A DNA stretch of 64,000 bases, from NCBI RefSeq assembly GCF_029105185.1, contig NZ_JAFMZK010000003.1, positions 372,001 to 436,000 of the forward strand. The letters are read 5' to 3'. Source of the stretch: Aliiroseovarius sp. Z3 (lineage in GTDB: Bacteria; Pseudomonadota; Alphaproteobacteria; Rhodobacterales; Rhodobacteraceae). How positions within the stretch are numbered: the first letter of the stretch is position 1; each line of letters opens with the position of its first letter. Below are positions 1-64,000 of this stretch, in pieces. The position numbers and the translations under genes are program-made. The notes beneath the pieces were generated by a model. That model did not search any database. It saw only the letters and a list, made by a program, of their open reading frames with translations, and was not told the origin of the DNA.

Positions 1-457
1 AGCGGGTGCCTTGTGGCAGCATGGCCTGAAACGCGGTCAGACCCTCGTTCATCCAGTGGACCATCCAGTCCACGCTGTCCGCTTTGCTGTGCCCCATCCC
101 GTCCAGATGTTGAACAACGCGCAGATTGTTCACCGGATGAATGTCCAGCGCGATCACATGCGCCGCGGCCATCACCTTGGCCCGCGCAATTGGATCATCC
201 GGCAAAAGCGCCGGGTCGGGATAGGTGCGGTCAAGATAATCAAGGATGGCCAGCGATTGGGTCAACTTGGTGCCATCCTCCAGCTCCAGCACTGGCACGC
301 CCTTGCCGGGGTTCATCGCCTGATATTCGGCGCCGCGTTGCTCGCCTTTCACCAGATTGACGGGATGGCTTTCGAACGGCACACCCTTCAGGTTCAGCGC
401 AATGCGCACCCGATAGGATGTGGTCGACCGCCAGTAGGTATATAGCTTCAGAGCCAT
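1..457 (-). CDS. maiA: Maleylacetoacetate isomerase (GST zeta class), 3' end cut by window edge
   Basis: Isomerises maleylacetoacetate to fumarylacetoacetate with glutathione in the cytosolic homogentisate branch of tyrosine/phenylalanine breakdown. About 152 N-terminal residues of a protein normally near 210 are visible. It opens [20 protein letters not shown], a thioredoxin-fold start, followed by the GSH-binding 'PVLELEDG..LTQSLAI' segment typical of zeta GSTs. The usual SSC active-site motif reads STT here, so the cysteine is absent (known to be non-essential in the family). Its ATG overlaps the hmgA stop by one base (TGATG), so it is translationally coupled to hmgA. The C-terminal helical domain lies outside the window. 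Confidence 0.9.
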   Translation of the reverse strand, partial: MALKLYTYWRSTTSYRVRIALNLKGVPFESHPVNLVKGEQRGAEYQAMNPGKGVPVLELEDGTKLTQSLAILDYLDRTYPDPALLPDDPIARAKVMAAAHVIALDIHPVNNLRVVQHLDGMGHSKADSVDWMVHWMNEGLTAFQAMLPQGTR

Positions 458-1809
458 CACTTTTTCCCTGGCGTCCCGTCGAACTTCTTCTCAAGGCTGT
501 CCCAGCAGTCGATATAGTCGTCCTGCAACGGGGCTTCGTTTGCCGCAAACGCAGTCAGGTGCTGCGGGAAGCGGGTCTCGAACATGAAGGACATGGTGTT
601 TTCCAGCTTCTCCGGCCCGAGATTCGAGTTCGAGGCGCCTTCAAACGCATCACGATCCGGCCCATGCGGCAGCATCATGTTGTGCAGGCTGACACCGCCG
701 GGGATGAAGCCCTGCGGCTTGGCGTCATACTGACCGTAAATGTTGCCCATCAGTTCAGACATGATGTTCTTATGGTACCACGGCGGACGGAAGGTGTTCT
801 CGGCCACCATCCAACGCTCGCGGAACAGAACGAAGTCGATATTCGCGGTGCCGGGCTGGCCCGAGGGCGCGGTCAGAACCGTGAAGATCGAGGGGTCCGG
901 ATGGTCAAACAGGATCGCGCCAACCGGGCAGTATGTGGTCAGATCGTATTTATACGGCGCGTAATTGCCATGCCACGCGACCACGTCCAGCGGCGACTGG
1001 CCGATCTCGGTCTTATGGAACTGACCGCACCATTTGATGGTGATGGTCGAGGGCACTTCGCGGTCCTCAAACGCCGCCACGGGCGCCTTGAAGTCACGCG
1101 GGTTGGCCATGCAGTTCGCACCGATGGGGCCACGACCGGGCATCTCAAATTTCTGGCCGTAGTTTTCGCAGACGAAACCGCGCGCAGGGCCTTCCAGAAG
1201 TTCGACGCGATACACCAACCCACGCGGGATGATGCCGATTTCTTGCGGGGCAAGGTCAATGATGCCCAGCTCCGTATAAAACCGCAGCTTGCCTTCCTGC
1301 GGCACGACCAGCAGCTCGCTGTCGGCCGAGAAGAAATAGTCGTCCACCATTGACTCGGTGACCAGATAGATGTGGCTGGCCATGCCGACCTGCGTGTTCA
1401 CATCGCCTGCCGTGGTCATGGTGCGCATCCCGGTGATCCAGTTCAGACCCTCAGCCGTCGGCACGGGATCCCAGCGATACTGGCCCAGTGAAATCACGTC
1501 CGGGTCCACGCAGGGCGCAGATTTCCAGTAAGGCACGTCGATCTTGGTATACCGCGCCGAGTGCTTCACCGACGGACGAATGCGATAGGTCCATGTGCGC
1601 TCGGGCGGGTTGGCGGTGAAGGCGGTGCCGGACAGCTGCTCGCCATAGAGGCCATATTCACATTTCTGCGGGCTGTTCATGCCTTGCGGCAGCGCGCCGG
1701 GCAGCGCCTCGGTCTCGAAGTCATTGGCCCAACCGGGCATATAGTGGGTTTCGGTGCCGACCAAGGACACCGCGCGCGTCATGTCGCGCCCAGAGCTGTG
1801 CTGGTTCAT
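457..1809 (-). CDS. hmgA: Homogentisate 1,2-dioxygenase
   Basis: Opens the ring of homogentisate with O2 to give maleylacetoacetate, an Fe(II) enzyme of tyrosine degradation. The frame extends upstream to 1908, but the ATG at 1809 has a GAGG six bases away and gives 450 aa, the normal family length. The iron ligands fit the human enzyme spacing: His346 and Glu352 in '[15 protein letters not shown]' and His382 in 'LPHGPD'; the catalytic His is at 303 in '[12 protein letters not shown]'. maiA follows directly. A short inverted repeat (TTCAC-N2-GTGAA, 1904-1915) lies upstream and could be an operator. Confidence 0.96.
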
Positions 1810-1903
1810 CTGAAGCCTCGTTTCAACACCCTTTGCAGGGCCGATCCTGTTTGCCCCACTATGGTATCGTTGCGAATGAAACGAAGTCAAGGAAAAGCGA
1901 CAT

Positions 1904-1915
1904 TTCACACGTGAA
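1904..1915. promoter_or_regulatory. Inverted repeat upstream of hmgA
   Basis: TTCAC-AC-GTGAA is a 5+5 bp inverted repeat 95 bp upstream of the hmgA start, in the divergent hmgA/motB spacer (1810-2003). It could be a regulator site for the catabolic operon. No regulator gene is adjacent, so this is a weak inference. Confidence 0.25.
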
Positions 1916-2003
1916 GTATCGGTTTGCCAACAATTTGAAAGGTTAAGCCCATATCAACTTCCGCCAGCTATCCCTAAAGCCGGGTGAAGAACGAGGTGGT
2001 GAG

Positions 2004-2822
2004 ATGCGCGCAAACGCAAATGCGCCGGTAATCATCAAAAAGGTAAAGAAGGTCAGCGGTGGTGGACACCACGGCGGCGCGTGGAAAGTGGCATATGCCG
2101 ATTTCGTGACCGCCATGATGGCATTCTTCCTTTTGATGTGGCTTTTGAACGCAACAACGGAAAAACAACGCAAGGGGATTGCCGATTACTTCAACCCGAC
2201 AATCCCGGTGATGCGTGTATCGGGCGGCGGTGACGGGTCGTTCGGTGGCGACAGCGTATTTGTTGAAGAAACCTTGTCGCAATCTGGAAACGGCGGCCTG
2301 CCGCGTGATCCCAGCCTGTCCGAAGGGGGAACGGCGAAGGATGTCGCCGCAGAAAATGCACGTTTGGAAGAACTGGAAGAGATGCTGTTCGCCCGAGGTG
2401 GTGAAAGCATGGCCAGCGACGGCATTGCGCGTCACATCGTGACCCGTGTCACCGATGAGGGCTTGCTGGTCGAAGTGTTCGATCTGGACGGCGCGCCGCT
2501 GTTCGAGCCAAATACCACCACACCGACCGCGGTCTTGTCTGAACTGACCGAAGTGATTGCACGCGTTTTTGCGCTGGTTGAAAACGGCGTCGCGATTGAG
2601 GGTCATGTGGCAACTCAGCCAGTCGTGGTCCTTGAGAACACGACTTGGTCGCTGTCGACGGGGCGCGCCACCCAACTGAGAAAAATGCTCGAGGATAGCG
2701 CTCTGGCACCCGAACGCATCGCGCGCGTGACAGGCCATGCTGATCGCGAACCTGCGGTTACGAATGCCTTCGCTGTACGCAACAATCGGATCGAACTGAT
2801 CCTGTTGCGCTCTGGGCGTTGA
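2004..2822 (+). CDS. motB: Flagellar motor stator protein MotB
   Basis: Stator component that anchors MotA to peptidoglycan and carries the proton-binding Asp. It is 272 aa. A basic cytoplasmic N-terminus (residues 1-28) precedes one membrane helix (about 31-50) with the invariant Asp33 in 'YADFVTAMMAFFLLMWLL'. The C-terminal OmpA/MotB domain (about 165-270) ends in 'GHADREP...AVRNNRIELILLR', the peptidoglycan-binding region. The ATG follows GAGGTGGTGAG. motA is not adjacent. A terminator-like hairpin follows, so flgE probably has its own promoter. Confidence 0.9.
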   Translation: MRANANAPVIIKKVKKVSGGGHHGGAWKVAYADFVTAMMAFFLLMWLLNATTEKQRKGIADYFNPTIPVMRVSGGGDGSFGGDSVFVEETLSQSGNGGLPRDPSLSEGGTAKDVAAENARLEELEEMLFARGGESMASDGIARHIVTRVTDEGLLVEVFDLDGAPLFEPNTTTPTAVLSELTEVIARVFALVENGVAIEGHVATQPVVVLENTTWSLSTGRATQLRKMLEDSALAPERIARVTGHADREPAVTNAFAVRNNRIELILLRSGR

Positions 2823-2835
2823 ACTCGACCTGCTG

Positions 2836-2864
2836 GCGGGGATTTCGGAAATACCCGCAATTTT
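2836..2864 (+). terminator. Hairpin with T-tract after motB
   Basis: GCGGGGATTTC pairs with GAAATACCCGC (one mismatch, very tight loop) and is followed by AATTTT. It lies 13 bases after the motB stop and 79 bases before flgE, consistent with an intrinsic terminator. Confidence 0.65.
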
Positions 2865-2942
2865 AGCCGTTAGTCGCCTGTTAAGGTCAGACCTCTATGG
2901 ATGGAGATCGACACAGAGGTAGATGCAGCAGAAAGGCGCACC

Positions 2943-4250
2943 ATGACGATTTCCTCCTCACTCAGTGCCGGCGTCGCCGGATTGAATGCACACGCAACCA
3001 AACTGGCCACGATTTCGGACAACATCGCGAATTCTTCGACGTTCGGATACAAGCGCGCCACGGCAGATTTTCAGAACCTGGTGATCGGCGGTCTGGCCGG
3101 GGCAGGCACCTACTCGGCAGGCGGTGTGCGCACCACGACGCAGCGTCTGATTGACGAACACGGGCCGCTCATCTCTACGTCGAATCCGATGGATATTGCG
3201 ATCGGTGGCCGCGGCATGCTTCCCGTCACGCAAGAGGTGTATCGCGACGCCAACCCAGGCGAGCGTCCGATGATGATGACCACAACCGGGTCGTTTCGTA
3301 CGGACTCTGAAGGCGTTCTGAAAACCGAAACCGGGTTGGTGCTTTTGGGTTGGCCTGCGGATGCAGATGGAAACGTGGCGACGTATCCTCGCGATACCGG
3401 TGTGGGGTTGGAACCTGTCGTCATCAACGCCAACCAAACGGCGGGTGATCCGACAACCACGATGAAACTTGGCGTCAATCTGCCCGCCGTGGAAACCGAA
3501 GCGGGTTCGGCCGGCGCCGCGCGCCCGTTGTCGGTAGAATATTTCGGCAACCTTGGCACGTCCGAGACGCTCGATTTCTCGTTCACACCGATTGTTCCGG
3601 CAACAGGATCATCCAATCAGTGGACGATGGTGATTACCGACAGCGCTTCCGGCGGTACGACCATTGGCGAATACACTCTGACGTTTGACGATTCGCGGAC
3701 GGATGGCGGCTCTCTTGCATCTGTCGCTGTCGTATCAGGTGGTGCCTACAACGCAACGAACGGGACGCTTGACCTGACGGTCGCGGGTGGACCGCTGTCG
3801 CTGACCATCGGCAAGATTGGGGATCCGAACGGGCTGACTCAATTGTCAGACAGCTTCGCGCCGGTGGCGATCACCAAAAATGGCTCGCCGGTGGGCAACC
3901 TGACGGCGGTTCAGATCGACGAACACGGGTATATCAAGGCCACATATGACACTGGTTTCATTCGCACGATCTATCAGGTGCCTCTGGTGGACGTTCCAAA
4001 TCCGAACGGTTTGATCTCGATTTCAAACCAAGCCTATCAGGTGTCCCCTGAAAGCGGCTCTTTCTTCATGTGGGATGCTGGTGACGGGCCCACAGGCGAG
4101 GTTGTTGGCTTCGCGCGCGAGGGCTCAACAACAGATGTCGCGGGCGAGTTGACCAGCCTTATCCAGACGCAGCGGGCCTATAGCTCGAATGCCAAAGTGA
4201 TTCAGACCGTAGACGAGATGCTTCAAGAAACCACCAACATCAAACGTTGA
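2943..4250 (+). CDS. flgE: Flagellar hook protein FlgE
   Basis: Main subunit of the flagellar hook, exported by the flagellar type III apparatus. It is 435 aa from the ATG at 2943, which has an upstream AAAGG; the frame opens earlier at 2901 but without a ribosome site. The N-terminal rod/hook motif 'SAGVAGLNAHATKLATISDN' and 'IANSSTFGYKRATADF' (about residues 9-45) is diagnostic. The C-terminus 'ELTSLIQTQRAYSSNAKVI..VDEMLQE' is the conserved amphipathic helix of hook and rod proteins. The less conserved middle is the surface domain. It is followed by flgK after 28 bases. Confidence 0.95.
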   Translation: MTISSSLSAGVAGLNAHATKLATISDNIANSSTFGYKRATADFQNLVIGGLAGAGTYSAGGVRTTTQRLIDEHGPLISTSNPMDIAIGGRGMLPVTQEVYRDANPGERPMMMTTTGSFRTDSEGVLKTETGLVLLGWPADADGNVATYPRDTGVGLEPVVINANQTAGDPTTTMKLGVNLPAVETEAGSAGAARPLSVEYFGNLGTSETLDFSFTPIVPATGSSNQWTMVITDSASGGTTIGEYTLTFDDSRTDGGSLASVAVVSGGAYNATNGTLDLTVAGGPLSLTIGKIGDPNGLTQLSDSFAPVAITKNGSPVGNLTAVQIDEHGYIKATYDTGFIRTIYQVPLVDVPNPNGLISISNQAYQVSPESGSFFMWDAGDGPTGEVVGFAREGSTTDVAGELTSLIQTQRAYSSNAKVIQTVDEMLQETTNIKR

Positions 4251-4278
4251 TGCATGTGCTGAGGACAGAGATTAGTCG

Positions 4279-5730
4279 ATGAGCATTTCCGGCGCCTTCT
4301 CAAACGCCCTGACCGGGCTTGCGGCCACGTCGCGCGCGGCCGAGCTTGTCTCGTCCAACGTCGCAAACGCGATGACCGAAGGTTACGGCACGAGGTCGTT
4401 GGAACTGTCGACCCGAACGTCGGGGGGGTCTGGCGTCCGGGTTGAAGGTGTTCTGAGGAATGTCGATGAAGTGCTGATCGGTGACCGTCGTCTTGCTGAT
4501 GCGGCGACAGGATTCCATGGCGCCAAACAGCAGTTCTTGACCAATCTGGAGAAGGTGTTGGGGACACCCGACCAACCCGGATCATTGTCCGGTCGCATGG
4601 CACGGTTCGAGGCATCACTGATAGAAGCCGCGGCCCGGCCAGACAGTCAAACGCGCCAATCGGCGGTGTTGAGCGCGGCCAATAGTCTGACCACCCATCT
4701 GAACGCCACATCCGATCACATCCAAACAGCGCGACTGGATGCGGATCAGGCAATCGCGGGAATGGTGGCAACACTCAACGCCGGTTTGGAAGATGTGCAA
4801 TCGCTGAACGTGAAGATTCAAGCGGCGCAAGCGCGTGGCGTTGATGCGTCCGGGCTGATGGATCTGCGTCAGAAGAAGATCGACGCGCTCGCACCGATTG
4901 TGCCGATCAGGCAATTGCCGCGCGAAAATGGTGTGGTCGCATTGATTACAACCGGTGGCGCAGTTTTGCTGGATGGTAAGGCGGCAAAGCTGGGTTTTAC
5001 CCCCGTCAATTTGATTGTGCCTGAGATGACCTTGTCCGGCGGCGCCCTTTCGGGTCTGTCGCTGAATGGGCAGCCCATCGATACAAGCGATGATCGTAGC
5101 CTCATTGCGGGTGGCGCGCTGTCTGGTCAATTTGCTGTGCGCGATCAGGTCGCAGTTACCGCGCAGGAGCGGTCGGACGGTTTTGCCCGTGACCTTGTTG
5201 AACGATTCCAGAACCCCGCGCTGGATGCGACCCGACTGCCCGGCGATCCGGGCCTTTTTGCGGATGCCGGGGCGGCATTTTCCGCTGCCGACGAAGTGGC
5301 GCTGTCAAGCCGGATCTCAGTGAACGCCGCCGTTGATCCCGAAAAGGGTGGCGCGTTGTGGCGGCTGCGCGATGGGCTCGGGGCCACGGTGCAGGGGAGT
5401 GTCGGCGATGCCGGGTTGCTGAATGGCCTGATTGATGCGCTCAGCACGATGAGGACACCGGTCTCGGGTGACTTCTCTACCGCGTCACAGACTGCTGCGG
5501 GACTGGCATCCGAGCTTCTGTCAAGCATCAGTTCGGATCGGCTTTTGGCCGAAACCCAACTTGGATTTGCCTCGGCCCAGCAGCAGTCTCTGCTTCAGAT
5601 GGAACTTTCACAGGGTGTTGATACCGATGCCCAGATGCAGAAGTTGATGCAGATCGAACAGGCATATGCTGCGAACGCGCGGGTTATTTCGACCGCTGAT
5701 GAAATGATCCAGACCTTGCTCGCAATATAG
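4279..5730 (+). CDS. flgK: Flagellar hook-associated protein 1 FlgK
   Basis: First hook-filament junction protein. It is 483 aa. The N-terminus 'SISGAFSNALTGLAATSRAA' with 'ELVSSNVANAMTEGYGTRSLEL' is the flagellar rod/hook signature. The C-terminus 'QMQKLMQIEQAYAANARVI..ADEMIQTLL' is the matching helix. The interior (about residues 90-400) carries the coiled-coil D1 and variable domains usual for FlgK. It lies 28 bases after flgE and 10 bases before flgL in one operon. The annotation relies on the two terminal motifs and the conserved gene order. Confidence 0.94.
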   Translation: MSISGAFSNALTGLAATSRAAELVSSNVANAMTEGYGTRSLELSTRTSGGSGVRVEGVLRNVDEVLIGDRRLADAATGFHGAKQQFLTNLEKVLGTPDQPGSLSGRMARFEASLIEAAARPDSQTRQSAVLSAANSLTTHLNATSDHIQTARLDADQAIAGMVATLNAGLEDVQSLNVKIQAAQARGVDASGLMDLRQKKIDALAPIVPIRQLPRENGVVALITTGGAVLLDGKAAKLGFTPVNLIVPEMTLSGGALSGLSLNGQPIDTSDDRSLIAGGALSGQFAVRDQVAVTAQERSDGFARDLVERFQNPALDATRLPGDPGLFADAGAAFSAADEVALSSRISVNAAVDPEKGGALWRLRDGLGATVQGSVGDAGLLNGLIDALSTMRTPVSGDFSTASQTAAGLASELLSSISSDRLLAETQLGFASAQQQSLLQMELSQGVDTDAQMQKLMQIEQAYAANARVISTADEMIQTLLAI

Positions 5731-5740
5731 GAGAGATGCC

Positions 5741-6751
5741 ATGACAATTGTGAGCTATGGCGATCTTGCCAGCGCGTTTCAAACCCGCAGCCTTTCGGCG
5801 CAGCTAAAACAGGATATGGCGCGTCTGGGAATTGAGTTGTCAACGGGGCGCAAAACGAACTTGGCAACACATGTATCGGGGGATTTCGGTCCCGTGGCGG
5901 GGCTTGAGCACAGCCTGAAGTTACAGTCAGCCTATGCCCAAAGCGTCACGGAGGCCGCGACCATTCTAGGCGGCACACAAACCGTTCTGGAGAACATTCA
6001 GGGTCAGGCCGAGACATTGTCTGGCGGTCTGCATGTCGCGATCAGCTCTCAGAATCCGGGATTGCTGCAGGGCACGGGGGCCGACGCGCGAGAGCGATTG
6101 TTTTCAGTTGTCTCGAACCTGAACACAAATCTTGGAGGGCGTTCGTTCTTTGCAGGAGCTGCGACGGATGGTCCGGCTTTGGCGGACGGGGATGCAATCC
6201 TTTCGGATGTGATGGTGGCGATCGCCGGGGAAACCACCGCGGCAGGCATAGCGGATCAGATCGACAACTGGTTCAAATCACCAGGCGGCGGATTTGATAC
6301 ATCTGGTTATCTGGGTTCAGATCAAGACCTGGGGCCGTTTCGATTGCGGGATGGTGAGGCGGCGACGCAACCCATCAGGGCCGATAGTGCCGAGATACGC
6401 GATCTTCTGGCCGCCCTCACCAAGGCTGCGGTCATCGCGGAAGGGGCGTTGGCGGGCGATGTAGAAGCCCAGAAAGACCTGGCGACCAGATCGTCGAATG
6501 GTTTGTTAAGCGTGATTGATGATTTGACCAATGTTCGGGCAGATGTCGGTCGTGTTGAGGCGCGCATTGAAGCCGCGTCCGCCAGCAATGCAGCGGAAAA
6601 ATCGGCGTTGGAGCTGTCATACAATCGCTTAACCGCAGCAGACCCCTTCGAGACGGCAACTGCGCTACAGGCGCTCTATGACCAGATGGAAAGCCTTTAC
6701 ACGGTAACCGCCCGTCTCTCACAGCTGAGCTTCACGGATTACATGCGATGA
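5741..6751 (+). CDS. flgL: Flagellar hook-associated protein 3 FlgL (flagellin family)
   Basis: Second hook-filament junction protein, a flagellin homologue. It is 336 aa, starting at an ATG after GGAGAG. The N-terminal helix 'LSAQLKQDMARLGIELSTGR' and the C-terminal helix 'ALQALYDQMESLYTVTARLS' are the parts that form the D0/D1 coiled coils. Its stop overlaps the flgI start (ATGA), so the two are translationally coupled. Confidence 0.92.
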   Translation: MTIVSYGDLASAFQTRSLSAQLKQDMARLGIELSTGRKTNLATHVSGDFGPVAGLEHSLKLQSAYAQSVTEAATILGGTQTVLENIQGQAETLSGGLHVAISSQNPGLLQGTGADARERLFSVVSNLNTNLGGRSFFAGAATDGPALADGDAILSDVMVAIAGETTAAGIADQIDNWFKSPGGGFDTSGYLGSDQDLGPFRLRDGEAATQPIRADSAEIRDLLAALTKAAVIAEGALAGDVEAQKDLATRSSNGLLSVIDDLTNVRADVGRVEARIEAASASNAAEKSALELSYNRLTAADPFETATALQALYDQMESLYTVTARLSQLSFTDYMR

Positions 6752-7851
6752 CCCGGATTTTTACCATTATAGTCACAATGCTGCTGTCTTTGTCTGCCGC
6801 GTACGGGAACTCCGTGCGTATCAAGGATCTGGTGGAGTTTGATGGGGTGCGTGGCAACGATCTTGTGGGATACGGGCTCGTTGTTGGTCTGAACGGCACC
6901 GGCGATGGCATTCGAAATGCGCCCTTCACCGAGGACATTATGTCCAACATTCTGGAACGATTGGGCGTCAATATCACAGGCGAGCAGTTTCGCCCCAAGA
7001 ATGTGGCCGCTGTTTTCGTCACTGCAGCCCTGCCGCCCTTTGCCCGCGCCGGATCGCGGATTGATGTGACCGTATCGGCAATCGGAGACGCCAAAAGCCT
7101 GTTGGGTGGTACGTTGATCATGACGCCACTGAACGCGGCCGACGGTGAAATCTATGCCGTTGGTCAAGGCACGGTTATCGCCGGAGGCGCCGTTGCCGAA
7201 GGTGATGCCGGCAAGGTCACGCAAGGGGTTCCGACAAGCGGTGTCATTCCCAACGGTGCGCGTGTCGAACAAGAGATCGACTTTGATTTCACCAAGCTGA
7301 AATCAATCCGGCTGGCACTGCGAACGCCGGATTTCACTACAGCCGAACGTATAGAGCGTGCGATTAACGCCAAGTTTGACCGCGTTGTGTCTCGTATGCT
7401 CGACAGCGGCACCGTGGTCGTCGATATCAACGCCACGCGCGCGATCTCTCCGGCACATGCCATTGGCACGATCGAAAATCTGGGAGTTGAGCCAGAACGT
7501 AAAGCAAAAGTCGTGGTGGATCAGCGATCAGGTACCATTGTTATGGGTTCAGATGTGCGGATCAGCCGCGTGGCCGTTTCGCAAGGCAATCTGACGCTTC
7601 GAATTCAGGAATCGCCAGTTGTTGTGCAGCCCAATCCGTTCTCGAATGGAGAGCCGATTCTGGTGCCGCGAACCAATGCGGGTATAGAAGAAGAGCCAGG
7701 TATCGGCTTGGCCGAGGTCGATGGCGGTGCGTCGCTGTCGGACGTGATCGCCGGACTAAACGCGCTGGGGGTGGCGCCGCGAGATTTGATCGATATTCTT
7801 AAAAGTATCAAAGCCGCAGGCGCCCTCCATGCGGATTTCGTGGTCCGCTGA
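6748..7851 (+). CDS. flgI: Flagellar P-ring protein FlgI
   Basis: Forms the periplasmic P ring around the flagellar rod. It is 367 aa with a Sec signal peptide (residues 1 to about 20, cleavage after 'LSAAYG'). Mature 'VRIKDLVEFDGVRGNDLVGYGLVVGLNGTGDG' region and the 'RIDVTVSAIGDAKSLLGGTL' segment are highly characteristic of the family. The C-terminus 'LSDVIAGLNALGVAPRDLID' is also typical. It is the last recognised flagellar gene here; a 340-bp spacer follows. Confidence 0.96.
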   Translation: MTRIFTIIVTMLLSLSAAYGNSVRIKDLVEFDGVRGNDLVGYGLVVGLNGTGDGIRNAPFTEDIMSNILERLGVNITGEQFRPKNVAAVFVTAALPPFARAGSRIDVTVSAIGDAKSLLGGTLIMTPLNAADGEIYAVGQGTVIAGGAVAEGDAGKVTQGVPTSGVIPNGARVEQEIDFDFTKLKSIRLALRTPDFTTAERIERAINAKFDRVVSRMLDSGTVVVDINATRAISPAHAIGTIENLGVEPERKAKVVVDQRSGTIVMGSDVRISRVAVSQGNLTLRIQESPVVVQPNPFSNGEPILVPRTNAGIEEEPGIGLAEVDGGASLSDVIAGLNALGVAPRDLIDILKSIKAAGALHADFVVR

Positions 7852-8193
7852 CCGATAAATGTCGGGTGAACGTGCGGTCATTTCTGCGCGGCGGAGTTCG
7901 GTTCGCAAACCTTCCGACTGCGTCCGCCCGCAATGATCTTGCATCACCAACATGCGGCAGGCGCCTTTGTTGTTGAGCGCGCAAAACAGGGTGATGTGCC
8001 CCGGTAGATGACTGCAGCGATGCAGGGTTTCTAGCGCACCATTACCCGAATCTTTCCCAGAAAGATCAACGATCTGTTGGATATGTTTTGTTTTGGCTTG
8101 AGTTTTAACCTGAATCGGGCAAACATCCACAAAACTGTGAGAAAGTGTGGAAATATCCAGATTTCTGGCCTGACCACGCACTTTGGGGGTGAT
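7852..8193. other. Spacer flgI to deoR with no confident gene
   Basis: 342 bp. A minus-strand frame runs from 8181 back into flgI, but it overlaps flgI by about 95 bp, lacks a ribosome site and matches no family I know. The frame upstream of the deoR ATG (8077-8193, plus) is open but its residues look non-coding. The stretch 8071-8120 is AT-rich and probably holds the deoR promoter. No hairpin terminator for flgI was seen. Confidence 0.4.
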
Positions 8194-8988
8194 ATGGCAG
8201 GTGAGACAAAGCAGTCCTATCGCGAGCTGGAATTGCTTGACGCCATTCGCAGGGTCGGAGGGTTTGCCAAAAACTCGGATCTTGCCAGCGCACTGAACGT
8301 TTCTGAAGAAACCGTGCGCCGAACGATCAAGGCCTTGTCAAAATCTGGGTCGGTTGCGCGGGTGCATGGTGGCGCATATATCGTCGGCGCTCAGAGCGAT
8401 CCGAGCTTTTACAAACGGATTGAGCAATACGCCTGCGAGAAGCGTGCCGTCGCGAAAGCCCTTGTGCGCGAAATAGAAGACGGCATGACGTTGTTCATGG
8501 ATGTCGGCAGCACCACTGTATTCGTGGCAGAAGAGCTGCGCGCCCGCGGTAATCTTTCGGTGACGACAAACTCGGTTCAGGTCGCGCAGACTTTGGTTGG
8601 TCACAATGACAACCGCGTCTATTTGCTGGGTGGCCAGATGCAGGCCGATGAACTGGGCGCATTCGGCCATATGGCCGAGCAGCAAGCGCGGCAGTTCTGT
8701 TATGATTTGTCTGTTCTCAGCGCAGATGCGCTGCATACCAAACGCGGCTTTCTTTACCTGAACAGGGCAGAAGCAGACCTGGCGTCGGTGGTGATTGACT
8801 GTTCGGACGCCACGGTTGTGGCCATGACCCATCACAAATTCGGATCGACAGCCCCGCATCAGGGGTTCGCGCCCGAGTGCATTGATCGGATGATTGTCGA
8901 TCAGTTGCCGGACAGCGCCTTGGCGCAACAACTGAACAGCTGGGACATCAGCCTAAATGTCGTACCGGGAGAGGTTGAAGGATGCTGA
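8194..8988 (+). CDS. DeoR-family transcriptional regulator
   Basis: Sugar-phosphate-responsive repressor type. It is 264 aa from the ATG at 8194, which follows GGGGG; the frame is open further upstream without a better start. The N-terminal winged helix-turn-helix (about residues 12-60, 'FAKNSDLASALNVSEETVRR..KALSKSGSVARVHGGA') is the DeoR signature. The effector domain has 'MDVGSTTVFVAEEL', 'TTNSVQVAQTL' and 'LLGGQMQADELGAFG', the sugar-phosphate isomerase-like fold. It overlaps the next gene by TGATG, so it likely regulates the module it heads. The effector is unknown. Confidence 0.9.
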   Translation: MAGETKQSYRELELLDAIRRVGGFAKNSDLASALNVSEETVRRTIKALSKSGSVARVHGGAYIVGAQSDPSFYKRIEQYACEKRAVAKALVREIEDGMTLFMDVGSTTVFVAEELRARGNLSVTTNSVQVAQTLVGHNDNRVYLLGGQMQADELGAFGHMAEQQARQFCYDLSVLSADALHTKRGFLYLNRAEADLASVVIDCSDATVVAMTHHKFGSTAPHQGFAPECIDRMIVDQLPDSALAQQLNSWDISLNVVPGEVEGC

Positions 8989-9761
8989 TGAACACTGACG
9001 CAACGACCATCCATGCAAACCGCATAGCTGATTTGGCAGGCGATGCGGCGATGACGTATTTCCGGCACCTGTTAGAGGTTGACCTGAAAGATGACGAAAG
9101 TCCCGTCACCCAGGCAGACCGTGGAGTTGAGCTGCGCGTCCGAGCATATCTGGAGCAGCACTTTCCCGATGATGGCATTCTGGGCGAGGAGTTCGGTCAG
9201 TCAGACCTGACCTGTGATCATGTCTGGAGCATCGATCCCATCGATGGCACACGGTCTTTCTTGTCCGGCCATCCGCTGTTCGGGTTTCTTCTGGCGCGGC
9301 TGTACAAGGGGGAGCCAACCATTGGCCTGATCAGAATGCCCGCGCTGGACGAAACGGTGATTGGCGTGCGGGGCGGTTCTGCGACGTTGAACGGCGACAA
9401 AATTCGCGTCTCGTCGCAGGTTTCGTTGGATCAGGCTATTGTCTATGTCAACGAAGCCGAGAAGATATTTGCCCGACACCCGCAGACTTTTGGCCGTCTC
9501 TTGTCGGCGGGTCAAACCCGTCGGTTCGGCTATGATTGCTATCCCCACGCGTTGGTTGCCATGGGGCATGTCGATGCGGTGGTGGATGAGGATCTGCAAC
9601 CCTATGACTATCTGCCCTTGGTCCCAGTGATCGAAGCGGCTGGCGGCATCATCACGGACTGGAGGGGAGAGCCGTTGACTTTGTCATCGGGGACGTCAGG
9701 CGTTGTGACGGCCGCAACTGCCGATCTTCATGCCGCCCTTCTGGGTTTGGTGGGATCGTAA
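8988..9761 (+). CDS. Inositol monophosphatase-family phosphatase (HisN-like)
   Basis: Mg-dependent, Li-sensitive-type sugar or alcohol phosphate phosphatase. It is 257 aa from the ATG at 8988, which has GAAGG six bases upstream; an ATG two codons earlier (8982) is possible but sits directly on the ribosome site. Metal ligands are visible: Glu67-Glu68 in 'GILGEEFG', Asp83 and Asp86 in 'SIDPIDGTRSF', and Asp207 in 'PYDYLPLVPVIEAAGG'. Family members dephosphorylate inositol phosphate, histidinol phosphate or PAP; the substrate cannot be told from sequence. It is coupled to deoR and sits 1 base before the phosphate transporter. Confidence 0.88.
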   Translation: MNTDATTIHANRIADLAGDAAMTYFRHLLEVDLKDDESPVTQADRGVELRVRAYLEQHFPDDGILGEEFGQSDLTCDHVWSIDPIDGTRSFLSGHPLFGFLLARLYKGEPTIGLIRMPALDETVIGVRGGSATLNGDKIRVSSQVSLDQAIVYVNEAEKIFARHPQTFGRLLSAGQTRRFGYDCYPHALVAMGHVDAVVDEDLQPYDYLPLVPVIEAAGGIITDWRGEPLTLSSGTSGVVTAATADLHAALLGLVGS

Positions 9762-9762
9762 C

Positions 9763-11442
9763 ATGGCCATCGTGAGTTTCGTCATAAGCCTTGCAGGTGC
9801 CACCATGTTGTTGCTGTTCGCGGTGCGTATGGTGCGCACCGGGATCGAACGCAGCTTTGGCGCATCGTTCCAGCGGATGTTGACGGACAATCACAGCCTG
9901 ATCGGCGCCAGCGCGACCGGCGTTTTTTTGGCGATTGTTCTGCAAAGTTCGGCGGCGGTGGCGTTGTTGGCGACCGGCTTCGCTGCGAGCGGTTATCTGG
10001 CTTTCCCGACCGGGCTGGCGATTGTGTTGGGTGGTGATCTGGGATCGGCGCTTATCATTCAGATCCTGTCTTTCAAACTGGATTGGCTGGTGCCTTTGTT
10101 GCTTGCCGTCGGCGGCTGGTTGTTTGTGAAGGTCGAAAGCAAGAAGGGCCGGCAGTTTGGCCGCATCCTGATGGGCGTGGCGTTCATCCTGATCTCGCTG
10201 CAGTTTCTGCGTCAAGCCGTGGCGCCAATCAGCGATAGCGCGTTTCTGCCCGCAGTGTCCGGGTATTTGGCACGTGATTTCGTGACAGCCTTCATCGTCG
10301 GCGCTGCGCTGGCTTTTGTCATGCACTCGAGCGTTGCCGCCATTCTGATGTGCGTGACGCTGGTACAGATCGACGCCATCCCTTTTGCTGCAGCGTTGTC
10401 GCTTCTGTTGGGGGCGAATATGGGCAGCGCGTTCATTCCCATCTGGTTGACGCGCGGAATGCCATTGGCGGGCCGCCGTATTCCGTTTGCAAACTTGATA
10501 CTGCGCGGCAGTTGGGCCTTGATCGTATTGTTGGCTGTGAACCTGCTGTCTGACCCTGAACGCTTGCTGTTTGTCGGTCCTGGCCAGTCACTTATTTATG
10601 CCCATATCGGGTTTAATCTGTCGTTGTTGGTGTTGGCGTTGCCATTCTGCGGTTTGATCGAAGGGCCAATCGTGCAGGTGTTTCCAAGATACTCTGGCGA
10701 TTCAGAAGCTGATGCCGAACAACCCGCCAGCGCGCTGGACCCAACCGCGCTTGATACACCGCAGCAGGCCATTGCCAGTCTGAAGCGGGAGTTGCTGCGG
10801 ATGATAGGGCAGGTTGAACGGATGTTCCACACTGTGCCCCGGCTTTACGAGGCCACGGACAGCTCGGTTCTTCGCACGACCCGTACGAAGGATGATGAAG
10901 TGAATGACACGTTGTCGGGTATCCGATCCTACGTGGCGACGATGCCGCAGGGCATCTATTCCAAAGCAGATACCAAGACGGTTCGTGGGTTGATGGAATA
11001 TGCGATCCGACTTGAAGCCGCAGGTGACGTGATTGCGATGAAACTGACGTCGGTTGCGAAAGAAAAACTGGACGGACACCTGAGTTTCTCAGATGAAGGC
11101 TGGGCGGAGCTTCTTCGAATGCACGAAGCGGTATGCGCCAATTTCCATTTGGCCAGTAATGTATTGGTTTCGGATGATCTGGAAAGCGCGCGGTTGCTTG
11201 TCGTCGAGAAGGCCGATTTCAAACGCGCTGAACGCAAAAGCCGGAAATACCACCTGGCCCGATTGCAAAATGGTCGCGTCGAGAGCTTTGAGACCAGCGA
11301 CATCCATTTGGAAACTTTGCGCGCCCTGCGAGACATAAATAATCACATCGCTGCAATTGCCTATCCGATCCTTTATCGCAATGGCCAGCTTCTGGAAACG
11401 CGTCTGATCGAAGACTTGGACGGCAAGGAAGTGAGCGACTGA
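9763..11442 (+). CDS. Na+/phosphate cotransporter-family protein with C-terminal PhoU-like domain
   Basis: Inner-membrane PNaS/NptA-type transporter. It is 559 aa. The two inverted Na/Pi_cotrans repeats each carry the QSS-type motif: 'QSSAAVALL' from residue 61 and 'HSSVAAILM' from 188. About eight or nine membrane segments end near residue 310. A soluble helical PhoU-like domain follows (about 345-545). Family members move phosphate with sodium; bacterial NptA-like proteins with a PhoU tail have also been linked to phosphate efflux. It is tightly linked to the phosphatase and DeoR genes and lies 307 bp before the phosphonate importer, which releases phosphate on catabolism. Direction of transport is inference. 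Confidence 0.87.
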   Translation: MAIVSFVISLAGATMLLLFAVRMVRTGIERSFGASFQRMLTDNHSLIGASATGVFLAIVLQSSAAVALLATGFAASGYLAFPTGLAIVLGGDLGSALIIQILSFKLDWLVPLLLAVGGWLFVKVESKKGRQFGRILMGVAFILISLQFLRQAVAPISDSAFLPAVSGYLARDFVTAFIVGAALAFVMHSSVAAILMCVTLVQIDAIPFAAALSLLLGANMGSAFIPIWLTRGMPLAGRRIPFANLILRGSWALIVLLAVNLLSDPERLLFVGPGQSLIYAHIGFNLSLLVLALPFCGLIEGPIVQVFPRYSGDSEADAEQPASALDPTALDTPQQAIASLKRELLRMIGQVERMFHTVPRLYEATDSSVLRTTRTKDDEVNDTLSGIRSYVATMPQGIYSKADTKTVRGLMEYAIRLEAAGDVIAMKLTSVAKEKLDGHLSFSDEGWAELLRMHEAVCANFHLASNVLVSDDLESARLLVVEKADFKRAERKSRKYHLARLQNGRVESFETSDIHLETLRALRDINNHIAAIAYPILYRNGQLLETRLIEDLDGKEVSD

Positions 11443-11749
11443 TGCCCGGAAACCTAACCCAGCATCAGAGCAAGATTAATTACCAGCGAACGCCGCCGGA
11501 ATTGTCACAAAACGTTTATAAACTTGTGTCACGAGGCGCGCAGCATGGCCCGTTCTGCACGAGCTTTCAGCAGCAGAGGGTCGCGCACCAAGCGTCAGAG
11601 TTTGGTTTTTGTATAGGTCAAGCCAATCATATGGTAGGTATAATCGATTTTTCTTGTCGTCAGAACCTGCCAAACTGGTTTGAAAAACGGATGGTGAGGA
11701 AGTTGATCGCTCCCGCCACGACAACAGCAGATCAACAGAGGAGAAGACA
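11443..11749 (+). promoter_or_regulatory. Leader and probable promoter of the aep operon
   Basis: 307 bp with no gene. A TATAAT hexamer is at 11639-11644, with a weak -35-like GTCAAG about 17 bp upstream. The aepX ribosome site GGAG is near 11740. The stretch 11500-11530 contains the imperfect repeat GTCACAAA...TTGTGTCAC, possibly an operator. No hairpin terminator for the transporter gene was clear. Confidence 0.45.
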
Positions 11750-12772
11750 ATGAAACACACAGCGAAAAGACTTGCGTCCTTTCTGGCTGGCGTCGCCTTC
11801 GCGACCGTCGCGGTCGCAGAGACCGAGTTGACAGTCTATACTGCCGTCGAAGCTGAAGATTTGGCGCGCTACGCTGAGACGTTCAACCAAAGTCACCCCG
11901 ACATCAAAATCAACTGGGTGCGCGATTCCACCGGGATTATCACCGCGAAACTGCTGGCCGAGCGTGACAACCCGCAGGCCGATGTGGTTTGGGGATTGGC
12001 GGCGACGTCGCTGTTGCTTCTGAAATCCGAAGGGATGTTGGAGCCGTATGCTCCGGCCGGCGTCGAAAACCTTGATCCGAAATTCGTGGACGGAGACAGC
12101 CCGCCTGCTTGGGTTGGCATGGACGCCTGGGTTGCCTCGGTTTGCTATAACACTGTCGAGGCTGAGAAACTTGGCCTGACGCCGCCCACATCCTGGAAGG
12201 ATCTGACCGATCCCATGTATGCGGGTCATGTGATCATGCCGAACCCGAATTCCTCTGGCACGGGCTTCCTTGATGTATCCAGCTGGCTGCAAATGTTCGG
12301 TGAAGAGGGTGGCTGGGAGTATATGGACGCGCTGCATGAAAACATCGCGCGCTATACCCATTCGGGATCGAAGCCCTGCAAACTGGCGGCATCGGGCGAA
12401 ATTCCGATCGGCATCTCGTTTGCTTTCCGCGGTGCCAAGTCGAAGGCCGATGGTGCCCCGCTGGAGATCATCGTGCCATCTGAGGGCGTTGGTTGGGACA
12501 TGGAAGCCACCGCAATCGTTGCTGGCACAGCCAATCTTGAAGCCGCGCAGACCCTGGTTGACTTCACCGTCACCAAAGAAGCCAACGAAATGTATAACTC
12601 CGGCTATGCGGTTGTTGCCTATCCGGGCATCGCCAAGCCGGTCGAACATTTCCCCGAAGGTCTGTTGGATGCGATGATCGACAACGATTTTGAGTTTGCG
12701 GCGAACAATCGTGCCGCCATTCTGGAAGAATGGCAGGGCCGCTATGACGGCAAGTCCGAGCCCAAATCCTAA
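11750..12772 (+). CDS. aepX: 2-Aminoethylphosphonate ABC importer, periplasmic binding protein
   Basis: Captures 2-AEP in the periplasm for import. It is 340 aa with a signal peptide ending near residue 23 ('ATVAVA-ETEL'). The mature start 'ELTVYTAVEAEDLARYAETF' and later 'PQADVVWGLAATS' place it in the iron/spermidine/phosphonate cluster of extracellular binding proteins. The assignment to 2-AEP comes from the linked phnWAY catabolic genes and a fused two-domain permease, as described for AepXVW. A terminator-like hairpin follows the stop, allowing excess binding protein. Confidence 0.85.
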   Translation: MKHTAKRLASFLAGVAFATVAVAETELTVYTAVEAEDLARYAETFNQSHPDIKINWVRDSTGIITAKLLAERDNPQADVVWGLAATSLLLLKSEGMLEPYAPAGVENLDPKFVDGDSPPAWVGMDAWVASVCYNTVEAEKLGLTPPTSWKDLTDPMYAGHVIMPNPNSSGTGFLDVSSWLQMFGEEGGWEYMDALHENIARYTHSGSKPCKLAASGEIPIGISFAFRGAKSKADGAPLEIIVPSEGVGWDMEATAIVAGTANLEAAQTLVDFTVTKEANEMYNSGYAVVAYPGIAKPVEHFPEGLLDAMIDNDFEFAANNRAAILEEWQGRYDGKSEPKS

Positions 12773-12780
12773 GCCAAACA

Positions 12781-12810
12781 AACGGGGGACAGAATCCTGT
12801 TCCCCGTTTT
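12781..12810 (+). terminator. Stem-loop between aepX and aepV
   Basis: AACGGGGGACAG and CTGTTCCCCGTT form a 12-bp stem (one mismatch) around an AATC loop, followed by TT. It lies 8 bases after aepX and 90 bases before aepV. It is likely a partial terminator or mRNA-stabilising stem that sets a high binding-protein to transporter ratio. Confidence 0.7.
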
Positions 12811-12900
12811 CACACACGCCCTTTCCAGACTTCAGAAACGCGCCCGGTTGCGACTGGATGGATGTGGCCGTGAAACACCCGACAACGTAAGGACACGCCC

Positions 12901-14016
12901 GTGATACAAGAAACTGCTATAGGCCAGAAAACCTATCTCAGCATCGACAAGCTGTGGAAAGCCTTCGGCCCATTTCTCGCGCTGAAAGACATCTCGTTGG
13001 ACATCAGCGACGGCGAATTCGTGTGCTTCCTTGGCCCGTCCGGATGCGGCAAGACCACCCTGCTCCGGGCCATCGCGGGACTTGATCTGCAAACCAAGGG
13101 AACGGTCATGCAGGACGGCCGCGATGTGTCGAACCTGCCACCGTCCGAGCGGGATTTCGGCATCGTGTTCCAATCCTATGCCTTGTTCCCAAACCTGACG
13201 ATTGAAAAGAATATCGCGTTCGGTCTGGAAAACACGGGTCGCAGCAAATCCGAAATCGCCGTGCGCGTCAGCGAATTGCTGGAGCTGGTTGGCCTGCCGG
13301 ATCAGGGCGCCAAGTACCCGGCCCAACTGTCTGGCGGTCAACAGCAACGGATTGCACTTGCCCGCGCGATCGCCACCAACCCCGGTCTTCTGCTGCTGGA
13401 TGAGCCGCTTTCGGCGCTGGACGCCAAGGTGCGCGTCCATCTGCGCCATGAGATCAAAGAGCTTCAGCGTAAGCTGGGTGTGACAACCGTGATGGTGACG
13501 CATGACCAGGAAGAAGCCCTGGCCATGGCCGATCGAATCGTCGTGATGAACCATGGTGTGATTGAACAGGTTGGATCACCGACCGAAATTTATCGCGAGC
13601 CCGCGAACTTGTTTGTCGCCGACTTTATCGGAGAGATGAACCAAATCGATTCAATCGTCGCCGAAGGCGGACGGCTTAGCGTTGGAGAAAAAACCTTTGC
13701 CTGTCACGACCATAAGTTCAGCGATGGTACCGCCGTTGTCGCCGCCATCCGCCCCGAGGACATCATCCCGCACGAACACGGCTATACGGCCGACGATCCA
13801 AACCGAAACTGCATCGAGGTGTTGCTGCATGAAATGGAGTTTCTTGGATCGTTCTGGCGGTGCCGCCTGCATAACGAACGGTTCGGCGGGTCCGAGCTGA
13901 TCGCCGATTTCTCGATCAACGCGGTGCGCCGGTTGGATTTGGGCGTGGGTCGCAAGATGATCATTGAACTGCCCATCGACCGTCTGATGGCATTTGACCG
14001 ACCGGAGGCAAGCTGA
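12901..14016 (+). CDS. aepV: 2-Aminoethylphosphonate ABC importer, ATPase
   Basis: Energises 2-AEP import. It is 371 aa with a GTG start preceded by AAGGA seven bases upstream. Walker A 'GPSGCGKTT' is at 45-53, signature 'LSGGQQQR' at 143-150 and Walker B 'LLLLDEP' at 163-169. A C-terminal TOBE-type regulatory domain (about 270-370) follows, as in spermidine/phosphonate-type ATPases. Its stop shares one base with the aepW start (TGATG), so the two are coupled. Confidence 0.88.
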   Translation: MIQETAIGQKTYLSIDKLWKAFGPFLALKDISLDISDGEFVCFLGPSGCGKTTLLRAIAGLDLQTKGTVMQDGRDVSNLPPSERDFGIVFQSYALFPNLTIEKNIAFGLENTGRSKSEIAVRVSELLELVGLPDQGAKYPAQLSGGQQQRIALARAIATNPGLLLLDEPLSALDAKVRVHLRHEIKELQRKLGVTTVMVTHDQEEALAMADRIVVMNHGVIEQVGSPTEIYREPANLFVADFIGEMNQIDSIVAEGGRLSVGEKTFACHDHKFSDGTAVVAAIRPEDIIPHEHGYTADDPNRNCIEVLLHEMEFLGSFWRCRLHNERFGGSELIADFSINAVRRLDLGVGRKMIIELPIDRLMAFDRPEAS

Positions 14017-16034
14017 TGACCGATGCGACAGATCTGTCCGAGCTGCCCGCTGGCCCGACGGTCCAAGGAAAGTTAAGCCGCGACGACATCATGATGCGCG
14101 GCGGAATGCTTGTCATTGCCTTGTATCTGGTCATCACCCTGGCGTTTCCGCTTTACGCCATGTTGTCGAAGTCGTTTTCGACATATCGGTTTGAGCTGGC
14201 CCAATATGAATTCCAGATGAGCGACGAAGATGGTGTATTTGATGGCACCATTTTAAACGGTGCGGAATTGAATGAACAAACCGGAGCGTTTGATGAGCTT
14301 GATCTTAGCGCAGGATCGGATGGGCGGATTGGCGTAACGGGTTTCTTCCCGGAGTTCAGCTTCCGCAGCCCGGTCATGTACCAGATTCGAAACACCAGTG
14401 ACACGGGGCGGTTTCTGGTCGGCTCTAAGCTGGAGGATGGTACAGACTGGGTGACTTTGGACAGCAACACCTTTCGTCGGGTGCAACTGCGACCGATGGA
14501 ATCCACCGGTTTTGGCAACTTTATCAACTACTTCTCGACGCCTGCACTGTTCAACTCGATCAAGAATTCGTTGTGGATCGCGGTGGTCAGCACCATCGTG
14601 ACGGTGACGCTGGCCTTCTGGTTTGCCTATGCGCTGAACCGCAGTTGCATGCGTTACAAGGGGGTATTCCGCCTGATCGCGATGGCCCCGATCCTCGTGC
14701 CCTCTTTGTTGCCCGGCATCGCACTGGTCTATCTGTTCGGCAACCAAGGCATGATCAAGGAATTGCTGTTTGGCGCCAGTATCTATGGCCCGATCGGCAT
14801 CGTCATCGGATCCGTGTTCTTCACCTTTCCTCATGCGTTCATAATTATTTCGACGGCGCTGGCGGTGTCGGATGCGCGGCTTTACGAAGCAGCGGCCAGT
14901 TTGCGGGCGACGCGCTGGCGTACCTTCTGGACCGTTACCATTCCCGGCGCACGCTATGGCCTGATCTCGGCGGCCTTCGTGGTGTTCAACCTTGTGATCA
15001 CCGATTTCGGCCTGCCGAAGGTGATCGGGGGGCAATTCAACGTGCTTGCCGTGGACATTTATAAGCAGGTGATCGGCCAGCAGAATTTCGAAATGGGCGC
15101 CGTGGTGTCTGTGGTGCTGGTGATTCCTGCGATCTTCGCCTTTGCCATCGACCGGCTGGTGCAGTCGAAACAGGTCGCGCTGTTGTCGGCGCGCTCGGTC
15201 CCGTACCAGCCACAGCCCGACAAACGTACGGATACGTTTTCGTTCATCTATTGTGCCTTTGTTGGCCTGTTCATCATTGGTATTCTGGCGGTCTGTCAGT
15301 TCGCCGCCCTGATCAAGTTCTGGCCCTATGACCTGAGTCTGAGCCTGAACAACTATCAGTTCGACAGGATGGATGGCGGCGGCTGGGGGTCGTACTTCAA
15401 CTCGATCAAGTTGGGTCTGCTCACGGCCGTGTTCGGTACGGCGATCGTGTTCTTTGGCGCGTATCTTGTCGAAAAGACCAATGGCTTCAAAACCGGACGT
15501 GCGTTGTTCCAGATGTTTGCCATGCTGCCCATGGCCATCCCCGGTATGGTGTTGGGTCTGGCGTATATCTTTTTCTTCAACAACCCATCCAACCCGCTGA
15601 ACGCCATTTACGGCACCATGGCGATTTTGGTGATCTGTTCGGTGACTCACTTCTATACGGTGTCGCACCTGACGGCGGTTACGGCATTGAAGCAGATGGA
15701 TCGCGAGTTTGAATCTGTCTCCGCATCATTGAAACAGCCAACCCTGAAGCTGTTCAGCCGGGTGACGGTGCCGGTGTGCCTGCCGTCGATCCTGGACATT
15801 TCGATCTATCTTTTCGTCAATGCGATGACGACCGTGTCGGCGGTGGTGTTCCTTTATTCACCCAAGACGTCGCTGGCGTCGATTGCGGTGCTGAATATGG
15901 ATGATGCGGGCGACATCGCCCCGGCTGCCGCGATGGGGATGATGATCTTCTACACGAATGCCGCCGCGCGGATCATTCACCTGCTGGTGTCAAAGGGTGT
16001 TTTGACGCGAACGCAGGCTTGGCGAACGCGGTGA
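14016..16034 (+). CDS. aepW: 2-Aminoethylphosphonate ABC importer, fused two-domain permease
   Basis: Membrane channel of the importer. It is 672 aa, twice a normal permease, because two BPD_transp_1 domains are fused: the first about residues 180-385, the second about 440-665. EAA-loop motifs appear in each half ('EAAASLRATRWRTFWTVTIPG' region and 'ESVSASLKQPTLKLFSRVTVP'). A soluble segment of about 110 residues (roughly 55-165) lies between the first helix and the rest, presumably periplasmic. It ends the importer operon; a bidirectional hairpin follows. Confidence 0.88.
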   Translation: MTDATDLSELPAGPTVQGKLSRDDIMMRGGMLVIALYLVITLAFPLYAMLSKSFSTYRFELAQYEFQMSDEDGVFDGTILNGAELNEQTGAFDELDLSAGSDGRIGVTGFFPEFSFRSPVMYQIRNTSDTGRFLVGSKLEDGTDWVTLDSNTFRRVQLRPMESTGFGNFINYFSTPALFNSIKNSLWIAVVSTIVTVTLAFWFAYALNRSCMRYKGVFRLIAMAPILVPSLLPGIALVYLFGNQGMIKELLFGASIYGPIGIVIGSVFFTFPHAFIIISTALAVSDARLYEAAASLRATRWRTFWTVTIPGARYGLISAAFVVFNLVITDFGLPKVIGGQFNVLAVDIYKQVIGQQNFEMGAVVSVVLVIPAIFAFAIDRLVQSKQVALLSARSVPYQPQPDKRTDTFSFIYCAFVGLFIIGILAVCQFAALIKFWPYDLSLSLNNYQFDRMDGGGWGSYFNSIKLGLLTAVFGTAIVFFGAYLVEKTNGFKTGRALFQMFAMLPMAIPGMVLGLAYIFFFNNPSNPLNAIYGTMAILVICSVTHFYTVSHLTAVTALKQMDREFESVSASLKQPTLKLFSRVTVPVCLPSILDISIYLFVNAMTTVSAVVFLYSPKTSLASIAVLNMDDAGDIAPAAAMGMMIFYTNAAARIIHLLVSKGVLTRTQAWRTR

Positions 16035-16053
16035 TCGCCTGATGCAGAAAACC

Positions 16054-16086
16054 AAAAAGCGTCAGCTTAGTCGCTGGCGCTTTTTT
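16054..16086. terminator. Bidirectional terminator between aepW and the LysR gene
   Basis: AAAAAGCGTCAGC and GCTGGCGCTTTTTT form a 13-bp stem (one G-T wobble) around TTAGTC. There are T-tracts in both directions, so it can serve the convergent aepW (plus) and lysR (minus) transcripts. The lysR stop codon (16067-16069) and its last codons lie inside the hairpin. Confidence 0.88.
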
Positions 16087-16951
16087 CATCTTGGGCCTTG
16101 CGCGCGAACTCCATAAATGCGCGGATCACTTTGACATCGCGCCTTTGGCCCAGATGCACCAATGTCTCGCTCATCTCGATATCGGCATCAGCCAGCGTGA
16201 TCTGCACCAACCGGTCGTCATGGCCAAACTCGGCCTGCGATACAAAACCGATCCCGGCCCCCGAGGCGACCACCTCACGCACGGCTTCGCGCCCTTCCGC
16301 GACGATTGCCGGGGTCAGGACCAGCCCTTGTTTCTTTGCGGTCTCTTCAAGCTTCTGCCGGGTCTTGGAACCTTGTTCGCGAAAGATCAGCGGCAAAGAG
16401 GCCAGATCCTTCAGACTGAGCGACACCTTTGATGCCAGTGACGATCCGCGCGCCGCGAAGGCGGTTATCTTGGTCGTTCCAAGGTTCAACGCCTCCATAT
16501 CAGTGCCGGGGGTCAGGCTTCCGACGATGCCTATTTCGGCGTTGTAAGCGCGCAGATCCTCAAGGATTTCCTCGGTGTTTCCGGCGCGCAATGTGACCGA
16601 AATATTGGGGTAACGAGTGCGAAAATCACCTAGAAAATGGGTGATGTGGTGGGCGCTGTCGGCGACGATGCGAAGTTCCCCGTCAACCGCAGCGCTGGTT
16701 GAGGACATGTAGTCCTCGATCTTCTGTTCGATTTCGAAATACTGCTTGGTGAACAGGAAAAGCTGTGCGCCCTCTTCGGTCAATCGCACCCGCTTCCGCT
16801 CGCGATGAAACAGAAGCGTATCGTGATCCTGCTCAAGCTTTTTCACCTGCTCCGAAATCGCCGGCTGGGTTAGAAATAACGCCTCGGCCGCACGCGAGAA
16901 GCCGCCCAGAAGGGCGACGTGATGAAAGGCTTTCAACTGGCTGTGGCGCAT
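16067..16951 (-). CDS. LysR-family regulator of the phosphonate genes
   Basis: DNA-binding regulator, 294 aa. The N-terminal winged HTH (about residues 3-60) reads 'LKAFHHVALLGGFSRAAEAL' and 'LTQPAISEQVKKLEQDHDTLL'. The periplasmic-binding-like effector domain (about 90-290) includes 'GELRIVADSAHHITHFLGDF' and 'REVVASGAGIGFVSQAEFG'. It is divergent from phnW with a 119-bp spacer and convergent to aepW, the usual position for a LysR activator of 2-AEP catabolism. The inducer is inferred to be 2-AEP or a pathway intermediate. Confidence 0.85.
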   Translation of the reverse strand: MRHSQLKAFHHVALLGGFSRAAEALFLTQPAISEQVKKLEQDHDTLLFHRERKRVRLTEEGAQLFLFTKQYFEIEQKIEDYMSSTSAAVDGELRIVADSAHHITHFLGDFRTRYPNISVTLRAGNTEEILEDLRAYNAEIGIVGSLTPGTDMEALNLGTTKITAFAARGSSLASKVSLSLKDLASLPLIFREQGSKTRQKLEETAKKQGLVLTPAIVAEGREAVREVVASGAGIGFVSQAEFGHDDRLVQITLADADIEMSETLVHLGQRRDVKVIRAFMEFARKAQDEKSASD

Positions 16952-16974
16952 CGGATTCCTCCCAGAATTCGGAC

Positions 16975-16989
16975 ATAAGTAAAACCTAT
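16975..16989. promoter_or_regulatory. LysR-type T-N11-A site in the lysR/phnW spacer
   Basis: ATA-AGTAAAACC-TAT is an imperfect dyad that fits the T-N11-A pattern bound by LysR regulators. It lies just upstream of a plausible phnW promoter (-35 TTGATC at 16993-16998, 16-bp spacer, -10 CATATG at 17015-17020), where an activator would be expected to bind. Confidence 0.45.
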
Positions 16990-17070
16990 GCTTTGATCGT
17001 TAATTGCAATTTCACATATGGATCAAACTGCTGCAATGCTGTTCTTGTGTTCCCCCTTCGGAGACAAATC

Positions 17071-18258
17071 ATGACCGCCGTAGACAACCAAATAGAATCG
17101 CCCCGTTTGGGCGAACCATATCTTCTGACCCCTGGTCCACTGACCACGTCATTCGCAGTCAAAGAAGCGATGTTGCGTGACTGGGGCAGTTGGGATGATG
17201 ACTTCCGCGCGATGACGCGCGACATGCGCAAACGCTTGCTGGCGCTGCTGGGCGATGGGTCGGATGACTTCGACTGCGTACCGATGCAGGGCAGCGGTTC
17301 GTTCTCGGTCGAGGCGATGCTGGCATCCTTCATCCCGCGTGATGGCAAGGCGCTGGTGCTGGCCAACGGCGCTTATGGGATGCGGTCGGCACAAACGCTG
17401 GAGTATCTGGGCCGGAACCACGTTGTCTTGAACAAGGGCGATTATCTGCCGCCCCGCGGCGACGAGGTCGCGCAGATCTTGGCCGATGATCCCGCAATTA
17501 CCCATGTCGTCGCGATCCACTGTGAAACCAGCTCCGGCATCCTGAACCCGGTTGAGGAGATTTCCGAAGCCGTCTATGCCGCCGGGCGCAAACTTCTGAT
17601 CGACTCGATGTCTGCTTTTGGCGCGATCGAGTTGAAGGTCGCCGATATCCGCTATGAGGCGATGGTATCCTCGGCCAACAAATGTATCGAAGGCGTGCCG
17701 GGTTTCGGTTTCATCATTGCGCGTAAATCCGAGCTTGAAGCCGCCAAGGGCAATAGCCATTCGCTGAGCCTGGATGTCCATGCACAATGGGCACACATGA
17801 ACAAAACTGGCCAGTGGCGCTTTACCCCGCCCACCCATGTGGTCGCCGCCTTCCTTGAGGCCCTGCGCGGGCACGAGGCAGAGGGCGGCGTTGCCGGGCG
17901 TGGCGGGCGCTATACCCGCAACCGCGACGTGATGGTCGACGGGATGCGCGAATTAGGGTTCGAAACCCTGCTGAAAGATCGCTGGCTGTCCCCGATCATC
18001 GTGACCTTCTTCTGCCCTGCAGATGAAAACTTCGTCTTTGACCGCTTCTATGACCGGATGAAAGACAAGGGTTTCATCATCTATCCCGGCAAGCTGACCG
18101 TGGTTGACAGTTTCCGCGTTGGCTGCATCGGTCAGATGGATGAACACGTCATGCGGCAGGTTGTCACCGCCGCCAAAGAAACACTGGATGAAATGGGCGT
18201 GGAAAGTGCCGCGCCCCCCGCCATCGCACTTGAAGAACGCGCCAAGCTGGCTGCCTGA
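17071..18258 (+). CDS. phnW: 2-Aminoethylphosphonate-pyruvate transaminase
   Basis: PLP enzyme that moves the amino group of 2-AEP to pyruvate, giving phosphonoacetaldehyde and alanine. It is 395 aa from the ATG at 17071 behind GGAG. The class V aminotransferase opening 'LLTPGPLTTSF' and 'DWGSWDDDF' (about 18-45) is typical of PhnW. Asp178 in 'LLIDSMSAFGAI' and the PLP lysine 204 in 'SSANKCIEGVPGFGF' are in place. A C-terminal tail of about 25 residues (after 370) is longer than in many PhnW proteins. It heads phnW-phnA-phnY. Confidence 0.94.
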   Translation: MTAVDNQIESPRLGEPYLLTPGPLTTSFAVKEAMLRDWGSWDDDFRAMTRDMRKRLLALLGDGSDDFDCVPMQGSGSFSVEAMLASFIPRDGKALVLANGAYGMRSAQTLEYLGRNHVVLNKGDYLPPRGDEVAQILADDPAITHVVAIHCETSSGILNPVEEISEAVYAAGRKLLIDSMSAFGAIELKVADIRYEAMVSSANKCIEGVPGFGFIIARKSELEAAKGNSHSLSLDVHAQWAHMNKTGQWRFTPPTHVVAAFLEALRGHEAEGGVAGRGGRYTRNRDVMVDGMRELGFETLLKDRWLSPIIVTFFCPADENFVFDRFYDRMKDKGFIIYPGKLTVVDSFRVGCIGQMDEHVMRQVVTAAKETLDEMGVESAAPPAIALEERAKLAA

Positions 18259-18279
18259 GATATACGAAGGAACGACCTT

Positions 18280-19524
18280 ATGACCATTCAAACCCCCGTT
18301 GTAGCAAACGGGCGCGCCTATCCTGCTCCGAAAACCTGCGCGATTGCGATCTGCCTTGACGGGTGCGAGCCAGAGTATCTGGACAAGGCGATTGCCGATG
18401 GGTTGATGCCGACCTTGAAGCGGATGCGCGCGGAAGGCACCGACCGGCTGGCGCATTCGGTGATCCCGTCTTTCACCAACCCCAACAACCTGTCGATTGC
18501 GACAGGTCGCCCGCCGGTGGTGCATGGGATTTGCGGCAATTACCTGTATGAGCCTGAGACCGGCGAAGAGGTGATGATGAACGACGTGCGTTTTCTGCGC
18601 GCGCCGACGGTCTTCAAGGCGTTCTATGATGCGGGTGCCCGTGTGGCCGTTGTGACCGCGAAGGACAAGCTGCGCGCCCTTCTGGGGGCTGGGCTGAAGT
18701 TTGACGACGACCGCGCCAAATGCTTCTCGGCCGAGAAATCCGATACATCGACCCAGGAAGACCATGGTCAGGCCGAGGCCAGCAAATGGCTGGGCATGGC
18801 ACAGCCCGAGGTCTACTCGGCCGAGCTGTCCGAGTTCGTCTTTGCTGCCGGCGTCAAGCTTCTGCGCGAATGGAAGCCGGACGTGATGTATCTGACCACC
18901 ACGGATTACGTGCAGCACAAATACGCCCCCGATCAGGCCGAGGCGAAAGCGTTTTACGAGATGTTCGACAAGTACCTGACCGAGCTGGACGCGCTGGGTG
19001 CTGCCATCGTCGTGACCGCTGACCACGGCATGAAGCCCAAGCACCACGCCGACGGCTCGCCTTCGGTCGTCTATGTGCAGGACCTTCTTGACGAATGGTT
19101 GGGTGAGGCTGCCGCGCGTCTGATCCTGCCGATCACCGACCCCTATGTGGTGCACCACGGCGCGCTGGGGTCGTTTGCGACCGCCTATCTTCCCGACAGC
19201 GCCAATCAGGATGACATCATCGCCAAGCTGCGTGCAACCGATGGGATCACCGACGTGCTGACCAATGCAGAAGCGGTTGCCCGCTTTGAATTGCCTGCAG
19301 ACCGGATCGGTGACATCGTTCTGGTGTCAGGTGAAAACATCTGCATCGGCACGTCCGAGCACCGCCATGACCTTGCCGCGCTGAATGAACCCCTGCGCAG
19401 CCATGGCGGTTTGACCGAGCAAGAGGTGCCGTTCATCTGCAACCGTGTATTGCCCCTGCCGGAACGCCCCGTGCTGCGCAACTTCGACGCGTTCTTCTAT
19501 GCCACTCAGGCGGCGGCGCTTTGA
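18280..19524 (+). CDS. phnA: Phosphonoacetate hydrolase
   Basis: Cleaves phosphonoacetate to acetate and phosphate; a two-zinc enzyme of the alkaline phosphatase superfamily. It is 414 aa. Catalytic residues match the Sinorhizobium enzyme with a constant offset of two: Asp27 ('[10 protein letters not shown]'), nucleophile Thr66 ('[10 protein letters not shown]'), Asp209 and His213 ('[12 protein letters not shown]'), Asp248-His249 ('[12 protein letters not shown]') and His375 ('[12 protein letters not shown]'). It lies 21 bases after phnW and 16 before phnY. Confidence 0.95.
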
Positions 19525-19540
19525 TATGAAGGATAATGTC

Positions 19541-20989
19541 ATGAGCAAAGACGACATCCGTCACGAAGGGATGCGCATAGGGGGCGAGATTGTTTTTGCC
19601 GATGATGTCGTGCCTGTGAAGTATCCCTATACCGACGAGGTCATTGGCACCGTGCCCGCCGGCAACGCTGAACATGCGCGCCGTGCCTTTGAGATTGCGG
19701 CGAATTACAAACCCAAACTGTCGCGTTATGAGCGGTCGCAAATCCTTCAACGCGCAGGCGAATTGATCGGGGAACGGCGCGAATTTCTGGCCAAGTGGCT
19801 GGTGCTGGAGCTGGGCATCTGTCACCAGCACGCGATCTATGAAACCAAGCGCGCGCAGGATGTTTATCAGTTTGCCGCCGCTCAGGCGATGAATGATGAT
19901 GGCGAGATTTTCTCGTGTGATCTGACTCATAACGGGAAAGAGCGCAAGATCTTCACCAAGCGCGAACCGGTGCGGGCGATCAGCGCGATCACACCGTTCA
20001 ACCACCCGCTGAACATGGTCAGCCACAAGATCGCACCCTCGATTGCGACCAACAATTGCATGGTGTGCAAACCGACGGAACTGACACCACTCACGGCAAT
20101 TGCGTTGGCTGATATCCTGTACGAAGCGGGCTTGCCGCCAGAGATGTTTCAGGTGGTCACCGGCTGGCCGCAAGACATCGGCGAAGAGATGATCGTCAAT
20201 GAAAACATCGACATCATCACCTTCACCGGTGGCGTGCCGGTGGGCAAGATGATTGCCGAAAAGGCGTCATACAAACGGCAGGCGCTGGAGCTTGGCGGCA
20301 ACGATCCCCTGATTATCTGCAACGACCTGACCGACGCCGATCTGGACAAGGCCGCGACCATTGCGGTGGCGGGGGCGACCGGCAATTCCGGTCAACGGTG
20401 CACCGCGATCAAGCGTATTCTTGTGCAGGAAAGCGTGGCCGACAGGTTCGTGCCATTGGTGCTTGAGAAGGCCAAGAAGATCAAGTTTGGCGACCCGCAA
20501 GACCCGGATACGGAACTCGGCTGCGTGATCCACGCTCAGGCCGCCGAGCTTTTCGAAAAGCGTGTGTTCATGGCCGAGAAAGACGGCGCCGAAATCCTGT
20601 ATCACCCCGGTCGTTACGGCGCGCTGTTGCCCCCGATCGTGGTGGACCGCGTGCCGCATGACAGCGAATTGGTGATGGAAGAAACCTTCGGTCCGATCAT
20701 CCCGATCGTCCGGGTTCCAGATGATGATGAGGAGGTCATGAGGATCTCGAACTCGACCCAGTTCGGTCTGTCGTCGGGCGTTTGCACCAATGATTTGAAC
20801 CGGGCGATTGCCTATATCAACGGGCTGGATGTGGGCACCTGCAATATCTGGGAACAACCCGGATACCGGATTGAAACGTCCCCGTTCGGCGGCATCAAAG
20901 ACAGTGGCAACGCCGTCAAGGAAGGTGTCACCGAGGCGATGAAGTTCTTTACGAACGTCAAGACATACTCCCTTCCCTGGCCGAATTGA
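19541..20989 (+). CDS. phnY: Phosphonoacetaldehyde dehydrogenase
   Basis: NAD-dependent aldehyde dehydrogenase that oxidises phosphonoacetaldehyde to phosphonoacetate. It is 482 aa from the ATG at 19541, preceded by GAAGGA seven bases away; an ATG at 19526 is possible but has no ribosome site. Catalytic Cys287 ('[12 protein letters not shown]'), general base Glu250 ('LELGGNDP') and Asn154 ('[10 protein letters not shown]') are present, at a constant four-residue offset from the Sinorhizobium PhnY. It completes the WAY route. A strong terminator follows. Confidence 0.93.
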
Positions 20990-21020
20990 CATGCGCCAGG
21001 TCGTTTCTTCCTCCCTGACT

Positions 21021-21051
21021 GCGAGGCCCGGTTTCCGGGTCTCGCCTTTTC
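21021..21051 (+). terminator. Terminator after phnY
   Basis: GCGAGGCCCGG and CCGGGTCTCGC form an 11-bp stem (one G-T wobble) around TTT, followed by CTTTTCC. It lies 31 bases after phnY and 13 bases before pbfA, so pbfA expression depends on read-through or a promoter inside phnY. Confidence 0.82.
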
Positions 21052-21064
21052 CGTTCGAGGTCCC

Positions 21065-22420
21065 ATGACAACAAAAATTGTTCACACCGAAGGCGAATCC
21101 AACACGTCAGATGCGCGGCGTGCGTGGTTGAAGAAATCCATTGGCCCCAAGTCCGGGCCATTGCTGAAACGTGATGGCAGCGCGTTTATGCACCAAAGCC
21201 TGTCCAGCCCCTGTGTCAGCACCATCGCCAAGGCCGATGGTATCTGGATCGAGGATATGGACGGGCGTAAGTTCATGGATTTCCATGGAAACTCGGTCCA
21301 CCATATCGGCTATGGCCACCCCAAGCTGGTGGCCGCGATCAAGGCGCAGCTTGACGACCTTCCCTTCGCCCCGCGCCGCTTCACAAATGATCCTGCCGTC
21401 GAACTGGCCGAGAAACTGGCACAGATTGCGCCGGGTGACCTTGGGAAAATCCTGTTCACCACCGGCGGATCGGACGCCAACGAAGTGGCGCTGAAGATCG
21501 CGCGTGCGGCGACGGGTCGGTTCAAAACGATTTCGTTCTGGGATGCGTTCCATGGGGCGGGGCTGGGGGCCGCGAGTGTTGGCGGCGAGGCGACCTTCCG
21601 GAGCCACATCGCCGGGCCGCTTCTGTCGGGTACCGAGCATGTCGCGCCCTTCGCCTGCTATCGTTGCCCCTATAATCATGAAAGCCCGGACACCTGTGGG
21701 TTGGCCTGTGCCAAGATGGTCGAATACGTGCTGGAGCGCGAAGGCGACGTGGCCGCGGTGATTGCCGAGCCGATGCGTGCGGTACCGTATGTTCCGCCGG
21801 CTGGTTTCTGGAAATCCGTGCGTGAAGCATGCAGCCGTCACGGCGCGCTGCTGATCATGGATGAGATACCGACCGGGCTGGGAAAGACCGGCAAGATGTT
21901 TGCGTTCGAGCATGATCAGATCATCCCAGACATCGTCACAATGGGCAAAGCGCTGGGCGGGGGCATCCTTCCCATCGCTGCATGTGTGGCCCGGAAAGAG
22001 CTGGATGTCTGCGGGGATTTCGCAATCGGGCATTATACGCACGAGAAAAATCCGGTCACGTCCCGCGCTGCCCTGACCACCATCGAAATCATTGAGGAAG
22101 AAGGGTTGGTCGAACGCTCTGCCGAGCTTGGCAAACACGCGATGCAGGTGCTGAAGGATCGTCTGCAGGATGTTACAACGGTCGGAGACATTCGCGGTCG
22201 CGGCCTGATGTTCGGGGTTGAGATTGTCGAGGATCGCGCCTTGAGAACTCCGGGCAACGCGCGGGCCGAGCGGATCTATTATGCCTGTCTGGAGGCGGGG
22301 CTGAGTTTCAAGATCAGCCAAGGCTGCGTTCTGACCCTGTCGCCCCCCCTGACCATTTCGCGCGACGATCTGGATCGTGCGCTTGATATCGTGGTGACGG
22401 CGATCAAAGACGCAGCATGA
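21065..22420 (+). CDS. pbfA: Class III PLP enzyme, probable (R)-1-hydroxy-2-aminoethylphosphonate ammonia-lyase
   Basis: Fold-type I class III aminotransferase family, 451 aa. PLP lysine 295 is in 'VTMGKALGGGILP' and Asp266 in 'LLIMDEIPTGLGKTGKMF'. The context is decisive for function: it directly follows phnWAY, where the class III member described in phosphonate clusters is PbfA. PbfA turns (R)-hydroxy-AEP into phosphonoacetaldehyde plus ammonia, feeding phnY. Odd feature: four cysteines at 198, 201, 211 and 215 ('CYRCPYNHESPDTCGLAC'), a possible metal or structural site. It could instead be another class III transaminase. Its stop overlaps the EamA gene start (ATGA). Confidence 0.72.
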   Translation: MTTKIVHTEGESNTSDARRAWLKKSIGPKSGPLLKRDGSAFMHQSLSSPCVSTIAKADGIWIEDMDGRKFMDFHGNSVHHIGYGHPKLVAAIKAQLDDLPFAPRRFTNDPAVELAEKLAQIAPGDLGKILFTTGGSDANEVALKIARAATGRFKTISFWDAFHGAGLGAASVGGEATFRSHIAGPLLSGTEHVAPFACYRCPYNHESPDTCGLACAKMVEYVLEREGDVAAVIAEPMRAVPYVPPAGFWKSVREACSRHGALLIMDEIPTGLGKTGKMFAFEHDQIIPDIVTMGKALGGGILPIAACVARKELDVCGDFAIGHYTHEKNPVTSRAALTTIEIIEEEGLVERSAELGKHAMQVLKDRLQDVTTVGDIRGRGLMFGVEIVEDRALRTPGNARAERIYYACLEAGLSFKISQGCVLTLSPPLTISRDDLDRALDIVVTAIKDAA

Positions 22421-23256
22421 CTGCGCAGATCGCTCTGATCGTTTTGTCGGCGGCCTTTCTGCACGCGCTCTGGAATGCGTTGGTCAAAGGGGCAGGGGAC
22501 AGGGTGATCATGCTGGGCATGATTGCATTGGGCCATGTCGCCTTCGCGCTGACGTTCATCGGGTTCGTGCCAATTCCCGACGTGTCTGCATGGCCTTACA
22601 TGGCGGCGTCTATCGCGATTCACTGGCTTTATTTCTATTTCCTGAACGTGGCTTACAGGCTGGGTGATCTTAGCTTCATCTATCCCGTGGCGCGTGGTTT
22701 TGCCCCGGTTCTGGTCGCGTTGGGCGCACAGTTTTGGGTGGACGAAGTGCTGCCGCTGCAAGCGTGGATCGGCATCTTCTGTGTCTCAGCCGGGATCATG
22801 TTTCTGGCTCAGGGCGCGTTCGATGCAGCGATGTCCCGAAACGCGCTGCTGGCAGCGTTGGCGATTGGTGGAACCGTTGTGCTCTACACGTTGGTCGATG
22901 GGATCGGTGTGCGAAATGCGGGCCACGCGCTGGGATATATTGGTTGGCTGTTCCTGTCTAAAATCCTGATTGTGCTGTTTCTGTTTCCCAGCCGCATGGA
23001 CCGGCTGCGCGCGCAATCGCCCAGAACACTGTTGATCGGCTTCATGGGGGGCGTCGTCTCGGGCTCGGCCTATGCCTTGGTGCTGTATGCCAAGACCATC
23101 GCACCGTTGGGCATTGTGTCGGCACTGCGCGAAACATCGGTGATATTCGCCGCCTTGATTGGGGTCTTGTGGTTTGGAGAAGGACCAAAGGCGCGACGAC
23201 TGTTGTCCGCGGGCGCTGTTGGCGCCGGGATCATCTTTATCGGATTGGGGCGCTGA
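22417..23256 (+). CDS. EamA/DMT-family transporter
   Basis: Ten-helix drug/metabolite transporter superfamily protein, 279 aa, with two EamA repeats (about residues 1-135 and 145-278). The N-terminus 'LIVLSAAFLHALWNALVKGAGD' and the C-terminal 'IAPLGIVSALRETSVIFAALIGVLWFGE' are typical. It is translationally coupled to pbfA, so it may move a compound linked to phosphonate use (substrate uptake or product export). The substrate cannot be predicted. Confidence 0.85.
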   Translation: MTAQIALIVLSAAFLHALWNALVKGAGDRVIMLGMIALGHVAFALTFIGFVPIPDVSAWPYMAASIAIHWLYFYFLNVAYRLGDLSFIYPVARGFAPVLVALGAQFWVDEVLPLQAWIGIFCVSAGIMFLAQGAFDAAMSRNALLAALAIGGTVVLYTLVDGIGVRNAGHALGYIGWLFLSKILIVLFLFPSRMDRLRAQSPRTLLIGFMGGVVSGSAYALVLYAKTIAPLGIVSALRETSVIFAALIGVLWFGEGPKARRLLSAGAVGAGIIFIGLGR

Positions 23257-23264
23257 TCCGCGCC

Positions 23265-24278
23265 TTAGTCGGCAAACACAACGCCTTTGCTCTGCGCCCT
23301 TAGGCGTGGGTCGTGGGATTTGACCAGAACATCGCGACCTTCAAGCACCTCGCGGCAGCGGGCAAGGGTTTCATCCTCAAGCCGTTCCATCGCGTCTTCG
23401 GTATAGAACGTCAGATGAGGTGACAGGATCACATTTGGGTGGTCAAACAGTTCGCTCATCGGGTGGCCGGTGCGGGTGAGGGGTTCCTGACTGAACACGT
23501 CCAGTCCGGCACCTGCAATCCAGCCCTCGCGGATCGCCTTTACAAGCGCCGCCTCGTCAACAATCGCACCGCGTGACACGTTGATCAAAAAGGCCGAGGG
23601 CTTCATCGCGCGAAGCTCGTCTGTGCCGATCATGCCGCGTGTGTCGTCATTCAACACTGAATGGATGGTGACGAAATCGCTTTGAGCCATCAGATCGCGC
23701 AGATTGTCGACCTTCGTTACACCCAGTTCGGCCATTTCCTCAGCCGAGGTGTGCGGGCTGTAGGCGATGACATTCGCGCGAAACCCCAAACCGGCCATAC
23801 GCGCCATGCTGCGCCCGATTTTGCCCAAGCCGACGATCCCGACAGTCTTGCCTGCGATGTCTGATCCCAACCAAGTCGGCTCGGGCCAGGCCCATCCGAG
23901 CGATGTCATATGCGTGTTGAGTGCAGTCAACTTCTTGGCCAGCGCGATCAAAAGGGCAAACGCCCCTTCGGCCACCGTTTCTTCCGCATATTCCGGCACG
24001 TTGACCACGGCCACCCCGGCGTCGATGGCTGCGGGAATGTCGATGGCGTCAATACCGACGCCATATTTGACGATGCCCTTCAACCGGGATGCATTTTCTA
24101 TGATCTGGCGCGTGATCGGCGTGTAACACATCAGGATCAGGTCGGCATCGCGCGTCGCCTCCAACATTACGCTTTCCGAGACCCCGTCCGGCAGCAGCAC
24201 CAACTCGTGCCCGGCCGAGATTAACCCGGCATCCAGTTTCGGGGTCTGAAGTTCGCTGTCCGTGCGCACGATTTTCAT
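23265..24278 (-). CDS. D-isomer-specific 2-hydroxyacid dehydrogenase
   Basis: NAD-dependent oxidoreductase of the phosphoglycerate/lactate dehydrogenase family, 337 aa. The ATG at 24278 follows AGGAAG; the frame opens 24 codons earlier without a ribosome site. The Rossmann motif 'TVGIVGLGKIGRSMARM' (about 155-170) is present. So are the catalytic Arg in 'LINVSRGAIVDEAALVKAI' and the His in 'VILSPHLTFYTEDAMERLE', with an acidic residue expected near 'DVFSQEP'. It is convergent with the EamA gene, 8 bases between stops. Substrate (glycerate, glyoxylate or another 2-keto acid) is not predictable. Confidence 0.88.
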   Translation of the reverse strand: MKIVRTDSELQTPKLDAGLISAGHELVLLPDGVSESVMLEATRDADLILMCYTPITRQIIENASRLKGIVKYGVGIDAIDIPAAIDAGVAVVNVPEYAEETVAEGAFALLIALAKKLTALNTHMTSLGWAWPEPTWLGSDIAGKTVGIVGLGKIGRSMARMAGLGFRANVIAYSPHTSAEEMAELGVTKVDNLRDLMAQSDFVTIHSVLNDDTRGMIGTDELRAMKPSAFLINVSRGAIVDEAALVKAIREGWIAGAGLDVFSQEPLTRTGHPMSELFDHPNVILSPHLTFYTEDAMERLEDETLARCREVLEGRDVLVKSHDPRLRAQSKGVVFAD

Positions 24279-24637
24279 GGGTCTTCCTGCTCTGATGAAG
24301 TTCGTGCAAAGGCTATCGTTTGTCGCGCTGGGACGCCATTGCGAACGCATGTTTGACGCGGGATGAAGTGATGTGTTGCTTTGTCGGCGCGGTGGCTACA
24401 GGCTTTTGGCGAACGATGCCAGCGTGAGAGGATCTGTGATGTCATCCTGGTTTCCGTTGCTGATCACAGAAGCACCGGAAAAACGGCTTTGAACTGTCCG
24501 TCTAATCGTCGCGCGTCGCGGTCAGGATGAACCGGCCAGATGTCGAGGCGTTGATTGCCGTCAGAGAGGTGGTGGCCACGCATTTTGCCACGGTTGCAGC
24601 AGCCAACAGCGAATTCTGGCAATCGCGCGCTTGGGGC
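24279..24637. other. 359-bp spacer without a confident gene
   Basis: Short open frames exist on both strands: a minus frame ending at 24502 and a plus frame starting with the ATG at 24527 that runs into the ybiB-like gene. Neither has a ribosome site or a recognisable family. The minus frame ending '...STSGRFILTATRDD' looks fairly coding-like and might be the eroded end of a gene lost downstream of ybiB, but I cannot name it. Confidence 0.35.
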
Positions 24638-25543
24638 TTAGGCCATATCCTTGAGCCGGGCAGTGGGACCAGTCCCGGCAAGTGTATCATGCACGAGTTC
24701 GATGGTTCCCGCAATCATGGCGCGCGTAAACGGAGCGTCGACGGGAGCCAGTGGCCCATCATAATCCTGAAGTCGGGCGATCTCGTCCACCAAGGGCGGC
24801 ACGCTGTTCTGCCAAGGCTGACCCTGTCGCAATCCAAATGCTTCGACCGTCTTGGCCGGATGACGTTCAAATTCGCCACCGCCCCCTTTGATTACAGTCA
24901 GCGCCTTCCAACCCAGAAGCCGTGCGGCATCGGCCTGCAGCAGCCGATAAGACGGATGAAAAACACCCTGAACACTTGCCGCAGCGCGACCGGGGTTCAG
25001 CATTCTGCACACCGTGTTCACACATGATCGAAGCCCCAAGATTTCCCGCAGGTTTAGCAGAGCAAAAAGGCGGGGGTGGATTGTCTCGAGCGGCAGATAG
25101 GCAATGCATCCGAGATCAAGCGCAGATGCGGCGTCATCCAGCGTGGTGCAATACGGAATACCCAGTGTCTTCAGCCCCGCACGGACGCGTGTGTCAGGTC
25201 CGTTCCAGCCATGCAGCAAAACCCGCGTCCCGCCCTGTGCGATGGACTGGGCAGCATGCAGAAACCAGGGTGCCCCGCGCGTACGCCCCGCCGCATAGCT
25301 CGGCCAATCAAGATCCGCCGCTGGTCCCGCGCGCAATGCATCCTGCGCCGCTTGTGCAAATCCGGCGATTTCGTCGGCGGTTTCGCCCTTCATTCGCATC
25401 AGCATAAGTATGGCTCCAACCGCCTCCGGCGGGGCATCATCGGATAGCATAAGCGTCATGGCGCGATACGCTTCCACCTGTGTCAGAGACCGCGCACGAC
25501 CCGGACCACGCCCCAATATCCGGACATATTCCGCCAAGCTCAT
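24638..25543 (-). CDS. YbiB/TrpD2-like glycosyltransferase-family protein
   Basis: Related to anthranilate phosphoribosyltransferase but not TrpD itself. It is 301 aa; the frame extends 96 codons upstream, but 'MSLAEYVRILGRGPGRARSL' at 25543 is the natural domain start. The all-alpha N-terminal domain (about 1-75) has 'VEAYRAMTLMLSDDAPPEAVGAILMLMRMKGE'-type residues of the TrpD N-domain. The GTGGD loop that binds PRPP in true TrpD is missing (here 'AAGRTRGAPWFLHAAQS'). E. coli YbiB of this type binds nucleic acid. The cellular role here is unknown. Confidence 0.75.
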   Translation of the reverse strand: MSLAEYVRILGRGPGRARSLTQVEAYRAMTLMLSDDAPPEAVGAILMLMRMKGETADEIAGFAQAAQDALRAGPAADLDWPSYAAGRTRGAPWFLHAAQSIAQGGTRVLLHGWNGPDTRVRAGLKTLGIPYCTTLDDAASALDLGCIAYLPLETIHPRLFALLNLREILGLRSCVNTVCRMLNPGRAAASVQGVFHPSYRLLQADAARLLGWKALTVIKGGGGEFERHPAKTVEAFGLRQGQPWQNSVPPLVDEIARLQDYDGPLAPVDAPFTRAMIAGTIELVHDTLAGTGPTARLKDMA

Positions 25544-25724
25544 TGCGCAGTCTCCCCATCTGTTGCGTCGTTGAAGGTTGTTGCTGATCACGTGTTTTGA
25601 CAGCACCAGTTCTACATTGCTGTCAACGTGTGATCCACTCTGCTGCGTAAATGCCGTTCGTGCCAACGCTTTGCGGTGTCTGAAGCTCTTGTGTGACTGC
25701 GTTGAATGCGGCCCGCGTTCCCGC

Positions 25725-26924
25725 TCAGATCGAAGACAGTCCCGCATTTGTGTCGAGCAGGTATTCCGCGAAAATCGGGCCGCTTGCAGCACCGATCGCG
25801 CGTGCGTTTTCTCCGACGGTTCCAATTTCAACGGTCGGTGCGATCAAGCCGCGCTTGTCCTGGTTCACCAAATACCGTCGAACCCGTTCAACCAACTCTT
25901 CCCGGATCTCGGGTGGGAAAGCGCCATCAACCAGGATCGCTTCAAAATCAATAACCGAGCATATCGACAATGACGCCTTCGCCAGTTCTTGCGCCGTTTC
26001 TCCGATCCAGGGGTCTACATAGCGGGAAAGTCTGCTCCAATCCTGCGGCTTTTTCCACATGAGGTCTGGGTCAATACCAGCTTCGATCAAACGCGCTTCG
26101 AGGAGATGCAATGAGGCTGTGTCGATCAGCTGTTGGCTTTCACCCAAGGGGCCGGTTGTGCGCATAGACCCCAGCGCCCCCGCGTTTCCCTTGTTTCCCT
26201 CAAACACTGTACCGTTCAGGGCGATGCCACCGCCAATGAAAGAGCCGATGTAGAAATAGGCAAAGTCGCGATATTCTTTGCCCCGTCCGTATAGGTGTTC
26301 GGCGTGGCAGGCGGCGGTGGCATCATTGACGACATAGACCGGTAGATTGCTGAAGTGCGCCACCTCTTGGGCAAAATCCACATCTTTCCACGAACGGAAT
26401 TTTTCAGCGGCTAGGCCAGATAGATCGTGCCATTTCCAAAGTTCAAATGGCGTCCCAATTCCAATCCCACAGACGCGCTTCTGTTGATTTGCGGGTAGGC
26501 TTTCAAGCAAGTCTTTCAGTCCCGCCTTTAAGAACCCGAAAACGGCATCGGGCATCGGATAGTCATAACTTGTGTGCAACTGCTCGCGCACCGTTCCGAC
26601 GAAATCCAAAAGCAACAAATCTGCACTGCGGCGTCCGATCTTCAGGCCAACAGAAAACGCGCCGTCGGGATCCAGCTCAATGGGTGTGGACGGTTTGCCC
26701 ACTTTTCCACGCACAGGGTCGCCTCGGCGGACAAGCCCGTCTTCTTCGAGGTTGCGCAGGATCGTTGAAACCGTGGGTTTTGAAAGACCCGTGCGCCGCG
26801 CCAGTTCAGCTGCGGGAACGGTTCTGTGACGCTGCAGGACAGACAGGATCAGGCGTTCGTTATGGTCCCGCAAACCGCTTTGGTTTACGCCCCGGCGCCG
26901 TGTTGTTGTGATGTCTCCGTCCAT
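25725..26924 (-). CDS. ROK-family transcriptional regulator (FrcR-like)
   Basis: Sugar-responsive repressor, 399 aa. The ATG at 26924 has AAGG eight bases upstream; a TTG at 26954 would add ten residues. N-terminal winged HTH (about 15-70): 'LILSVLQRHRTVPAAELARR' and 'GLSKPTVSTILRNLEEDGLV'. The rest is a ROK domain (about 85-390) with 'VNDATAACHAEHLYGRGKEY' and 'FIGGGIALNGTVFEGNKG'. The kinase ATP motif DxGGT is absent (here 'SVGLKIGRRS'), as expected for a regulator rather than a kinase. It is divergent from frcB, with a strong palindrome between them. Confidence 0.88.
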   Translation of the reverse strand: MDGDITTTRRRGVNQSGLRDHNERLILSVLQRHRTVPAAELARRTGLSKPTVSTILRNLEEDGLVRRGDPVRGKVGKPSTPIELDPDGAFSVGLKIGRRSADLLLLDFVGTVREQLHTSYDYPMPDAVFGFLKAGLKDLLESLPANQQKRVCGIGIGTPFELWKWHDLSGLAAEKFRSWKDVDFAQEVAHFSNLPVYVVNDATAACHAEHLYGRGKEYRDFAYFYIGSFIGGGIALNGTVFEGNKGNAGALGSMRTTGPLGESQQLIDTASLHLLEARLIEAGIDPDLMWKKPQDWSRLSRYVDPWIGETAQELAKASLSICSVIDFEAILVDGAFPPEIREELVERVRRYLVNQDKRGLIAPTVEIGTVGENARAIGAASGPIFAEYLLDTNAGLSSI

Positions 26925-26975
26925 GCCGGGCACCTTAATTCCCTTGTTATCCAATTGGAAGATAGCGGGAAGAAT

Positions 26976-27006
26976 TTAGTTAGTAAAGTTTACAAACTAA
27001 TTGACA
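26976..27006 (+). promoter_or_regulatory. ROK operator palindrome and -35 box of frcB
   Basis: 26976-27000 is a 25-bp palindrome: TTAGTTAGTAAA, a central G, then TTTACAAACTAA, with one mismatched pair. TTGACA (27001-27006) abuts it as a -35 element for frcB; the -10 is not clear. A repressor bound here would block polymerase. The most likely ligand is the divergent ROK regulator. Confidence 0.7.
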
Positions 27007-27112
27007 GGCGCTTCAGAATCGTGCCTTCTAGGGTCCAACCTGTTTCAGAGCAGGTGCGTGGCCAGCATGGAGGTGGTCACATGTTTTGAAATGACATGGA
27101 TGGGAGGACACC

Positions 27113-28123
27113 ATGAAAAAACTGCTGACATCTTCGGTTATTGCTTTGACCGCTCTGGCGGGCGCAGCGTCTGCGGACATCAACGCATGCCTGATCACCA
27201 AGACCGACACCAACCCGTTTTTCGTGAAGATGAAAGAAGGCGCGACTGCAGCTGCCGAGGCAAACGGCATCAGCCTGTCGACCTTTGCGGGAAAAATCGA
27301 CGGCGATGTGGAAAGCCAGGTCGCCGCAGTCGAAACCTGCATCGCTTCCGGAGCCAAAGGTATCCTGATCACTCCGACCGACAGCCGTGCATTGACGCCG
27401 GTGATCACGCAAGCCCGCGACGCAGGGGCTTTGGTTATCGCATTGGATACCCCGTTCGAACCCGCCAGCGTTGCTGATGCGACCTTTGCCACCGACAACT
27501 TCAAAGCAGGCGTTCTGATCGGTGAATGGGCTGCCGCCAAGCTGGGTGACGAGGCAGCAAACGCCAAGATCGCGATGCTGGACCTGAACGCATCCGAGAT
27601 TTCGGTCGACTACCTGCGCAACAACGGGTTCCTTCAGGGCTTTGGCATCGACATCAAAGATCCGACCGACATTGGTGACGAGGATGATCCGCGCATCGTT
27701 GGTAATGACGTGACCAACGGCAACGAAGAAGGCGGTCGGACTGCGATGGAAAACCTGATGCAGATCGATCCTGAAATTAACGTGGTCTACACCATCAATG
27801 AACCCGCTGCTGCCGGTGCATACGAAGCGCTGAAGTCCGTGGGTCGGGAAAACGACGTGTTGATCGTTTCTGTCGATGGCGGCTGCCCCGGTGTTCAGAA
27901 TATCTCGGAAGGGGTGATTGGTGCGACCTCGATGCAATTCCCGCTGCTGATGGCTTCGCTTGGCATCGACGCGATCAAGACCTGGGCGGAAACCGGCACC
28001 AAACCGCAGAACACCGAAGGTCTCGACTTCTACAACACTGGTGTCGAGCTGATCACGGATGAACCGGTGGATGGCATCCCATCGCTGACCTCGGCCGAGG
28101 GTCTGGAAAAGTGCTGGGGCTAA
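27113..28123 (+). CDS. frcB: Sugar ABC importer binding protein (FrcB-like)
   Basis: Periplasmic sugar-binding protein (ribose/fructose type), 336 aa with signal peptide 1-21 ('[15 protein letters not shown]'). Mature region '[19 protein letters not shown]' and '[19 protein letters not shown]' fit the Peripla_BP_4 fold. Together with FrcC and FrcA it matches the fructose importer of Sinorhizobium; ribose or mannose could also be substrates. It follows GGGAGG. A stem-loop lies after the stop. Confidence 0.82.
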
Positions 28124-28139
28124 TCCCTGCCTAAGCAAA

Positions 28140-28170
28140 TTGAGCCGGGGTGAAGTTCGCCCCGGTTCAA
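28140..28170 (+). terminator. Stem-loop between frcB and frcC
   Basis: TTGAGCCGGGG and CCCCGGTTCAA form an 11-bp stem with one G-T wobble and a 9-base loop. There is no T-tract, so it is more likely a processing or stabilising stem than a full terminator. It separates the highly needed binding-protein gene from the permease gene. Confidence 0.6.
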
Positions 28171-28237
28171 ACCCAATCACCGACAACTTTGACCACACTC
28201 GGCGTCCCGGCTTAGGCTTGGGGCGAGGGAGATCGCC

Positions 28238-29299
28238 ATGACAACCAAAGCAGGCTACGAACAGGTCTTGGACGGCAGCGACACCAATGTCGCCCAGTTC
28301 GAGCGCCGCCATCACACGGTGTTGGAGCGCGTCCAGCACATCTTGCACAACAATCCAACCTTCGTGCCGGTCATCGTCCTGATGCTCAGCCTTGTCGCAT
28401 TTTGGATCATAGCGGGCGGACGGTTCTTTTCCGCATTCAATCTGTCCCTGATCATGCAGCAAGTGTCGATCATCGGAATGCTCGCTGCGGCGCAATCGTT
28501 GATCATCATCACCGCCGGGATCGACTTGTCCGTGGCAGCAATCATGATTCTGATGTCCGTGATCATGGGCAACTTGGCTGTCAATTTTGGAGTGCCACCG
28601 ACGATCGCGATTATCGTTGGCGTCATCGGCGGGATGTTGGCAGGGGCGATGAATGGGCTGTTGATCACCAAGATTAAACTTCCCCCCTTCATTACCACGT
28701 TGGGCACCTGGTCGATTTTCTTTGCGCTGAACCTCTGGCTTTCTGGTGCGCAGTCCATTCGGAGCCAGGATATTGATGAACACGCACCGTTGCTGAAGTT
28801 CTTTGGCAACGCCATCAACGTTGGCGGCGCGCGTATTACATTTGGCGTCATCCTGATGATCGTGATCTTCGTGGTGCTTTGGTACATGCTTAACAAAACG
28901 GCCTGGGGTCGCCACGTCTATGCGATCGGTGACGATATGGAGGCGGCCGAGATGTCCGGTATCCGTACTGAACGCACGCTTGTGTCGGTCTACATGCTGG
29001 CAGGGCTGGTGTGTGCCGTCGCGGGCTGGGCCTCAATCGGGCGCGTCGGGTCGATTTCGCCGCAATCATTCTATGAGGGGAATCTGCAATCCATCACCGC
29101 TGTGGTGATCGGGGGGATATCTCTGTTCGGCGGACGTGGATCAATTATGGGCGCGCTGTTTGGCGCATTGATTGTCGGCGTTTTCCAGTCTGGCCTGCGT
29201 ATGGCGGGTGTAGATGTGCTGTGGCAGGTTTTTGCTATCGGTTGGCTTATTATCATCGCGGTCGCAATCGACCAATGGATCCGGAGGGTTTCCGCATGA
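28238..29299 (+). CDS. frcC: Sugar ABC importer permease (FrcC-like)
   Basis: Inner-membrane permease of the ribose/fructose type, 353 aa with about ten membrane segments. A soluble N-terminal 45 residues precede the first helix ('PVIVLMLSLVAFWIIAGGRF'). The family motif 'LIIITAGIDLSVAAIMILMS' and 'GISLFGGRGSIMGALFGALI' are clear. The ribosome site is GAGGGAG. Its stop overlaps the frcA start (ATGA). Confidence 0.88.
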   Translation: MTTKAGYEQVLDGSDTNVAQFERRHHTVLERVQHILHNNPTFVPVIVLMLSLVAFWIIAGGRFFSAFNLSLIMQQVSIIGMLAAAQSLIIITAGIDLSVAAIMILMSVIMGNLAVNFGVPPTIAIIVGVIGGMLAGAMNGLLITKIKLPPFITTLGTWSIFFALNLWLSGAQSIRSQDIDEHAPLLKFFGNAINVGGARITFGVILMIVIFVVLWYMLNKTAWGRHVYAIGDDMEAAEMSGIRTERTLVSVYMLAGLVCAVAGWASIGRVGSISPQSFYEGNLQSITAVVIGGISLFGGRGSIMGALFGALIVGVFQSGLRMAGVDVLWQVFAIGWLIIIAVAIDQWIRRVSA

Positions 29300-30069
29300 C
29301 ACCTGTTGTATCAGCCAAAGGTATCGTCAAACGTTATGGCCATGTCACGGCGATTGACCATGCAGATTTCGAGCTGCGTCCCGGTGAGATTCTGGCCGTG
29401 ATCGGAGATAACGGGGCGGGCAAATCCTCGATCGTTAAGGCGATCTGCGGGGCCACTGTGCCAGACGAGGGTGAAATCCAGATTGAAGGCAAGCCGGTCA
29501 AATTCTCGTCCCCGATCGAGGCGCGGGAGATGGGGATCGAGATTGTCTATCAGAACCTTGCCCTGTCCCCCGCCTTGTCCATTGCGGATAACATGTTCAC
29601 CGGGAGAGAGCTGCGCAAACCGGGCTTTATGGGCAAGTTCTTTCGGATGCTGGACAAACCCGCGATGGAGAAATTCGCCCGCGAAAAACTGACCGAGCTG
29701 GGGCTGATGACCGTGCAGTCGATTAAGCAGCCGGTCGAAACGCTGTCCGGCGGTCAGCGCCAAGGGGTCGCAGTTGCCCGCGCCGCGGCCTTCGCCACAA
29801 AGTTCATCATCATGGACGAACCCACAGCAGCCTTGGGCGTGAAAGAAAGTCGCAAGGTGCTGGAGCTGATCAAAGATGTCCGCGCCCGAGGCATTCCAAT
29901 CATCCTGATCAGCCACAATATGCCTCATGTGTTCGAAGTTGCTGATCGGATTCATATCCACCGTCTGGGCAAACGCCTCTGCACGATCGACCCTAAGGAT
30001 TACACCATGTCTGATGCGGTGGCTTTTATGACGGGGGCAAAGGAACCGCCCGCTCAAGACACGGTATGA
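29296..30069 (+). CDS. frcA: Sugar ABC importer ATPase (FrcA-like)
   Basis: Cytosolic ATPase, 257 aa. Walker A 'GDNGAGKSS' is near residue 37, signature 'LSGGQRQGVAVARAAAF' near 150, Walker B 'FIIMDEPTAALG' near 175 and H-loop 'ISHNMPHVF' near 206. It is a single-domain ATPase, unlike the duplicated RbsA type, which is characteristic of FrcA. ATGA-coupled to frcC. No sugar kinase follows, unlike frc loci that carry frcK. Confidence 0.88.
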   Translation: MTPVVSAKGIVKRYGHVTAIDHADFELRPGEILAVIGDNGAGKSSIVKAICGATVPDEGEIQIEGKPVKFSSPIEAREMGIEIVYQNLALSPALSIADNMFTGRELRKPGFMGKFFRMLDKPAMEKFAREKLTELGLMTVQSIKQPVETLSGGQRQGVAVARAAAFATKFIIMDEPTAALGVKESRKVLELIKDVRARGIPIILISHNMPHVFEVADRIHIHRLGKRLCTIDPKDYTMSDAVAFMTGAKEPPAQDTV

Positions 30070-30123
30070 CAACTCTGAGCAAAATCGCTTAAGCGCCGGG
30101 TGCAAATTGGCGCTGTGGCGGCT

Positions 30124-30148
30124 GCGCCCGCTCGGAATGAGCGGGCGC
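30124..30148 (+). terminator. Stem-loop after frcA
   Basis: GCGCCCGCTC and GAGCGGGCGC form a perfect 10-bp stem around GGAAT; ATTTTT follows 7 bases later. It is probably the frc operon terminator. The same stretch is also open in one plus frame (GTG at 30100 to TAG at 30270, 56 codons) with no ribosome site or known relative, so I do not call a gene there. Confidence 0.65.
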
Positions 30149-30264
30149 GGACCGCATTTTTGCCAGAGGATGTGCTTCTGCGGGTGGACCAGCGCAACGG
30201 TCTGCATGCTTATCGGGATGCGGCAGTGCGGCCTGTCGAGCCGGTCGGTCCATTCCATATTCGG

Positions 30265-30768
30265 CTATAGGTAGGGCTCGATTTTCTCGGCTGAAAGAGC
30301 GTATCCGATCTCTGCCAACTGCGTTGAGGTCGACGCCGTGCCGAACATGCCAGTCACGTTGACGGGTTCAAACAGGCCATTGCTCTCGTATGGCTCGCCT
30401 GTCGTGACAAAAACGAGTTGGTTCGCAGGTGGCGGCGGGACATGCACGCAGGCGCCGACATAGGGAACAAGGATGAAGGCCGTGACACCGGTATCTTTGT
30501 AGTCAATCGGGACGATAAAACCTGGAAGCCGGACGATCTGGCCGTTCCAATCCGTTCGGACCCCAGTGGATTGTGGCTGACTGGCGGCAAGATCACTTTG
30601 ATCATGCGGCAACAAGCCGTTCAGGGAGGGTGGAATGGTCGTCTGACCCTCTGGCAGAAGATCCGCCCATTCAAGGTCGATAACCTCTTCAGCGCGAAGT
30701 GTGCCCGGACCAGCCAGAAGGGCCGCAAAGCCAGCCAGAACATATCGGCGGCAAACTCCGGTCACCAT
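30265..30768 (-). CDS. DUF3299 exported protein, distal member of zinc operon
   Basis: Exported 167-aa protein with an N-terminal signal segment (about 1-26, 'YVLAGFAALLAGPGTLRA'). The DUF3299 core reads 'WADLLPEG', 'VRLPGFIVPIDYKDTGVTAF', 'LVPYVGACVHVPPPPANQLV' and 'GYALSAEKIEPY'. It is a paralogue of the preceding gene and overlaps it by 7 bases. Last gene of zur-zrgA-ABC-DUF3299-DUF3299; by analogy with Vibrio zrg operons it may aid zinc acquisition in the periplasm. The conserved 'CVHVPPPP' could bind metal (inference). Confidence 0.8.
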   Translation of the reverse strand: MVTGVCRRYVLAGFAALLAGPGTLRAEEVIDLEWADLLPEGQTTIPPSLNGLLPHDQSDLAASQPQSTGVRTDWNGQIVRLPGFIVPIDYKDTGVTAFILVPYVGACVHVPPPPANQLVFVTTGEPYESNGLFEPVNVTGMFGTASTSTQLAEIGYALSAEKIEPYL

Positions 30769-31283
30769 TCGTAGATCTCCATTTTATCTGCAGTCAGCGC
30801 ATAGCCAGTTTCACCGAGTTCGGTTGACTGCAATTGGGTGTGCATGACACCGGTCACCCAGACCGCGTCCCACAGTTGGTCACTTGGCCAAGGGGTCTCG
30901 CTCGACACAAAGACAAGCTGGTTGGGCGGCGGAGGCGGCGTGTGAATACAGGCGCCCACATAGGGCACCAGAAGAAAACGCGTCACACCGTTCGCGCCAA
31001 GTTCCAGCGGAACGATGTAGCCGGGCATTCTTATATACGCGCCGTTGAGCGTCTCGTTCAATTTTGTTGCGTTGGCGTCGTAGATTGGATTCCACGTATC
31101 GTTTACTTCATCCAGTTCGCCCTCTCCGATGATTTCCGAATAGGGCACTCCGGGTGGGATCAGATCGTCCCAAGTGATTTCACGCGCTGCTGCGGCGAAT
31201 GAAAATCGTGGTGTGACCACGCCAGCCAAGCCAAGGGCCAGGGCCGTGCGCCGGGTAAGTTTGGTTGGTTGCGTCCATCTCAT
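30762..31283 (-). CDS. DUF3299 exported protein, first copy in zinc operon
   Basis: 173 aa from the ATG at 31283 that overlaps the permease stop (ATGA). It has a twin-arginine-like signal ('TRRTALALGLAGVVTPRFSFA'). The core is 'WDDLIPPG', 'IRMPGYIVPLELGANGVTRF', 'LVPYVGACIHTPPPPPNQLV' and 'GYALTADKMEIYE', clearly paralogous to the next gene. The invariant Cys-x-His of 'ACIHTPPPP' is shared by both. Probably periplasmic; role in zinc uptake is inferred from the operon. Confidence 0.82.
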   Translation of the reverse strand: MRWTQPTKLTRRTALALGLAGVVTPRFSFAAAAREITWDDLIPPGVPYSEIIGEGELDEVNDTWNPIYDANATKLNETLNGAYIRMPGYIVPLELGANGVTRFLLVPYVGACIHTPPPPPNQLVFVSSETPWPSDQLWDAVWVTGVMHTQLQSTELGETGYALTADKMEIYEW

Positions 31284-32530
31284 GTCCTTACCAACATACC
31301 ATCGGCCAGAGAGATCCGGTAGGCGCGAAGCGCCGGAACAAAGCTCACAATCGCGCCAGCGGCTATGACGCCAACCAGAACCCAAAGTTTGCGCAGCGAC
31401 GGTGCTTCGATTGGCAGCCATAGACCGAAGGCGCTGTCCACGATTGGTTGTGCTATGAACAACGCCAGATAAAGCAAGCTTAGGCCAAGAACCGCACCGA
31501 TGGCGGCGGTCAGCATCGCCTCGAGCACCAGAAGACCGACGATGATAAGGGGGCGAGCCCCCATGGCGCGAAAGATCGCCATCTCGCGTCGGCGCTCGTT
31601 CAGGCTTGAGAAGATCGTCGCCATCATTCCGATAAGAGCCGTCACGACAACCATTGCAGAGACGCCCAACAATGCGGTTTCAGCCACGCCGACAATGGCC
31701 CAAAGCTCTTGCAAGGCGACACCGGGTAGGACAGCCAAAAGCGGCTCTTCCGGATACTCGTTAATCGCGCGTTGAAGAGCGAAGGTCTGGAGCGGACTTT
31801 TCACCCCGATCAAAGCGGCGGTCACGGCCTTCGGTTCCAAATCCATCTGGCGGATCACGTCGACGGGCGTCGATTGCCCCGGGATTTGCGCACCGCTTTG
31901 CCAATCCACATGGATCGCCTCGATCGCTTCCAGGCTTACGATCACGGTTCGGTCGACGGGAGTCCCGGTTTTCTCCAGAATGCCCGAAATGCGAAACGGC
32001 TGATCCTTGTGTTCTGTAAAAGATGCAAGTCCGTGGGCCACGACGATGGGATCGCCCACAGAATAACCGAGCGTCGTCGCCACATCGGCACCGATAACCG
32101 CGTCGAACAGATCCGCCATCACGACCCCGTCTGTCATCGCAAGCGATCGCCCCTGCCGGTACTTGTAGCGCGCGAAGAACTCAGGACTTGTGCCCATCAC
32201 GCGGAACTGTCGGTGACTGTCGCCGAGCGAGATCGGTACGATCCAGTCGACCTGCGGCTGGGCAGCAATGTCTTGGTAGCTATCCCAGGTGATGTTGTTG
32301 GTGGCGTTGCCAATCCGAAACACGGAATAGAGCAGGAGCTGCACCGAACCGGAACGCGCGCCAACGATCAGGTCGGTTCCCGAAATCGTGTTCGCGAAAC
32401 TCGCTTTAGCGCCGGTTCTCACCTTCTCAACACCGAGGAACAGGGCAACTGAAAGCGCAATCGCAAGCACAGTCATGCCAACCGTCAAGGCACGCGCGAG
32501 CAGCGAGGCGATGGCGAGCCGGAGGATCAT
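31280..32530 (-). CDS. ABC transporter permease, FtsX/MacB type, zinc-linked (ZrgC-like)
   Basis: 416 aa, four membrane helices. The N-terminal helix (about 8-32, 'RALTVGMTVLAIALSVALFL') is followed by a large periplasmic MacB-PCD domain (about 35-270) and the C-terminal FtsX helices ('ALLGVSAMVVVTALIGMMAT', 'LVLEAMLTAAIGAVLGLSLL', 'GVIAAGAIVSFVPALRAYR'). Such permeases drive periplasmic machines rather than open a channel. ATGA overlaps join it to the ATPase upstream and the DUF3299 gene downstream. Confidence 0.87.
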   Translation of the reverse strand: MILRLAIASLLARALTVGMTVLAIALSVALFLGVEKVRTGAKASFANTISGTDLIVGARSGSVQLLLYSVFRIGNATNNITWDSYQDIAAQPQVDWIVPISLGDSHRQFRVMGTSPEFFARYKYRQGRSLAMTDGVVMADLFDAVIGADVATTLGYSVGDPIVVAHGLASFTEHKDQPFRISGILEKTGTPVDRTVIVSLEAIEAIHVDWQSGAQIPGQSTPVDVIRQMDLEPKAVTAALIGVKSPLQTFALQRAINEYPEEPLLAVLPGVALQELWAIVGVAETALLGVSAMVVVTALIGMMATIFSSLNERRREMAIFRAMGARPLIIVGLLVLEAMLTAAIGAVLGLSLLYLALFIAQPIVDSAFGLWLPIEAPSLRKLWVLVGVIAAGAIVSFVPALRAYRISLADGMLVRT

Positions 32531-33228
32531 GATGCATGCCTTTCGATGGTCGCGATGTCGTCCATGCGGACCACGCGATCAAACCAATCGCCAAGGCGGT
32601 GATCGTGGCTGACCATCAGAAGTGACGACCCGTTCTTCGTAACCTGCTTGAACAACAGATCAAGAAATGCCGCTTGGCTATCGGCATCCAGTGACGATGT
32701 TGGTTCGTCCGCGATCACGATAGGCGGTTGACCGATCAGCGCGCGCGCGACGGCAACGCGCTGCTGCTGACCGACGCTAAGCGTTGCTGCTTTCGCCGAT
32801 AGGAGCGAGGCGGGGAGACGAAGCGTCGAACATAGCTCTGCCGCTGTTTTTAGCGGGTCTTTCGCACGCGCGCGACGCTTTGGAGCAAAACGCAATGGTA
32901 GCAGAATGTTGTCCGCAACCGTCCCGAAGGGCAGCAGGTTGAACTGCTGGAAAATCACGCCGATATGGTCGCCCCGGAAACGATCGCGTCCCGAGGCCGT
33001 CAGATTGGACAGGTCGGTTTCCCCCACCACAACCGTTCCGGTATCAGGTCGGATCGTCCCACAGATCAGTGACAGCAACGTCGATTTGCCCGAACCGCTT
33101 TCGCCCAGAAGCAGGACGGTCTCACCCCTTGCAATCTGGAAGGACGGCACCGAAAGGCCGAACGACGCCTGTCCCGGCCAGCGGAACCGGACGTTGGTCA
33201 GATCAAGGATCGGGGCCGTCGTGCGCAA
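32527..33228 (-). CDS. ABC transporter ATPase, LolD/MacB type, zinc-linked (ZrgB-like)
   Basis: 233 aa. Walker A 'GESGSGKSTLLS' is near residue 38-46, Q-loop in 'GVIFQQFNLLPFGTVADNIL', signature 'LSVGQQQRVAVARALIG' near 150 and Walker B 'PIVIADEPTSSLD' near 172. This subfamily pairs with FtsX-like permeases. It lies 2 bases after zrgA and overlaps the permease by ATGA. Confidence 0.9.
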   Translation of the reverse strand: MRTTAPILDLTNVRFRWPGQASFGLSVPSFQIARGETVLLLGESGSGKSTLLSLICGTIRPDTGTVVVGETDLSNLTASGRDRFRGDHIGVIFQQFNLLPFGTVADNILLPLRFAPKRRARAKDPLKTAAELCSTLRLPASLLSAKAATLSVGQQQRVAVARALIGQPPIVIADEPTSSLDADSQAAFLDLLFKQVTKNGSSLLMVSHDHRLGDWFDRVVRMDDIATIERHAS

Positions 33229-33230
33229 GT

Positions 33231-33845
33231 TCAGAACATGCCGCGCAGGTCGAGAGTTGGCGCATCACGTTCCACCTCAAAGGCCCGGGCGCCCGAGGTC
33301 GAGACAATCTGAACTTCCAACTCGCGCGCATTCTGGAATACATCGAAATAGGCGAACTTAAACCCTGTGATGGCGCCGGGGTGAGCGCAGGTCAGAGTAT
33401 ATTCAGCGTGGAATTCGGTGTGTCCGGCTTCGTCTTCGTGATGCTCTTCCGCATGGTCCTCGTGACCGTCGTCGTCGGCGTGATCATCATGATCGTCATG
33501 TTCTTCGTGCTCCTCATGCTGATCATGCGATTCCTCGCTTTCCAGTTCGGCACTGGCTTGAGTCACCGTGCATTCGGCCCCTTCGGGCAGCACGAACAGT
33601 TCCAGTGGACGAGCCAGCGTTGCGACTGCATTTTCGATGGCCGTGCGATCTTCGGCGCTCGTTGCGGCATGTTCAAAGCCGACGATGTCTGCGCCGGGTA
33701 CATGCAGTTCCATCGCCATGATGTTGCCTTCGAATGCGATGTTAAGCTCGCCCACACCGTGTTCATGTGCGTCCAATTGTCGGCTCTCTTGAGCTGCGGC
33801 GGGGATAGCTAACGCGGCGAGGACGAGAGAAAGAGAGGTTCTCAT
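33231..33845 (-). CDS. zrgA: Periplasmic zinc-binding protein ZrgA (DUF2796)
   Basis: 204 aa with signal peptide 1-18 ('LAALAIPAAA'). A conserved N-terminal 'LDAHEHGVGELNIAFEGN' holds His27 and His29. Residues 107-146 form a metal-binding arm with 12 histidines among Asp and Glu ('HDQHEEHEEHDDHDDH' and beyond). The C-terminal beta domain continues with 'EYTLTCAHPGAITGFKFAYF'. DUF2796/ZrgA proteins feed zinc into cells with an ABC system in Vibrio. It is 21 bases after zur, so zinc starvation should induce it. Confidence 0.88.
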   Translation of the reverse strand: MRTSLSLVLAALAIPAAAQESRQLDAHEHGVGELNIAFEGNIMAMELHVPGADIVGFEHAATSAEDRTAIENAVATLARPLELFVLPEGAECTVTQASAELESEESHDQHEEHEEHDDHDDHADDDGHEDHAEEHHEDEAGHTEFHAEYTLTCAHPGAITGFKFAYFDVFQNARELEVQIVSTSGARAFEVERDAPTLDLRGMF

Positions 33846-33866
33846 GGCGGTTCCTTTGATTGATCT

Positions 33867-34253
33867 TCAGGCCACGCAATCACGGCAGTGGCCGTGAATT
33901 TCGACGATGTGGCGCTTTGGGTGGAAGGCGCTTGGTTTTATGAGCGCCGCAAGCCTTGGCATAATCGACCCACCATCGTGTTCTTCGACGGATCCGCAAT
34001 CCTCACAAATCGCGAGGATTGGCAAACTATCATTATGATCGCAGCGGCAGGGAACGAAGGCCTTGAGCGACTCGAGCCGATGTGCGCGACCTTGGTCGGT
34101 GAGCGCGGCAAGCGCCCGGTAAACCGTAGGCGGTGCGATGCCAGGTTCGTTGCCCTGCAATTCCTCAAGCACTTGATAAGCCGTCATCGGCGTTTCGCTT
34201 GAGCGAAGGACATCAAGGATTTCAGATTGACGTTTGGCGGCCTGTTTTCGCAT
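33867..34253 (-). CDS. zur: Zinc uptake regulator Zur (Fur family)
   Basis: 128-aa zinc-sensing repressor. N-terminal winged helix (about 1-75) includes 'MTAYQVLEELQ', 'GIAPPTVYRALAALTDQGRA'. The C-terminal metal domain has 'FVPCRCDHND' and two CxxC pairs, 'AICEDCGSV' and 'HGHCRDCVA', the structural zinc site of Fur/Zur. First gene of the operon it is thought to control, with a Zur-like palindrome 37 bp upstream. Fur or Mur are less likely given the ZrgA neighbour. Confidence 0.9.
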   Translation of the reverse strand: MRKQAAKRQSEILDVLRSSETPMTAYQVLEELQGNEPGIAPPTVYRALAALTDQGRAHRLESLKAFVPCRCDHNDSLPILAICEDCGSVEEHDGGSIMPRLAALIKPSAFHPKRHIVEIHGHCRDCVA

Positions 34254-34754
34254 GCGGCAAACTCTGATGTGATTGCTTCAATGGTTGTTTGATATTTTAT
34301 AAAATAACAACAAGCAAGGGTGGTGGTTAGGTATTCGTTTGTACGGGCGAGTATCGACCTCGTGGGCAGTCGTCCGACCAGCCGAATGATAGAGCAGGGG
34401 GGCGACGACTCCATGTGCCGGAAATCCAGTTGGACAGGGTCATGTCCTCGGCATAACCGTTTGAACCTGCAAGTCAGTTCTGATTTTTCGGAAAAGAAGC
34501 CAGGCCAGCTGAAGCAGTCAACGGGAGCATGAAATGAGGGACCGGCTCGGCCGATTTTCTTTTGCCTTATGAGTGACCAGAAGCGATGAGTCGGATGGCT
34601 GCGGCAATGATTCCAACTGGAATCCATATATATTTCAATGTGCTAATGGCATACCGTGAACCCTATCGTGACTGCCACATCAGATATCTTAGAATTACCG
34701 TTCGCGTTGGAAGGCTTGGGTTTTGGTATGGCGTTGACGGGCCGGATTCCACAT
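34254..34754. other. 501-bp spacer between the zur promoter and the RND pump stop
   Basis: Apart from the Zur box, I see no supported gene. An open plus frame (ATG 34586, 59 codons, ending about 34765) has an unusual composition and no ribosome site. The stretch is less GC-rich than the coding DNA around it and could be remnant or intergenic DNA. No clear hairpin terminator for the RND gene was found. Confidence 0.4.
34291..34312. promoter_or_regulatory. Probable Zur box upstream of zur
   Basis: TTGATATTTTATAAAATAACAA-type dyad: the central ATTTTATAAAAT (34296-34307) is a perfect 12-bp palindrome extended by TTG..CAA arms with one mismatched pair. The AT-rich dyad fits alphaproteobacterial Zur sites and sits where the zur operon promoter should be. 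It suggests autoregulation of the whole zinc operon. Confidence 0.7.
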
Positions 34755-37700
34755 CTACGTCTTAGTCAAGGTGCTGAGATGCAAGTCGTCCAGAATGGAA
34801 TAGACGGCTGGTAGTACGAACAGAACCACAAGGCTGGCGCTGAGCAAGCCGAAGACCAGACTGGCCACCAGCGGGATCAGGATTTGTGCCTGCAAGTTGG
34901 TCTCGGTCAGGATGGGAAGCAGACCGGCTGTCGTCGTGGTGGTGGTCAGGAAGATGGCTCTGAACCGTGCTTGCGCTGCTCGCGCGGCGGCTTGTGTGAC
35001 GTTGGCGAGGTCGTCGTGTTCGTGTTTGATGAAGTCCACCAGCAGGATCGAGTTATTGACCACGACACCGGCCAGTGCGACGAAACCCAGCATGCTGGGC
35101 ATCGAGAAATCCAGCCCCATTGCCACATGTCCGAAGATCGCTCCGGGCAGCGACAGGGGGATCACAAGCATCACGACGATTGGCTCAATGTAAGAGCGGA
35201 ACAGGAAGCTGAGCAGCAGAAATACACCCAACAGTCCGATAATGAATCCTCTGAGCATGGATTGCTGAGTCTTTCCGGCCTCGGCGTTCTGGCCTTCGAT
35301 GTCGAGCGAGATGTTGGGGTGGCGTTGCAGGAATTCCGGCACAAATCGTGTCATTGTATCGCCAATAATGGCGTTGGCATTTGCGGTGCGGGTGTCGATG
35401 GAGCCCTGCACTGTAACAGTGCGGATACCGTCTTCGCGGTTGATGCGGCTGTATCCCTGACCGATCTCAATGTCGGCGATGACCGACAGGGGCACATAGG
35501 ATCCGTCGGCGCGCGTTACATTGAAATGGTCGAAAACATCGCGATCCCCGCGTTCCAGGGTTCCGAATTGGGCGACAAGTTCGACAAGGCTTCCAGCAAT
35601 CTGCATTTCGTTGATTGTGGTGCCCAGATAGGCCGCCCGCAACTGATCCGCGACCATTGTTGCGGTAATTCCCATGGGCCCGGCGGCGTCTTTTAGAGTT
35701 ATGCGCAGTTCACGTTTGCCCGGACGCAGGTCGTCAAGAATAGAGGTGACGCCCTGATATTGCCAAAGCCAGTCCTGCAATTCGATCGACGCCGCTTTCA
35801 GTGCAACCAGATCGTCGCCTTTCAGACGCAGGTCGATTGCAATTCCTGCCGGGCCGATGGTGCTTTCGTCGTATTTCAGACTGACGACATCCGGGACCGG
35901 GCCGACCGTATCGCGCCAAAGTGCCAAAATTTCGTCCGGCGTGCTGACTCGTTCAGCCGATGGCAGCAAATCAACGTTAAGGGTCACAACATGGCCGCCC
36001 GTTTCGAACGCATCCCGGTTTACGCCGTAATAGGTGCTGACATGCCGGATTAAGGTCGCACCGTCGGGTTGTTCTGGGGTCAGTGTGGTGTTGACCTTCT
36101 CTAATCCCGCCTCAAGTCGTGCGACGACCTGTTCAGTTTGCGACAGGGGTGTTCCCTGCGGCAGAAGCACGCGTGCAACAAGGGTGTCGCCATCCAGATC
36201 AGGAAAGGCAGTGAATTTCAGATAGCCCCCCGCGAGCATGCTGGCTGCAATCAGCAGAACGGTCAGGCTAAGCCCAGCCACCGCATAGCGCCAACGAATG
36301 GTAAGGTCGACGATCGGGCCAACGAAATTTGTGCGTGCCCGGTCGACCGTTTTTTCGACACGGGCACGCAGGCCCGATTGGTGATTTGAAACTTCAAGAC
36401 TGTGGATCAGATGGTGGGGAAGGATCAGAAACGCCTCGATCAGAGAGATTGACAGCACGAACAGCATCACCACCGGCACGACGCGCAGTACGGCCCCCAG
36501 ATCGCCGGACAAAAAGGCCAGCGATCCAAAGATCATCGCAGTTGTTCCAAACGAGGCCAGCACATTGGGAAACACCTGTGTGGCCCCTTCAACGGCGGCA
36601 TCCAAGGCGCTTTTGCCCTTTTCGCGTAGACGGGCGATGTTCTCGGCAATGACAATGGCGTCGTCCATCAACAAGCCGATGACGATCAGAAGGCCCACCG
36701 TGGTCATCAGGTTCAGGGAATAGCCCACCAGCCCCATCAGGGCCACGCCGCCCATGAACGACACCGGCAGACCCATAGCGACCCAAAACGAGAATCGAAA
36801 CCCGAAGAACAACCAAAGGACAAGGAAGACAAGCGCCAAGCCTTGCACGCCATTGACCACCACCAATGTCAGCCTGTCGCGCACCACGGACACACCATCA
36901 GCGGTGATCTCCAGCGTGACGCCTGGCGGGGCCTGGGCGCGCTCAGCCTCCAGAAAGGCCTTTAGCGCATCCATTGTGCGCAGGCTGTCTTCTGCGCGGG
37001 TCTTGGTGATGTCGAGGATCGCGGCAGGTTCACCATCGAAGAGGATGCGATCTTCGTTCAGCGCAAAGCCTTCGGATATGTCTGCGATGTCACCCAATCG
37101 AACCTGCCCGCCCTGAGAAGATGATCGGACGATCAGTGACGCCAGCGTATCCGTGTCGCGCCGTTCCTCGGCCACACGGATCAGAAGCGTTTCAGTGCTT
37201 GCCTCGATGCTGCCCGCGGGCATGTCGAGGCTTCCGGCCTGAACCGCGCGCGCGATGTCTGCAACCGAGACCCCGAATTTCTGAAGGTCGGCAGAGCGCA
37301 GGTTGATTTGCAGCTCTCGGGTCGAGAAGCCGCGAATGTCGACTTTGGGGATCCCGCCCCATCGCAGCATGGCAGTGCGCGTTTGTTCGGCATAGTCTTT
37401 CAGATCGGTGCGCGAAACGGGTCCGGTGATGGCCACTGAGGCAACGAAATCTGTAAGCCCCAGTGCTCTGATCGTCGGTGCCTCGGCCCGGTCAGGGAAG
37501 TCGGTGATTGCGTCGATCTCGGATTTGATGTCGGCCACGAAGGTTTGGAAATCATCGCCTTCGCGCATCGTCACAACAGCACGGCCCAGATTTTCGCGCG
37601 CCTCGCAGGACTGCCGTTCGATCCCCGTCACCGCGTTCATCGCATTCTCGACCCGTTCGCAGATTGCGGTTTCCACTTCTTCGGGGCGCGCGCCGGGATA

Positions 37701-37844
37701 GGGCACGCTGATCTCGACCTCGCTGGGCGTGGCGCGGGGAAATGTTTCGCGCAGAAGCGTGGGGGCGACAAACAGGCCAGCCGCGAGGAACAGGATCATC
37801 AGAAGGTTTGCGATGGTTGGATGCGCCGCAAAGAACCGGATCAT
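34755..37844 (-). CDS. RND-family efflux pump, inner-membrane subunit
   Basis: 1029-aa AcrB/MexB-class transporter, 12 membrane helices and two large periplasmic loops. The start 'FFAAHPTIANLLMILFLAAG' is typical, as is 'GARPEEVETAICERVENAM'. The proton relay Asp pair lies in helix 4 ('LLIVIGLLMDDAIVIAENIA'). A second half starts near residue 510. It is coupled to the adaptor gene by ATGA. No outer-membrane TolC gene is adjacent, so TolC would come from elsewhere. Substrate unknown. Confidence 0.93.
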   Translation of the reverse strand: MIRFFAAHPTIANLLMILFLAAGLFVAPTLLRETFPRATPSEVEISVPYPGARPEEVETAICERVENAMNAVTGIERQSCEARENLGRAVVTMREGDDFQTFVADIKSEIDAITDFPDRAEAPTIRALGLTDFVASVAITGPVSRTDLKDYAEQTRTAMLRWGGIPKVDIRGFSTRELQINLRSADLQKFGVSVADIARAVQAGSLDMPAGSIEASTETLLIRVAEERRDTDTLASLIVRSSSQGGQVRLGDIADISEGFALNEDRILFDGEPAAILDITKTRAEDSLRTMDALKAFLEAERAQAPPGVTLEITADGVSVVRDRLTLVVVNGVQGLALVFLVLWLFFGFRFSFWVAMGLPVSFMGGVALMGLVGYSLNLMTTVGLLIVIGLLMDDAIVIAENIARLREKGKSALDAAVEGATQVFPNVLASFGTTAMIFGSLAFLSGDLGAVLRVVPVVMLFVLSISLIEAFLILPHHLIHSLEVSNHQSGLRARVEKTVDRARTNFVGPIVDLTIRWRYAVAGLSLTVLLIAASMLAGGYLKFTAFPDLDGDTLVARVLLPQGTPLSQTEQVVARLEAGLEKVNTTLTPEQPDGATLIRHVSTYYGVNRDAFETGGHVVTLNVDLLPSAERVSTPDEILALWRDTVGPVPDVVSLKYDESTIGPAGIAIDLRLKGDDLVALKAASIELQDWLWQYQGVTSILDDLRPGKRELRITLKDAAGPMGITATMVADQLRAAYLGTTINEMQIAGSLVELVAQFGTLERGDRDVFDHFNVTRADGSYVPLSVIADIEIGQGYSRINREDGIRTVTVQGSIDTRTANANAIIGDTMTRFVPEFLQRHPNISLDIEGQNAEAGKTQQSMLRGFIIGLLGVFLLLSFLFRSYIEPIVVMLVIPLSLPGAIFGHVAMGLDFSMPSMLGFVALAGVVVNNSILLVDFIKHEHDDLANVTQAAARAAQARFRAIFLTTTTTTAGLLPILTETNLQAQILIPLVASLVFGLLSASLVVLFVLPAVYSILDDLHLSTLTKT

Positions 37845-39199
37845 TGGGCTGCATCCTCAGCGAGCAAACGGTCCATGACCTCAGCGTCCGGATGCGGATC
37901 CAGAAGCGCACCGTCGATGGTTGGGATCGGGGGGGTGGGGACGATCCGGCTGCCTTCTGGGATCATATCCGTGAAAAGTGCGACACCGCCTTGCACCAGC
38001 TTCGGTTCAGCCGCGACCCTGCGTAATCTGTTGTCGGGGTCCGCAATGAAAACATGGCCATCGCGAAGCGCATCGCGGGGCAGCACGATGCCGTTGATTG
38101 GTTCTGCGCGCAAAACGACTTCGACGAACATCCCCTTGGTAAGCGGTGGTCGATGTCCGTTTCCGGCCTGACCATAGGCGTCATCGACCTGCACGACCAC
38201 ACCAACAGTCCCTGTCCTGGGATCAATGCCGTCACTTATTCGGTCCACGGTGGCGGGCCAGGTCAGCACTTCATTGCCCAAGCGCAGCCGAACGGTCGCC
38301 TTTAGCCCCAGTTCATGGAGCGTATCGGTCAACAGCGCCGGGTCCATCGGAAGGGTTGTCGGTCCGTTTGGGCGATTGAGGATTAGGTTGCGGAAGTCGT
38401 TCATCGCGGCCTGCACCACGACTTCCGCCTGATTGACGCCATCCAGTGTCGCAGCGGATTGGCCCTTGTTCAGAAACTGTCCAACTTCGACAGAATGGCT
38501 GGCGACGCGGGCAAGAAAGGGCAACGTCATCTCGCTGCGTTTCAGGTTCAGTTCAGCGGTGGCAAGGTTGGAGCGATACAATGCGATCTGTTCGGTTTGC
38601 GCCGTGCGTTGTGTCGGCAACAGGGCAAGCGCGCTTTCAATTCCCTGTACCTTCTGGCGCTGCGCAAGGTGGGCGGATCGTATCGCGTCGCGCGCGGATT
38701 GGGTCATTGTTCCTGCTTTGAACAGCGTGTCAGCGCGTGCAAGCTCCGCCGTCTTCAGATCCAGAGCTTCAAGCTCGATCGTGAGAGCGGCGCGCTGGTT
38801 GGCTTCAGAAACATCAAGTTCTGCCAGTCGCGCCTCGGCGGCCCTGATGTTTGCATTCGCCTGCGCAATGGCGAGATTGAAGTCGACCGGCGACAGGCGC
38901 AGCAAGATCGAACCAGCGGGTAATATCTGCCCGTCGCGCAGGGCAGGATTGACATACTCAACCGTCCCGCCGACCTCGGCTATTGCCTGATATGTGCGGG
39001 CGGGTGCCACGACACCAAACCCCACAAGTGTTGGGGCGATTTTGTATGTTTTCGCGGCGATCACCCGCACGGGACTGGCCCGCTCGGTCAATTCGTGGCG
39101 ATCGGGCGGTGTGCGGGTTGAGATAACATAGGCAAGGGTGGCGACCCCGATCAGGGCAAGTGGCAAGGTGATCAGGAGCAATTTCAAACCGGGTCTCAT
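37841..39199 (-). CDS. RND efflux periplasmic adaptor (HlyD family)
   Basis: 452 aa. The ATG at 39199 overlaps the tetR stop (ATGA) and has GAAGGA eight bases upstream; an ATG at 39208 lies directly on that site. One membrane anchor (about 4-24) precedes the lipoyl halves ('IAEVGGTVEYVNPALRDGQI' and 'EMTLPFLARVASHSVEVGQF'). Between them (about 120-215) is a long helical hairpin rich in Ala, Leu and Gln. A C-terminal beta-barrel with 'PLTKGMFVEVVLRAEPING' completes it. Links the RND pump to an outer-membrane channel. Confidence 0.9.
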   Translation of the reverse strand: MRPGLKLLLITLPLALIGVATLAYVISTRTPPDRHELTERASPVRVIAAKTYKIAPTLVGFGVVAPARTYQAIAEVGGTVEYVNPALRDGQILPAGSILLRLSPVDFNLAIAQANANIRAAEARLAELDVSEANQRAALTIELEALDLKTAELARADTLFKAGTMTQSARDAIRSAHLAQRQKVQGIESALALLPTQRTAQTEQIALYRSNLATAELNLKRSEMTLPFLARVASHSVEVGQFLNKGQSAATLDGVNQAEVVVQAAMNDFRNLILNRPNGPTTLPMDPALLTDTLHELGLKATVRLRLGNEVLTWPATVDRISDGIDPRTGTVGVVVQVDDAYGQAGNGHRPPLTKGMFVEVVLRAEPINGIVLPRDALRDGHVFIADPDNRLRRVAAEPKLVQGGVALFTDMIPEGSRIVPTPPIPTIDGALLDPHPDAEVMDRLLAEDAAQ

Positions 39200-39801
39200 G
39201 ACTCGCATCCTTCACGTTCAAACAGGGACAGTTGCAGGTTCAAAAGCCGTTCACCCTCTTCCACCAGATGGCTGGTGTCACGGGTCAGGATCAGGCGCAG
39301 CACAAGACTTTGGATGAGGCCGACCAGAAGGGTCGCGCTGTCTTCAGGGCGCAGCCCGTCGCGCAACTGCCCCGCCGTGCGAAGCTCTTCGCAGCAGGCG
39401 ATCAATGTATCGCGAAAGCCAAACATCGCCGCCAGTATCCGTTGGCGCGTTTCCGTGAGCCGACCTGTGGGGTCGCGTGTGACCATGATTTCGGGCAGCG
39501 CGGGGTATTCGGTGACCAGATGCAGATGTGACATGACCATGTGCCGCAGCCTGTCGGATGGTGACCGGTCAAACGTTTTTCCGATCTCGGCATTTTGGTA
39601 GATCCGCTTGCAGATGGTATCTCCGATCGCGCTCCAGATGTCCTGCTTCTTGGGAAAGTGCTTGTAGATCGCCGGTTGAGACAGGCCAAGCCGCTTGGCG
39701 ATCCGGCCGGTTGTCACATGGTCCGGGCCGACTTCGAACGCCAGTTCCAGCGTGGCGCTCAGGATTTCCGCTTTGCGATTGCTGGTGGTTTTGCGTTTCA
39801 T
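39196..39801 (-). CDS. TetR-family regulator of the efflux operon
   Basis: 201 aa. The N-terminal HTH (about 10-57) has 'RKAEILSATLELAFEVGPDH' and 'RIAKRLGLSQPAIYKHFPKK'. The rest is the helical ligand-binding domain. It lies between a small membrane protein and the efflux genes, overlapping both neighbours by ATGA. A perfect palindrome in the operon promoter is the probable operator, so it should repress its own operon until a pump substrate binds. Confidence 0.9.
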   Translation of the reverse strand: MKRKTTSNRKAEILSATLELAFEVGPDHVTTGRIAKRLGLSQPAIYKHFPKKQDIWSAIGDTICKRIYQNAEIGKTFDRSPSDRLRHMVMSHLHLVTEYPALPEIMVTRDPTGRLTETRQRILAAMFGFRDTLIACCEELRTAGQLRDGLRPEDSATLLVGLIQSLVLRLILTRDTSHLVEEGERLLNLQLSLFEREGCES

Positions 39802-40211
39802 AGTTCGCGTCTAACCTTGCTGCGAGCTGTCATCGCGACGACCGCCCAGAACAGAAATCTCAACGAAAGCGCGCCAACGGTGCGCATTTCAAATGCACTC
39901 CCGCGAATGATGGTTGTGGCAAAAGCCAGAATGACGAGGGCGGTTGCGCCTGCGATTGTGAGCGCAACCCATGTCGCCCATGGCTTGTCCAGCCACAAAC
40001 CTGTTGCGGCGATGATATAGGCAAAGCCGGCCAGGAAGTTGAACCAAACCACAAACGGAATGTAGTTGCCCGCCAATTCACGGGCCTGTGCGGCGCCGAA
40101 CAGTACGTTCCCACCGGAAATCACTGTCGCGAATCCAAAAACCGTTGCAACCGCTACAATGATTTTTCGCCAGTCAGATTGGGAGTTGGTCAACGGGTGG
40201 CTGGTATGCAC
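39798..40211 (-). CDS. Small integral membrane protein at head of efflux operon
   Basis: 137 aa from a GTG at 40211 with GGAG seven bases upstream; a TTG at 40226 would add five codons. Four membrane helices are evident ('IIVAVATVFGFATVISGGNV', 'PFVVWFNFLAGFAYIIAATG', 'WATWVALTIAGATALVILAF', 'SLRFLFWAVVAM'). No family is recognised with certainty. Overlap with tetR suggests it is part of the same stress or efflux response. Confidence 0.72.
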   Translation of the reverse strand: MHTSHPLTNSQSDWRKIIVAVATVFGFATVISGGNVLFGAAQARELAGNYIPFVVWFNFLAGFAYIIAATGLWLDKPWATWVALTIAGATALVILAFATTIIRGSAFEMRTVGALSLRFLFWAVVAMTARSKVRREL

Positions 40212-40229
40212 AGGATGTCTCCACAAAAG

Positions 40230-40245
40230 GTTATAGGCCTATAAC
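40230..40245. promoter_or_regulatory. Perfect 16-bp palindrome, probable TetR operator
   Basis: GTTATAGGCCTATAAC is a perfect palindrome 18 bp before the GTG start of the efflux operon. It contains TATAAC on the minus strand, possibly the -10 box. A matching half-site GTTATAGGC lies at 40361-40369, close to the divergent dpp operon, so the regulator might also touch that promoter. Confidence 0.7.
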
Positions 40246-40430
40246 TATGCCTTCGTGAAAGTAGATACAATACCGAAAGAATGTCACCTTCCTAGAAAGC
40301 CTGATATCCTTCTGCACACGCGCCAGATCTTGCATCATGCGTTCCCTGCATCGGCTATTCGTTATAGGCATTTGCTCTTTTCACCTTGCTGACGATAGCG
40401 TTCCGGTCACAAACACAGGGGAGTAACTCA

Positions 40431-41987
40431 ATGACGAAGTTTGTCAGAAGCCTGACGGCTGCGGCCGTCGTGGCGACAATGGCGTCGGCAGCTTTTGCCG
40501 AAAACACCGTGCGCGTTGCATATGACGCAGACCCGGTTTCGCTGGACCCGCATGAGCAATTGTCGGGTGGCACATTGCAGCTTTCACACATGGTCTTCGA
40601 CCCGCTGGTGCGCTGGACTCAGGATCTTCAATTCGAACCGCGCCTGGCCGAAAGCTGGGAGCAGATCGACGACACCACCATGCGTTTCAAGCTGAAAAGC
40701 GGTGTGAAGTTCCATTCAGGTAACATGCTAACCGCGAACGACGTGGATTGGACATTTGATCGCCTGAAGCAAAGTGACGATTTCAAAGGTATCTTCGCCC
40801 AGTTCACCGATGTTGAAGTCATCGACGACATGACGTTCGATCTGAAAACCTCGGCTCCGTATCCTTTGGTGCTGCACACCGCGACCTACATCTTCCCGAT
40901 GGACAGCGCGTTCTACACCGGTGAAACGGATGACGGTAAAGACAAGTCGGAAATCGTCAAGCACGGCGACAGCTTCGCATCGCGCAACGTGTCGGGCACA
41001 GGTCCGTATGTTGTCAGCGAACGTGAGCAGGGTGTGAAAGTCGTGTTCGACCGTTTTGCCGACTATTGGGACACAGACAGCAAAGGTAACGTGGACAAGA
41101 TCGTCCTGACACCGATCAAAGAAGATCCGACCCGCGTGGCCGCGCTTCTGTCGGGCGATGTTGACTTCATCGCTCCGGTTCCGCCGACCGATCTTCAACG
41201 TGTGGCGGATGCTGAAGGCGTTGATCTGATCACCATGCCGGGCACCCGGATCATCACATTCCAGATGAACCAGGAACGCGTCGAGGCATTCAAAGACCCG
41301 AAAGTGCGTCTTGCGATTGATTATGCCGTAAACAACGCTGGTATCGTTGACCGTATCATGCGCGGCTTCGGTACTGTTGGTGGACAAGCAAGCCCGGCTG
41401 GTTATCTGGGTTATAGCGACGCATATGCCCCGCGTTTTGACGTGGAAAAAGCCAAGGCTCTGATGGCCGAAGCTGGTTATGCTGACGGGTTCTCGATCAC
41501 GATGCTGGCGCCGAACAACCGTTATGTGAACGACGACAAAATCGCGCAAGCTGTGGCTTCGATGCTGGCGCAGATCAACATCAAGGTTGACCTGCAAACC
41601 ATGCCGAAAGCGCAATACTGGCCCGCGTTCGATGAACGTGCGGCTGATATGATGATGATTGGCTGGCATGCAGACACCGAGGATTCGGCCAACTTCCACC
41701 AGTTCCTGACGGCTTGCCCGGACGAGGCGACTGGCAACGGTCAGTACAACTCGGGCAACTATTGCAACGAAGAAGCTGACGCGCTGATGAATGCTTCGAA
41801 CACGGAAACCGATCAAGCCAAGCGTACCGAGATGCTGCAGAAGCTTGAAGGCATTCTGTATGAAGAAGCAGCGTTCATTCCGCTGCACTGGCAGAACCTT
41901 GCTTGGGGTTCCAAGTCGGGCATGAACTCGGGTGAGATCGTGAACGCGCTGAACTTCCCGTATTTCGGTGACCTGGTCGTCGAATAA
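40431..41987 (+). CDS. Peptide-type ABC importer, binding protein (DppA-like)
   Basis: Family 5 extracellular solute-binding protein for di/oligopeptides or similar, 518 aa. Signal peptide 1-23 ('VATMASAAFA-ENTVRV'). Mature start 'YDADPVSLDPHEQLSGG' and 'FKLKSGVKFHSGNMLTANDV' are family hallmarks. The ATG at 40431 follows GGGGAG. The C-terminus 'YEEAAFIPLHWQNLAW' is also typical. Exact substrate (peptides, opines or others) is unknown. Divergent from the efflux operon; a stem-loop follows the stop. Confidence 0.9.
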   Translation: MTKFVRSLTAAAVVATMASAAFAENTVRVAYDADPVSLDPHEQLSGGTLQLSHMVFDPLVRWTQDLQFEPRLAESWEQIDDTTMRFKLKSGVKFHSGNMLTANDVDWTFDRLKQSDDFKGIFAQFTDVEVIDDMTFDLKTSAPYPLVLHTATYIFPMDSAFYTGETDDGKDKSEIVKHGDSFASRNVSGTGPYVVSEREQGVKVVFDRFADYWDTDSKGNVDKIVLTPIKEDPTRVAALLSGDVDFIAPVPPTDLQRVADAEGVDLITMPGTRIITFQMNQERVEAFKDPKVRLAIDYAVNNAGIVDRIMRGFGTVGGQASPAGYLGYSDAYAPRFDVEKAKALMAEAGYADGFSITMLAPNNRYVNDDKIAQAVASMLAQINIKVDLQTMPKAQYWPAFDERAADMMMIGWHADTEDSANFHQFLTACPDEATGNGQYNSGNYCNEEADALMNASNTETDQAKRTEMLQKLEGILYEEAAFIPLHWQNLAWGSKSGMNSGEIVNALNFPYFGDLVVE

Positions 41988-41997
41988 GCGAAACTGC

Positions 41998-42028
41998 AAC
42001 CGGGCCGGCGCGCGCCGCTGGCCCGGTT
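41998..42028 (+). terminator. Stem-loop between binding protein and DppB-like permease
   Basis: AACCGGGCC and GGCCCGGTT form a perfect 9-bp stem with a GC-rich 13-base loop, followed by TGCC. It starts 10 bases after the binding-protein stop and ends 90 bases before the permease. It likely protects the upstream message or terminates part of the transcripts. Confidence 0.68.
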
Positions 42029-42118
42029 TGCCATTTGGTTGCGCAGTTCCATGCTGACAATCCCTGTCAGCGGCTTGGGAATATCGCAACGCCACCCTAA
42101 TCGAATAAGGTAGCTAAG

Positions 42119-43099
42119 ATGTTTGCCTATCTCGTGAAGCGAGTTTTTCAGGCGATTGCGGTGATGTTCGTCATCTCGTTGATCGCTTTCGCCATTCAGG
42201 GCAATCTGGGTGACCCCTTGCGTGAGCTGGTCGGTCAATCCGTGTCCGAAGAGGTCCGCCAGCAGTTGCGGGACGAGTTGGGGCTGAATGACAGCTTCCT
42301 GACCCAGTATCTTCGCTTTGCCGGTAACGCGCTTCAGGGTGATCTGGGCACATCCTATTTTTTCAAAGAGCCTGCTCTTGATGTGATCATGAAAAAGCTG
42401 CCCGCCACGCTTGAGTTGGTGTTTGGTGCAACGCTGATCATCGTTGGGCTGTCTGTTCCTTTGGGGGTCTATACCGCCATTAAACCCGACACGATCCTGA
42501 GCCGTATCATCATGGGTCTTTCGATTGTCGGTATTTCGATCCCGGTCTTTTTGACCGCTATCCTGATGATCTTTGTGTTCTCGGTCAGTTATGGCTGGTT
42601 CCCAAGCTTTGGGCGCGGCGACGTCGTGCATGTCTGGGGCTATTGGGAAACCAACTTCGTCACAGCAGATGGCTGGATGCACATTATTCTTCCGTCGTTC
42701 GCTTTGGCGTCGATCATGTTGCCGCTTTTTGTCCGCCTGATCCGGGCTGAGATGATGGAAGTGCTGCAATCCGAGTATGTGAAATATGCCGTTGCCAAAG
42801 GCATCAGGCCTTGGCGCATCTATTTCGTCCACGCGCTGAAGAATACGCTGTTGCCGGTGATTACGGTCGGTGGGGTGCAGATCGGCACAATGGTGGCCTA
42901 TACCATCCTGACCGAGACGGTGTTCCAGTGGCCGGGCATGGGTTTCATGTTCCTTGAGGCCGTAAACCGCGTCGATACCCCGTTGATCGTGGCCTATCTG
43001 ATCGTTGTCGGCTTCATCTTTGTTGTGACCAACACCATCGTCGACCTGATCTATGGGTTGGTGAACCCGACCGTAAACCTTGCGAGGATGGGCGCATGA
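42119..43099 (+). CDS. Peptide-type ABC importer permease (DppB-like)
   Basis: 326 aa, six membrane helices. The N-terminus 'YLVKRVFQAIAVMFVISLIA' and the BPD domain 'EYVKYAVAKGIRPWRIYFVH' (EAA loop) then 'GTMVAYTILTETVFQWPGMG' are standard for DppB/OppB. Its stop overlaps the next permease start (ATGA). Confidence 0.92.
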   Translation: MFAYLVKRVFQAIAVMFVISLIAFAIQGNLGDPLRELVGQSVSEEVRQQLRDELGLNDSFLTQYLRFAGNALQGDLGTSYFFKEPALDVIMKKLPATLELVFGATLIIVGLSVPLGVYTAIKPDTILSRIIMGLSIVGISIPVFLTAILMIFVFSVSYGWFPSFGRGDVVHVWGYWETNFVTADGWMHIILPSFALASIMLPLFVRLIRAEMMEVLQSEYVKYAVAKGIRPWRIYFVHALKNTLLPVITVGGVQIGTMVAYTILTETVFQWPGMGFMFLEAVNRVDTPLIVAYLIVVGFIFVVTNTIVDLIYGLVNPTVNLARMGA

Positions 43100-44046
43100 G
43101 CACCGAGACCGTTTCCCCCCGTGCAGAACCGTCGCGTTGGTCGAAGATTGTCAATTCCAACATGGGTTACAGCTTTCGGCGGAACCCGGTGGCGGTGGTC
43201 AGCCTGATCATATTCGCCCTGATCGCCGGGGCCGCGTTTCTGTCACCATGGATCGCACCCTATGATCCTTATGATCCGGCACAGATCGACATCATGAACT
43301 CGGAATATCCGCCCGCGTGGGTGAGTGGTTCTTTGCCAGAATTCGTGCTGGGCACCGATGACCAAGGCCGCGATCTTTGGTCGACGATTCTGTATGGCAC
43401 GCGATTGTCTTTGCTGATCGGCATCTGTGCCGTTGCGCTGCAGGCGTTCCTGGGTATCTCGATCGGTTTGCTTGCAGGCTATATCGGCGGACGCCTTGAC
43501 AACTTGTTGATGCGTATGGCGGATATCCAGCTGTCGTTCTCGACATTGATGGTCGCCATCATATTTTTGGCCGTAACACAGGCAATGTTCGGATCGGAGA
43601 CCTTCAACCAATACGCCGTCTTTTTCCTGATCGCCGTGATTGGCGTGGCCGAGTGGCCGCAATATGCCCGTACGGTGCGCGCCACCGTGCTGGCAGAGAA
43701 GAAGAAGGAATATATCGACAGCGCCCGCGTGCTGGGCTTTGGTCCTATGCGGATCATGGTGCGCCATATCCTTCCGAATTCTTTGTCGCCGATCTTTGTC
43801 ATTTCGACCGTTCAGGTGGCCAATGCCATCATCTCGGAAGCATCGTTGAGCTTTCTTGGGTTGGGTATGCCGCCCAGCCAACCTTCGCTTGGGTCGCTGA
43901 TCTCGTCTGGGTTTGACTACATCTTCTCGGGCAGTTGGTGGATTACCGTGATCCCCGGTGTGGTGTTGGTTGTGCTTGTGCTTGTGATCAACCTGCTGGG
44001 CGATTGGATGCGCGATGTCCTGAACCCGAAACTCTATAAGGGGTAA
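43096..44046 (+). CDS. Peptide-type ABC importer permease (DppC-like)
   Basis: 316 aa. The N-terminal 'FRRNPVAVVSLIIFALIAGA' helix region is followed by 'GTDDQGRDLWSTILYGTRLS', a DppC/OppC hallmark, and the EAA loop 'EYIDSARVLGFGPMRIMVRH'. The end 'VVLVLVINLLGDWMRDVLNP' is typical. ATGA overlap upstream, 4 bases to the ATPase gene. Confidence 0.92.
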   Translation: MSTETVSPRAEPSRWSKIVNSNMGYSFRRNPVAVVSLIIFALIAGAAFLSPWIAPYDPYDPAQIDIMNSEYPPAWVSGSLPEFVLGTDDQGRDLWSTILYGTRLSLLIGICAVALQAFLGISIGLLAGYIGGRLDNLLMRMADIQLSFSTLMVAIIFLAVTQAMFGSETFNQYAVFFLIAVIGVAEWPQYARTVRATVLAEKKKEYIDSARVLGFGPMRIMVRHILPNSLSPIFVISTVQVANAIISEASLSFLGLGMPPSQPSLGSLISSGFDYIFSGSWWITVIPGVVLVVLVLVINLLGDWMRDVLNPKLYKG

Positions 44047-44050
44047 CGCA

Positions 44051-45046
44051 ATGTCTTTGCTTTCTGTGCGCGACCTGACCGTCAAGTTCGCCATGCGCGA
44101 CGAAACCGTGACTGCCTTGAACGGCATTTCCTTTGATGTCGCCAAGGGCGAGCGGCTGGGCATTGTGGGGGAAAGCGGTGCGGGAAAATCCATCACCGGC
44201 TTTTCGTTGATGAACCTGATCAGCCGCCCCGGCTATGTCGACCGTGGCGAGATCCTCTTGGACGGAGAGGATGTCGTGAAGATGAACGACAAGCGCCTGC
44301 GCCAATTGCGGGGCGACAAGATGGCGATGATCTTTCAGGATCCCATGGTGACGCTGAATCCGGTGCTGACCATTGGACAGCAGATGATCGAAACTTTGCT
44401 GGCCCATCGCAAGCTAAGCCGGGAAGAGGCGCGCCAGATCGCCATCGTCAAGCTGCGCGAGGTCTATATCCCGTCGCCCGAAGACCGGTTGGACCAGTAT
44501 CCGCATGAACTGTCGGGCGGGATGCGGCAGCGGATCATCATTGCGATTGCGCTTTTGCTGGACCCGGAACTGATCATCGCAGACGAGCCAACAACAGCGT
44601 TGGACGTAACCATTCAGGCAGACATCATGGAACTGCTCTTGGAGCTGTGCCAGTCCAACAAGGTCGGCTTGATCCTGATCACCCATGACCTTGGTGTGGT
44701 CAGCCAGATGACAGAACGGACGTTGGTTATGTACGCGGGCCGGATCATCGAGGCCGGGCGCACGCGCGAGATCATCAACGATCCACAGCATCCCTATACG
44801 CAGGGCCTGATCAACGCTTTGCCGCAGCAAACCTTGCCGGGGCATAAGCTGCGTCAGATTCCCGGCAACATGCCGTCCCTGACGAATATTCCGCCGGGTT
44901 GTCCGTTCAATCCCCGATGTGAATACGCAACCGACCTGTGCCGCAGTAAGCTGCCAGAGGTCATTCAATATGGTGAGGTACAGGTGGCCTGTCACGAGGT
45001 TGAACGGCTGCATGCCGAGGGTGCGCGACAGGAGCAGAATGCATGA
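44051..45046 (+). CDS. Peptide-type ABC importer ATPase (DppD-like)
   Basis: 331 aa. Walker A 'GESGAGKSITGFSLM' is near residue 38-46, signature 'LSGGMRQRIIIAIALLLD' near 155 and Walker B 'LIIADEPTTALDVTIQ' near 176. A C-terminal Cys-rich oligopeptide domain ('PGCPFNPRCEYATDLC') is present, which in DppD/OppD carries a 4Fe-4S cluster. It forms a heterodimer with the next ATPase; ATGA overlap. Confidence 0.92.
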   Translation: MSLLSVRDLTVKFAMRDETVTALNGISFDVAKGERLGIVGESGAGKSITGFSLMNLISRPGYVDRGEILLDGEDVVKMNDKRLRQLRGDKMAMIFQDPMVTLNPVLTIGQQMIETLLAHRKLSREEARQIAIVKLREVYIPSPEDRLDQYPHELSGGMRQRIIIAIALLLDPELIIADEPTTALDVTIQADIMELLLELCQSNKVGLILITHDLGVVSQMTERTLVMYAGRIIEAGRTREIINDPQHPYTQGLINALPQQTLPGHKLRQIPGNMPSLTNIPPGCPFNPRCEYATDLCRSKLPEVIQYGEVQVACHEVERLHAEGARQEQNA

Positions 45047-46089
45047 AAGATATGAATGCTCAGACCCCTCTGGTCGAGATCAAGGGATTGGAAAAGCGGT
45101 TCGATCTTGATCAAGGCTTCCTTGAGACCCTCAAGTTTCGGAATGGTCGGCTGACGCGTGAAACACGCGCTGTGCATGCGGTGAACAATGTGACGCTGGA
45201 TGTGAACCGTGGCGAAGCGCTGTGCGTTGTCGGAGAAAGCGGTTGTGGCAAATCCACTGTTGCCCGTTTGGTGGCGGGGCTGCTGACACCGACCAGCGGC
45301 GAAATCCATTATGACGGGTCACGCATCGACAATCGCTCGCGGGCTGAAATGCAGCCGCTGCGCAAGAAAATCCAGATGATTTTCCAAAACCCCTATGCGT
45401 CACTGAACCCGCGCATGACCATTCGGCAGGCGTTGGAAGAACCCGTAAAACATCACTTCCCGTCGTTTTCTGCGGCAGAAGTGCGTGACAAGGTGACCGA
45501 GGTGATGATGTCCGTGGGGGTCGACCCCAGTTGGGCCAAGCGGTATCCGCATGAGTTTTCCGGTGGTCAACGGCAACGGATCGCGATTGCCCGCGCCCTG
45601 ACGGTCGATCCTGAGTTCATCATCGCGGATGAACCGATCAGTGCGTTGGACGTGTCCATTCAGGCGCAGGTTTTGAATCTGATGCTGGAAGCAAAGGAAA
45701 GCCGGGGCCTGACCTATCTGTTTATCACCCACGATCTGAGCGTGGTTGAACATTTTGGAACACGTGTGGCCGTGCTGTATCTTGGGGCCGTGTGCGAGGT
45801 TGCTGATACAGCTACCCTGTTTTCCAATCCCAAACACCCCTATACTCGGGCTCTGTTGTCTGCAGTTCCGCAGCTTAAGGATGATCGGCCGAACCATATC
45901 CGCCTGAAGGGTGAGATACCAACGCCGATCAACATGCCGCAAGGTTGTCCCTTCCAAAGCCGCTGCGCATTTGCGAATAACAGGTGTAGGAGTGAACCGC
46001 CGAAAGCCATTCACCAACCCGACGGCAGTCTTGTGGCCTGCCACGCTGTCGAAGAGCACCGGTTGGACGAGGATGCAATCGGCGCCTGA
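45043..46089 (+). CDS. Peptide-type ABC importer ATPase (DppF-like)
   Basis: 348 aa. Walker A 'GESGCGKSTVARLVAGL' is near residue 66, signature '[18 protein letters not shown]' near 174 and Walker B 'FIIADEPISALDVSIQ' near 196. The C-terminal 'GCPFQSRCAFANNRC' is the Cys-rich oligopeptide domain. Last gene of the importer; a LysR gene follows after 15 bases. Confidence 0.92.
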   Translation: MKDMNAQTPLVEIKGLEKRFDLDQGFLETLKFRNGRLTRETRAVHAVNNVTLDVNRGEALCVVGESGCGKSTVARLVAGLLTPTSGEIHYDGSRIDNRSRAEMQPLRKKIQMIFQNPYASLNPRMTIRQALEEPVKHHFPSFSAAEVRDKVTEVMMSVGVDPSWAKRYPHEFSGGQRQRIAIARALTVDPEFIIADEPISALDVSIQAQVLNLMLEAKESRGLTYLFITHDLSVVEHFGTRVAVLYLGAVCEVADTATLFSNPKHPYTRALLSAVPQLKDDRPNHIRLKGEIPTPINMPQGCPFQSRCAFANNRCRSEPPKAIHQPDGSLVACHAVEEHRLDEDAIGA

Positions 46090-46104
46090 TACGGACCCGC
46101 GTCG

Positions 46105-47055
46105 TTGGATATTATTTGGCTCAGAGATTTCGAGGCGTTGGTTGCGTGCAAAAACTTTTCGCGCGCGGCCGAAGAACGGAACGTGAGCCAACCCGCGTTC
46201 TCGCGACGTATCCGTGCACTTGAGAACGAAATTGGTGTGCGGCTGATCAATCGCGAAACCCTACCGCTGGCCTTGACCCCTGCGGGCGACGTGTTTCTAT
46301 CGCAGGCCCGTATCATGCTGCGCACCTATGAAGAGACGATCGAACGTTGTCAGACGATTGATGCGGCAAGCGAGAACGTCATACGTTTTGCCACCTCGCA
46401 GTCTCTTTACATGACGCATTACAAGAACCTGATTGCCCCTCTGGCCAGCAAGGGCGGTGTCGAGACGGACCTGAATTCGACCTCGTGGGCGGCGGATCAG
46501 TTTGTAAGCGCGCTTCAGCAAAGCTATTGCGATGTCATCCTGACCTATTGGCATCCGTCGATGGAGTTTCTGGGGCCGCTGGAGGTTGCGAATTTCGAGC
46601 ATTTGACCCTGTCGGCGGATCGGTTTGTACCGGTATCCCGTACCAAACAGGGTGGCGAAGCCGAGTTTCAGTTCAAAACCGGCACCAAGGATGCGATGCC
46701 GCTGCTGTCCTATGGGGCTGTTTCGGCGCTGCGCGCAGTGCAGGATTTTGTGCTGGAGCAATCCATCACCCCGCAGAAGATGTTGATCGTGAACCAGAAC
46801 GCGTTGGCCAACAGTGTGAAAGCGATGATCCTTGAGGGGTTTGGCATGGGATGGCTTCCGCTGAGCTTGTGCAAGGCCGAGCTGGCTGAAGGTCGGCTTG
46901 CCATTGTTGAAGAGCGATTGGCAACCGATCTGGAAGTGCGCGTTTATCGCGATCCGAAGAATAACAAGGGCACCCTGCATGAGTTGTGGGCGCAATTGCA
47001 GTTGGAACAACAGGTGCGGCTGCACCGGCGCCCAAGGCGGGGCGCCACGCTCTAA
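46105..47055 (+). CDS. LysR-family regulator (HypT-like)
   Basis: 316 aa, with a TTG start that begins exactly at the natural domain start 'MDIIWLRDFEALVACKNFSR'. The HTH (about 3-62) has 'AEERNVSQPAFSRRIRALEN', the version seen in HypT/YjiE-type regulators. The effector domain spans about 90-300. It lies 15 bases after the importer and in the same direction, so it may be co-transcribed and control the importer. The inducer is unknown; HypT itself senses hypochlorite by methionine oxidation, which need not apply here. Confidence 0.82.
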   Translation: MDIIWLRDFEALVACKNFSRAAEERNVSQPAFSRRIRALENEIGVRLINRETLPLALTPAGDVFLSQARIMLRTYEETIERCQTIDAASENVIRFATSQSLYMTHYKNLIAPLASKGGVETDLNSTSWAADQFVSALQQSYCDVILTYWHPSMEFLGPLEVANFEHLTLSADRFVPVSRTKQGGEAEFQFKTGTKDAMPLLSYGAVSALRAVQDFVLEQSITPQKMLIVNQNALANSVKAMILEGFGMGWLPLSLCKAELAEGRLAIVEERLATDLEVRVYRDPKNNKGTLHELWAQLQLEQQVRLHRRPRRGATL

Positions 47056-47200
47056 TCACCTGGTTAACAGATCGTAACGGCCACGTGCGGGCGTGTTAGA
47101 CGGTCTCAACCCTGTTTTCATAGGACTCTGACGAACAGCAGTCACCGTCAATGCGTTCGGCATGGCGGTGCGCACGGTGCCATACTGTCAGGAGCATATG

Positions 47201-47467
47201 ATGACAAACCCTTTCGAGAACCGCTCGCTTTCCCTGCGTGGGCCAGCAACCGATATGGCGCCGATTACGCCGTCAGATACCGCCGATTTGGCCAACGTCG
47301 CTGTCGCGCTTTACGTCGAAACCGGCGGTGCCATCGCCTTTACCTCGGTGGCTGGGCATGATCGCGTTGTTGCGGTGGGCGACAACTCGATACTTCCGGT
47401 TGGCGTCAGTCGGGTCTTCACCACCGGCACAACGGCGACCGGCATCCACGCCTTTGTGCTCGTCTGA
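47201..47467 (+). CDS. ghsA: GTA head-spike base protein (Rcc01079 family)
   Basis: 88 aa from the ATG at 47201 (GGAG six bases upstream; an adjacent ATG at 47198 is possible). The sequence 'LRGPATDMAPITPSDTADL', 'VAVALYVETGGAIAFTSVAG', 'ILPVGVSRVFTTGTTATGIH' matches the Rcc01079 family, the base of the head spikes on Rhodobacter gene transfer agent particles. Here it stands with two more genes and no main GTA cluster, as in Rhodobacter, where the spike genes are also elsewhere in the genome. Its stop overlaps the next start. Confidence 0.8.
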   Translation: MTNPFENRSLSLRGPATDMAPITPSDTADLANVAVALYVETGGAIAFTSVAGHDRVVAVGDNSILPVGVSRVFTTGTTATGIHAFVLV

Positions 47468-48273
47468 TGATGGGGCTGGGATACGATATTCCGGCGCTTG
47501 CCTTGCGCCGAAGGGCGTCGCCGTCGCCGTTTTCGCCAGCGTCGCTTTCCCCGTCTGTGTATTTTGATCCGTCACAAGTATCTGCACTGTTTCAGGATGA
47601 TGCCGGCACTGTGGCGGTTTCCGCAGACAACGAACCGGTTGGGCTTTGGCAGGATTTGTCCATGAACGGGCACGATCTTATCCAGCCGGTTAGCGCCGCC
47701 CGCCCGACATATCGGACCGATGGTAGCTTTCACTGGATCGAGGCGGACGGGGTGGATGACGGGTTGGTGACCGCGCCCGTCTTCGATGTCGAAAACCCTG
47801 TAACAATGATACTGGGGTATCAAATGCTGTCGTCCTCGGGCACGGCGCGCGTGAACCTTGCCGAAATCAGCAAAACCAGCACCAACGGCATGTCCGTCGG
47901 GGTGCGGCCTAATATCGACCGGCTGCAATATTACAGTCGCATGTCGCAACATGGCGTCTCTGCCAGCAATGTTGCCTCGCCGACGATCTGGGGAAACCAC
48001 GAGAAGCATGTTGTCACCATGCAAACCACCCCGGGCCACGTGATCGTCCGGCTGGACGGTGTGCCGGTCATCGATACAGCGCAGAATCTGGCACAGCAGT
48101 CTATAGCAGCGCAGCCACTTCGTGTCGGTCTTGGTGTCGTCACGGCAAGTATTCCGGGGGCGTTCCGACTGTTCGGATTGCAGGTTTGGGCGTCGGATGC
48201 AACGCAACCTACCGCAACTCAGATCAGCGAATTGGAAGCATGGCTTGGCGCAAAAATGGGGGTTTCGCTATGA
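47467..48273 (+). CDS. ghsB: GTA head-spike fibre-like protein
   Basis: 268 aa. Overlaps the spike-base gene by one base (TGATG). After a Pro/Ser-rich N-terminus (about 12-32), residues 35-265 look like a concanavalin/LamG-type beta sandwich ('YFDPSQVSALFQDDAGTVAV', 'GLWQDLSMNGHDLIQP', 'RLFGLQVWASDATQPT', 'ISELEAWLGAKMGVSL'), common in phage receptor-binding or fibre proteins. By position it corresponds to the spike fibre Rcc01080, which binds host capsule; sequence identity with it cannot be checked here. Confidence 0.68.
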   Translation: MMGLGYDIPALALRRRASPSPFSPASLSPSVYFDPSQVSALFQDDAGTVAVSADNEPVGLWQDLSMNGHDLIQPVSAARPTYRTDGSFHWIEADGVDDGLVTAPVFDVENPVTMILGYQMLSSSGTARVNLAEISKTSTNGMSVGVRPNIDRLQYYSRMSQHGVSASNVASPTIWGNHEKHVVTMQTTPGHVIVRLDGVPVIDTAQNLAQQSIAAQPLRVGLGVVTASIPGAFRLFGLQVWASDATQPTATQISELEAWLGAKMGVSL

Positions 48274-48662
48274 CCATTCGCATTACAATCGCCTGTCCAG
48301 AGGGGCTTATTTCCGAAGCCAACCAGTTTGCGCTTTGCGTTGGAAACACGCCTGCTGATGCGCAGACATTTCGTTCAGCGACGTGGGAAACCGAGTCGGG
48401 CGACAGATATGCTTTGGCCTCGCTTCTGGCTGGGGCACAGTTTCCGCAAGTGGCGGCCTCACCGCTTTCGGCACCCGCCCATGCACCTGATGCAAATACG
48501 ACCGAGGCGTCGATTGCTCAGGCAGCACTGCGAATTTGGTCGCCTATGTCGGAGGACAGTTTCCCAGAGGTCGGGCTAGATCGTCTGGTCGCGATTGTCG
48601 GATTAGAGGCTGGTATGGCCATTCCACTTCTTGGTCTGTCACCGGTGCCGATTGAGGACTAG
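48270..48662 (+). CDS. Small protein coupled to the GTA spike genes
   Basis: 130 aa from the ATG at 48270 that overlaps the previous stop (ATGA). It opens 'MTIRITIACPEGLISEANQF' and contains 'FRSATWETESGDRYALASLL', then an Ala/Pro-rich stretch. No signal peptide or membrane helix. Not recognised by family; gene overlap implies a role with the head-spike proteins, perhaps assembly or another fibre part. A strong hairpin follows. Confidence 0.65.
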   Translation: MTIRITIACPEGLISEANQFALCVGNTPADAQTFRSATWETESGDRYALASLLAGAQFPQVAASPLSAPAHAPDANTTEASIAQAALRIWSPMSEDSFPEVGLDRLVAIVGLEAGMAIPLLGLSPVPIED

Positions 48663-48668
48663 ACCCGT

Positions 48669-48697
48669 CTTTCTGCCCGCTTAGTCCGGGCAGAAAG
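48669..48697 (+). terminator. Strong stem-loop after the GTA spike genes
   Basis: CTTTCTGCCCG and CGGGCAGAAAG form a perfect 11-bp stem with a 7-base loop, 7 bases after the last spike gene. No T-tract follows directly (TTAATGAAATT), but the stem is strong enough to end the transcript. Confidence 0.75.
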
Positions 48698-48756
48698 TTA
48701 ATGAAATTGGGGCCATCGCCAAATTACTTTGAAGTTTATTCAAATCATGCTAGCAA

Positions 48757-48780
48757 CCTTAAGGTGAGTAAATTTTAAGG
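48757..48780. promoter_or_regulatory. Inverted repeat upstream of the sugar transferase gene
   Basis: CCTTAA and TTAAGG are separated by 12 bp, ending 10 bp before the ATG at 48791 and overlapping its AAGGA ribosome site. An AT-rich stretch with TTGAAG (48729-48734) upstream may be the promoter. A bound regulator could control the exopolysaccharide start gene. Confidence 0.35.
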
Positions 48781-48790
48781 ATTTGCAACC

Positions 48791-49462
48791 ATGAGGCAGT
48801 TCATGCGGGAATACGGCATGACCGCGGATCGAACGTTGGGTCCAGACCCGATGCCCACTGGTGAAGCCGGTCTGACCCCGGTTGGTTTCGCGATTGGGAA
48901 GCGGGTTTTCGATGTGTGCTTTTGCCTTATTTTACTCCCCATACTGTGCGTGGTGGCCTTCATATTGTCGGTCCTGAACAGTGTTCTTAGCCCGGGGCCG
49001 CTGCTGTTCATGCAACCTCGAATGGGTCGCAATTGCACCCCATTCATGGCCTATAAGTTTCGCACGATGACGCCATCAACAAAGAGCCGTCGCGCGAACG
49101 ATCCCCTTGAGAATGAGCGTATTACCAGCCTTGGAGCGGCGCTGCGGCAAAGTCGGTTGGATGAGCTGCCCCAAATCATAAACGTTCTGCGGGGCGAGAT
49201 GAGCCTGATCGGTCCTCGCCCCGATTGTTATGATCATGCGGTTACATTTCTGCGCATCGTGCCGGGCTATAAGGAACGCCACGTGGTTCTGCCTGGGATC
49301 AGTGGCTTTGCTCAGACAGAGCTTGGCTATGTCGAAGGTATCGAAGCCACTGCCAAGAAAGTCGAGGCCGATCTTCATTACATCGCCAATCGCAACTTTC
49401 GAATGGAAGTCTGGATTTTCTGGCGGACACTTGTGACGGTGATCAGCCGGACCGGGCGTTGA
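48791..49462 (+). CDS. Undecaprenyl-phosphate sugar transferase starting exopolysaccharide synthesis
   Basis: 223-aa ExoY/WcaJ-type phosphoglycosyltransferase. One membrane-associated helix (about 37-62, 'RVFDVCFCLILLPILCVVAF') is followed by the catalytic domain with 'YKFRTMTPSTKSRR', 'RLDELPQIINVLRGEMSLIG' and 'GPRPD', all hallmarks of bacterial sugar transferases. It transfers sugar-1-P from a UDP-sugar to undecaprenyl phosphate on the cytosolic side of the inner membrane. First plus-strand gene of the polysaccharide locus, before the Wzc-like kinase. Confidence 0.92.
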   Translation: MRQFMREYGMTADRTLGPDPMPTGEAGLTPVGFAIGKRVFDVCFCLILLPILCVVAFILSVLNSVLSPGPLLFMQPRMGRNCTPFMAYKFRTMTPSTKSRRANDPLENERITSLGAALRQSRLDELPQIINVLRGEMSLIGPRPDCYDHAVTFLRIVPGYKERHVVLPGISGFAQTELGYVEGIEATAKKVEADLHYIANRNFRMEVWIFWRTLVTVISRTGR

Positions 49463-49504
49463 GTTTTGCCAGCTTGTGTTTGCACGCCAACGAAAGGGCC
49501 TTGA

Positions 49505-51448
49505 ATGAATATTCGACAAGGGTTTCCGCGCGTTCATGATACGACGCATCGGGATGATCCAGCGCCAACCAGAGATCTGGATCTTCTAAGCATCGGTCAA
49601 GCTCTGTGGCGCGGGCGTCGAATGATTGCCATACTGGGCGTTGTGGGGTTGATGGCCGGTGCTATCTATGGATTTGGCCTCGCGCGCCCAAAATTTGCGG
49701 CCACCGCCTTGTTGGTTATGACGCAGTCGCCTGATCCGATCCTTTCTGGCGATGCACCTGTTCAAGCTGCGACGCAAGACCTGTCGGATATGAACACTCA
49801 GCTTCACATCATCCAGTCGCGCGCCCTGGTCCAGCAGATGATTGATGATTTGAACCTGGCGAAAGACCCCGAGTTTAATCCGGCCCTGCGGGCCGGTTGG
49901 TCCAAACGTTTTGCAACAGGTTCTGCAACCCCAGTGGTCGATGATCCTGAAACCGCGGAACAGGTTGTCGGCAATGTGCAGGATGCGCTGTCCGCTCATG
50001 TGCAACGAAACACGCGGATTTTTGCGGTCACAGCGCGGTCTGAAGATCGTGACAAGGCGGCCCAAATGGCAAACGTTCTTTCGTCAATTTATCTGCAAGA
50101 TCAAATTGATGCGAAGTTTCAAGCGGCTGACGATGCGGTCCGATGGTTGTCAGACCGCGTTGGGGTGCTGCGCCAAGACCTTGCGGCGCAAGAAGCAGAG
50201 GTCGCGCGGTTGCGCTCGCAGATGGATCTAACCTCGGCCGAAGGGCTGGCCATTCTGAACGCCCGCCTGAAAGAGGCGCGCGCACGGTTGCAGGATGTGC
50301 GACAGGGGGTCGGTCAAGCCAGTGATCAACAGCGTGTGGCGCTTCAGAAGCGAGCATTGGAAAAATCCATCACCGAGCTTGAACTGGCCGTGCAAACCCA
50401 AGGTGACGAGGTAAATGCACTGCAACAGTTAGAACGCGAAGCTCAGGCGACACGCGTGCTCTATGAAACACTGTTGGCCCGGTTGAAAGAGGCCAGCGCC
50501 GTGCGTGGGTTGCAGCAGGCCGATGCGCGTGTGTTGTCTGCCGCGACGGCAGGCACGTATCAATCGCCTCGGAAGGGGCTGATCATGCTGGTGAGCGCGC
50601 TGATAGGGATGGCGATTGCAAGCGGTTACGTCCTGTCGAAGCAGTTTGTGCATGCAGGCTTTCGAACCGCAGATGAATTGGAAGAGGCAACAGGCAAGCG
50701 CGTTCTGGGCCAGGTGCCAGTCATTCCGGTCGCGGATCGCAGCGCATTGGTGCCGTTTCTGTCCAAACACCCCACGGCCGCAGCCGCTGAAGCCATCCGA
50801 AATCTGCGTACCTCGCTTTTGATGTCAGATGTCGATCGGTCACCGCAGGTGGTTTTGATTGCCTCGGCCATGCCGGGTGAGGGCAAGACAACTCTGGCGG
50901 TGGCGCTGACACAAAACCTGGCCGGATTGGGCAAACGCGTACTGTTGATCGAAGGGGATATCCGTCGCCGCACGTTGGAACACTATGTGCCCAGCCCTTC
51001 CGCGCAGGGGATCATGCCGGCACTGGCAGGCGATGTCTCCCTGTCGGAGGCGGTGCAACATGTGCCAGAGTTGAATGCGGACGTGCTTTTTGGGGGAAAG
51101 CCGGGGGCGAGTGCCGCAGATCTGTTCGCCTCACGCTACTTTGAACTGTTACTCAGCAAGGCGCGCGCAGACTATGACATGATCATCATCGACAGCCCCC
51201 CGGTTCTGGTTGTGCCGGATGCGCGGGTGATAGCCCGCCAAGCGGATGCAGTCCTTTTCGTGGTGGGCTGGAACAAGACAACCCGACGGCAAGTTGCCGA
51301 GGGCCTGCGACAGTTCGCGATGGTGAATTGCCCTGTCACCGGCTTGGTGCTGTCACAGGTTAGGCCCGGTGAAATGGCACGCTATGGGTATGGGGATACC
51401 AATCCCGCATATACCACCTATGGCGAGGGCTATTACGGTGTGACCTAA
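49505..51448 (+). CDS. Wzc-like polysaccharide co-polymerase / tyrosine autokinase
   Basis: 647 aa. The N-terminal Wzz domain has a first membrane helix (about 38-58) and a long coiled-coil periplasmic part (about 180-330). A second helix (about 360-378) leads to the cytosolic BY-kinase with Walker A 'MPGEGKTTLAVAL' near residue 456 and Walker A'/B 'IIIDSPPVLVV' near 560. The tail has six tyrosines ('YGYGDTNPAYTTYGEGYYG'), the autophosphorylation cluster. Controls chain length and export with the Wza-like protein, whose convergent gene overlaps its stop by 4 bases. Confidence 0.92.
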   Translation: MNIRQGFPRVHDTTHRDDPAPTRDLDLLSIGQALWRGRRMIAILGVVGLMAGAIYGFGLARPKFAATALLVMTQSPDPILSGDAPVQAATQDLSDMNTQLHIIQSRALVQQMIDDLNLAKDPEFNPALRAGWSKRFATGSATPVVDDPETAEQVVGNVQDALSAHVQRNTRIFAVTARSEDRDKAAQMANVLSSIYLQDQIDAKFQAADDAVRWLSDRVGVLRQDLAAQEAEVARLRSQMDLTSAEGLAILNARLKEARARLQDVRQGVGQASDQQRVALQKRALEKSITELELAVQTQGDEVNALQQLEREAQATRVLYETLLARLKEASAVRGLQQADARVLSAATAGTYQSPRKGLIMLVSALIGMAIASGYVLSKQFVHAGFRTADELEEATGKRVLGQVPVIPVADRSALVPFLSKHPTAAAAEAIRNLRTSLLMSDVDRSPQVVLIASAMPGEGKTTLAVALTQNLAGLGKRVLLIEGDIRRRTLEHYVPSPSAQGIMPALAGDVSLSEAVQHVPELNADVLFGGKPGASAADLFASRYFELLLSKARADYDMIIIDSPPVLVVPDARVIARQADAVLFVVGWNKTTRRQVAEGLRQFAMVNCPVTGLVLSQVRPGEMARYGYGDTNPAYTTYGEGYYGVT

Positions 51449-52812
51449 GGCACGCCGCTGTCGCCATTGACGGATTTGTTGATCAGAATCGGGAAGGCTT
51501 GCTCGAAGGCACGCGACCATTTGGTGATTGGCTGTTCCTCGATAAACACGATGTCGTTCGGGCGCATCTGCATGCGTGTGGCAAGCGTGATGTTGACCAC
51601 ATTCGTGGCGTCCAGATGCCAGGCCGTGACCGATGTGTCATTGTCTTCCGTGCCGGGGCGGATCACATAAATCTGCGCCGGATCACCGGTCGTGGTGTCA
51701 AACCCGCCCTCGTCATACAGCACATCGGCAAGGCTGGCTTGTCGCCCATAGGGCAGGGCGACTCGGCCTTGTTGGGCCACCTCGCCAGCCAAATAGACAT
51801 AGTGGCGTGTTTCAGCGTCAAGTTCGCGCCGGGCCGCGAAGGTGGTGCGCCGTTCGTCAAGCGCGTCGCGCTGCACGGCCATTTCGGCCTTTAACTCTGT
51901 CAGAGCCTGCAAGCGCGCACTGCGTTTCAGGCCAATCGCCGTGATCTGCGCCTCGTAAAATGCCAGCGCCCGGTCGAGGTCATAACTTTCATCCACATAG
52001 ATTGCATCGCCCGACAACAGCATCAGATTGCGCGCTTTGGCATCGGATCGAAGGGCCGAGGCAGGGAGTTGATAGAGCGTCCCGTCGCGGTAAAGACGTA
52101 TCGCCGTTGCGTCCTTGTCATCAGCGACCACGCCACCAGCCTGAGCCAGTGCATCGCCAAGCCGCAGGGGTTTCAGGGTCAATGGCACCAACCCTGCTTT
52201 GGCAACCTTGCCGCCTATGGCCACATGTTGTGAATTGAATTCCGTGATCTCAAGGCTGAAAGCCGGGTCGATGTTCTTTGCGACAAGGGCCTGGAAAACA
52301 GCGTCTTCGGCATCCTCCAGAGTTTTCCCGGCGATCTCGATTTGTCCGACGTCAGGCAGGGCAATCTTGCCATTGTCACGCACTGTGTACCCTTGTCTTT
52401 GGGTTTGTGCGCTGAGCAACCCGCCAAGCTCTTCGATCGTGCTGGTCGTGCTTTTTGTCACCAACATCACGACATCGCCATTTCCGATCTTGTAGCGCTG
52501 TGGTGCCGGTTGGGGCGGCAACTTTGTGACGATCGTTTCGCGTGATTGTTTGGGACCGTCTGGGATGTCGGGAAGCTGTGCCGCGCCACGTGGGCCCGCG
52601 CTGCTGGCGACCGTATGAAATGCCTCGGGCAGGCTGAGCGGCACATAGGGGGCGCTGTTGGCCTGCTTGACCGAACTTGCAGTGATCGGCATCACCCGCA
52701 CATCCAGACCGGCAGCTTGTGTCTGCACGGTCGGGCTGTGATAGGTCACGCCGCAACCCGACAAGGCAAGGCTCGTGCCAAGAAAAAGCGCGCGCAGTCC
52801 GTAATGGTGCAT
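51445..52812 (-). CDS. Wza-like polysaccharide export lipoprotein
   Basis: 455 aa. The ATG at 52812 follows GGAGGAA. A lipoprotein signal peptide ends in the lipobox 'LALSGC' (Cys near 20). The Poly_export domain (about 105-200: 'YKIGNGDVVMLVTKST') and SLBB domains ('VAIGGKVAKAGLVPLTLKPL', 'VYLAGEVAQQGRVALPYGRQ') are clear. The end has no Trp-rich helix like E. coli Wza, so the outer-membrane exit may differ. Convergent 4-base overlap with the Wzc-like gene. Confidence 0.9.
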   Translation of the reverse strand: MHHYGLRALFLGTSLALSGCGVTYHSPTVQTQAAGLDVRVMPITASSVKQANSAPYVPLSLPEAFHTVASSAGPRGAAQLPDIPDGPKQSRETIVTKLPPQPAPQRYKIGNGDVVMLVTKSTTSTIEELGGLLSAQTQRQGYTVRDNGKIALPDVGQIEIAGKTLEDAEDAVFQALVAKNIDPAFSLEITEFNSQHVAIGGKVAKAGLVPLTLKPLRLGDALAQAGGVVADDKDATAIRLYRDGTLYQLPASALRSDAKARNLMLLSGDAIYVDESYDLDRALAFYEAQITAIGLKRSARLQALTELKAEMAVQRDALDERRTTFAARRELDAETRHYVYLAGEVAQQGRVALPYGRQASLADVLYDEGGFDTTTGDPAQIYVIRPGTEDNDTSVTAWHLDATNVVNITLATRMQMRPNDIVFIEEQPITKWSRAFEQAFPILINKSVNGDSGVP

Positions 52813-52984
52813 GAGTTCCTCCGTGCATCTGGTCCGGCAGCATGTCGCCCTGTGGCATGCGGGTCGGTGTGATTGATCCACTCATATCAAAATTGCAGGG
52901 CCGAAAAACTAAAATACCATAGGTTGTTTGTCGCAAAGGTGCTTCGATCCTGGTGTGTTGCCGAATTACGGCGTGTCTGGGGGG

Positions 52985-54127
52985 CTAAGCACGCAGCCGA
53001 GTGTCAGCCGCTGTGGACAGGCCGGGCACAAGGTCAGCGATTGCGGTCATGTAACAGTCGACCACGATTTTCTGATCATATTCCCGCAGCATCTTTTCAC
53101 GACCGGCACCCCCCATCATCACGCGGGTGTTGGTGGGCATGTTTGCGAACGCCTCTAACTTTTGGCGCAGATCTTCGGCATCGCGCGGTGCGCAGAGCAG
53201 GCCGGTGATCCCGTCGTCGACCACATGCCGACAGCCCGGTACATCCGTGGCGATCAGCGGTCGCGCCATACTGGCGGCTTCAAGCAGTGTGCGGGGTGCG
53301 CCTTCGCGATACGAGGGCAGGACCACACAATCTGCACCCGTGATAAAGGGACGGACATCGTCATGTTCACCCAGATGGTCAATGACGCCCTCGTTGATCC
53401 AACGGTTCAACTGTGTGGGGCCTAGCGCCGACCGGTTCGCAGCGTCAATCGAGCCAAGAATCTGGAAGTGGATATCGTTTCGGATGTTTTTGATCTGGCG
53501 CGCGGCTTCAACAAATTCCAGCACGCCTTTGTCGCGCAGAAGGCGCGATACCATCAGAAACACCGTGCCGTTATCAGGGGGCAGAGGTGTCGGGGAAAAA
53601 TGTGCCAGATCGACGCCCGAGCCGGGCAAAAGACGCGCCTGACCGGGTGCTATCAGTCGTCGTTGAACGAACAGGTCTCGATCATCGGGGTTTTGAAAGA
53701 ACAGGGTGGGAAGTCCCCGAAAGGCAAAGCGATACAAGGTCTCGACCACCATCCTGAGCGCGCCACCTGACAGGAAACCTGTCCCCAGCCCCGAGATATT
53801 GGGAAGAAACGGGATACCCAACCGTTTTGCGGCCACCGCGCCGAAGACGTTGTTCTTGACCGTGTAGCTGAGGATGAGATCAGGTCGCAGTGTCGCAAAA
53901 TGGGCGGCAAACCGGCCTGGCAACTTGGCATCCCGCTGGGGCGACAGTCCCTGCACATCCATCTGCAGGTCGATCACCTGACACCCCATGTCGCGCAGTG
54001 CTGGCGCGGCGGTGTCATACGGTGCCAGGATGGTGACGCGATGCCCTTGGTTCAGCAAAGCCTGGATCACCGGGCGGCGGAAATTCAGGGCGTTCCACGC
54101 GGCGTTGACGGTTAATAACACTTTCAT
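52985..54127 (-). CDS. Glycosyltransferase family 4
   Basis: 380 aa. The frame opens 19 codons earlier, but 'MKVLLTVNAAWNALNFRRPV' at 54127 is the natural GT-B start. The N-terminal half has 'HRVTILAPYDTAAPALRDMG' and 'SYTVKNNVFGAVAAKRLGIP'. The C-terminal donor domain has 'VSRLLRDKGVLEFVEAARQI' and the E-x7-E motif in 'REGAPRTLLEAASMARPLIA'. A cytosolic retaining transferase building the repeat unit. Last gene of the minus-strand polysaccharide operon. Confidence 0.9.
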   Translation of the reverse strand: MKVLLTVNAAWNALNFRRPVIQALLNQGHRVTILAPYDTAAPALRDMGCQVIDLQMDVQGLSPQRDAKLPGRFAAHFATLRPDLILSYTVKNNVFGAVAAKRLGIPFLPNISGLGTGFLSGGALRMVVETLYRFAFRGLPTLFFQNPDDRDLFVQRRLIAPGQARLLPGSGVDLAHFSPTPLPPDNGTVFLMVSRLLRDKGVLEFVEAARQIKNIRNDIHFQILGSIDAANRSALGPTQLNRWINEGVIDHLGEHDDVRPFITGADCVVLPSYREGAPRTLLEAASMARPLIATDVPGCRHVVDDGITGLLCAPRDAEDLRQKLEAFANMPTNTRVMMGGAGREKMLREYDQKIVVDCYMTAIADLVPGLSTAADTRLRA

Positions 54128-54134
54128 GGAAACC

Positions 54135-55205
54135 TCAGTTCGGCAGTTGATAAATCTTGGGCATTGAAAACAGCCAGCTGTCATAGGGCAGGTAGCAATA
54201 ATGGAAATGGGTTGAGTGGACAGTCCAAACGACGAGCATCATCAGAAGCACCGCATAAGGCGCGACCGACAGGAAAAGGCCGGTTGTGCCAAGGCCTAGT
54301 GACGGGATGCGGGCCAGTATCGTCGCCTGAAGCGGAACAAGGAAATAGCCGATGCGATCCGCGATGACGCTGGACAGGCCGATGAGGGGCAAGGTTGCCA
54401 TCATCATCAGCGCCCCCAGAACAACAATCCGGTGGTCCGTAGGGAAACGCGCTTGCCAAGCGGGGCGCAGAATTAGAAAGAACAGCCCGGACGTCAGGGC
54501 AAGAAGCGCGGCGCGATAGAACGCGCCAAAGGCATCGACACCTGTGTCGACATAGCGCGATAACGCAAGCTGTGCGCTGTCTCCGGTTGCCAGAAGATAG
54601 ATGCCCGGCCCGGCCAGCGCGAAGGCTACCAGAAGTCGCGCTTTGATCCAGCCATGCCCGACCAAGGGGGCCAGCAGCAAGAACACACCCGCGCTGGAAT
54701 GAAAGCCGGTGGCAAGCAGTGTGAAGATGGTGAACCGCGCCGCACGCCCGTTGCTGAACGCCACAAAACCCATGCACATCAGCCCGATGGAGGCTGCCTG
54801 ACGAATGCCAGACATTGGCATGTTGAGGATCAGAACCGGGTAGAGGAGGATCAGAAAACCCAGCCTGTCGGGCTGCTTTCGCGCCAGCGCGTGAACGCCA
54901 GCAAAGAAGATCAGGGCTGCGACCACATTCAGCCACGGATAACCCAACCCCAGCGCCCCGACCATTTGCACCAGCACCCACCACAAAGGTTCGCGTTGCG
55001 CCAATGCATCGGCAAATCCAAGGTCCAGCTGGCTCAGGAAGTGACGGTGGTAGCCATTCCAGTCGCACCCGACATCAAGCCGGAAGGCAACGAACAGAAA
55101 CAGAATTGCCAGCACAATGGGATAGGTTTGATCGCGCAAGCGCGACTGATGTGTCAGCACGAGCCGCAACAGGATCATCGCAAGAAAAAGGGCGACATAG
55201 ATCAC
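54135..55205 (-). CDS. EpsG-family polysaccharide polymerase (Wzy-like)
   Basis: 356 aa with about 10-11 membrane helices. A GTG at 55205 overlaps the upstream stop (GTGA), giving coupling. The motif 'FVAFRLDVGCDWNGYHRHFL' and 'PLWWVLVQMVGALGLGYPWL' then 'SGIRQAASIGLMCMGFVAFS' are typical of the EpsG family. It would polymerise the lipid-linked repeat units on the periplasmic side. Confidence 0.85.
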   Translation of the reverse strand: MIYVALFLAMILLRLVLTHQSRLRDQTYPIVLAILFLFVAFRLDVGCDWNGYHRHFLSQLDLGFADALAQREPLWWVLVQMVGALGLGYPWLNVVAALIFFAGVHALARKQPDRLGFLILLYPVLILNMPMSGIRQAASIGLMCMGFVAFSNGRAARFTIFTLLATGFHSSAGVFLLLAPLVGHGWIKARLLVAFALAGPGIYLLATGDSAQLALSRYVDTGVDAFGAFYRAALLALTSGLFFLILRPAWQARFPTDHRIVVLGALMMMATLPLIGLSSVIADRIGYFLVPLQATILARIPSLGLGTTGLFLSVAPYAVLLMMLVVWTVHSTHFHYCYLPYDSWLFSMPKIYQLPN

Positions 55206-56020
55206 GGCTGCGTGACGCCCGGAAAGCGCGTCGGCAACCTGCCACGCGTAACATAGACCAGTTGCACGGCCACGCCCCAAATCAGACAGACGAGCGGCGC
55301 GGTTTCATCGGTTAGCACCGACAGAAGTATGACCAACGGCAGAACCGCAACATGGGTCTTCAGGTGATAGGTTCGTGCCTTGCGTTCCGGCAGCGTCAAG
55401 CGCCCTTTGGCATCCAGATAGGTCAGGAACCGTGGCAGGGTGAACAGCAAAAGCGCAGTGGCAAAACTTGTCAGTATGGCGGTCGTGCCCGCGTCGATAA
55501 GCAGCGCGGGCAGGACGGGAAGTGTGAACCTGAGCAAGGACAATTGCAGGAAGGTATAGAACTTCAATTCGACCGAGCGCAGGGTGTTATGGGCGATCAA
55601 ACCCGCGACAAGTGCGGATACGGATGCCCAATAAAGGCCGGAATTTGCGACCCCCAGCACAACAGCGGCGGCCAGCCCAATGCTAAGCCGGACCACGATG
55701 AATGCAACGATGAAACCGGCGCTGAACCCTATGTCGATGCGCCGACGTGGGGTTGGATCGTGGCGCAAGCCGATCGTGTCATTGGCCAGATAACCTAGCT
55801 CGTAGATACATATGAAGCTCGCATAGCCCAGCAGATAACGGATGAACGCGTCACTGATCGTCAGATCGCCCAGCAGCGCCACAAGGATCACGCCCGGCAC
55901 CCAAGCCGTCAGGGCGTTGACCATGAAGTCGCGTGGCCAATGGTAACGAGACTGAAATGCATAGCCAAATGGCAGAAGCAGGATCAGGTGGCGTCCGCTA
56001 GTGGCAGAGAATTTCGGCAT
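55202..56020 (-). CDS. UbiA-like polytopic membrane protein
   Basis: 272 aa, 7-8 membrane helices. The ATG at 56020 has GAGGA six bases upstream and overlaps the HAD gene by 23 bases. 'YELGYLANDTIGLRHDPTPR' (about 73-91) resembles the first aspartate motif of UbiA prenyltransferases, close to the 'ND...HPTKR' of decaprenyl-phosphate phosphoribosyltransferases, though it has fewer Asp. Pairing with a HAD-like protein recalls that system, in which a prenyl-phosphoribose phosphate is made and then dephosphorylated. The assignment is tentative. Confidence 0.62.
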   Translation of the reverse strand: MPKFSATSGRHLILLLPFGYAFQSRYHWPRDFMVNALTAWVPGVILVALLGDLTISDAFIRYLLGYASFICIYELGYLANDTIGLRHDPTPRRRIDIGFSAGFIVAFIVVRLSIGLAAAVVLGVANSGLYWASVSALVAGLIAHNTLRSVELKFYTFLQLSLLRFTLPVLPALLIDAGTTAILTSFATALLLFTLPRFLTYLDAKGRLTLPERKARTYHLKTHVAVLPLVILLSVLTDETAPLVCLIWGVAVQLVYVTRGRLPTRFPGVTQP

Positions 56021-56666
56021 CCAAATTCCTCATCCATCTGCGGGGTTTGTGTGGGGCGACCAGCACAGCCGGGTTTGCGGCAGCAACCAGATCGCAGTCC
56101 GACCGATTGTCGGTGATGACCGCAAACTGCACCCGCTCAAGCGGCCGGTTCAGGAATGCTTCGACCGCGCTGCGTTTCTGCCCGGTCAGGTCACGAGACA
56201 AACGACCCGTCAGGCGACCATCCCGTGCCTTTGGCTGTGATGCGAGACAGGGCACATCCAGTTGTCGGGCGATCTCTTCAACAACAGGCGCAAGCGCGTT
56301 TGACACAAGCACCGGCTGCCATCCGGCAGCCCGCATCTGGGCCAAGCGCGCATGGGTGGCAGGGATTGCGTGTGCCGGCAAGTGATCCGAGACATACCGC
56401 GTCGCAGATGCTTGCAACGACGACCGGGTTTCGCCGCGCAGGCTGGCCAAAACAAGTGCCCGGTGGGCGTCAAACCGGCTGACTTTGGCGATCAGGATCA
56501 ACGCCAGTCGCAGCAGCGATCTGCGGCGTGTCAGTGCTTTCAGCATGTTGAACCGCCATCTATTGCCGCGACGGGCGTGGTGAAACGTTACCAATCCAGC
56601 TGTTGTGTTGGTGTCGTACAAGGTGCCGCAGACGTCCACGGCAAGGATCCGGTCGTCTTCGGTCAT
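55998..56666 (-). CDS. HAD-superfamily phosphatase-like protein with altered motif I
   Basis: 222 aa. Motif I reads 'AVDVCGTLYDTN' (Asp11, Cys13): the nucleophile Asp is present, but the +2 Asp of DxDGT is Cys. Motif II is 'PVLVSNALAPVVE', motif III Lys in 'GQKRSAVEAFL' and motif IV 'AVITDNRSDCDLVAAANP'. A SerB-type cap lies at about 45-100. Overlaps the UbiA-like gene by 23 bases and the GT gene by 4. Likely acts on a prenyl- or sugar-phosphate of the polysaccharide route. Confidence 0.78.
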   Translation of the reverse strand: MTEDDRILAVDVCGTLYDTNTTAGLVTFHHARRGNRWRFNMLKALTRRRSLLRLALILIAKVSRFDAHRALVLASLRGETRSSLQASATRYVSDHLPAHAIPATHARLAQMRAAGWQPVLVSNALAPVVEEIARQLDVPCLASQPKARDGRLTGRLSRDLTGQKRSAVEAFLNRPLERVQFAVITDNRSDCDLVAAANPAVLVAPHKPRRWMRNLDAEILCH

Positions 56667-57904
56667 GCAGCCTGCCTTTCGCCTGCGAACGACCGATAAA
56701 GCGCGTCATAGGCCGCGCCCGCATGCTCAAGCGAGAACCGCCCCGCGGCATGGGCGCGGATGACAGAGCGTGAGGCGAACGGTGCCGACGCGATGGTGCG
56801 CGCGGCGTGTTCAATTGCGGGGGTATCGTGATGGGCCAACACCAAGCCAAACCTGCGGTCGGGCAGGATGTCATTGATGTCTCCGATCCCGGTGTTGCTG
56901 ATCACCGGCAGACCGCAGGACAGGTATTCACCAACCTTGGTCGCAGAAACACCAAGGCTGGATGTGCTGGCGATGCGGAAGGACAGGCCGATATCGGCCG
57001 CGTTCAGAAGGGCGGGCACCTCATCATGGGGCACCTTGCGGCAGGTCAGGTGAGCGATGTCCAACGTGACGCCGTATCCTTTCGCCGCCCGCACATGCTG
57101 TTGCGCATCGTGGTCCCCAACCAACAAAAGCCGCGCCCGCATCCCCTGTGCCTGAAGGGCGGTCAGCAGGCGATAGGTGGTACCCATCTGGTAAAGCGGC
57201 CCGGCGGATCCAAGATGCACCAGCACCACGTCCTTGGCCGAATATCCCAGTGCCCGTCGCGCACTGGCCCGCAGTATTTTGTCGGGCCGAAACCGGGTCT
57301 GGTCAACGCTGCAGGGAATGACGTTTGTCACTGTTCCGGCTGATGGTCGGCGCGCCGAGATGATGGATTTCGCATCATGCGTCAGCGCGACAATGGCGTT
57401 TGCCCTGCTGATTGCGCGGGTTTCGAGTTTGCGGAAGTGGCGGGCGATGCCGCGGCCTATCGGTCCTTGCCAGATGCCAGCCTCGCAACGCTCATCCACC
57501 CAGAAGCCGCGCATGTCGAACACAAAGGGCAGGTTGTATTGCGCGCTGACCGGCAGGACCGCGCCAAGCGGCATGTAGCTTCGGCAATGGATCATATCAG
57601 GCTGAAACGTCTCGACCAGTTTTTCCAGACGGTTTTGCATGCGCCCCGGCATGGCGAAACGGTCTAACTTACCTGTCAGCGGCAAGGCGCGGCGCAGGAT
57701 CGGGCTATGCTCGATCCCCGCACGCTGCAGCCGTGGGGCGATCGTTGTGACGAATTCTTCCTGCCGTTCAGGATGCTCGACCGACAGACAGGCGATCTGA
57801 TGCCCGCGTGCAGCCAAGCCTTCAAGATAGGGCAAGACCTGTGCGGCGCCGATGTGGTCAGAGAGACCGTTATTGGTGACAAAAATCGAACGGATGGCGT
57901 TCAT
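56663..57904 (-). CDS. Glycosyltransferase family 4
   Basis: 413 aa GT-B enzyme. N-terminal 'VTNNGLSDHIGAAQVLPYLE' and 'DMIHCRSYMPLGAVLPVSAQ' form the acceptor domain. Donor domain motifs: 'VLVHLGSAGPLYQMGTTYRL', 'VPHDEVPALLNAADIGLSFR' and 'SATKVGEYLSCGLPVISNTG' (the E-x7-E position is partly changed). ATGA overlaps with both neighbours. Sugar and linkage unknown. Confidence 0.85.
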   Translation of the reverse strand: MNAIRSIFVTNNGLSDHIGAAQVLPYLEGLAARGHQIACLSVEHPERQEEFVTTIAPRLQRAGIEHSPILRRALPLTGKLDRFAMPGRMQNRLEKLVETFQPDMIHCRSYMPLGAVLPVSAQYNLPFVFDMRGFWVDERCEAGIWQGPIGRGIARHFRKLETRAISRANAIVALTHDAKSIISARRPSAGTVTNVIPCSVDQTRFRPDKILRASARRALGYSAKDVVLVHLGSAGPLYQMGTTYRLLTALQAQGMRARLLLVGDHDAQQHVRAAKGYGVTLDIAHLTCRKVPHDEVPALLNAADIGLSFRIASTSSLGVSATKVGEYLSCGLPVISNTGIGDINDILPDRRFGLVLAHHDTPAIEHAARTIASAPFASRSVIRAHAAGRFSLEHAGAAYDALYRSFAGERQAA

Positions 57905-59034
57905 GCGCGCCTCGCCAGCTTGGATGACTGTGGTTGTGGAAGGAGTGAAAGAAACTTGGCCGTCGCAGCGTCCGGTCTGAAATCGGATGCACGTGCGCGG
58001 GCGGCATCGGGGTTGCGAGGCTCGCGAAGCGTGACCTCTACGCCATTGGCCAGCGCGGTGGCGTCCCCCACCGGGGTCAAGCGACCTATGCCGCGCGCGC
58101 CGAGTATCTCGGCCGGGCCGTGGGGGCAGTCGGTGGAGACGATGGGCAGGCCGTGTGACAACGCCTCGACAATCACGTTCGCGAACCCTTCGCTGGACGA
58201 GCTGAGCACGAACAGATCGGCACTTGCGTAATACGCTCCGGTATGCGGCGTGAATCCCGGCATCGCCACCCGATCAGACAGACCCAATGACCGGACCAAT
58301 CCTGACAATGCCGCGCGGTCAGGGCCATCACCAAGAATGACAAGTTCGCCGTCGCAGCCCCGGTCCAGAAGCAAGCGGAGGGCGCGCAGAAGGGTCGGAA
58401 AATCCTTCTGCCATCGCAGCGATCCGACGGCCAAGATGCGGTGCCGCGCTTGAGCGGGCCAGGCCGCCGTGCCCGTTTGGGGGTTGGGCATGGCGACTGG
58501 ATTGTGGATCACCTTTACGCGCCCATCGGGCAGGTGCCCCAATCGCTCCAGATCGCGCGCTGACCCTGCCGAGACCGAGACATTTGCCCTTGCCTTGGGA
58601 TATGTCGCGCGGATGCTGGCCCGCAGTGCAAGCCTGTGCAGCATGCCTTTGCGCGCGTATTGATCCGACAGTGTTGCGTGATCGGTCGTAATGACCGGCA
58701 CCCCGGTCCCGCGCGCGGCCCAAACCGCAATACTGGTCAATGGCCACATCGCAGGCACAAGGGCCGAGGGTTTGTTCTGGCGAAGCCAATCACGCAACGG
58801 GGCTGCGACACTGCGCAGGCGGTTGACCTTCAGGTCGGTGATTGGAAGACCTGCGCGCTGTGCATCGACCATCAACACACCTTCCGCGCGCGCAAGGATC
58901 AGATGTGGCGCATATCCAAACCCCGCAAGTTCGTTCGCAAAGGTCAGCATCACGCGCTCTGCCCCGCCGCCCCGAAGGTCGGGTAACACGAAGGCCAGTT
59001 TCGCGGGGGGCGTGGTGATGGGCATATGCTTCAT
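57901..59034 (-). CDS. Glycosyltransferase family 4
   Basis: 377 aa. The start 'KLAFVLPDLRGGGAERVMLT' is the classical GT4 N-terminal signature. The donor domain has 'ILAVGSLRWQKDFPTLLRAL', 'LVILGDGPDRAALSGLVRSL' and E-x7-E 'SSSSEGFANVIVEALSHGLP'. Retaining cytosolic transferase of the repeat-unit assembly. ATGA overlaps with the ABC gene upstream and the next GT gene. Confidence 0.9.
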   Translation of the reverse strand: MKHMPITTPPAKLAFVLPDLRGGGAERVMLTFANELAGFGYAPHLILARAEGVLMVDAQRAGLPITDLKVNRLRSVAAPLRDWLRQNKPSALVPAMWPLTSIAVWAARGTGVPVITTDHATLSDQYARKGMLHRLALRASIRATYPKARANVSVSAGSARDLERLGHLPDGRVKVIHNPVAMPNPQTGTAAWPAQARHRILAVGSLRWQKDFPTLLRALRLLLDRGCDGELVILGDGPDRAALSGLVRSLGLSDRVAMPGFTPHTGAYYASADLFVLSSSSEGFANVIVEALSHGLPIVSTDCPHGPAEILGARGIGRLTPVGDATALANGVEVTLREPRNPDAARARASDFRPDAATAKFLSLLPQPQSSKLARRA

Positions 59035-60833
59035 GCCGCGACCCCCGCCAGCGCGCGAAATCCTTCGTCCTGCGCGATCAGTTGGGCGTAGCTGCCTCTT
59101 GCCACGATGCGCCCGTGATCCAGTACGACAATCTGGTCACAGGCTTCGACGGTCGAGATACGGTGCGCAATCATCAAGATGGTTTTTTGCCCCTGCAGGC
59201 CCGTAATCGCTTTCATCACCTCGCGTTCTGTGCAGGTGTCAAGCGCACTTGTTGCCTCGTCAAACACCAGAACATCCGGGTCGTGATACAAGGCACGCGC
59301 GATGCCGATGCGCTGACGTTGCCCGCCGGACAGGCGCACACCGCTTTCGCCGATGGTTGTGTCATATCCATCCGCCAGTCGCGTTTCGACAAAGTGATCC
59401 AGTTGCGCCATCCGGGCACATTCCGCGATGCGTCCCATGTCGATCTGCGCGCGCGGCGTGCCAAGGGCGATGTTCTCGGCGATGCTGGTGTCAGCCAGAA
59501 AGATCGACTGCGGCACATAGCCGATGGCGGCCTGCCAGCCTTTGACATTTGCCGGCGTGATCGGGATACCATCGACACTGATCTGTCCGGATTGCGGGGT
59601 CAGAAGCCCCAACAGCAGGTCGATCAATGTTGTCTTGCCCGCCCCGGTGCCGCCGACAATCCCAACAGACGTCCCTGACGGAATGGTCAAAGACAGATCG
59701 CGAAGGCTGTATGTCGCGCCATCGTGGGAATGGCTGACGTCCCTTACCTCCAGTCTCGAAGCCAGTCCTATTGGTTGCACATCCCCGGCGTTGGCTGGGC
59801 CGTCGGGCAGGGTTTGCATGTCGTCAAACAGCACATCCACCGCGCTCGCGCCAAAACGAAGCTCGACCATCGCGCGATAGATCCCCTGCACCGAGGGCAG
59901 CATTCGGTATCCGGCAAAGGCATAGACGCCCAGTTTCGGCAGGATTGCGGCGGTGCTGGCGTTGGGGCCGACGGTCGCAAGAAGCGCCACGCAAAGAAGC
60001 AACATGCCGCCGAAGCCGATCGCTTCAACCAAATATTTTGGCACCTGGCCCAGAACGAGGTTGGCGGCCTGCATCCGCGATACCTCGATGGACGGATTTC
60101 GAAAATGGTGGATATAGACGCCTTCCTTGCCCAGAAGGCGGATATCCTTGATGCCGCCTAACGCCTCGCGCGCGATGGTGTATCGGGCTTCGTCGGCAAC
60201 CACGCGGCGGGCGCTATTGCGAGTGACGAGGCGTCGGATGGTCATGAAAATCAACACATAAGCCGCGCTTAGGATGGCCATGGCGGTGAAGGCGATGATC
60301 GGGTCCATCACGATCAGAAAGCTCAGCATTGCCAGCAGTGTCACAAGGGATGTGGTCAGTCGCAACACCGGGGCCAACGCGAACATCGTGACTTGTTCGA
60401 CCTCGGACAGGATGTTCTTTGCCATCTCACCCGTATGACGACCCAGAAAAAAAGCGTAGGGCTGATGCAGATAGCGTTCGATCAACCGTGTCCCAAGGCT
60501 GTGGCGGCGCATCTGGACAAACCGCGTCATCGCGTATTCGCCCGCGCTGCGGATCAGCGCACCGCTGACAAGGAAGGCAAACGTCACGAGGGCAAGCGCC
60601 AAAAGGAAGCTATGGTAATCCGTGAACCCACCCCGGTGATAGGTTGCAGACAGATAGGGGTTCGTCTGGACAAGGCCGGGATCGGACAGGGCCAAAAAGA
60701 ATGGAAAGACTGACGCGACGCCGACCACCTCGAACACCGCCATCGCCAGTGCCAGCACCAGCACCAGCGTGCCGCGCCTGCGTTCGCGCGGGGTCAGAAG
60801 CGACCAGAGCCGTTTGAAGGTTCGCATCATCAC
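59031..60833 (-). CDS. ABC half-transporter, PglK/MsbA-like flippase
   Basis: 600 aa: six membrane helices (about 20-330) fused to one ATPase. Walker A '[18 protein letters not shown]' is near residue 400, signature '[18 protein letters not shown]' near 505 and Walker B '[12 protein letters not shown]' near 528. Homodimers of this type flip lipid-linked oligosaccharides (PglK) or lipid A (MsbA). No Wzx flippase gene is seen in the locus, so it probably flips the repeat unit. ATGA overlaps on both sides. Confidence 0.85.
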
Positions 60834-62110
60834 AGCCGCAAATCCGCCATTTCCCGCGGCAGCGCGGATTTGATGTCATAGATCACCGAAAGGTTCTTGG
60901 CATAGCGCCTGATCCAACCCGGCGGTTGATCCAGATAGGCGCGGTGTGGGACGGCCAGCATTACGCCATCATAGCGGTGCGTTTGCGGGGTGTCGGTCAG
61001 GTCGATCCCATATTCCTTATGCGCAGTGGCCGGGTCGGCATAAGGGTCGTGGATGTCCACTCTGACACCATAATCGCGCAGCTCTTCCAGAATATCGACG
61101 ACGCGCGTGTTGCGCAGATCAGGGCAGTTTTCCTTGAAGGTCAGCCCAAGGATCAACACGCGCGACTTCGCCACGTTGATCCCCTTGCGCATCATCGACT
61201 TGATCATCTGCCCGGCGACATAGGCCCCCATGCCGTCATTGATCCGCCGCCCTGACAGGATCACTTGCGGGTGATAGCCGATCTCTTCGGCCTTGTGGGT
61301 CAGGTAATAAGGGTCCACGCCGATGCAGTGGCCACCCACCAGACCCGGCTGAAAAGGGAGGAAATTCCACTTGGTCCTCGCCGCCTCCAGCACCGCGCCA
61401 GTGTCGATGCCCAGCCGGTTGAAGATGATCGCAAGCTCGTTCACCAGACTGATGTTCAGGTCGCGCTGGGTGTTCTCGATCACCTTGGCGGCCTCGGCCA
61501 CGCGGATGCTTTCGGCCTTGAAGGTGCCTGCTGTGATGATCTGGGCATACAGCGCGTCAATCCGGTCGGCGGCTTCGGGGGTGGACCCTGACGTGACCTT
61601 CACAATTGTCGGCAGCCGGTGATCGCGGTCTCCGGGATTGATCCGTTCGGGGCTGTAGCCCACAAAGAAATCGCTGTTGAAGGTCAGACCAGACGCTGCT
61701 TCGAGGATTGGAACGCAGACCTCCTCGGTGGCGCCCGGATAAACCGTGCTTTCATAGATGACGATGTCGCCAATGGACAGGGCGCGACCTACGGTTTCGC
61801 TGGCCCGCTGCAGAGGGGTCAGATCGGGCCGGTTGTGCGCGTCGATGGGGGTGGGGACCGTTACGATGAAGATCGTGGCATCTGACAGTGCGTCGGGGTC
61901 GCTGTTGAAGCTCAGGTGGCGGGCGCTGGACAGGTCGTCTGCCGTGACCTCGCCCGTCCGATCTATGGCGGATTGCAGCTCGTCCACGCGGAGGGGGTCG
62001 ATGTCGAACCCGATCACGGGCCGGTGTTTCCCGAATTCGACCGCCAGTGGCAGGCCGACATAACCCAACCCGATCACTGCGATCCGCCCAAGATCTGGAA
62101 AGTCCTTCAT
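60830..62110 (-). CDS. UDP-N-acetylhexosamine 6-dehydrogenase (TviB/WbpO-like)
   Basis: 426 aa, UDP-glucose/GDP-mannose dehydrogenase family. N-terminal Rossmann '[20 protein letters not shown]', middle '[20 protein letters not shown]', catalytic Cys in '[20 protein letters not shown]'. The '[20 protein letters not shown]' form favours the TviB/WbpO subgroup that makes UDP-GalNAcA or UDP-GlcNAcA. It supplies an acidic sugar for the polymer. It may have its own promoter in the AT-rich spacer 62111-62255. Confidence 0.9.
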
Positions 62111-62255
62111 ATCCGGATGCTTCCGCTATCAACCTGCAACACAACCAATGCGGGTGTAAGATTGCGTAAATATTCGTTAAAAGAAAGTAAAAATTCAAGC
62201 GAACTGGGTAAGAGGCCCTGGCTCTCTTACGGTTGTGTCAGGTGATCGTGGTAAA

Positions 62256-63275
62256 TCAGGCTTTGTAGTAGTCCAGATACCAAGCGACGAAGCTGTTCAC
62301 CCCATCGCGGAAATCGGTGGCAGGGCGATAACCTGTCAACCGTTGTAGGAGTGTTGCGTCCGCCCATGTGGCTGGCACGTCGCCCATTTGCATTTCCATG
62401 TAGTTCCGTTGGGCTTTATTGCCGATCGCATCCTCAATCGCATCCACGAAATCCAACAGGCGCACCTTGTCGGAATTGCCGACATTCACCACACGATAGG
62501 GCGCGGCGGGGGACAGGCTGTCGCCCTCTTCGATATCATCCGGGCTGTCCGGGCGCACGGGAACAGCTTCGATCAACAGGCGGATACCCCGCACCAGATC
62601 TTCGACATAAGTGAAGTCACGGAACATGTCGCCGTTGTTGTAAATGTCGATAGGGGTGCCGTCGATGATCCCCTTGGTGAACTTGAACAGCGCCATGTCG
62701 GGGCGGCCCCACGGGCCATAGACCGTGAAGAAACGGAACATCGTTGTGGGCAAGTCCCACAGATGGGCATAGCTGTGCGCCATGCTTTCGTTCGCCTTCT
62801 TGGTGGCGGCGTAGATGGTCAGTTGGGTGTCGGCCTTCTCGGTCTCGGTGAACGGCATGTCAGTGTTGGCGCCATAGACCGAACTGGTCGAGGCCATGAG
62901 AAGATGGTCGACCTTGTGGCGTCGCGCGGCCTCCATCACGTTGAAGGTGCCGATGATGTTGCTGTCGAGATAGGCGCGCGGGTTTTCAAGGCTGTAGCGC
63001 ACGCCCGCCTGGGCGGCGAGGTGGACGATCACATCCGGGGCAAAATCGTCCGCGACCTGATCGAACAGCGCCTGATCCTCAAGCATCCCTTCGGTCGTCG
63101 AAAAACCCGGATCCTGCAACAGCATCTGGTGGCGCCGCTGTTTCAGGGTGACATCATAGTAATCTGTCATCCCGTCATAGCCATGCACACGAAACCCCTC
63201 GGCCAGCAGAAGTTTGGACAAGTGATAACCGATGAACCCGGCGGACCCGGTGACCAGAACTTTGCGTGATGCCAT
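62256..63275 (-). CDS. UDP-glucuronate 4-epimerase (SDR family)
   Basis: 339 aa from the ATG at 63275; the frame extends 21 codons upstream without support. Cofactor motif '[20 protein letters not shown]' at about 7-25. Catalytic Ser in '[17 protein letters not shown]' and the YxxxK pair in '[20 protein letters not shown]'. '[20 protein letters not shown]' is highly typical of UDP-GlcA 4-epimerases that make UDP-galacturonate. The related TviC-type epimerases are the alternative given the TviB neighbour. Confidence 0.9.
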
Positions 63276-63428
63276 GAGAGAGATGCCTTTCCGGATACCG
63301 TTTCGCTTGGTTCTAGCGCGGAGGTTTGGAAGCGCCAAGCGGTCTTGTGCCTAATCTGCGCTGGCCTCGCGACGCGGGGAATGATAATCCGCTTTCTGAC
63401 TCCAATTTTCAGACAAGGTGGGGACTGT

Positions 63429-64000
63429 ATGCCTGCTTATCGTTCCAGAACTTCGACCCATGGCCGTAACATGGCCGGTGCCCGCGGCCTTTGGCGCGCG
63501 ACCGGGATGACCGACAGCGATTTCGGCAAGCCGATCATCGCCATCGTGAACAGCTTCACGCAGTTCGTGCCGGGCCACGTCCACCTGAAGGATCTGGGCC
63601 AGATGGTTGCCCGCGAGGTTGAAGCCGCAGGCGGTGTCGCCAAGGAATTCAACACCATCGCCGTAGATGACGGGATCGCCATGGGCCATGACGGGATGCT
63701 GTATTCGCTGCCCTCGCGCGAAGTGATCGCGGATAGCGTCGAATACATGGTCAACGCGCATTGTGCCGACGCGATGGTCTGCATCTCGAACTGCGACAAG
63801 ATCACGCCCGGTATGCTGATGGCCGCGATGCGCCTGAACATCCCGGTGATCTTCGTGTCTGGCGGTCCGATGGAAGCGGGCAAGATCGACATTGCCGATC
63901 TGGACGCCAAGAAGATCGACCTTGTGGACGCAATGGTTGCCGCTGCCGATGACAAATACACCGACGAGCAGGTTCAGCACATCGAAGAGAACGCCTGCCC
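63429..64000 (+). CDS. ilvD: Dihydroxy-acid dehydratase, 5' part
   Basis: First 190 codons of a protein usually near 610 aa; the rest is beyond the window. IlvD dehydrates dihydroxy acids in valine, isoleucine and pantothenate synthesis and uses an Fe-S cluster. '[20 protein letters not shown]', '[20 protein letters not shown]', '[20 protein letters not shown]' and the Cys-containing '[20 protein letters not shown]' are unmistakable. The ATG follows AAGGTGGGG. Divergent from the epimerase gene. Confidence 0.97.

Follow-up and report, generated by a model that had tools for sequence, protein, structure and literature searches.

The window analysed here is a stretch of 64,000 nucleotides of Aliiroseovarius sp. 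Z3, contained in an assembly of 3.52 Mb. From 11750 to 24278 it carries a gene cluster for aminoethylphosphonate (AEP) with the order phnS2-phnT2-phnU2, a LysR gene on the opposite strand, phnW, phnA, phnY, pbfA, an EamA gene and a convergent pfam02826 gene. The features, with NCBIfam scores where these define them, are as follows.

8077-8988, DeoR-type regulator, upstream of the AEP importer genes
8982-9761, inositol-monophosphatase-family protein, upstream of the AEP importer genes
9730..11442, + strand, Na/Pi cotransporter family protein with PhoU domain (PF02690 and PF01895; often found near AEP genes and near some EamA relatives)
11750..12772, + strand, phnS2, binding protein of the AEP ABC importer (TIGR03261, 511 bits, cut-off 393)
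12901..14016, + strand, phnT2, AEP importer ATPase (TIGR03265, 525 bits, cut-off 458)
14016..16034, + strand, phnU2, AEP importer permease (TIGR03262, 778 bits, cut-off 593)
16067..16951, - strand, LysR regulator of AEP-associated type (TIGR03339, 292 bits, below the cut-off of 341)
17071..18258, + strand, phnW, AEP-pyruvate transaminase (TIGR02326, 477 bits, cut-off 401)
18280..19524, + strand, phnA, phosphonoacetate hydrolase (TIGR02335, 501 bits, cut-off 408)
19526..20989, + strand, phnY, phosphonoacetaldehyde dehydrogenase (TIGR03250, 742 bits, cut-off 636)
21021..21045, + strand, terminator-like hairpin in the phnY-pbfA gap (11 pairs and a short T tail; stems in relatives)
21065..22420, + strand, pbfA (451 aa, PF00202; NF049939, 677 bits, cut-off 525; PbfA tree group, 100/99; THEK motif)
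22417..23256, + strand, EamA/DMT-fold transporter of the AEP-cluster group (279 aa, PF00892; tree and gene context; model pLDDT 92.3, DMT fold)
23265..24278, - strand, pbfF, probable NAD-dependent 2-amino-1-hydroxyethylphosphonate (HAEP) racemase (PF02826; 58-89% identity to PbfF-like proteins; PbfA linkage; tree)

A first-pass annotation of the DNA had described two open reading frames, 21065-22420 (+) and 22417-23256 (+), next to phnWAY. Both are present, the EamA start overlapping the pbfA stop by ATGA, and phnW, phnA and phnY lie directly 5' of pbfA, each above its NCBIfam cut-off. An Rfam search of 8000-26000 gave zero matches.

PbfA is described as converting R-HAEP to phosphonoacetaldehyde and ammonia and as inactive on S-HAEP (PMC8154272, in excerpt). 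The product of 21065-22420 reached its top score with the PbfA model (NF049939, 677.4 bits against a cut-off of 525), and when eight class III candidates of the genome, which holds 11 class III genes, were scored with this model only 21065-22420 came out at E<=1e-145. In a tree drawn without the assayed Vibrio splendidus protein and without characterised transaminases, 36 PbfA-like proteins split from 13 class III paralogs with a support of 100/99; all our trees were midpoint-rooted, so that a group denotes one side of a branch. The 36 were taken from 92 PbfA-like proteins and included those of Azospirillum lipoferum 4B and Vibrio alfacsensis, both of which fall on the PbfA side, and the paralogs included nine of the ten other class III places of the genome itself (the tenth was lost in filtering), several paralog branches being long. 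The V. alfacsensis protein comes from a phnW-pbfA-phnX cluster, and from the fit of place and neighbours we infer that the A. lipoferum 4B protein is the published accession PbfA_A.lip. A THEK motif is found in all 92 proteins of at least 44% identity (THEKNP in 88, THEKS in four); none of the 13 paralogs has THEKNP, other segments standing at that position, and GHYTHEK is invariant in the 40 sequences of PbfA alignment A3. The identity of the window protein is 94-96% to three Aliiroseovarius PbfA proteins. Model score, tree group (the check that the first-pass annotation had proposed for its naming of the gene) and motif agree with that name and support the prediction that 21065-22420 encodes PbfA, the R-HAEP ammonia-lyase. 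The window protein and the PbfA of V. splendidus (PMC8154272, in excerpt) are alike in the equivalog-domain model passed, the tree group, the phnWAY context and the conserved motif; the window protein is 44-45% identical to the Vibrio homologs listed and differs from the V. alfacsensis protein in a patch of four cysteines. In another locus (L078:7079-8197) a TmpA-type 2-trimethylaminoethylphosphonate dioxygenase gene lies between phnY and pbfA (NF049936, 513 bits, cut-off 400).

The patch consists of Cys198, Cys201, Cys211 and Cys215. It had been flagged as an oddity, and it is indeed present at 198-215 but not peculiar to this protein, as 65 of the 92 PbfA-like proteins have all four residues. 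It is incomplete in the other 27, among them the V. alfacsensis protein, Mesorhizobium proteins and a few Rhodobacterales proteins, and it therefore cannot be catalytic for the family; we rejected it as a catalytic feature. Cys198 and Cys211 occur together in 65 proteins and are both missing in 26, with Cys211 alone in one, and such joint gain or loss would suit a metal site or a paired structural role. The structure model has a mean pLDDT of 67-77 at the patch.

The hairpin at 21021-21045 has 11 pairs, nine of them G-C, and is followed by CTTTTCC. A scan for terminator-like sites found nine against 8.2 expected, and folding of the 75-base gap between phnY and pbfA gave z = -1.66, with 13 of 200 shuffles as good. 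The site scan and the fold score leave room for chance, and the support for the hairpin is its conservation: two Aliiroseovarius loci (L098 and L099) have an 11-pair stem of different sequence in the same gap, and a stem with at least four T in eight bases is found in 16 of the 41 phnY-pbfA gaps examined. The earlier proposal of a terminator that separates the control of pbfA and the EamA gene from that of phnY thus stands for the hairpin itself, with its short T tail and a stem kept in close relatives, and separate control is plausible here. It is not general, since the gap measures only about -4 to 13 bases in seven of the 41 relatives.

Eight bases past the EamA stop and tail to tail with it lies the pfam02826 gene 23265-24278 (-), missing from the first-pass annotation, whose product has 337 aa from a homolog-supported start. 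The HAEP racemase PbfF, an NAD-using member of pfam02826, was published in 2025, and within the published list it is always in the same cluster as pbfA (PMC12366243, in excerpt). The window gene likewise belongs to pfam02826 and shares an AEP cluster with pbfA. Its product is 58-89% identical to PbfF-like proteins, seven of them in organisms of the published Table 1, as judged by proteins in organisms of those names and not letter by letter against the published accessions: identity is 66-76% for the proteins of R. litorisediminis, A. crassostreae, S. aestuarii, R. euryhalinum, B. aestuarii and M. plurifarium, and 64% for that of Labrys sp. WJW. Compared with the PbfF of Mesorhizobium plurifarium (PMC12366243, in excerpt) it is alike in pfam02826, in its 337 aa and in the company of pbfA and phnWAY; the protein in an M. 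plurifarium assembly (L145) is 67% identical, and its gene lies directly 3' of pbfA on the same strand, whereas the window gene is transcribed towards pbfA with the EamA gene in between. A PbfF tree that also included the proteins of the Table 1 organisms puts the window protein together with proteins from Aliiroseovarius, Roseovarius and Shimia; of the 85 sequences one was excluded because of its length, the bootstrap was unsettled and the outgroup branch very long.

PbfF relatives at E<=1e-75 occur in three of the 198 genomes of a family sample, and each of them lies no more than 1.5 kb from PbfA. Scanning genome contigs gave 244 related loci, 80 of which were kept; PbfA lies within 3 kb in 54 of the 80 and within the fetched stretch in 55, including all seven that bear organism names of Table 1. 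The remaining 25, several of them cut short by contig ends, were considered as counter-examples and rejected as such: when 11 of these 25 genomes were searched in full, PbfA was found above cut-off in all 11, against a background of 21 in the 198 family genomes. One of the loci with no PbfA in the stretch, L165 of Defluviimonas sediminis FT324, may match by an older name a Table 1 entry that is reported to have pbfA in its cluster (PMC12366243, in excerpt). It belongs to a PbfF-like group of Defluviimonas, Frigidibacter and others (100/99) with 11 loci without PbfA in the stretch (L117, L119, L125, L129, L130, L131, L134, L136, L142, L159, L165); PbfA was found elsewhere in all nine of the genomes searched. 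Taken together, these data indicate that 23265-24278 very probably encodes PbfF, the HAEP racemase.

Each of the two enzymes could in principle be a commoner member of its superfamily. The PLP enzyme might be a transaminase (for beta-alanine, GABA or similar) that duplicates or supports PhnW and sits beside phnWAY by accident. It is of the same fold class, class III transaminases and racemases are its best matches among solved structures, and with 633 bits it also exceeds the cut-off (467) of NF004755, the generic 'aspartate aminotransferase family protein' model. Yet NF049939 is the highest-scoring model, the other 23 among the best 25 of 69 models matched stay below cut-off, and with a separate tree group and THEK where the paralogs carry other segments a transaminase is extremely unlikely. 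The convergent gene might similarly encode an ordinary D-2-hydroxyacid dehydrogenase unrelated to phosphonates. No model naming PbfF is among the NCBIfam models that its product matched, and the best matches are phosphoglycerate dehydrogenase and glyoxylate reductase. These scores are far under cut-off (255 against 454 and 222 against 455 bits) and PbfA is present in all genomes tested, the three of the family sample as well as the 11 searched in full, so that we regard a dehydrogenase of this kind as very unlikely. PbfA and PbfF are here ordinary new members of published families.

We conclude that the window very probably holds a phnWAY-type AEP utilisation cluster that is extended by the published HAEP branch and has the EamA protein as a pathway-wide accessory transporter. 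Family membership is assigned here by sequence, and the activities of PbfA and PbfF are carried over from characterised homologs (PMC8154272 and PMC12366243, both in excerpt). In the proposed route the phnS2T2U2 importer would bring in AEP and probably also HAEP. PhnW would convert AEP to phosphonoacetaldehyde; PbfF would interconvert S-HAEP and R-HAEP with NAD, and PbfA would act on R-HAEP by elimination to give ammonia and phosphonoacetaldehyde. PhnY would then oxidise phosphonoacetaldehyde to phosphonoacetate, which PhnA would split into acetate and phosphate. With PbfA and a probable PbfF beside phnWAY the cluster is predicted to process AEP and both enantiomers of HAEP, R-HAEP and S-HAEP. 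A comparison at the genome level backs the published link between PbfA and PbfF. From its gene context, the EamA protein would serve the whole AEP pathway rather than act as a dedicated HAEP carrier.

The EamA gene is often physically tied to pbfA. The family sample and the 80 loci contain 21 tandem pairs in which pbfA and EamA are adjacent; in 18 of these the pbfA stop overlaps a start codon that is followed by an open frame (10 ATGA, five GTGA, three TTGA). Of the 21 PbfA genomes in the family sample, 12 have EamA no more than 100 bases from PbfA, once convergently, and six have no EamA match of 200 bits or more. Loci L061-L080 were fetched for holding PbfA, so that context counts over all loci are biased and the comparison of the 198 genomes, 22 of which have an EamA match of at least 200 bits, is the unbiased test. 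PhnY is present in 18 of these 22 genomes versus 11 of the 176 others (Fisher p about 1e-14). Within the 29 PhnY genomes EamA occurs in 14 of 20 with PbfA and in four of nine without it, which is no significant tie (p = 0.24). The 22 best EamA places, the window included, comprise 16 with AEP genes, three beside an Na/Pi gene (G075, G073, G038) and three with neither (G108, G037, G043). For lower-scoring matches 25 loci were looked at, some in short contigs, and five of the 81 plasmid records with EamA matches were opened.

Outside pbfA clusters the gene is found beside phnY (L083, L089) or beside phnX and phnW (L084) in loci without pbfA, and after phnY, again with no pbfA, in Leisingera methylohalidivorans. 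EamA also follows phnY where pbfA is absent and is therefore not a PbfA-only partner, while the overlap so often seen with pbfA argues for some link between the two. The gene lies upstream of phnSTU in Ruegeria sp. AD91A and Aminobacter sp. MDW-2, in the latter with no phnWAY within 9 kb, and some relatives have Na/Pi genes as neighbours but no AEP gene in the vicinity. The idea that EamA stands in for the ABC importer was rejected as a general rule, phnSTU and EamA being found together in several loci.

A tree of 63 EamA proteins puts the window protein in a group of 27 (99/98), 25 of them in AEP context plus two others. A wider group of 40 (100/99) adds further AEP-context proteins and a branch of six, four of which are encoded beside Na/Pi genes; the 23 proteins outside it have neither AEP nor Na/Pi context. 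Lys226 is kept in 88% of the 34 proteins of the AEP set and in all six of the Na/Pi branch, and the position is Met or Phe in 22 of the 23 paralogs. Arg93, Arg166 and Arg238 are invariant. The structure model (pLDDT 92.3) matches DMT-fold transporters. Among the matches listed the highest TM-score, 0.82, is with the choline importer LicB (7paf), which has the DMT fold in common with the window protein; at 13% identity this likeness gives no inference on the substrate. The sole NCBIfam match is TIGR03340 (phn_DUF6, phosphonate utilization associated putative membrane protein) at 148 bits, far below the cut-off of 288. We rejected this match as proof of a phosphonate role, as four paralogs without AEP context score 135-155 bits.

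Three roles can be weighed for the EamA protein. In the first, put at rather less than even probability, its group would be a dedicated and undescribed transporter of the AEP/HAEP pathway that has been repeatedly recruited into AEP clusters, often overlapping pbfA and sometimes directly after phnY or phnX without pbfA, while a sister branch pairs with an Na/Pi-family protein. Such a transporter could bind a phosphonate or phosphate anion via Lys226 together with Arg93, Arg166 and Arg238. The second role is that of a dedicated hydroxy-AEP carrier working with PbfA; the first-pass annotation had suggested that the protein could move hydroxy-AEP or another phosphonate. The overlapping starts in 18 of 21 tandem pairs and the adjacency in 12 of 21 PbfA genomes fit such a carrier, but the relatives after phnY or phnX in the four loci without pbfA, the Aminobacter gene beside phnSTU and the lack of a significant EamA-PbfA tie among PhnY genomes all speak against it, and we consider it improbable. 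The annotation's statement that the gene has no known role there fared better: we found no paper on an EamA/DMT family transporter with aminoethylphosphonate or on TIGR03340 in the open-licence literature (the figures of the Pbf papers, which draw unnamed transporter genes, were not seen). Transport of HAEP in particular has no specific support, given the loci without pbfA and the p value above.

A further reading concerns the products. AEP contains one N per P, and its use for nitrogen would thus leave surplus phosphate; many EamA proteins are exporters. The Na/Pi protein would then, as we infer, export phosphate, and the EamA protein would dispose of alanine, acetate or the like. Nine of the 20 family PbfA loci other than the window contain an Na/Pi-family gene, as do 20 of the 66 loci that have PhnW or PhnY, against none of the 25 EamA loci of lower score that lack AEP genes, and phosphate is released when AEP serves as nitrogen source (PMC8316502, in excerpt). 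However, Na/Pi proteins may import phosphate as well, LicB is an importer, and 11 of the 20 loci showed no Na/Pi gene, so that disposal of products appears on the whole unlikely, if a good deal less so than the HAEP carrier. The EamA group seems to be the only part of the cluster that is undescribed in the literature searched, with the distantly related TIGR03340 already named by NCBIfam as phosphonate-associated. The group is a clear place to look for a step in the transport of aminophosphonates, or in the export of their products, that has so far been overlooked.

The set at 8077-11442 of the window (DeoR, inositol-monophosphatase-family and Na/Pi-PhoU genes) recurs, whole or in part, beside EamA relatives without AEP genes in L085, L086, L088 and L178. 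In Ruegeria conchae (L177:3256-9813) an EamA relative is preceded by genes encoding a glutamine-synthetase-family enzyme, an aldehyde dehydrogenase and an iron-containing alcohol dehydrogenase, a neighbourhood that may point to an amine or amino-alcohol pathway.

Outside the window, several relatives' loci carry a GlpD-like FAD oxidoreductase (L064:9292-10746, 484 aa, PF01266), whose best NCBIfam match is glycerol-3-phosphate dehydrogenase at 175 bits, below the cut-off of 352. The gene is found near PbfA together with EamA and/or PbfF in six loci (L064, L072, L101, L107, L112, L172), the other five copies being 54-58% identical to that of L064. In the family sample close copies are present in two of 198 genomes, both near PbfA, and three more are found at 34-42% identity. 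The loci of the two pbfD-bearing organisms that we could match (L145, L153) contain TIGR03364-like proteins, and the GlpD-like oxidoreductase therefore looks like an enzyme other than the pbfD product.
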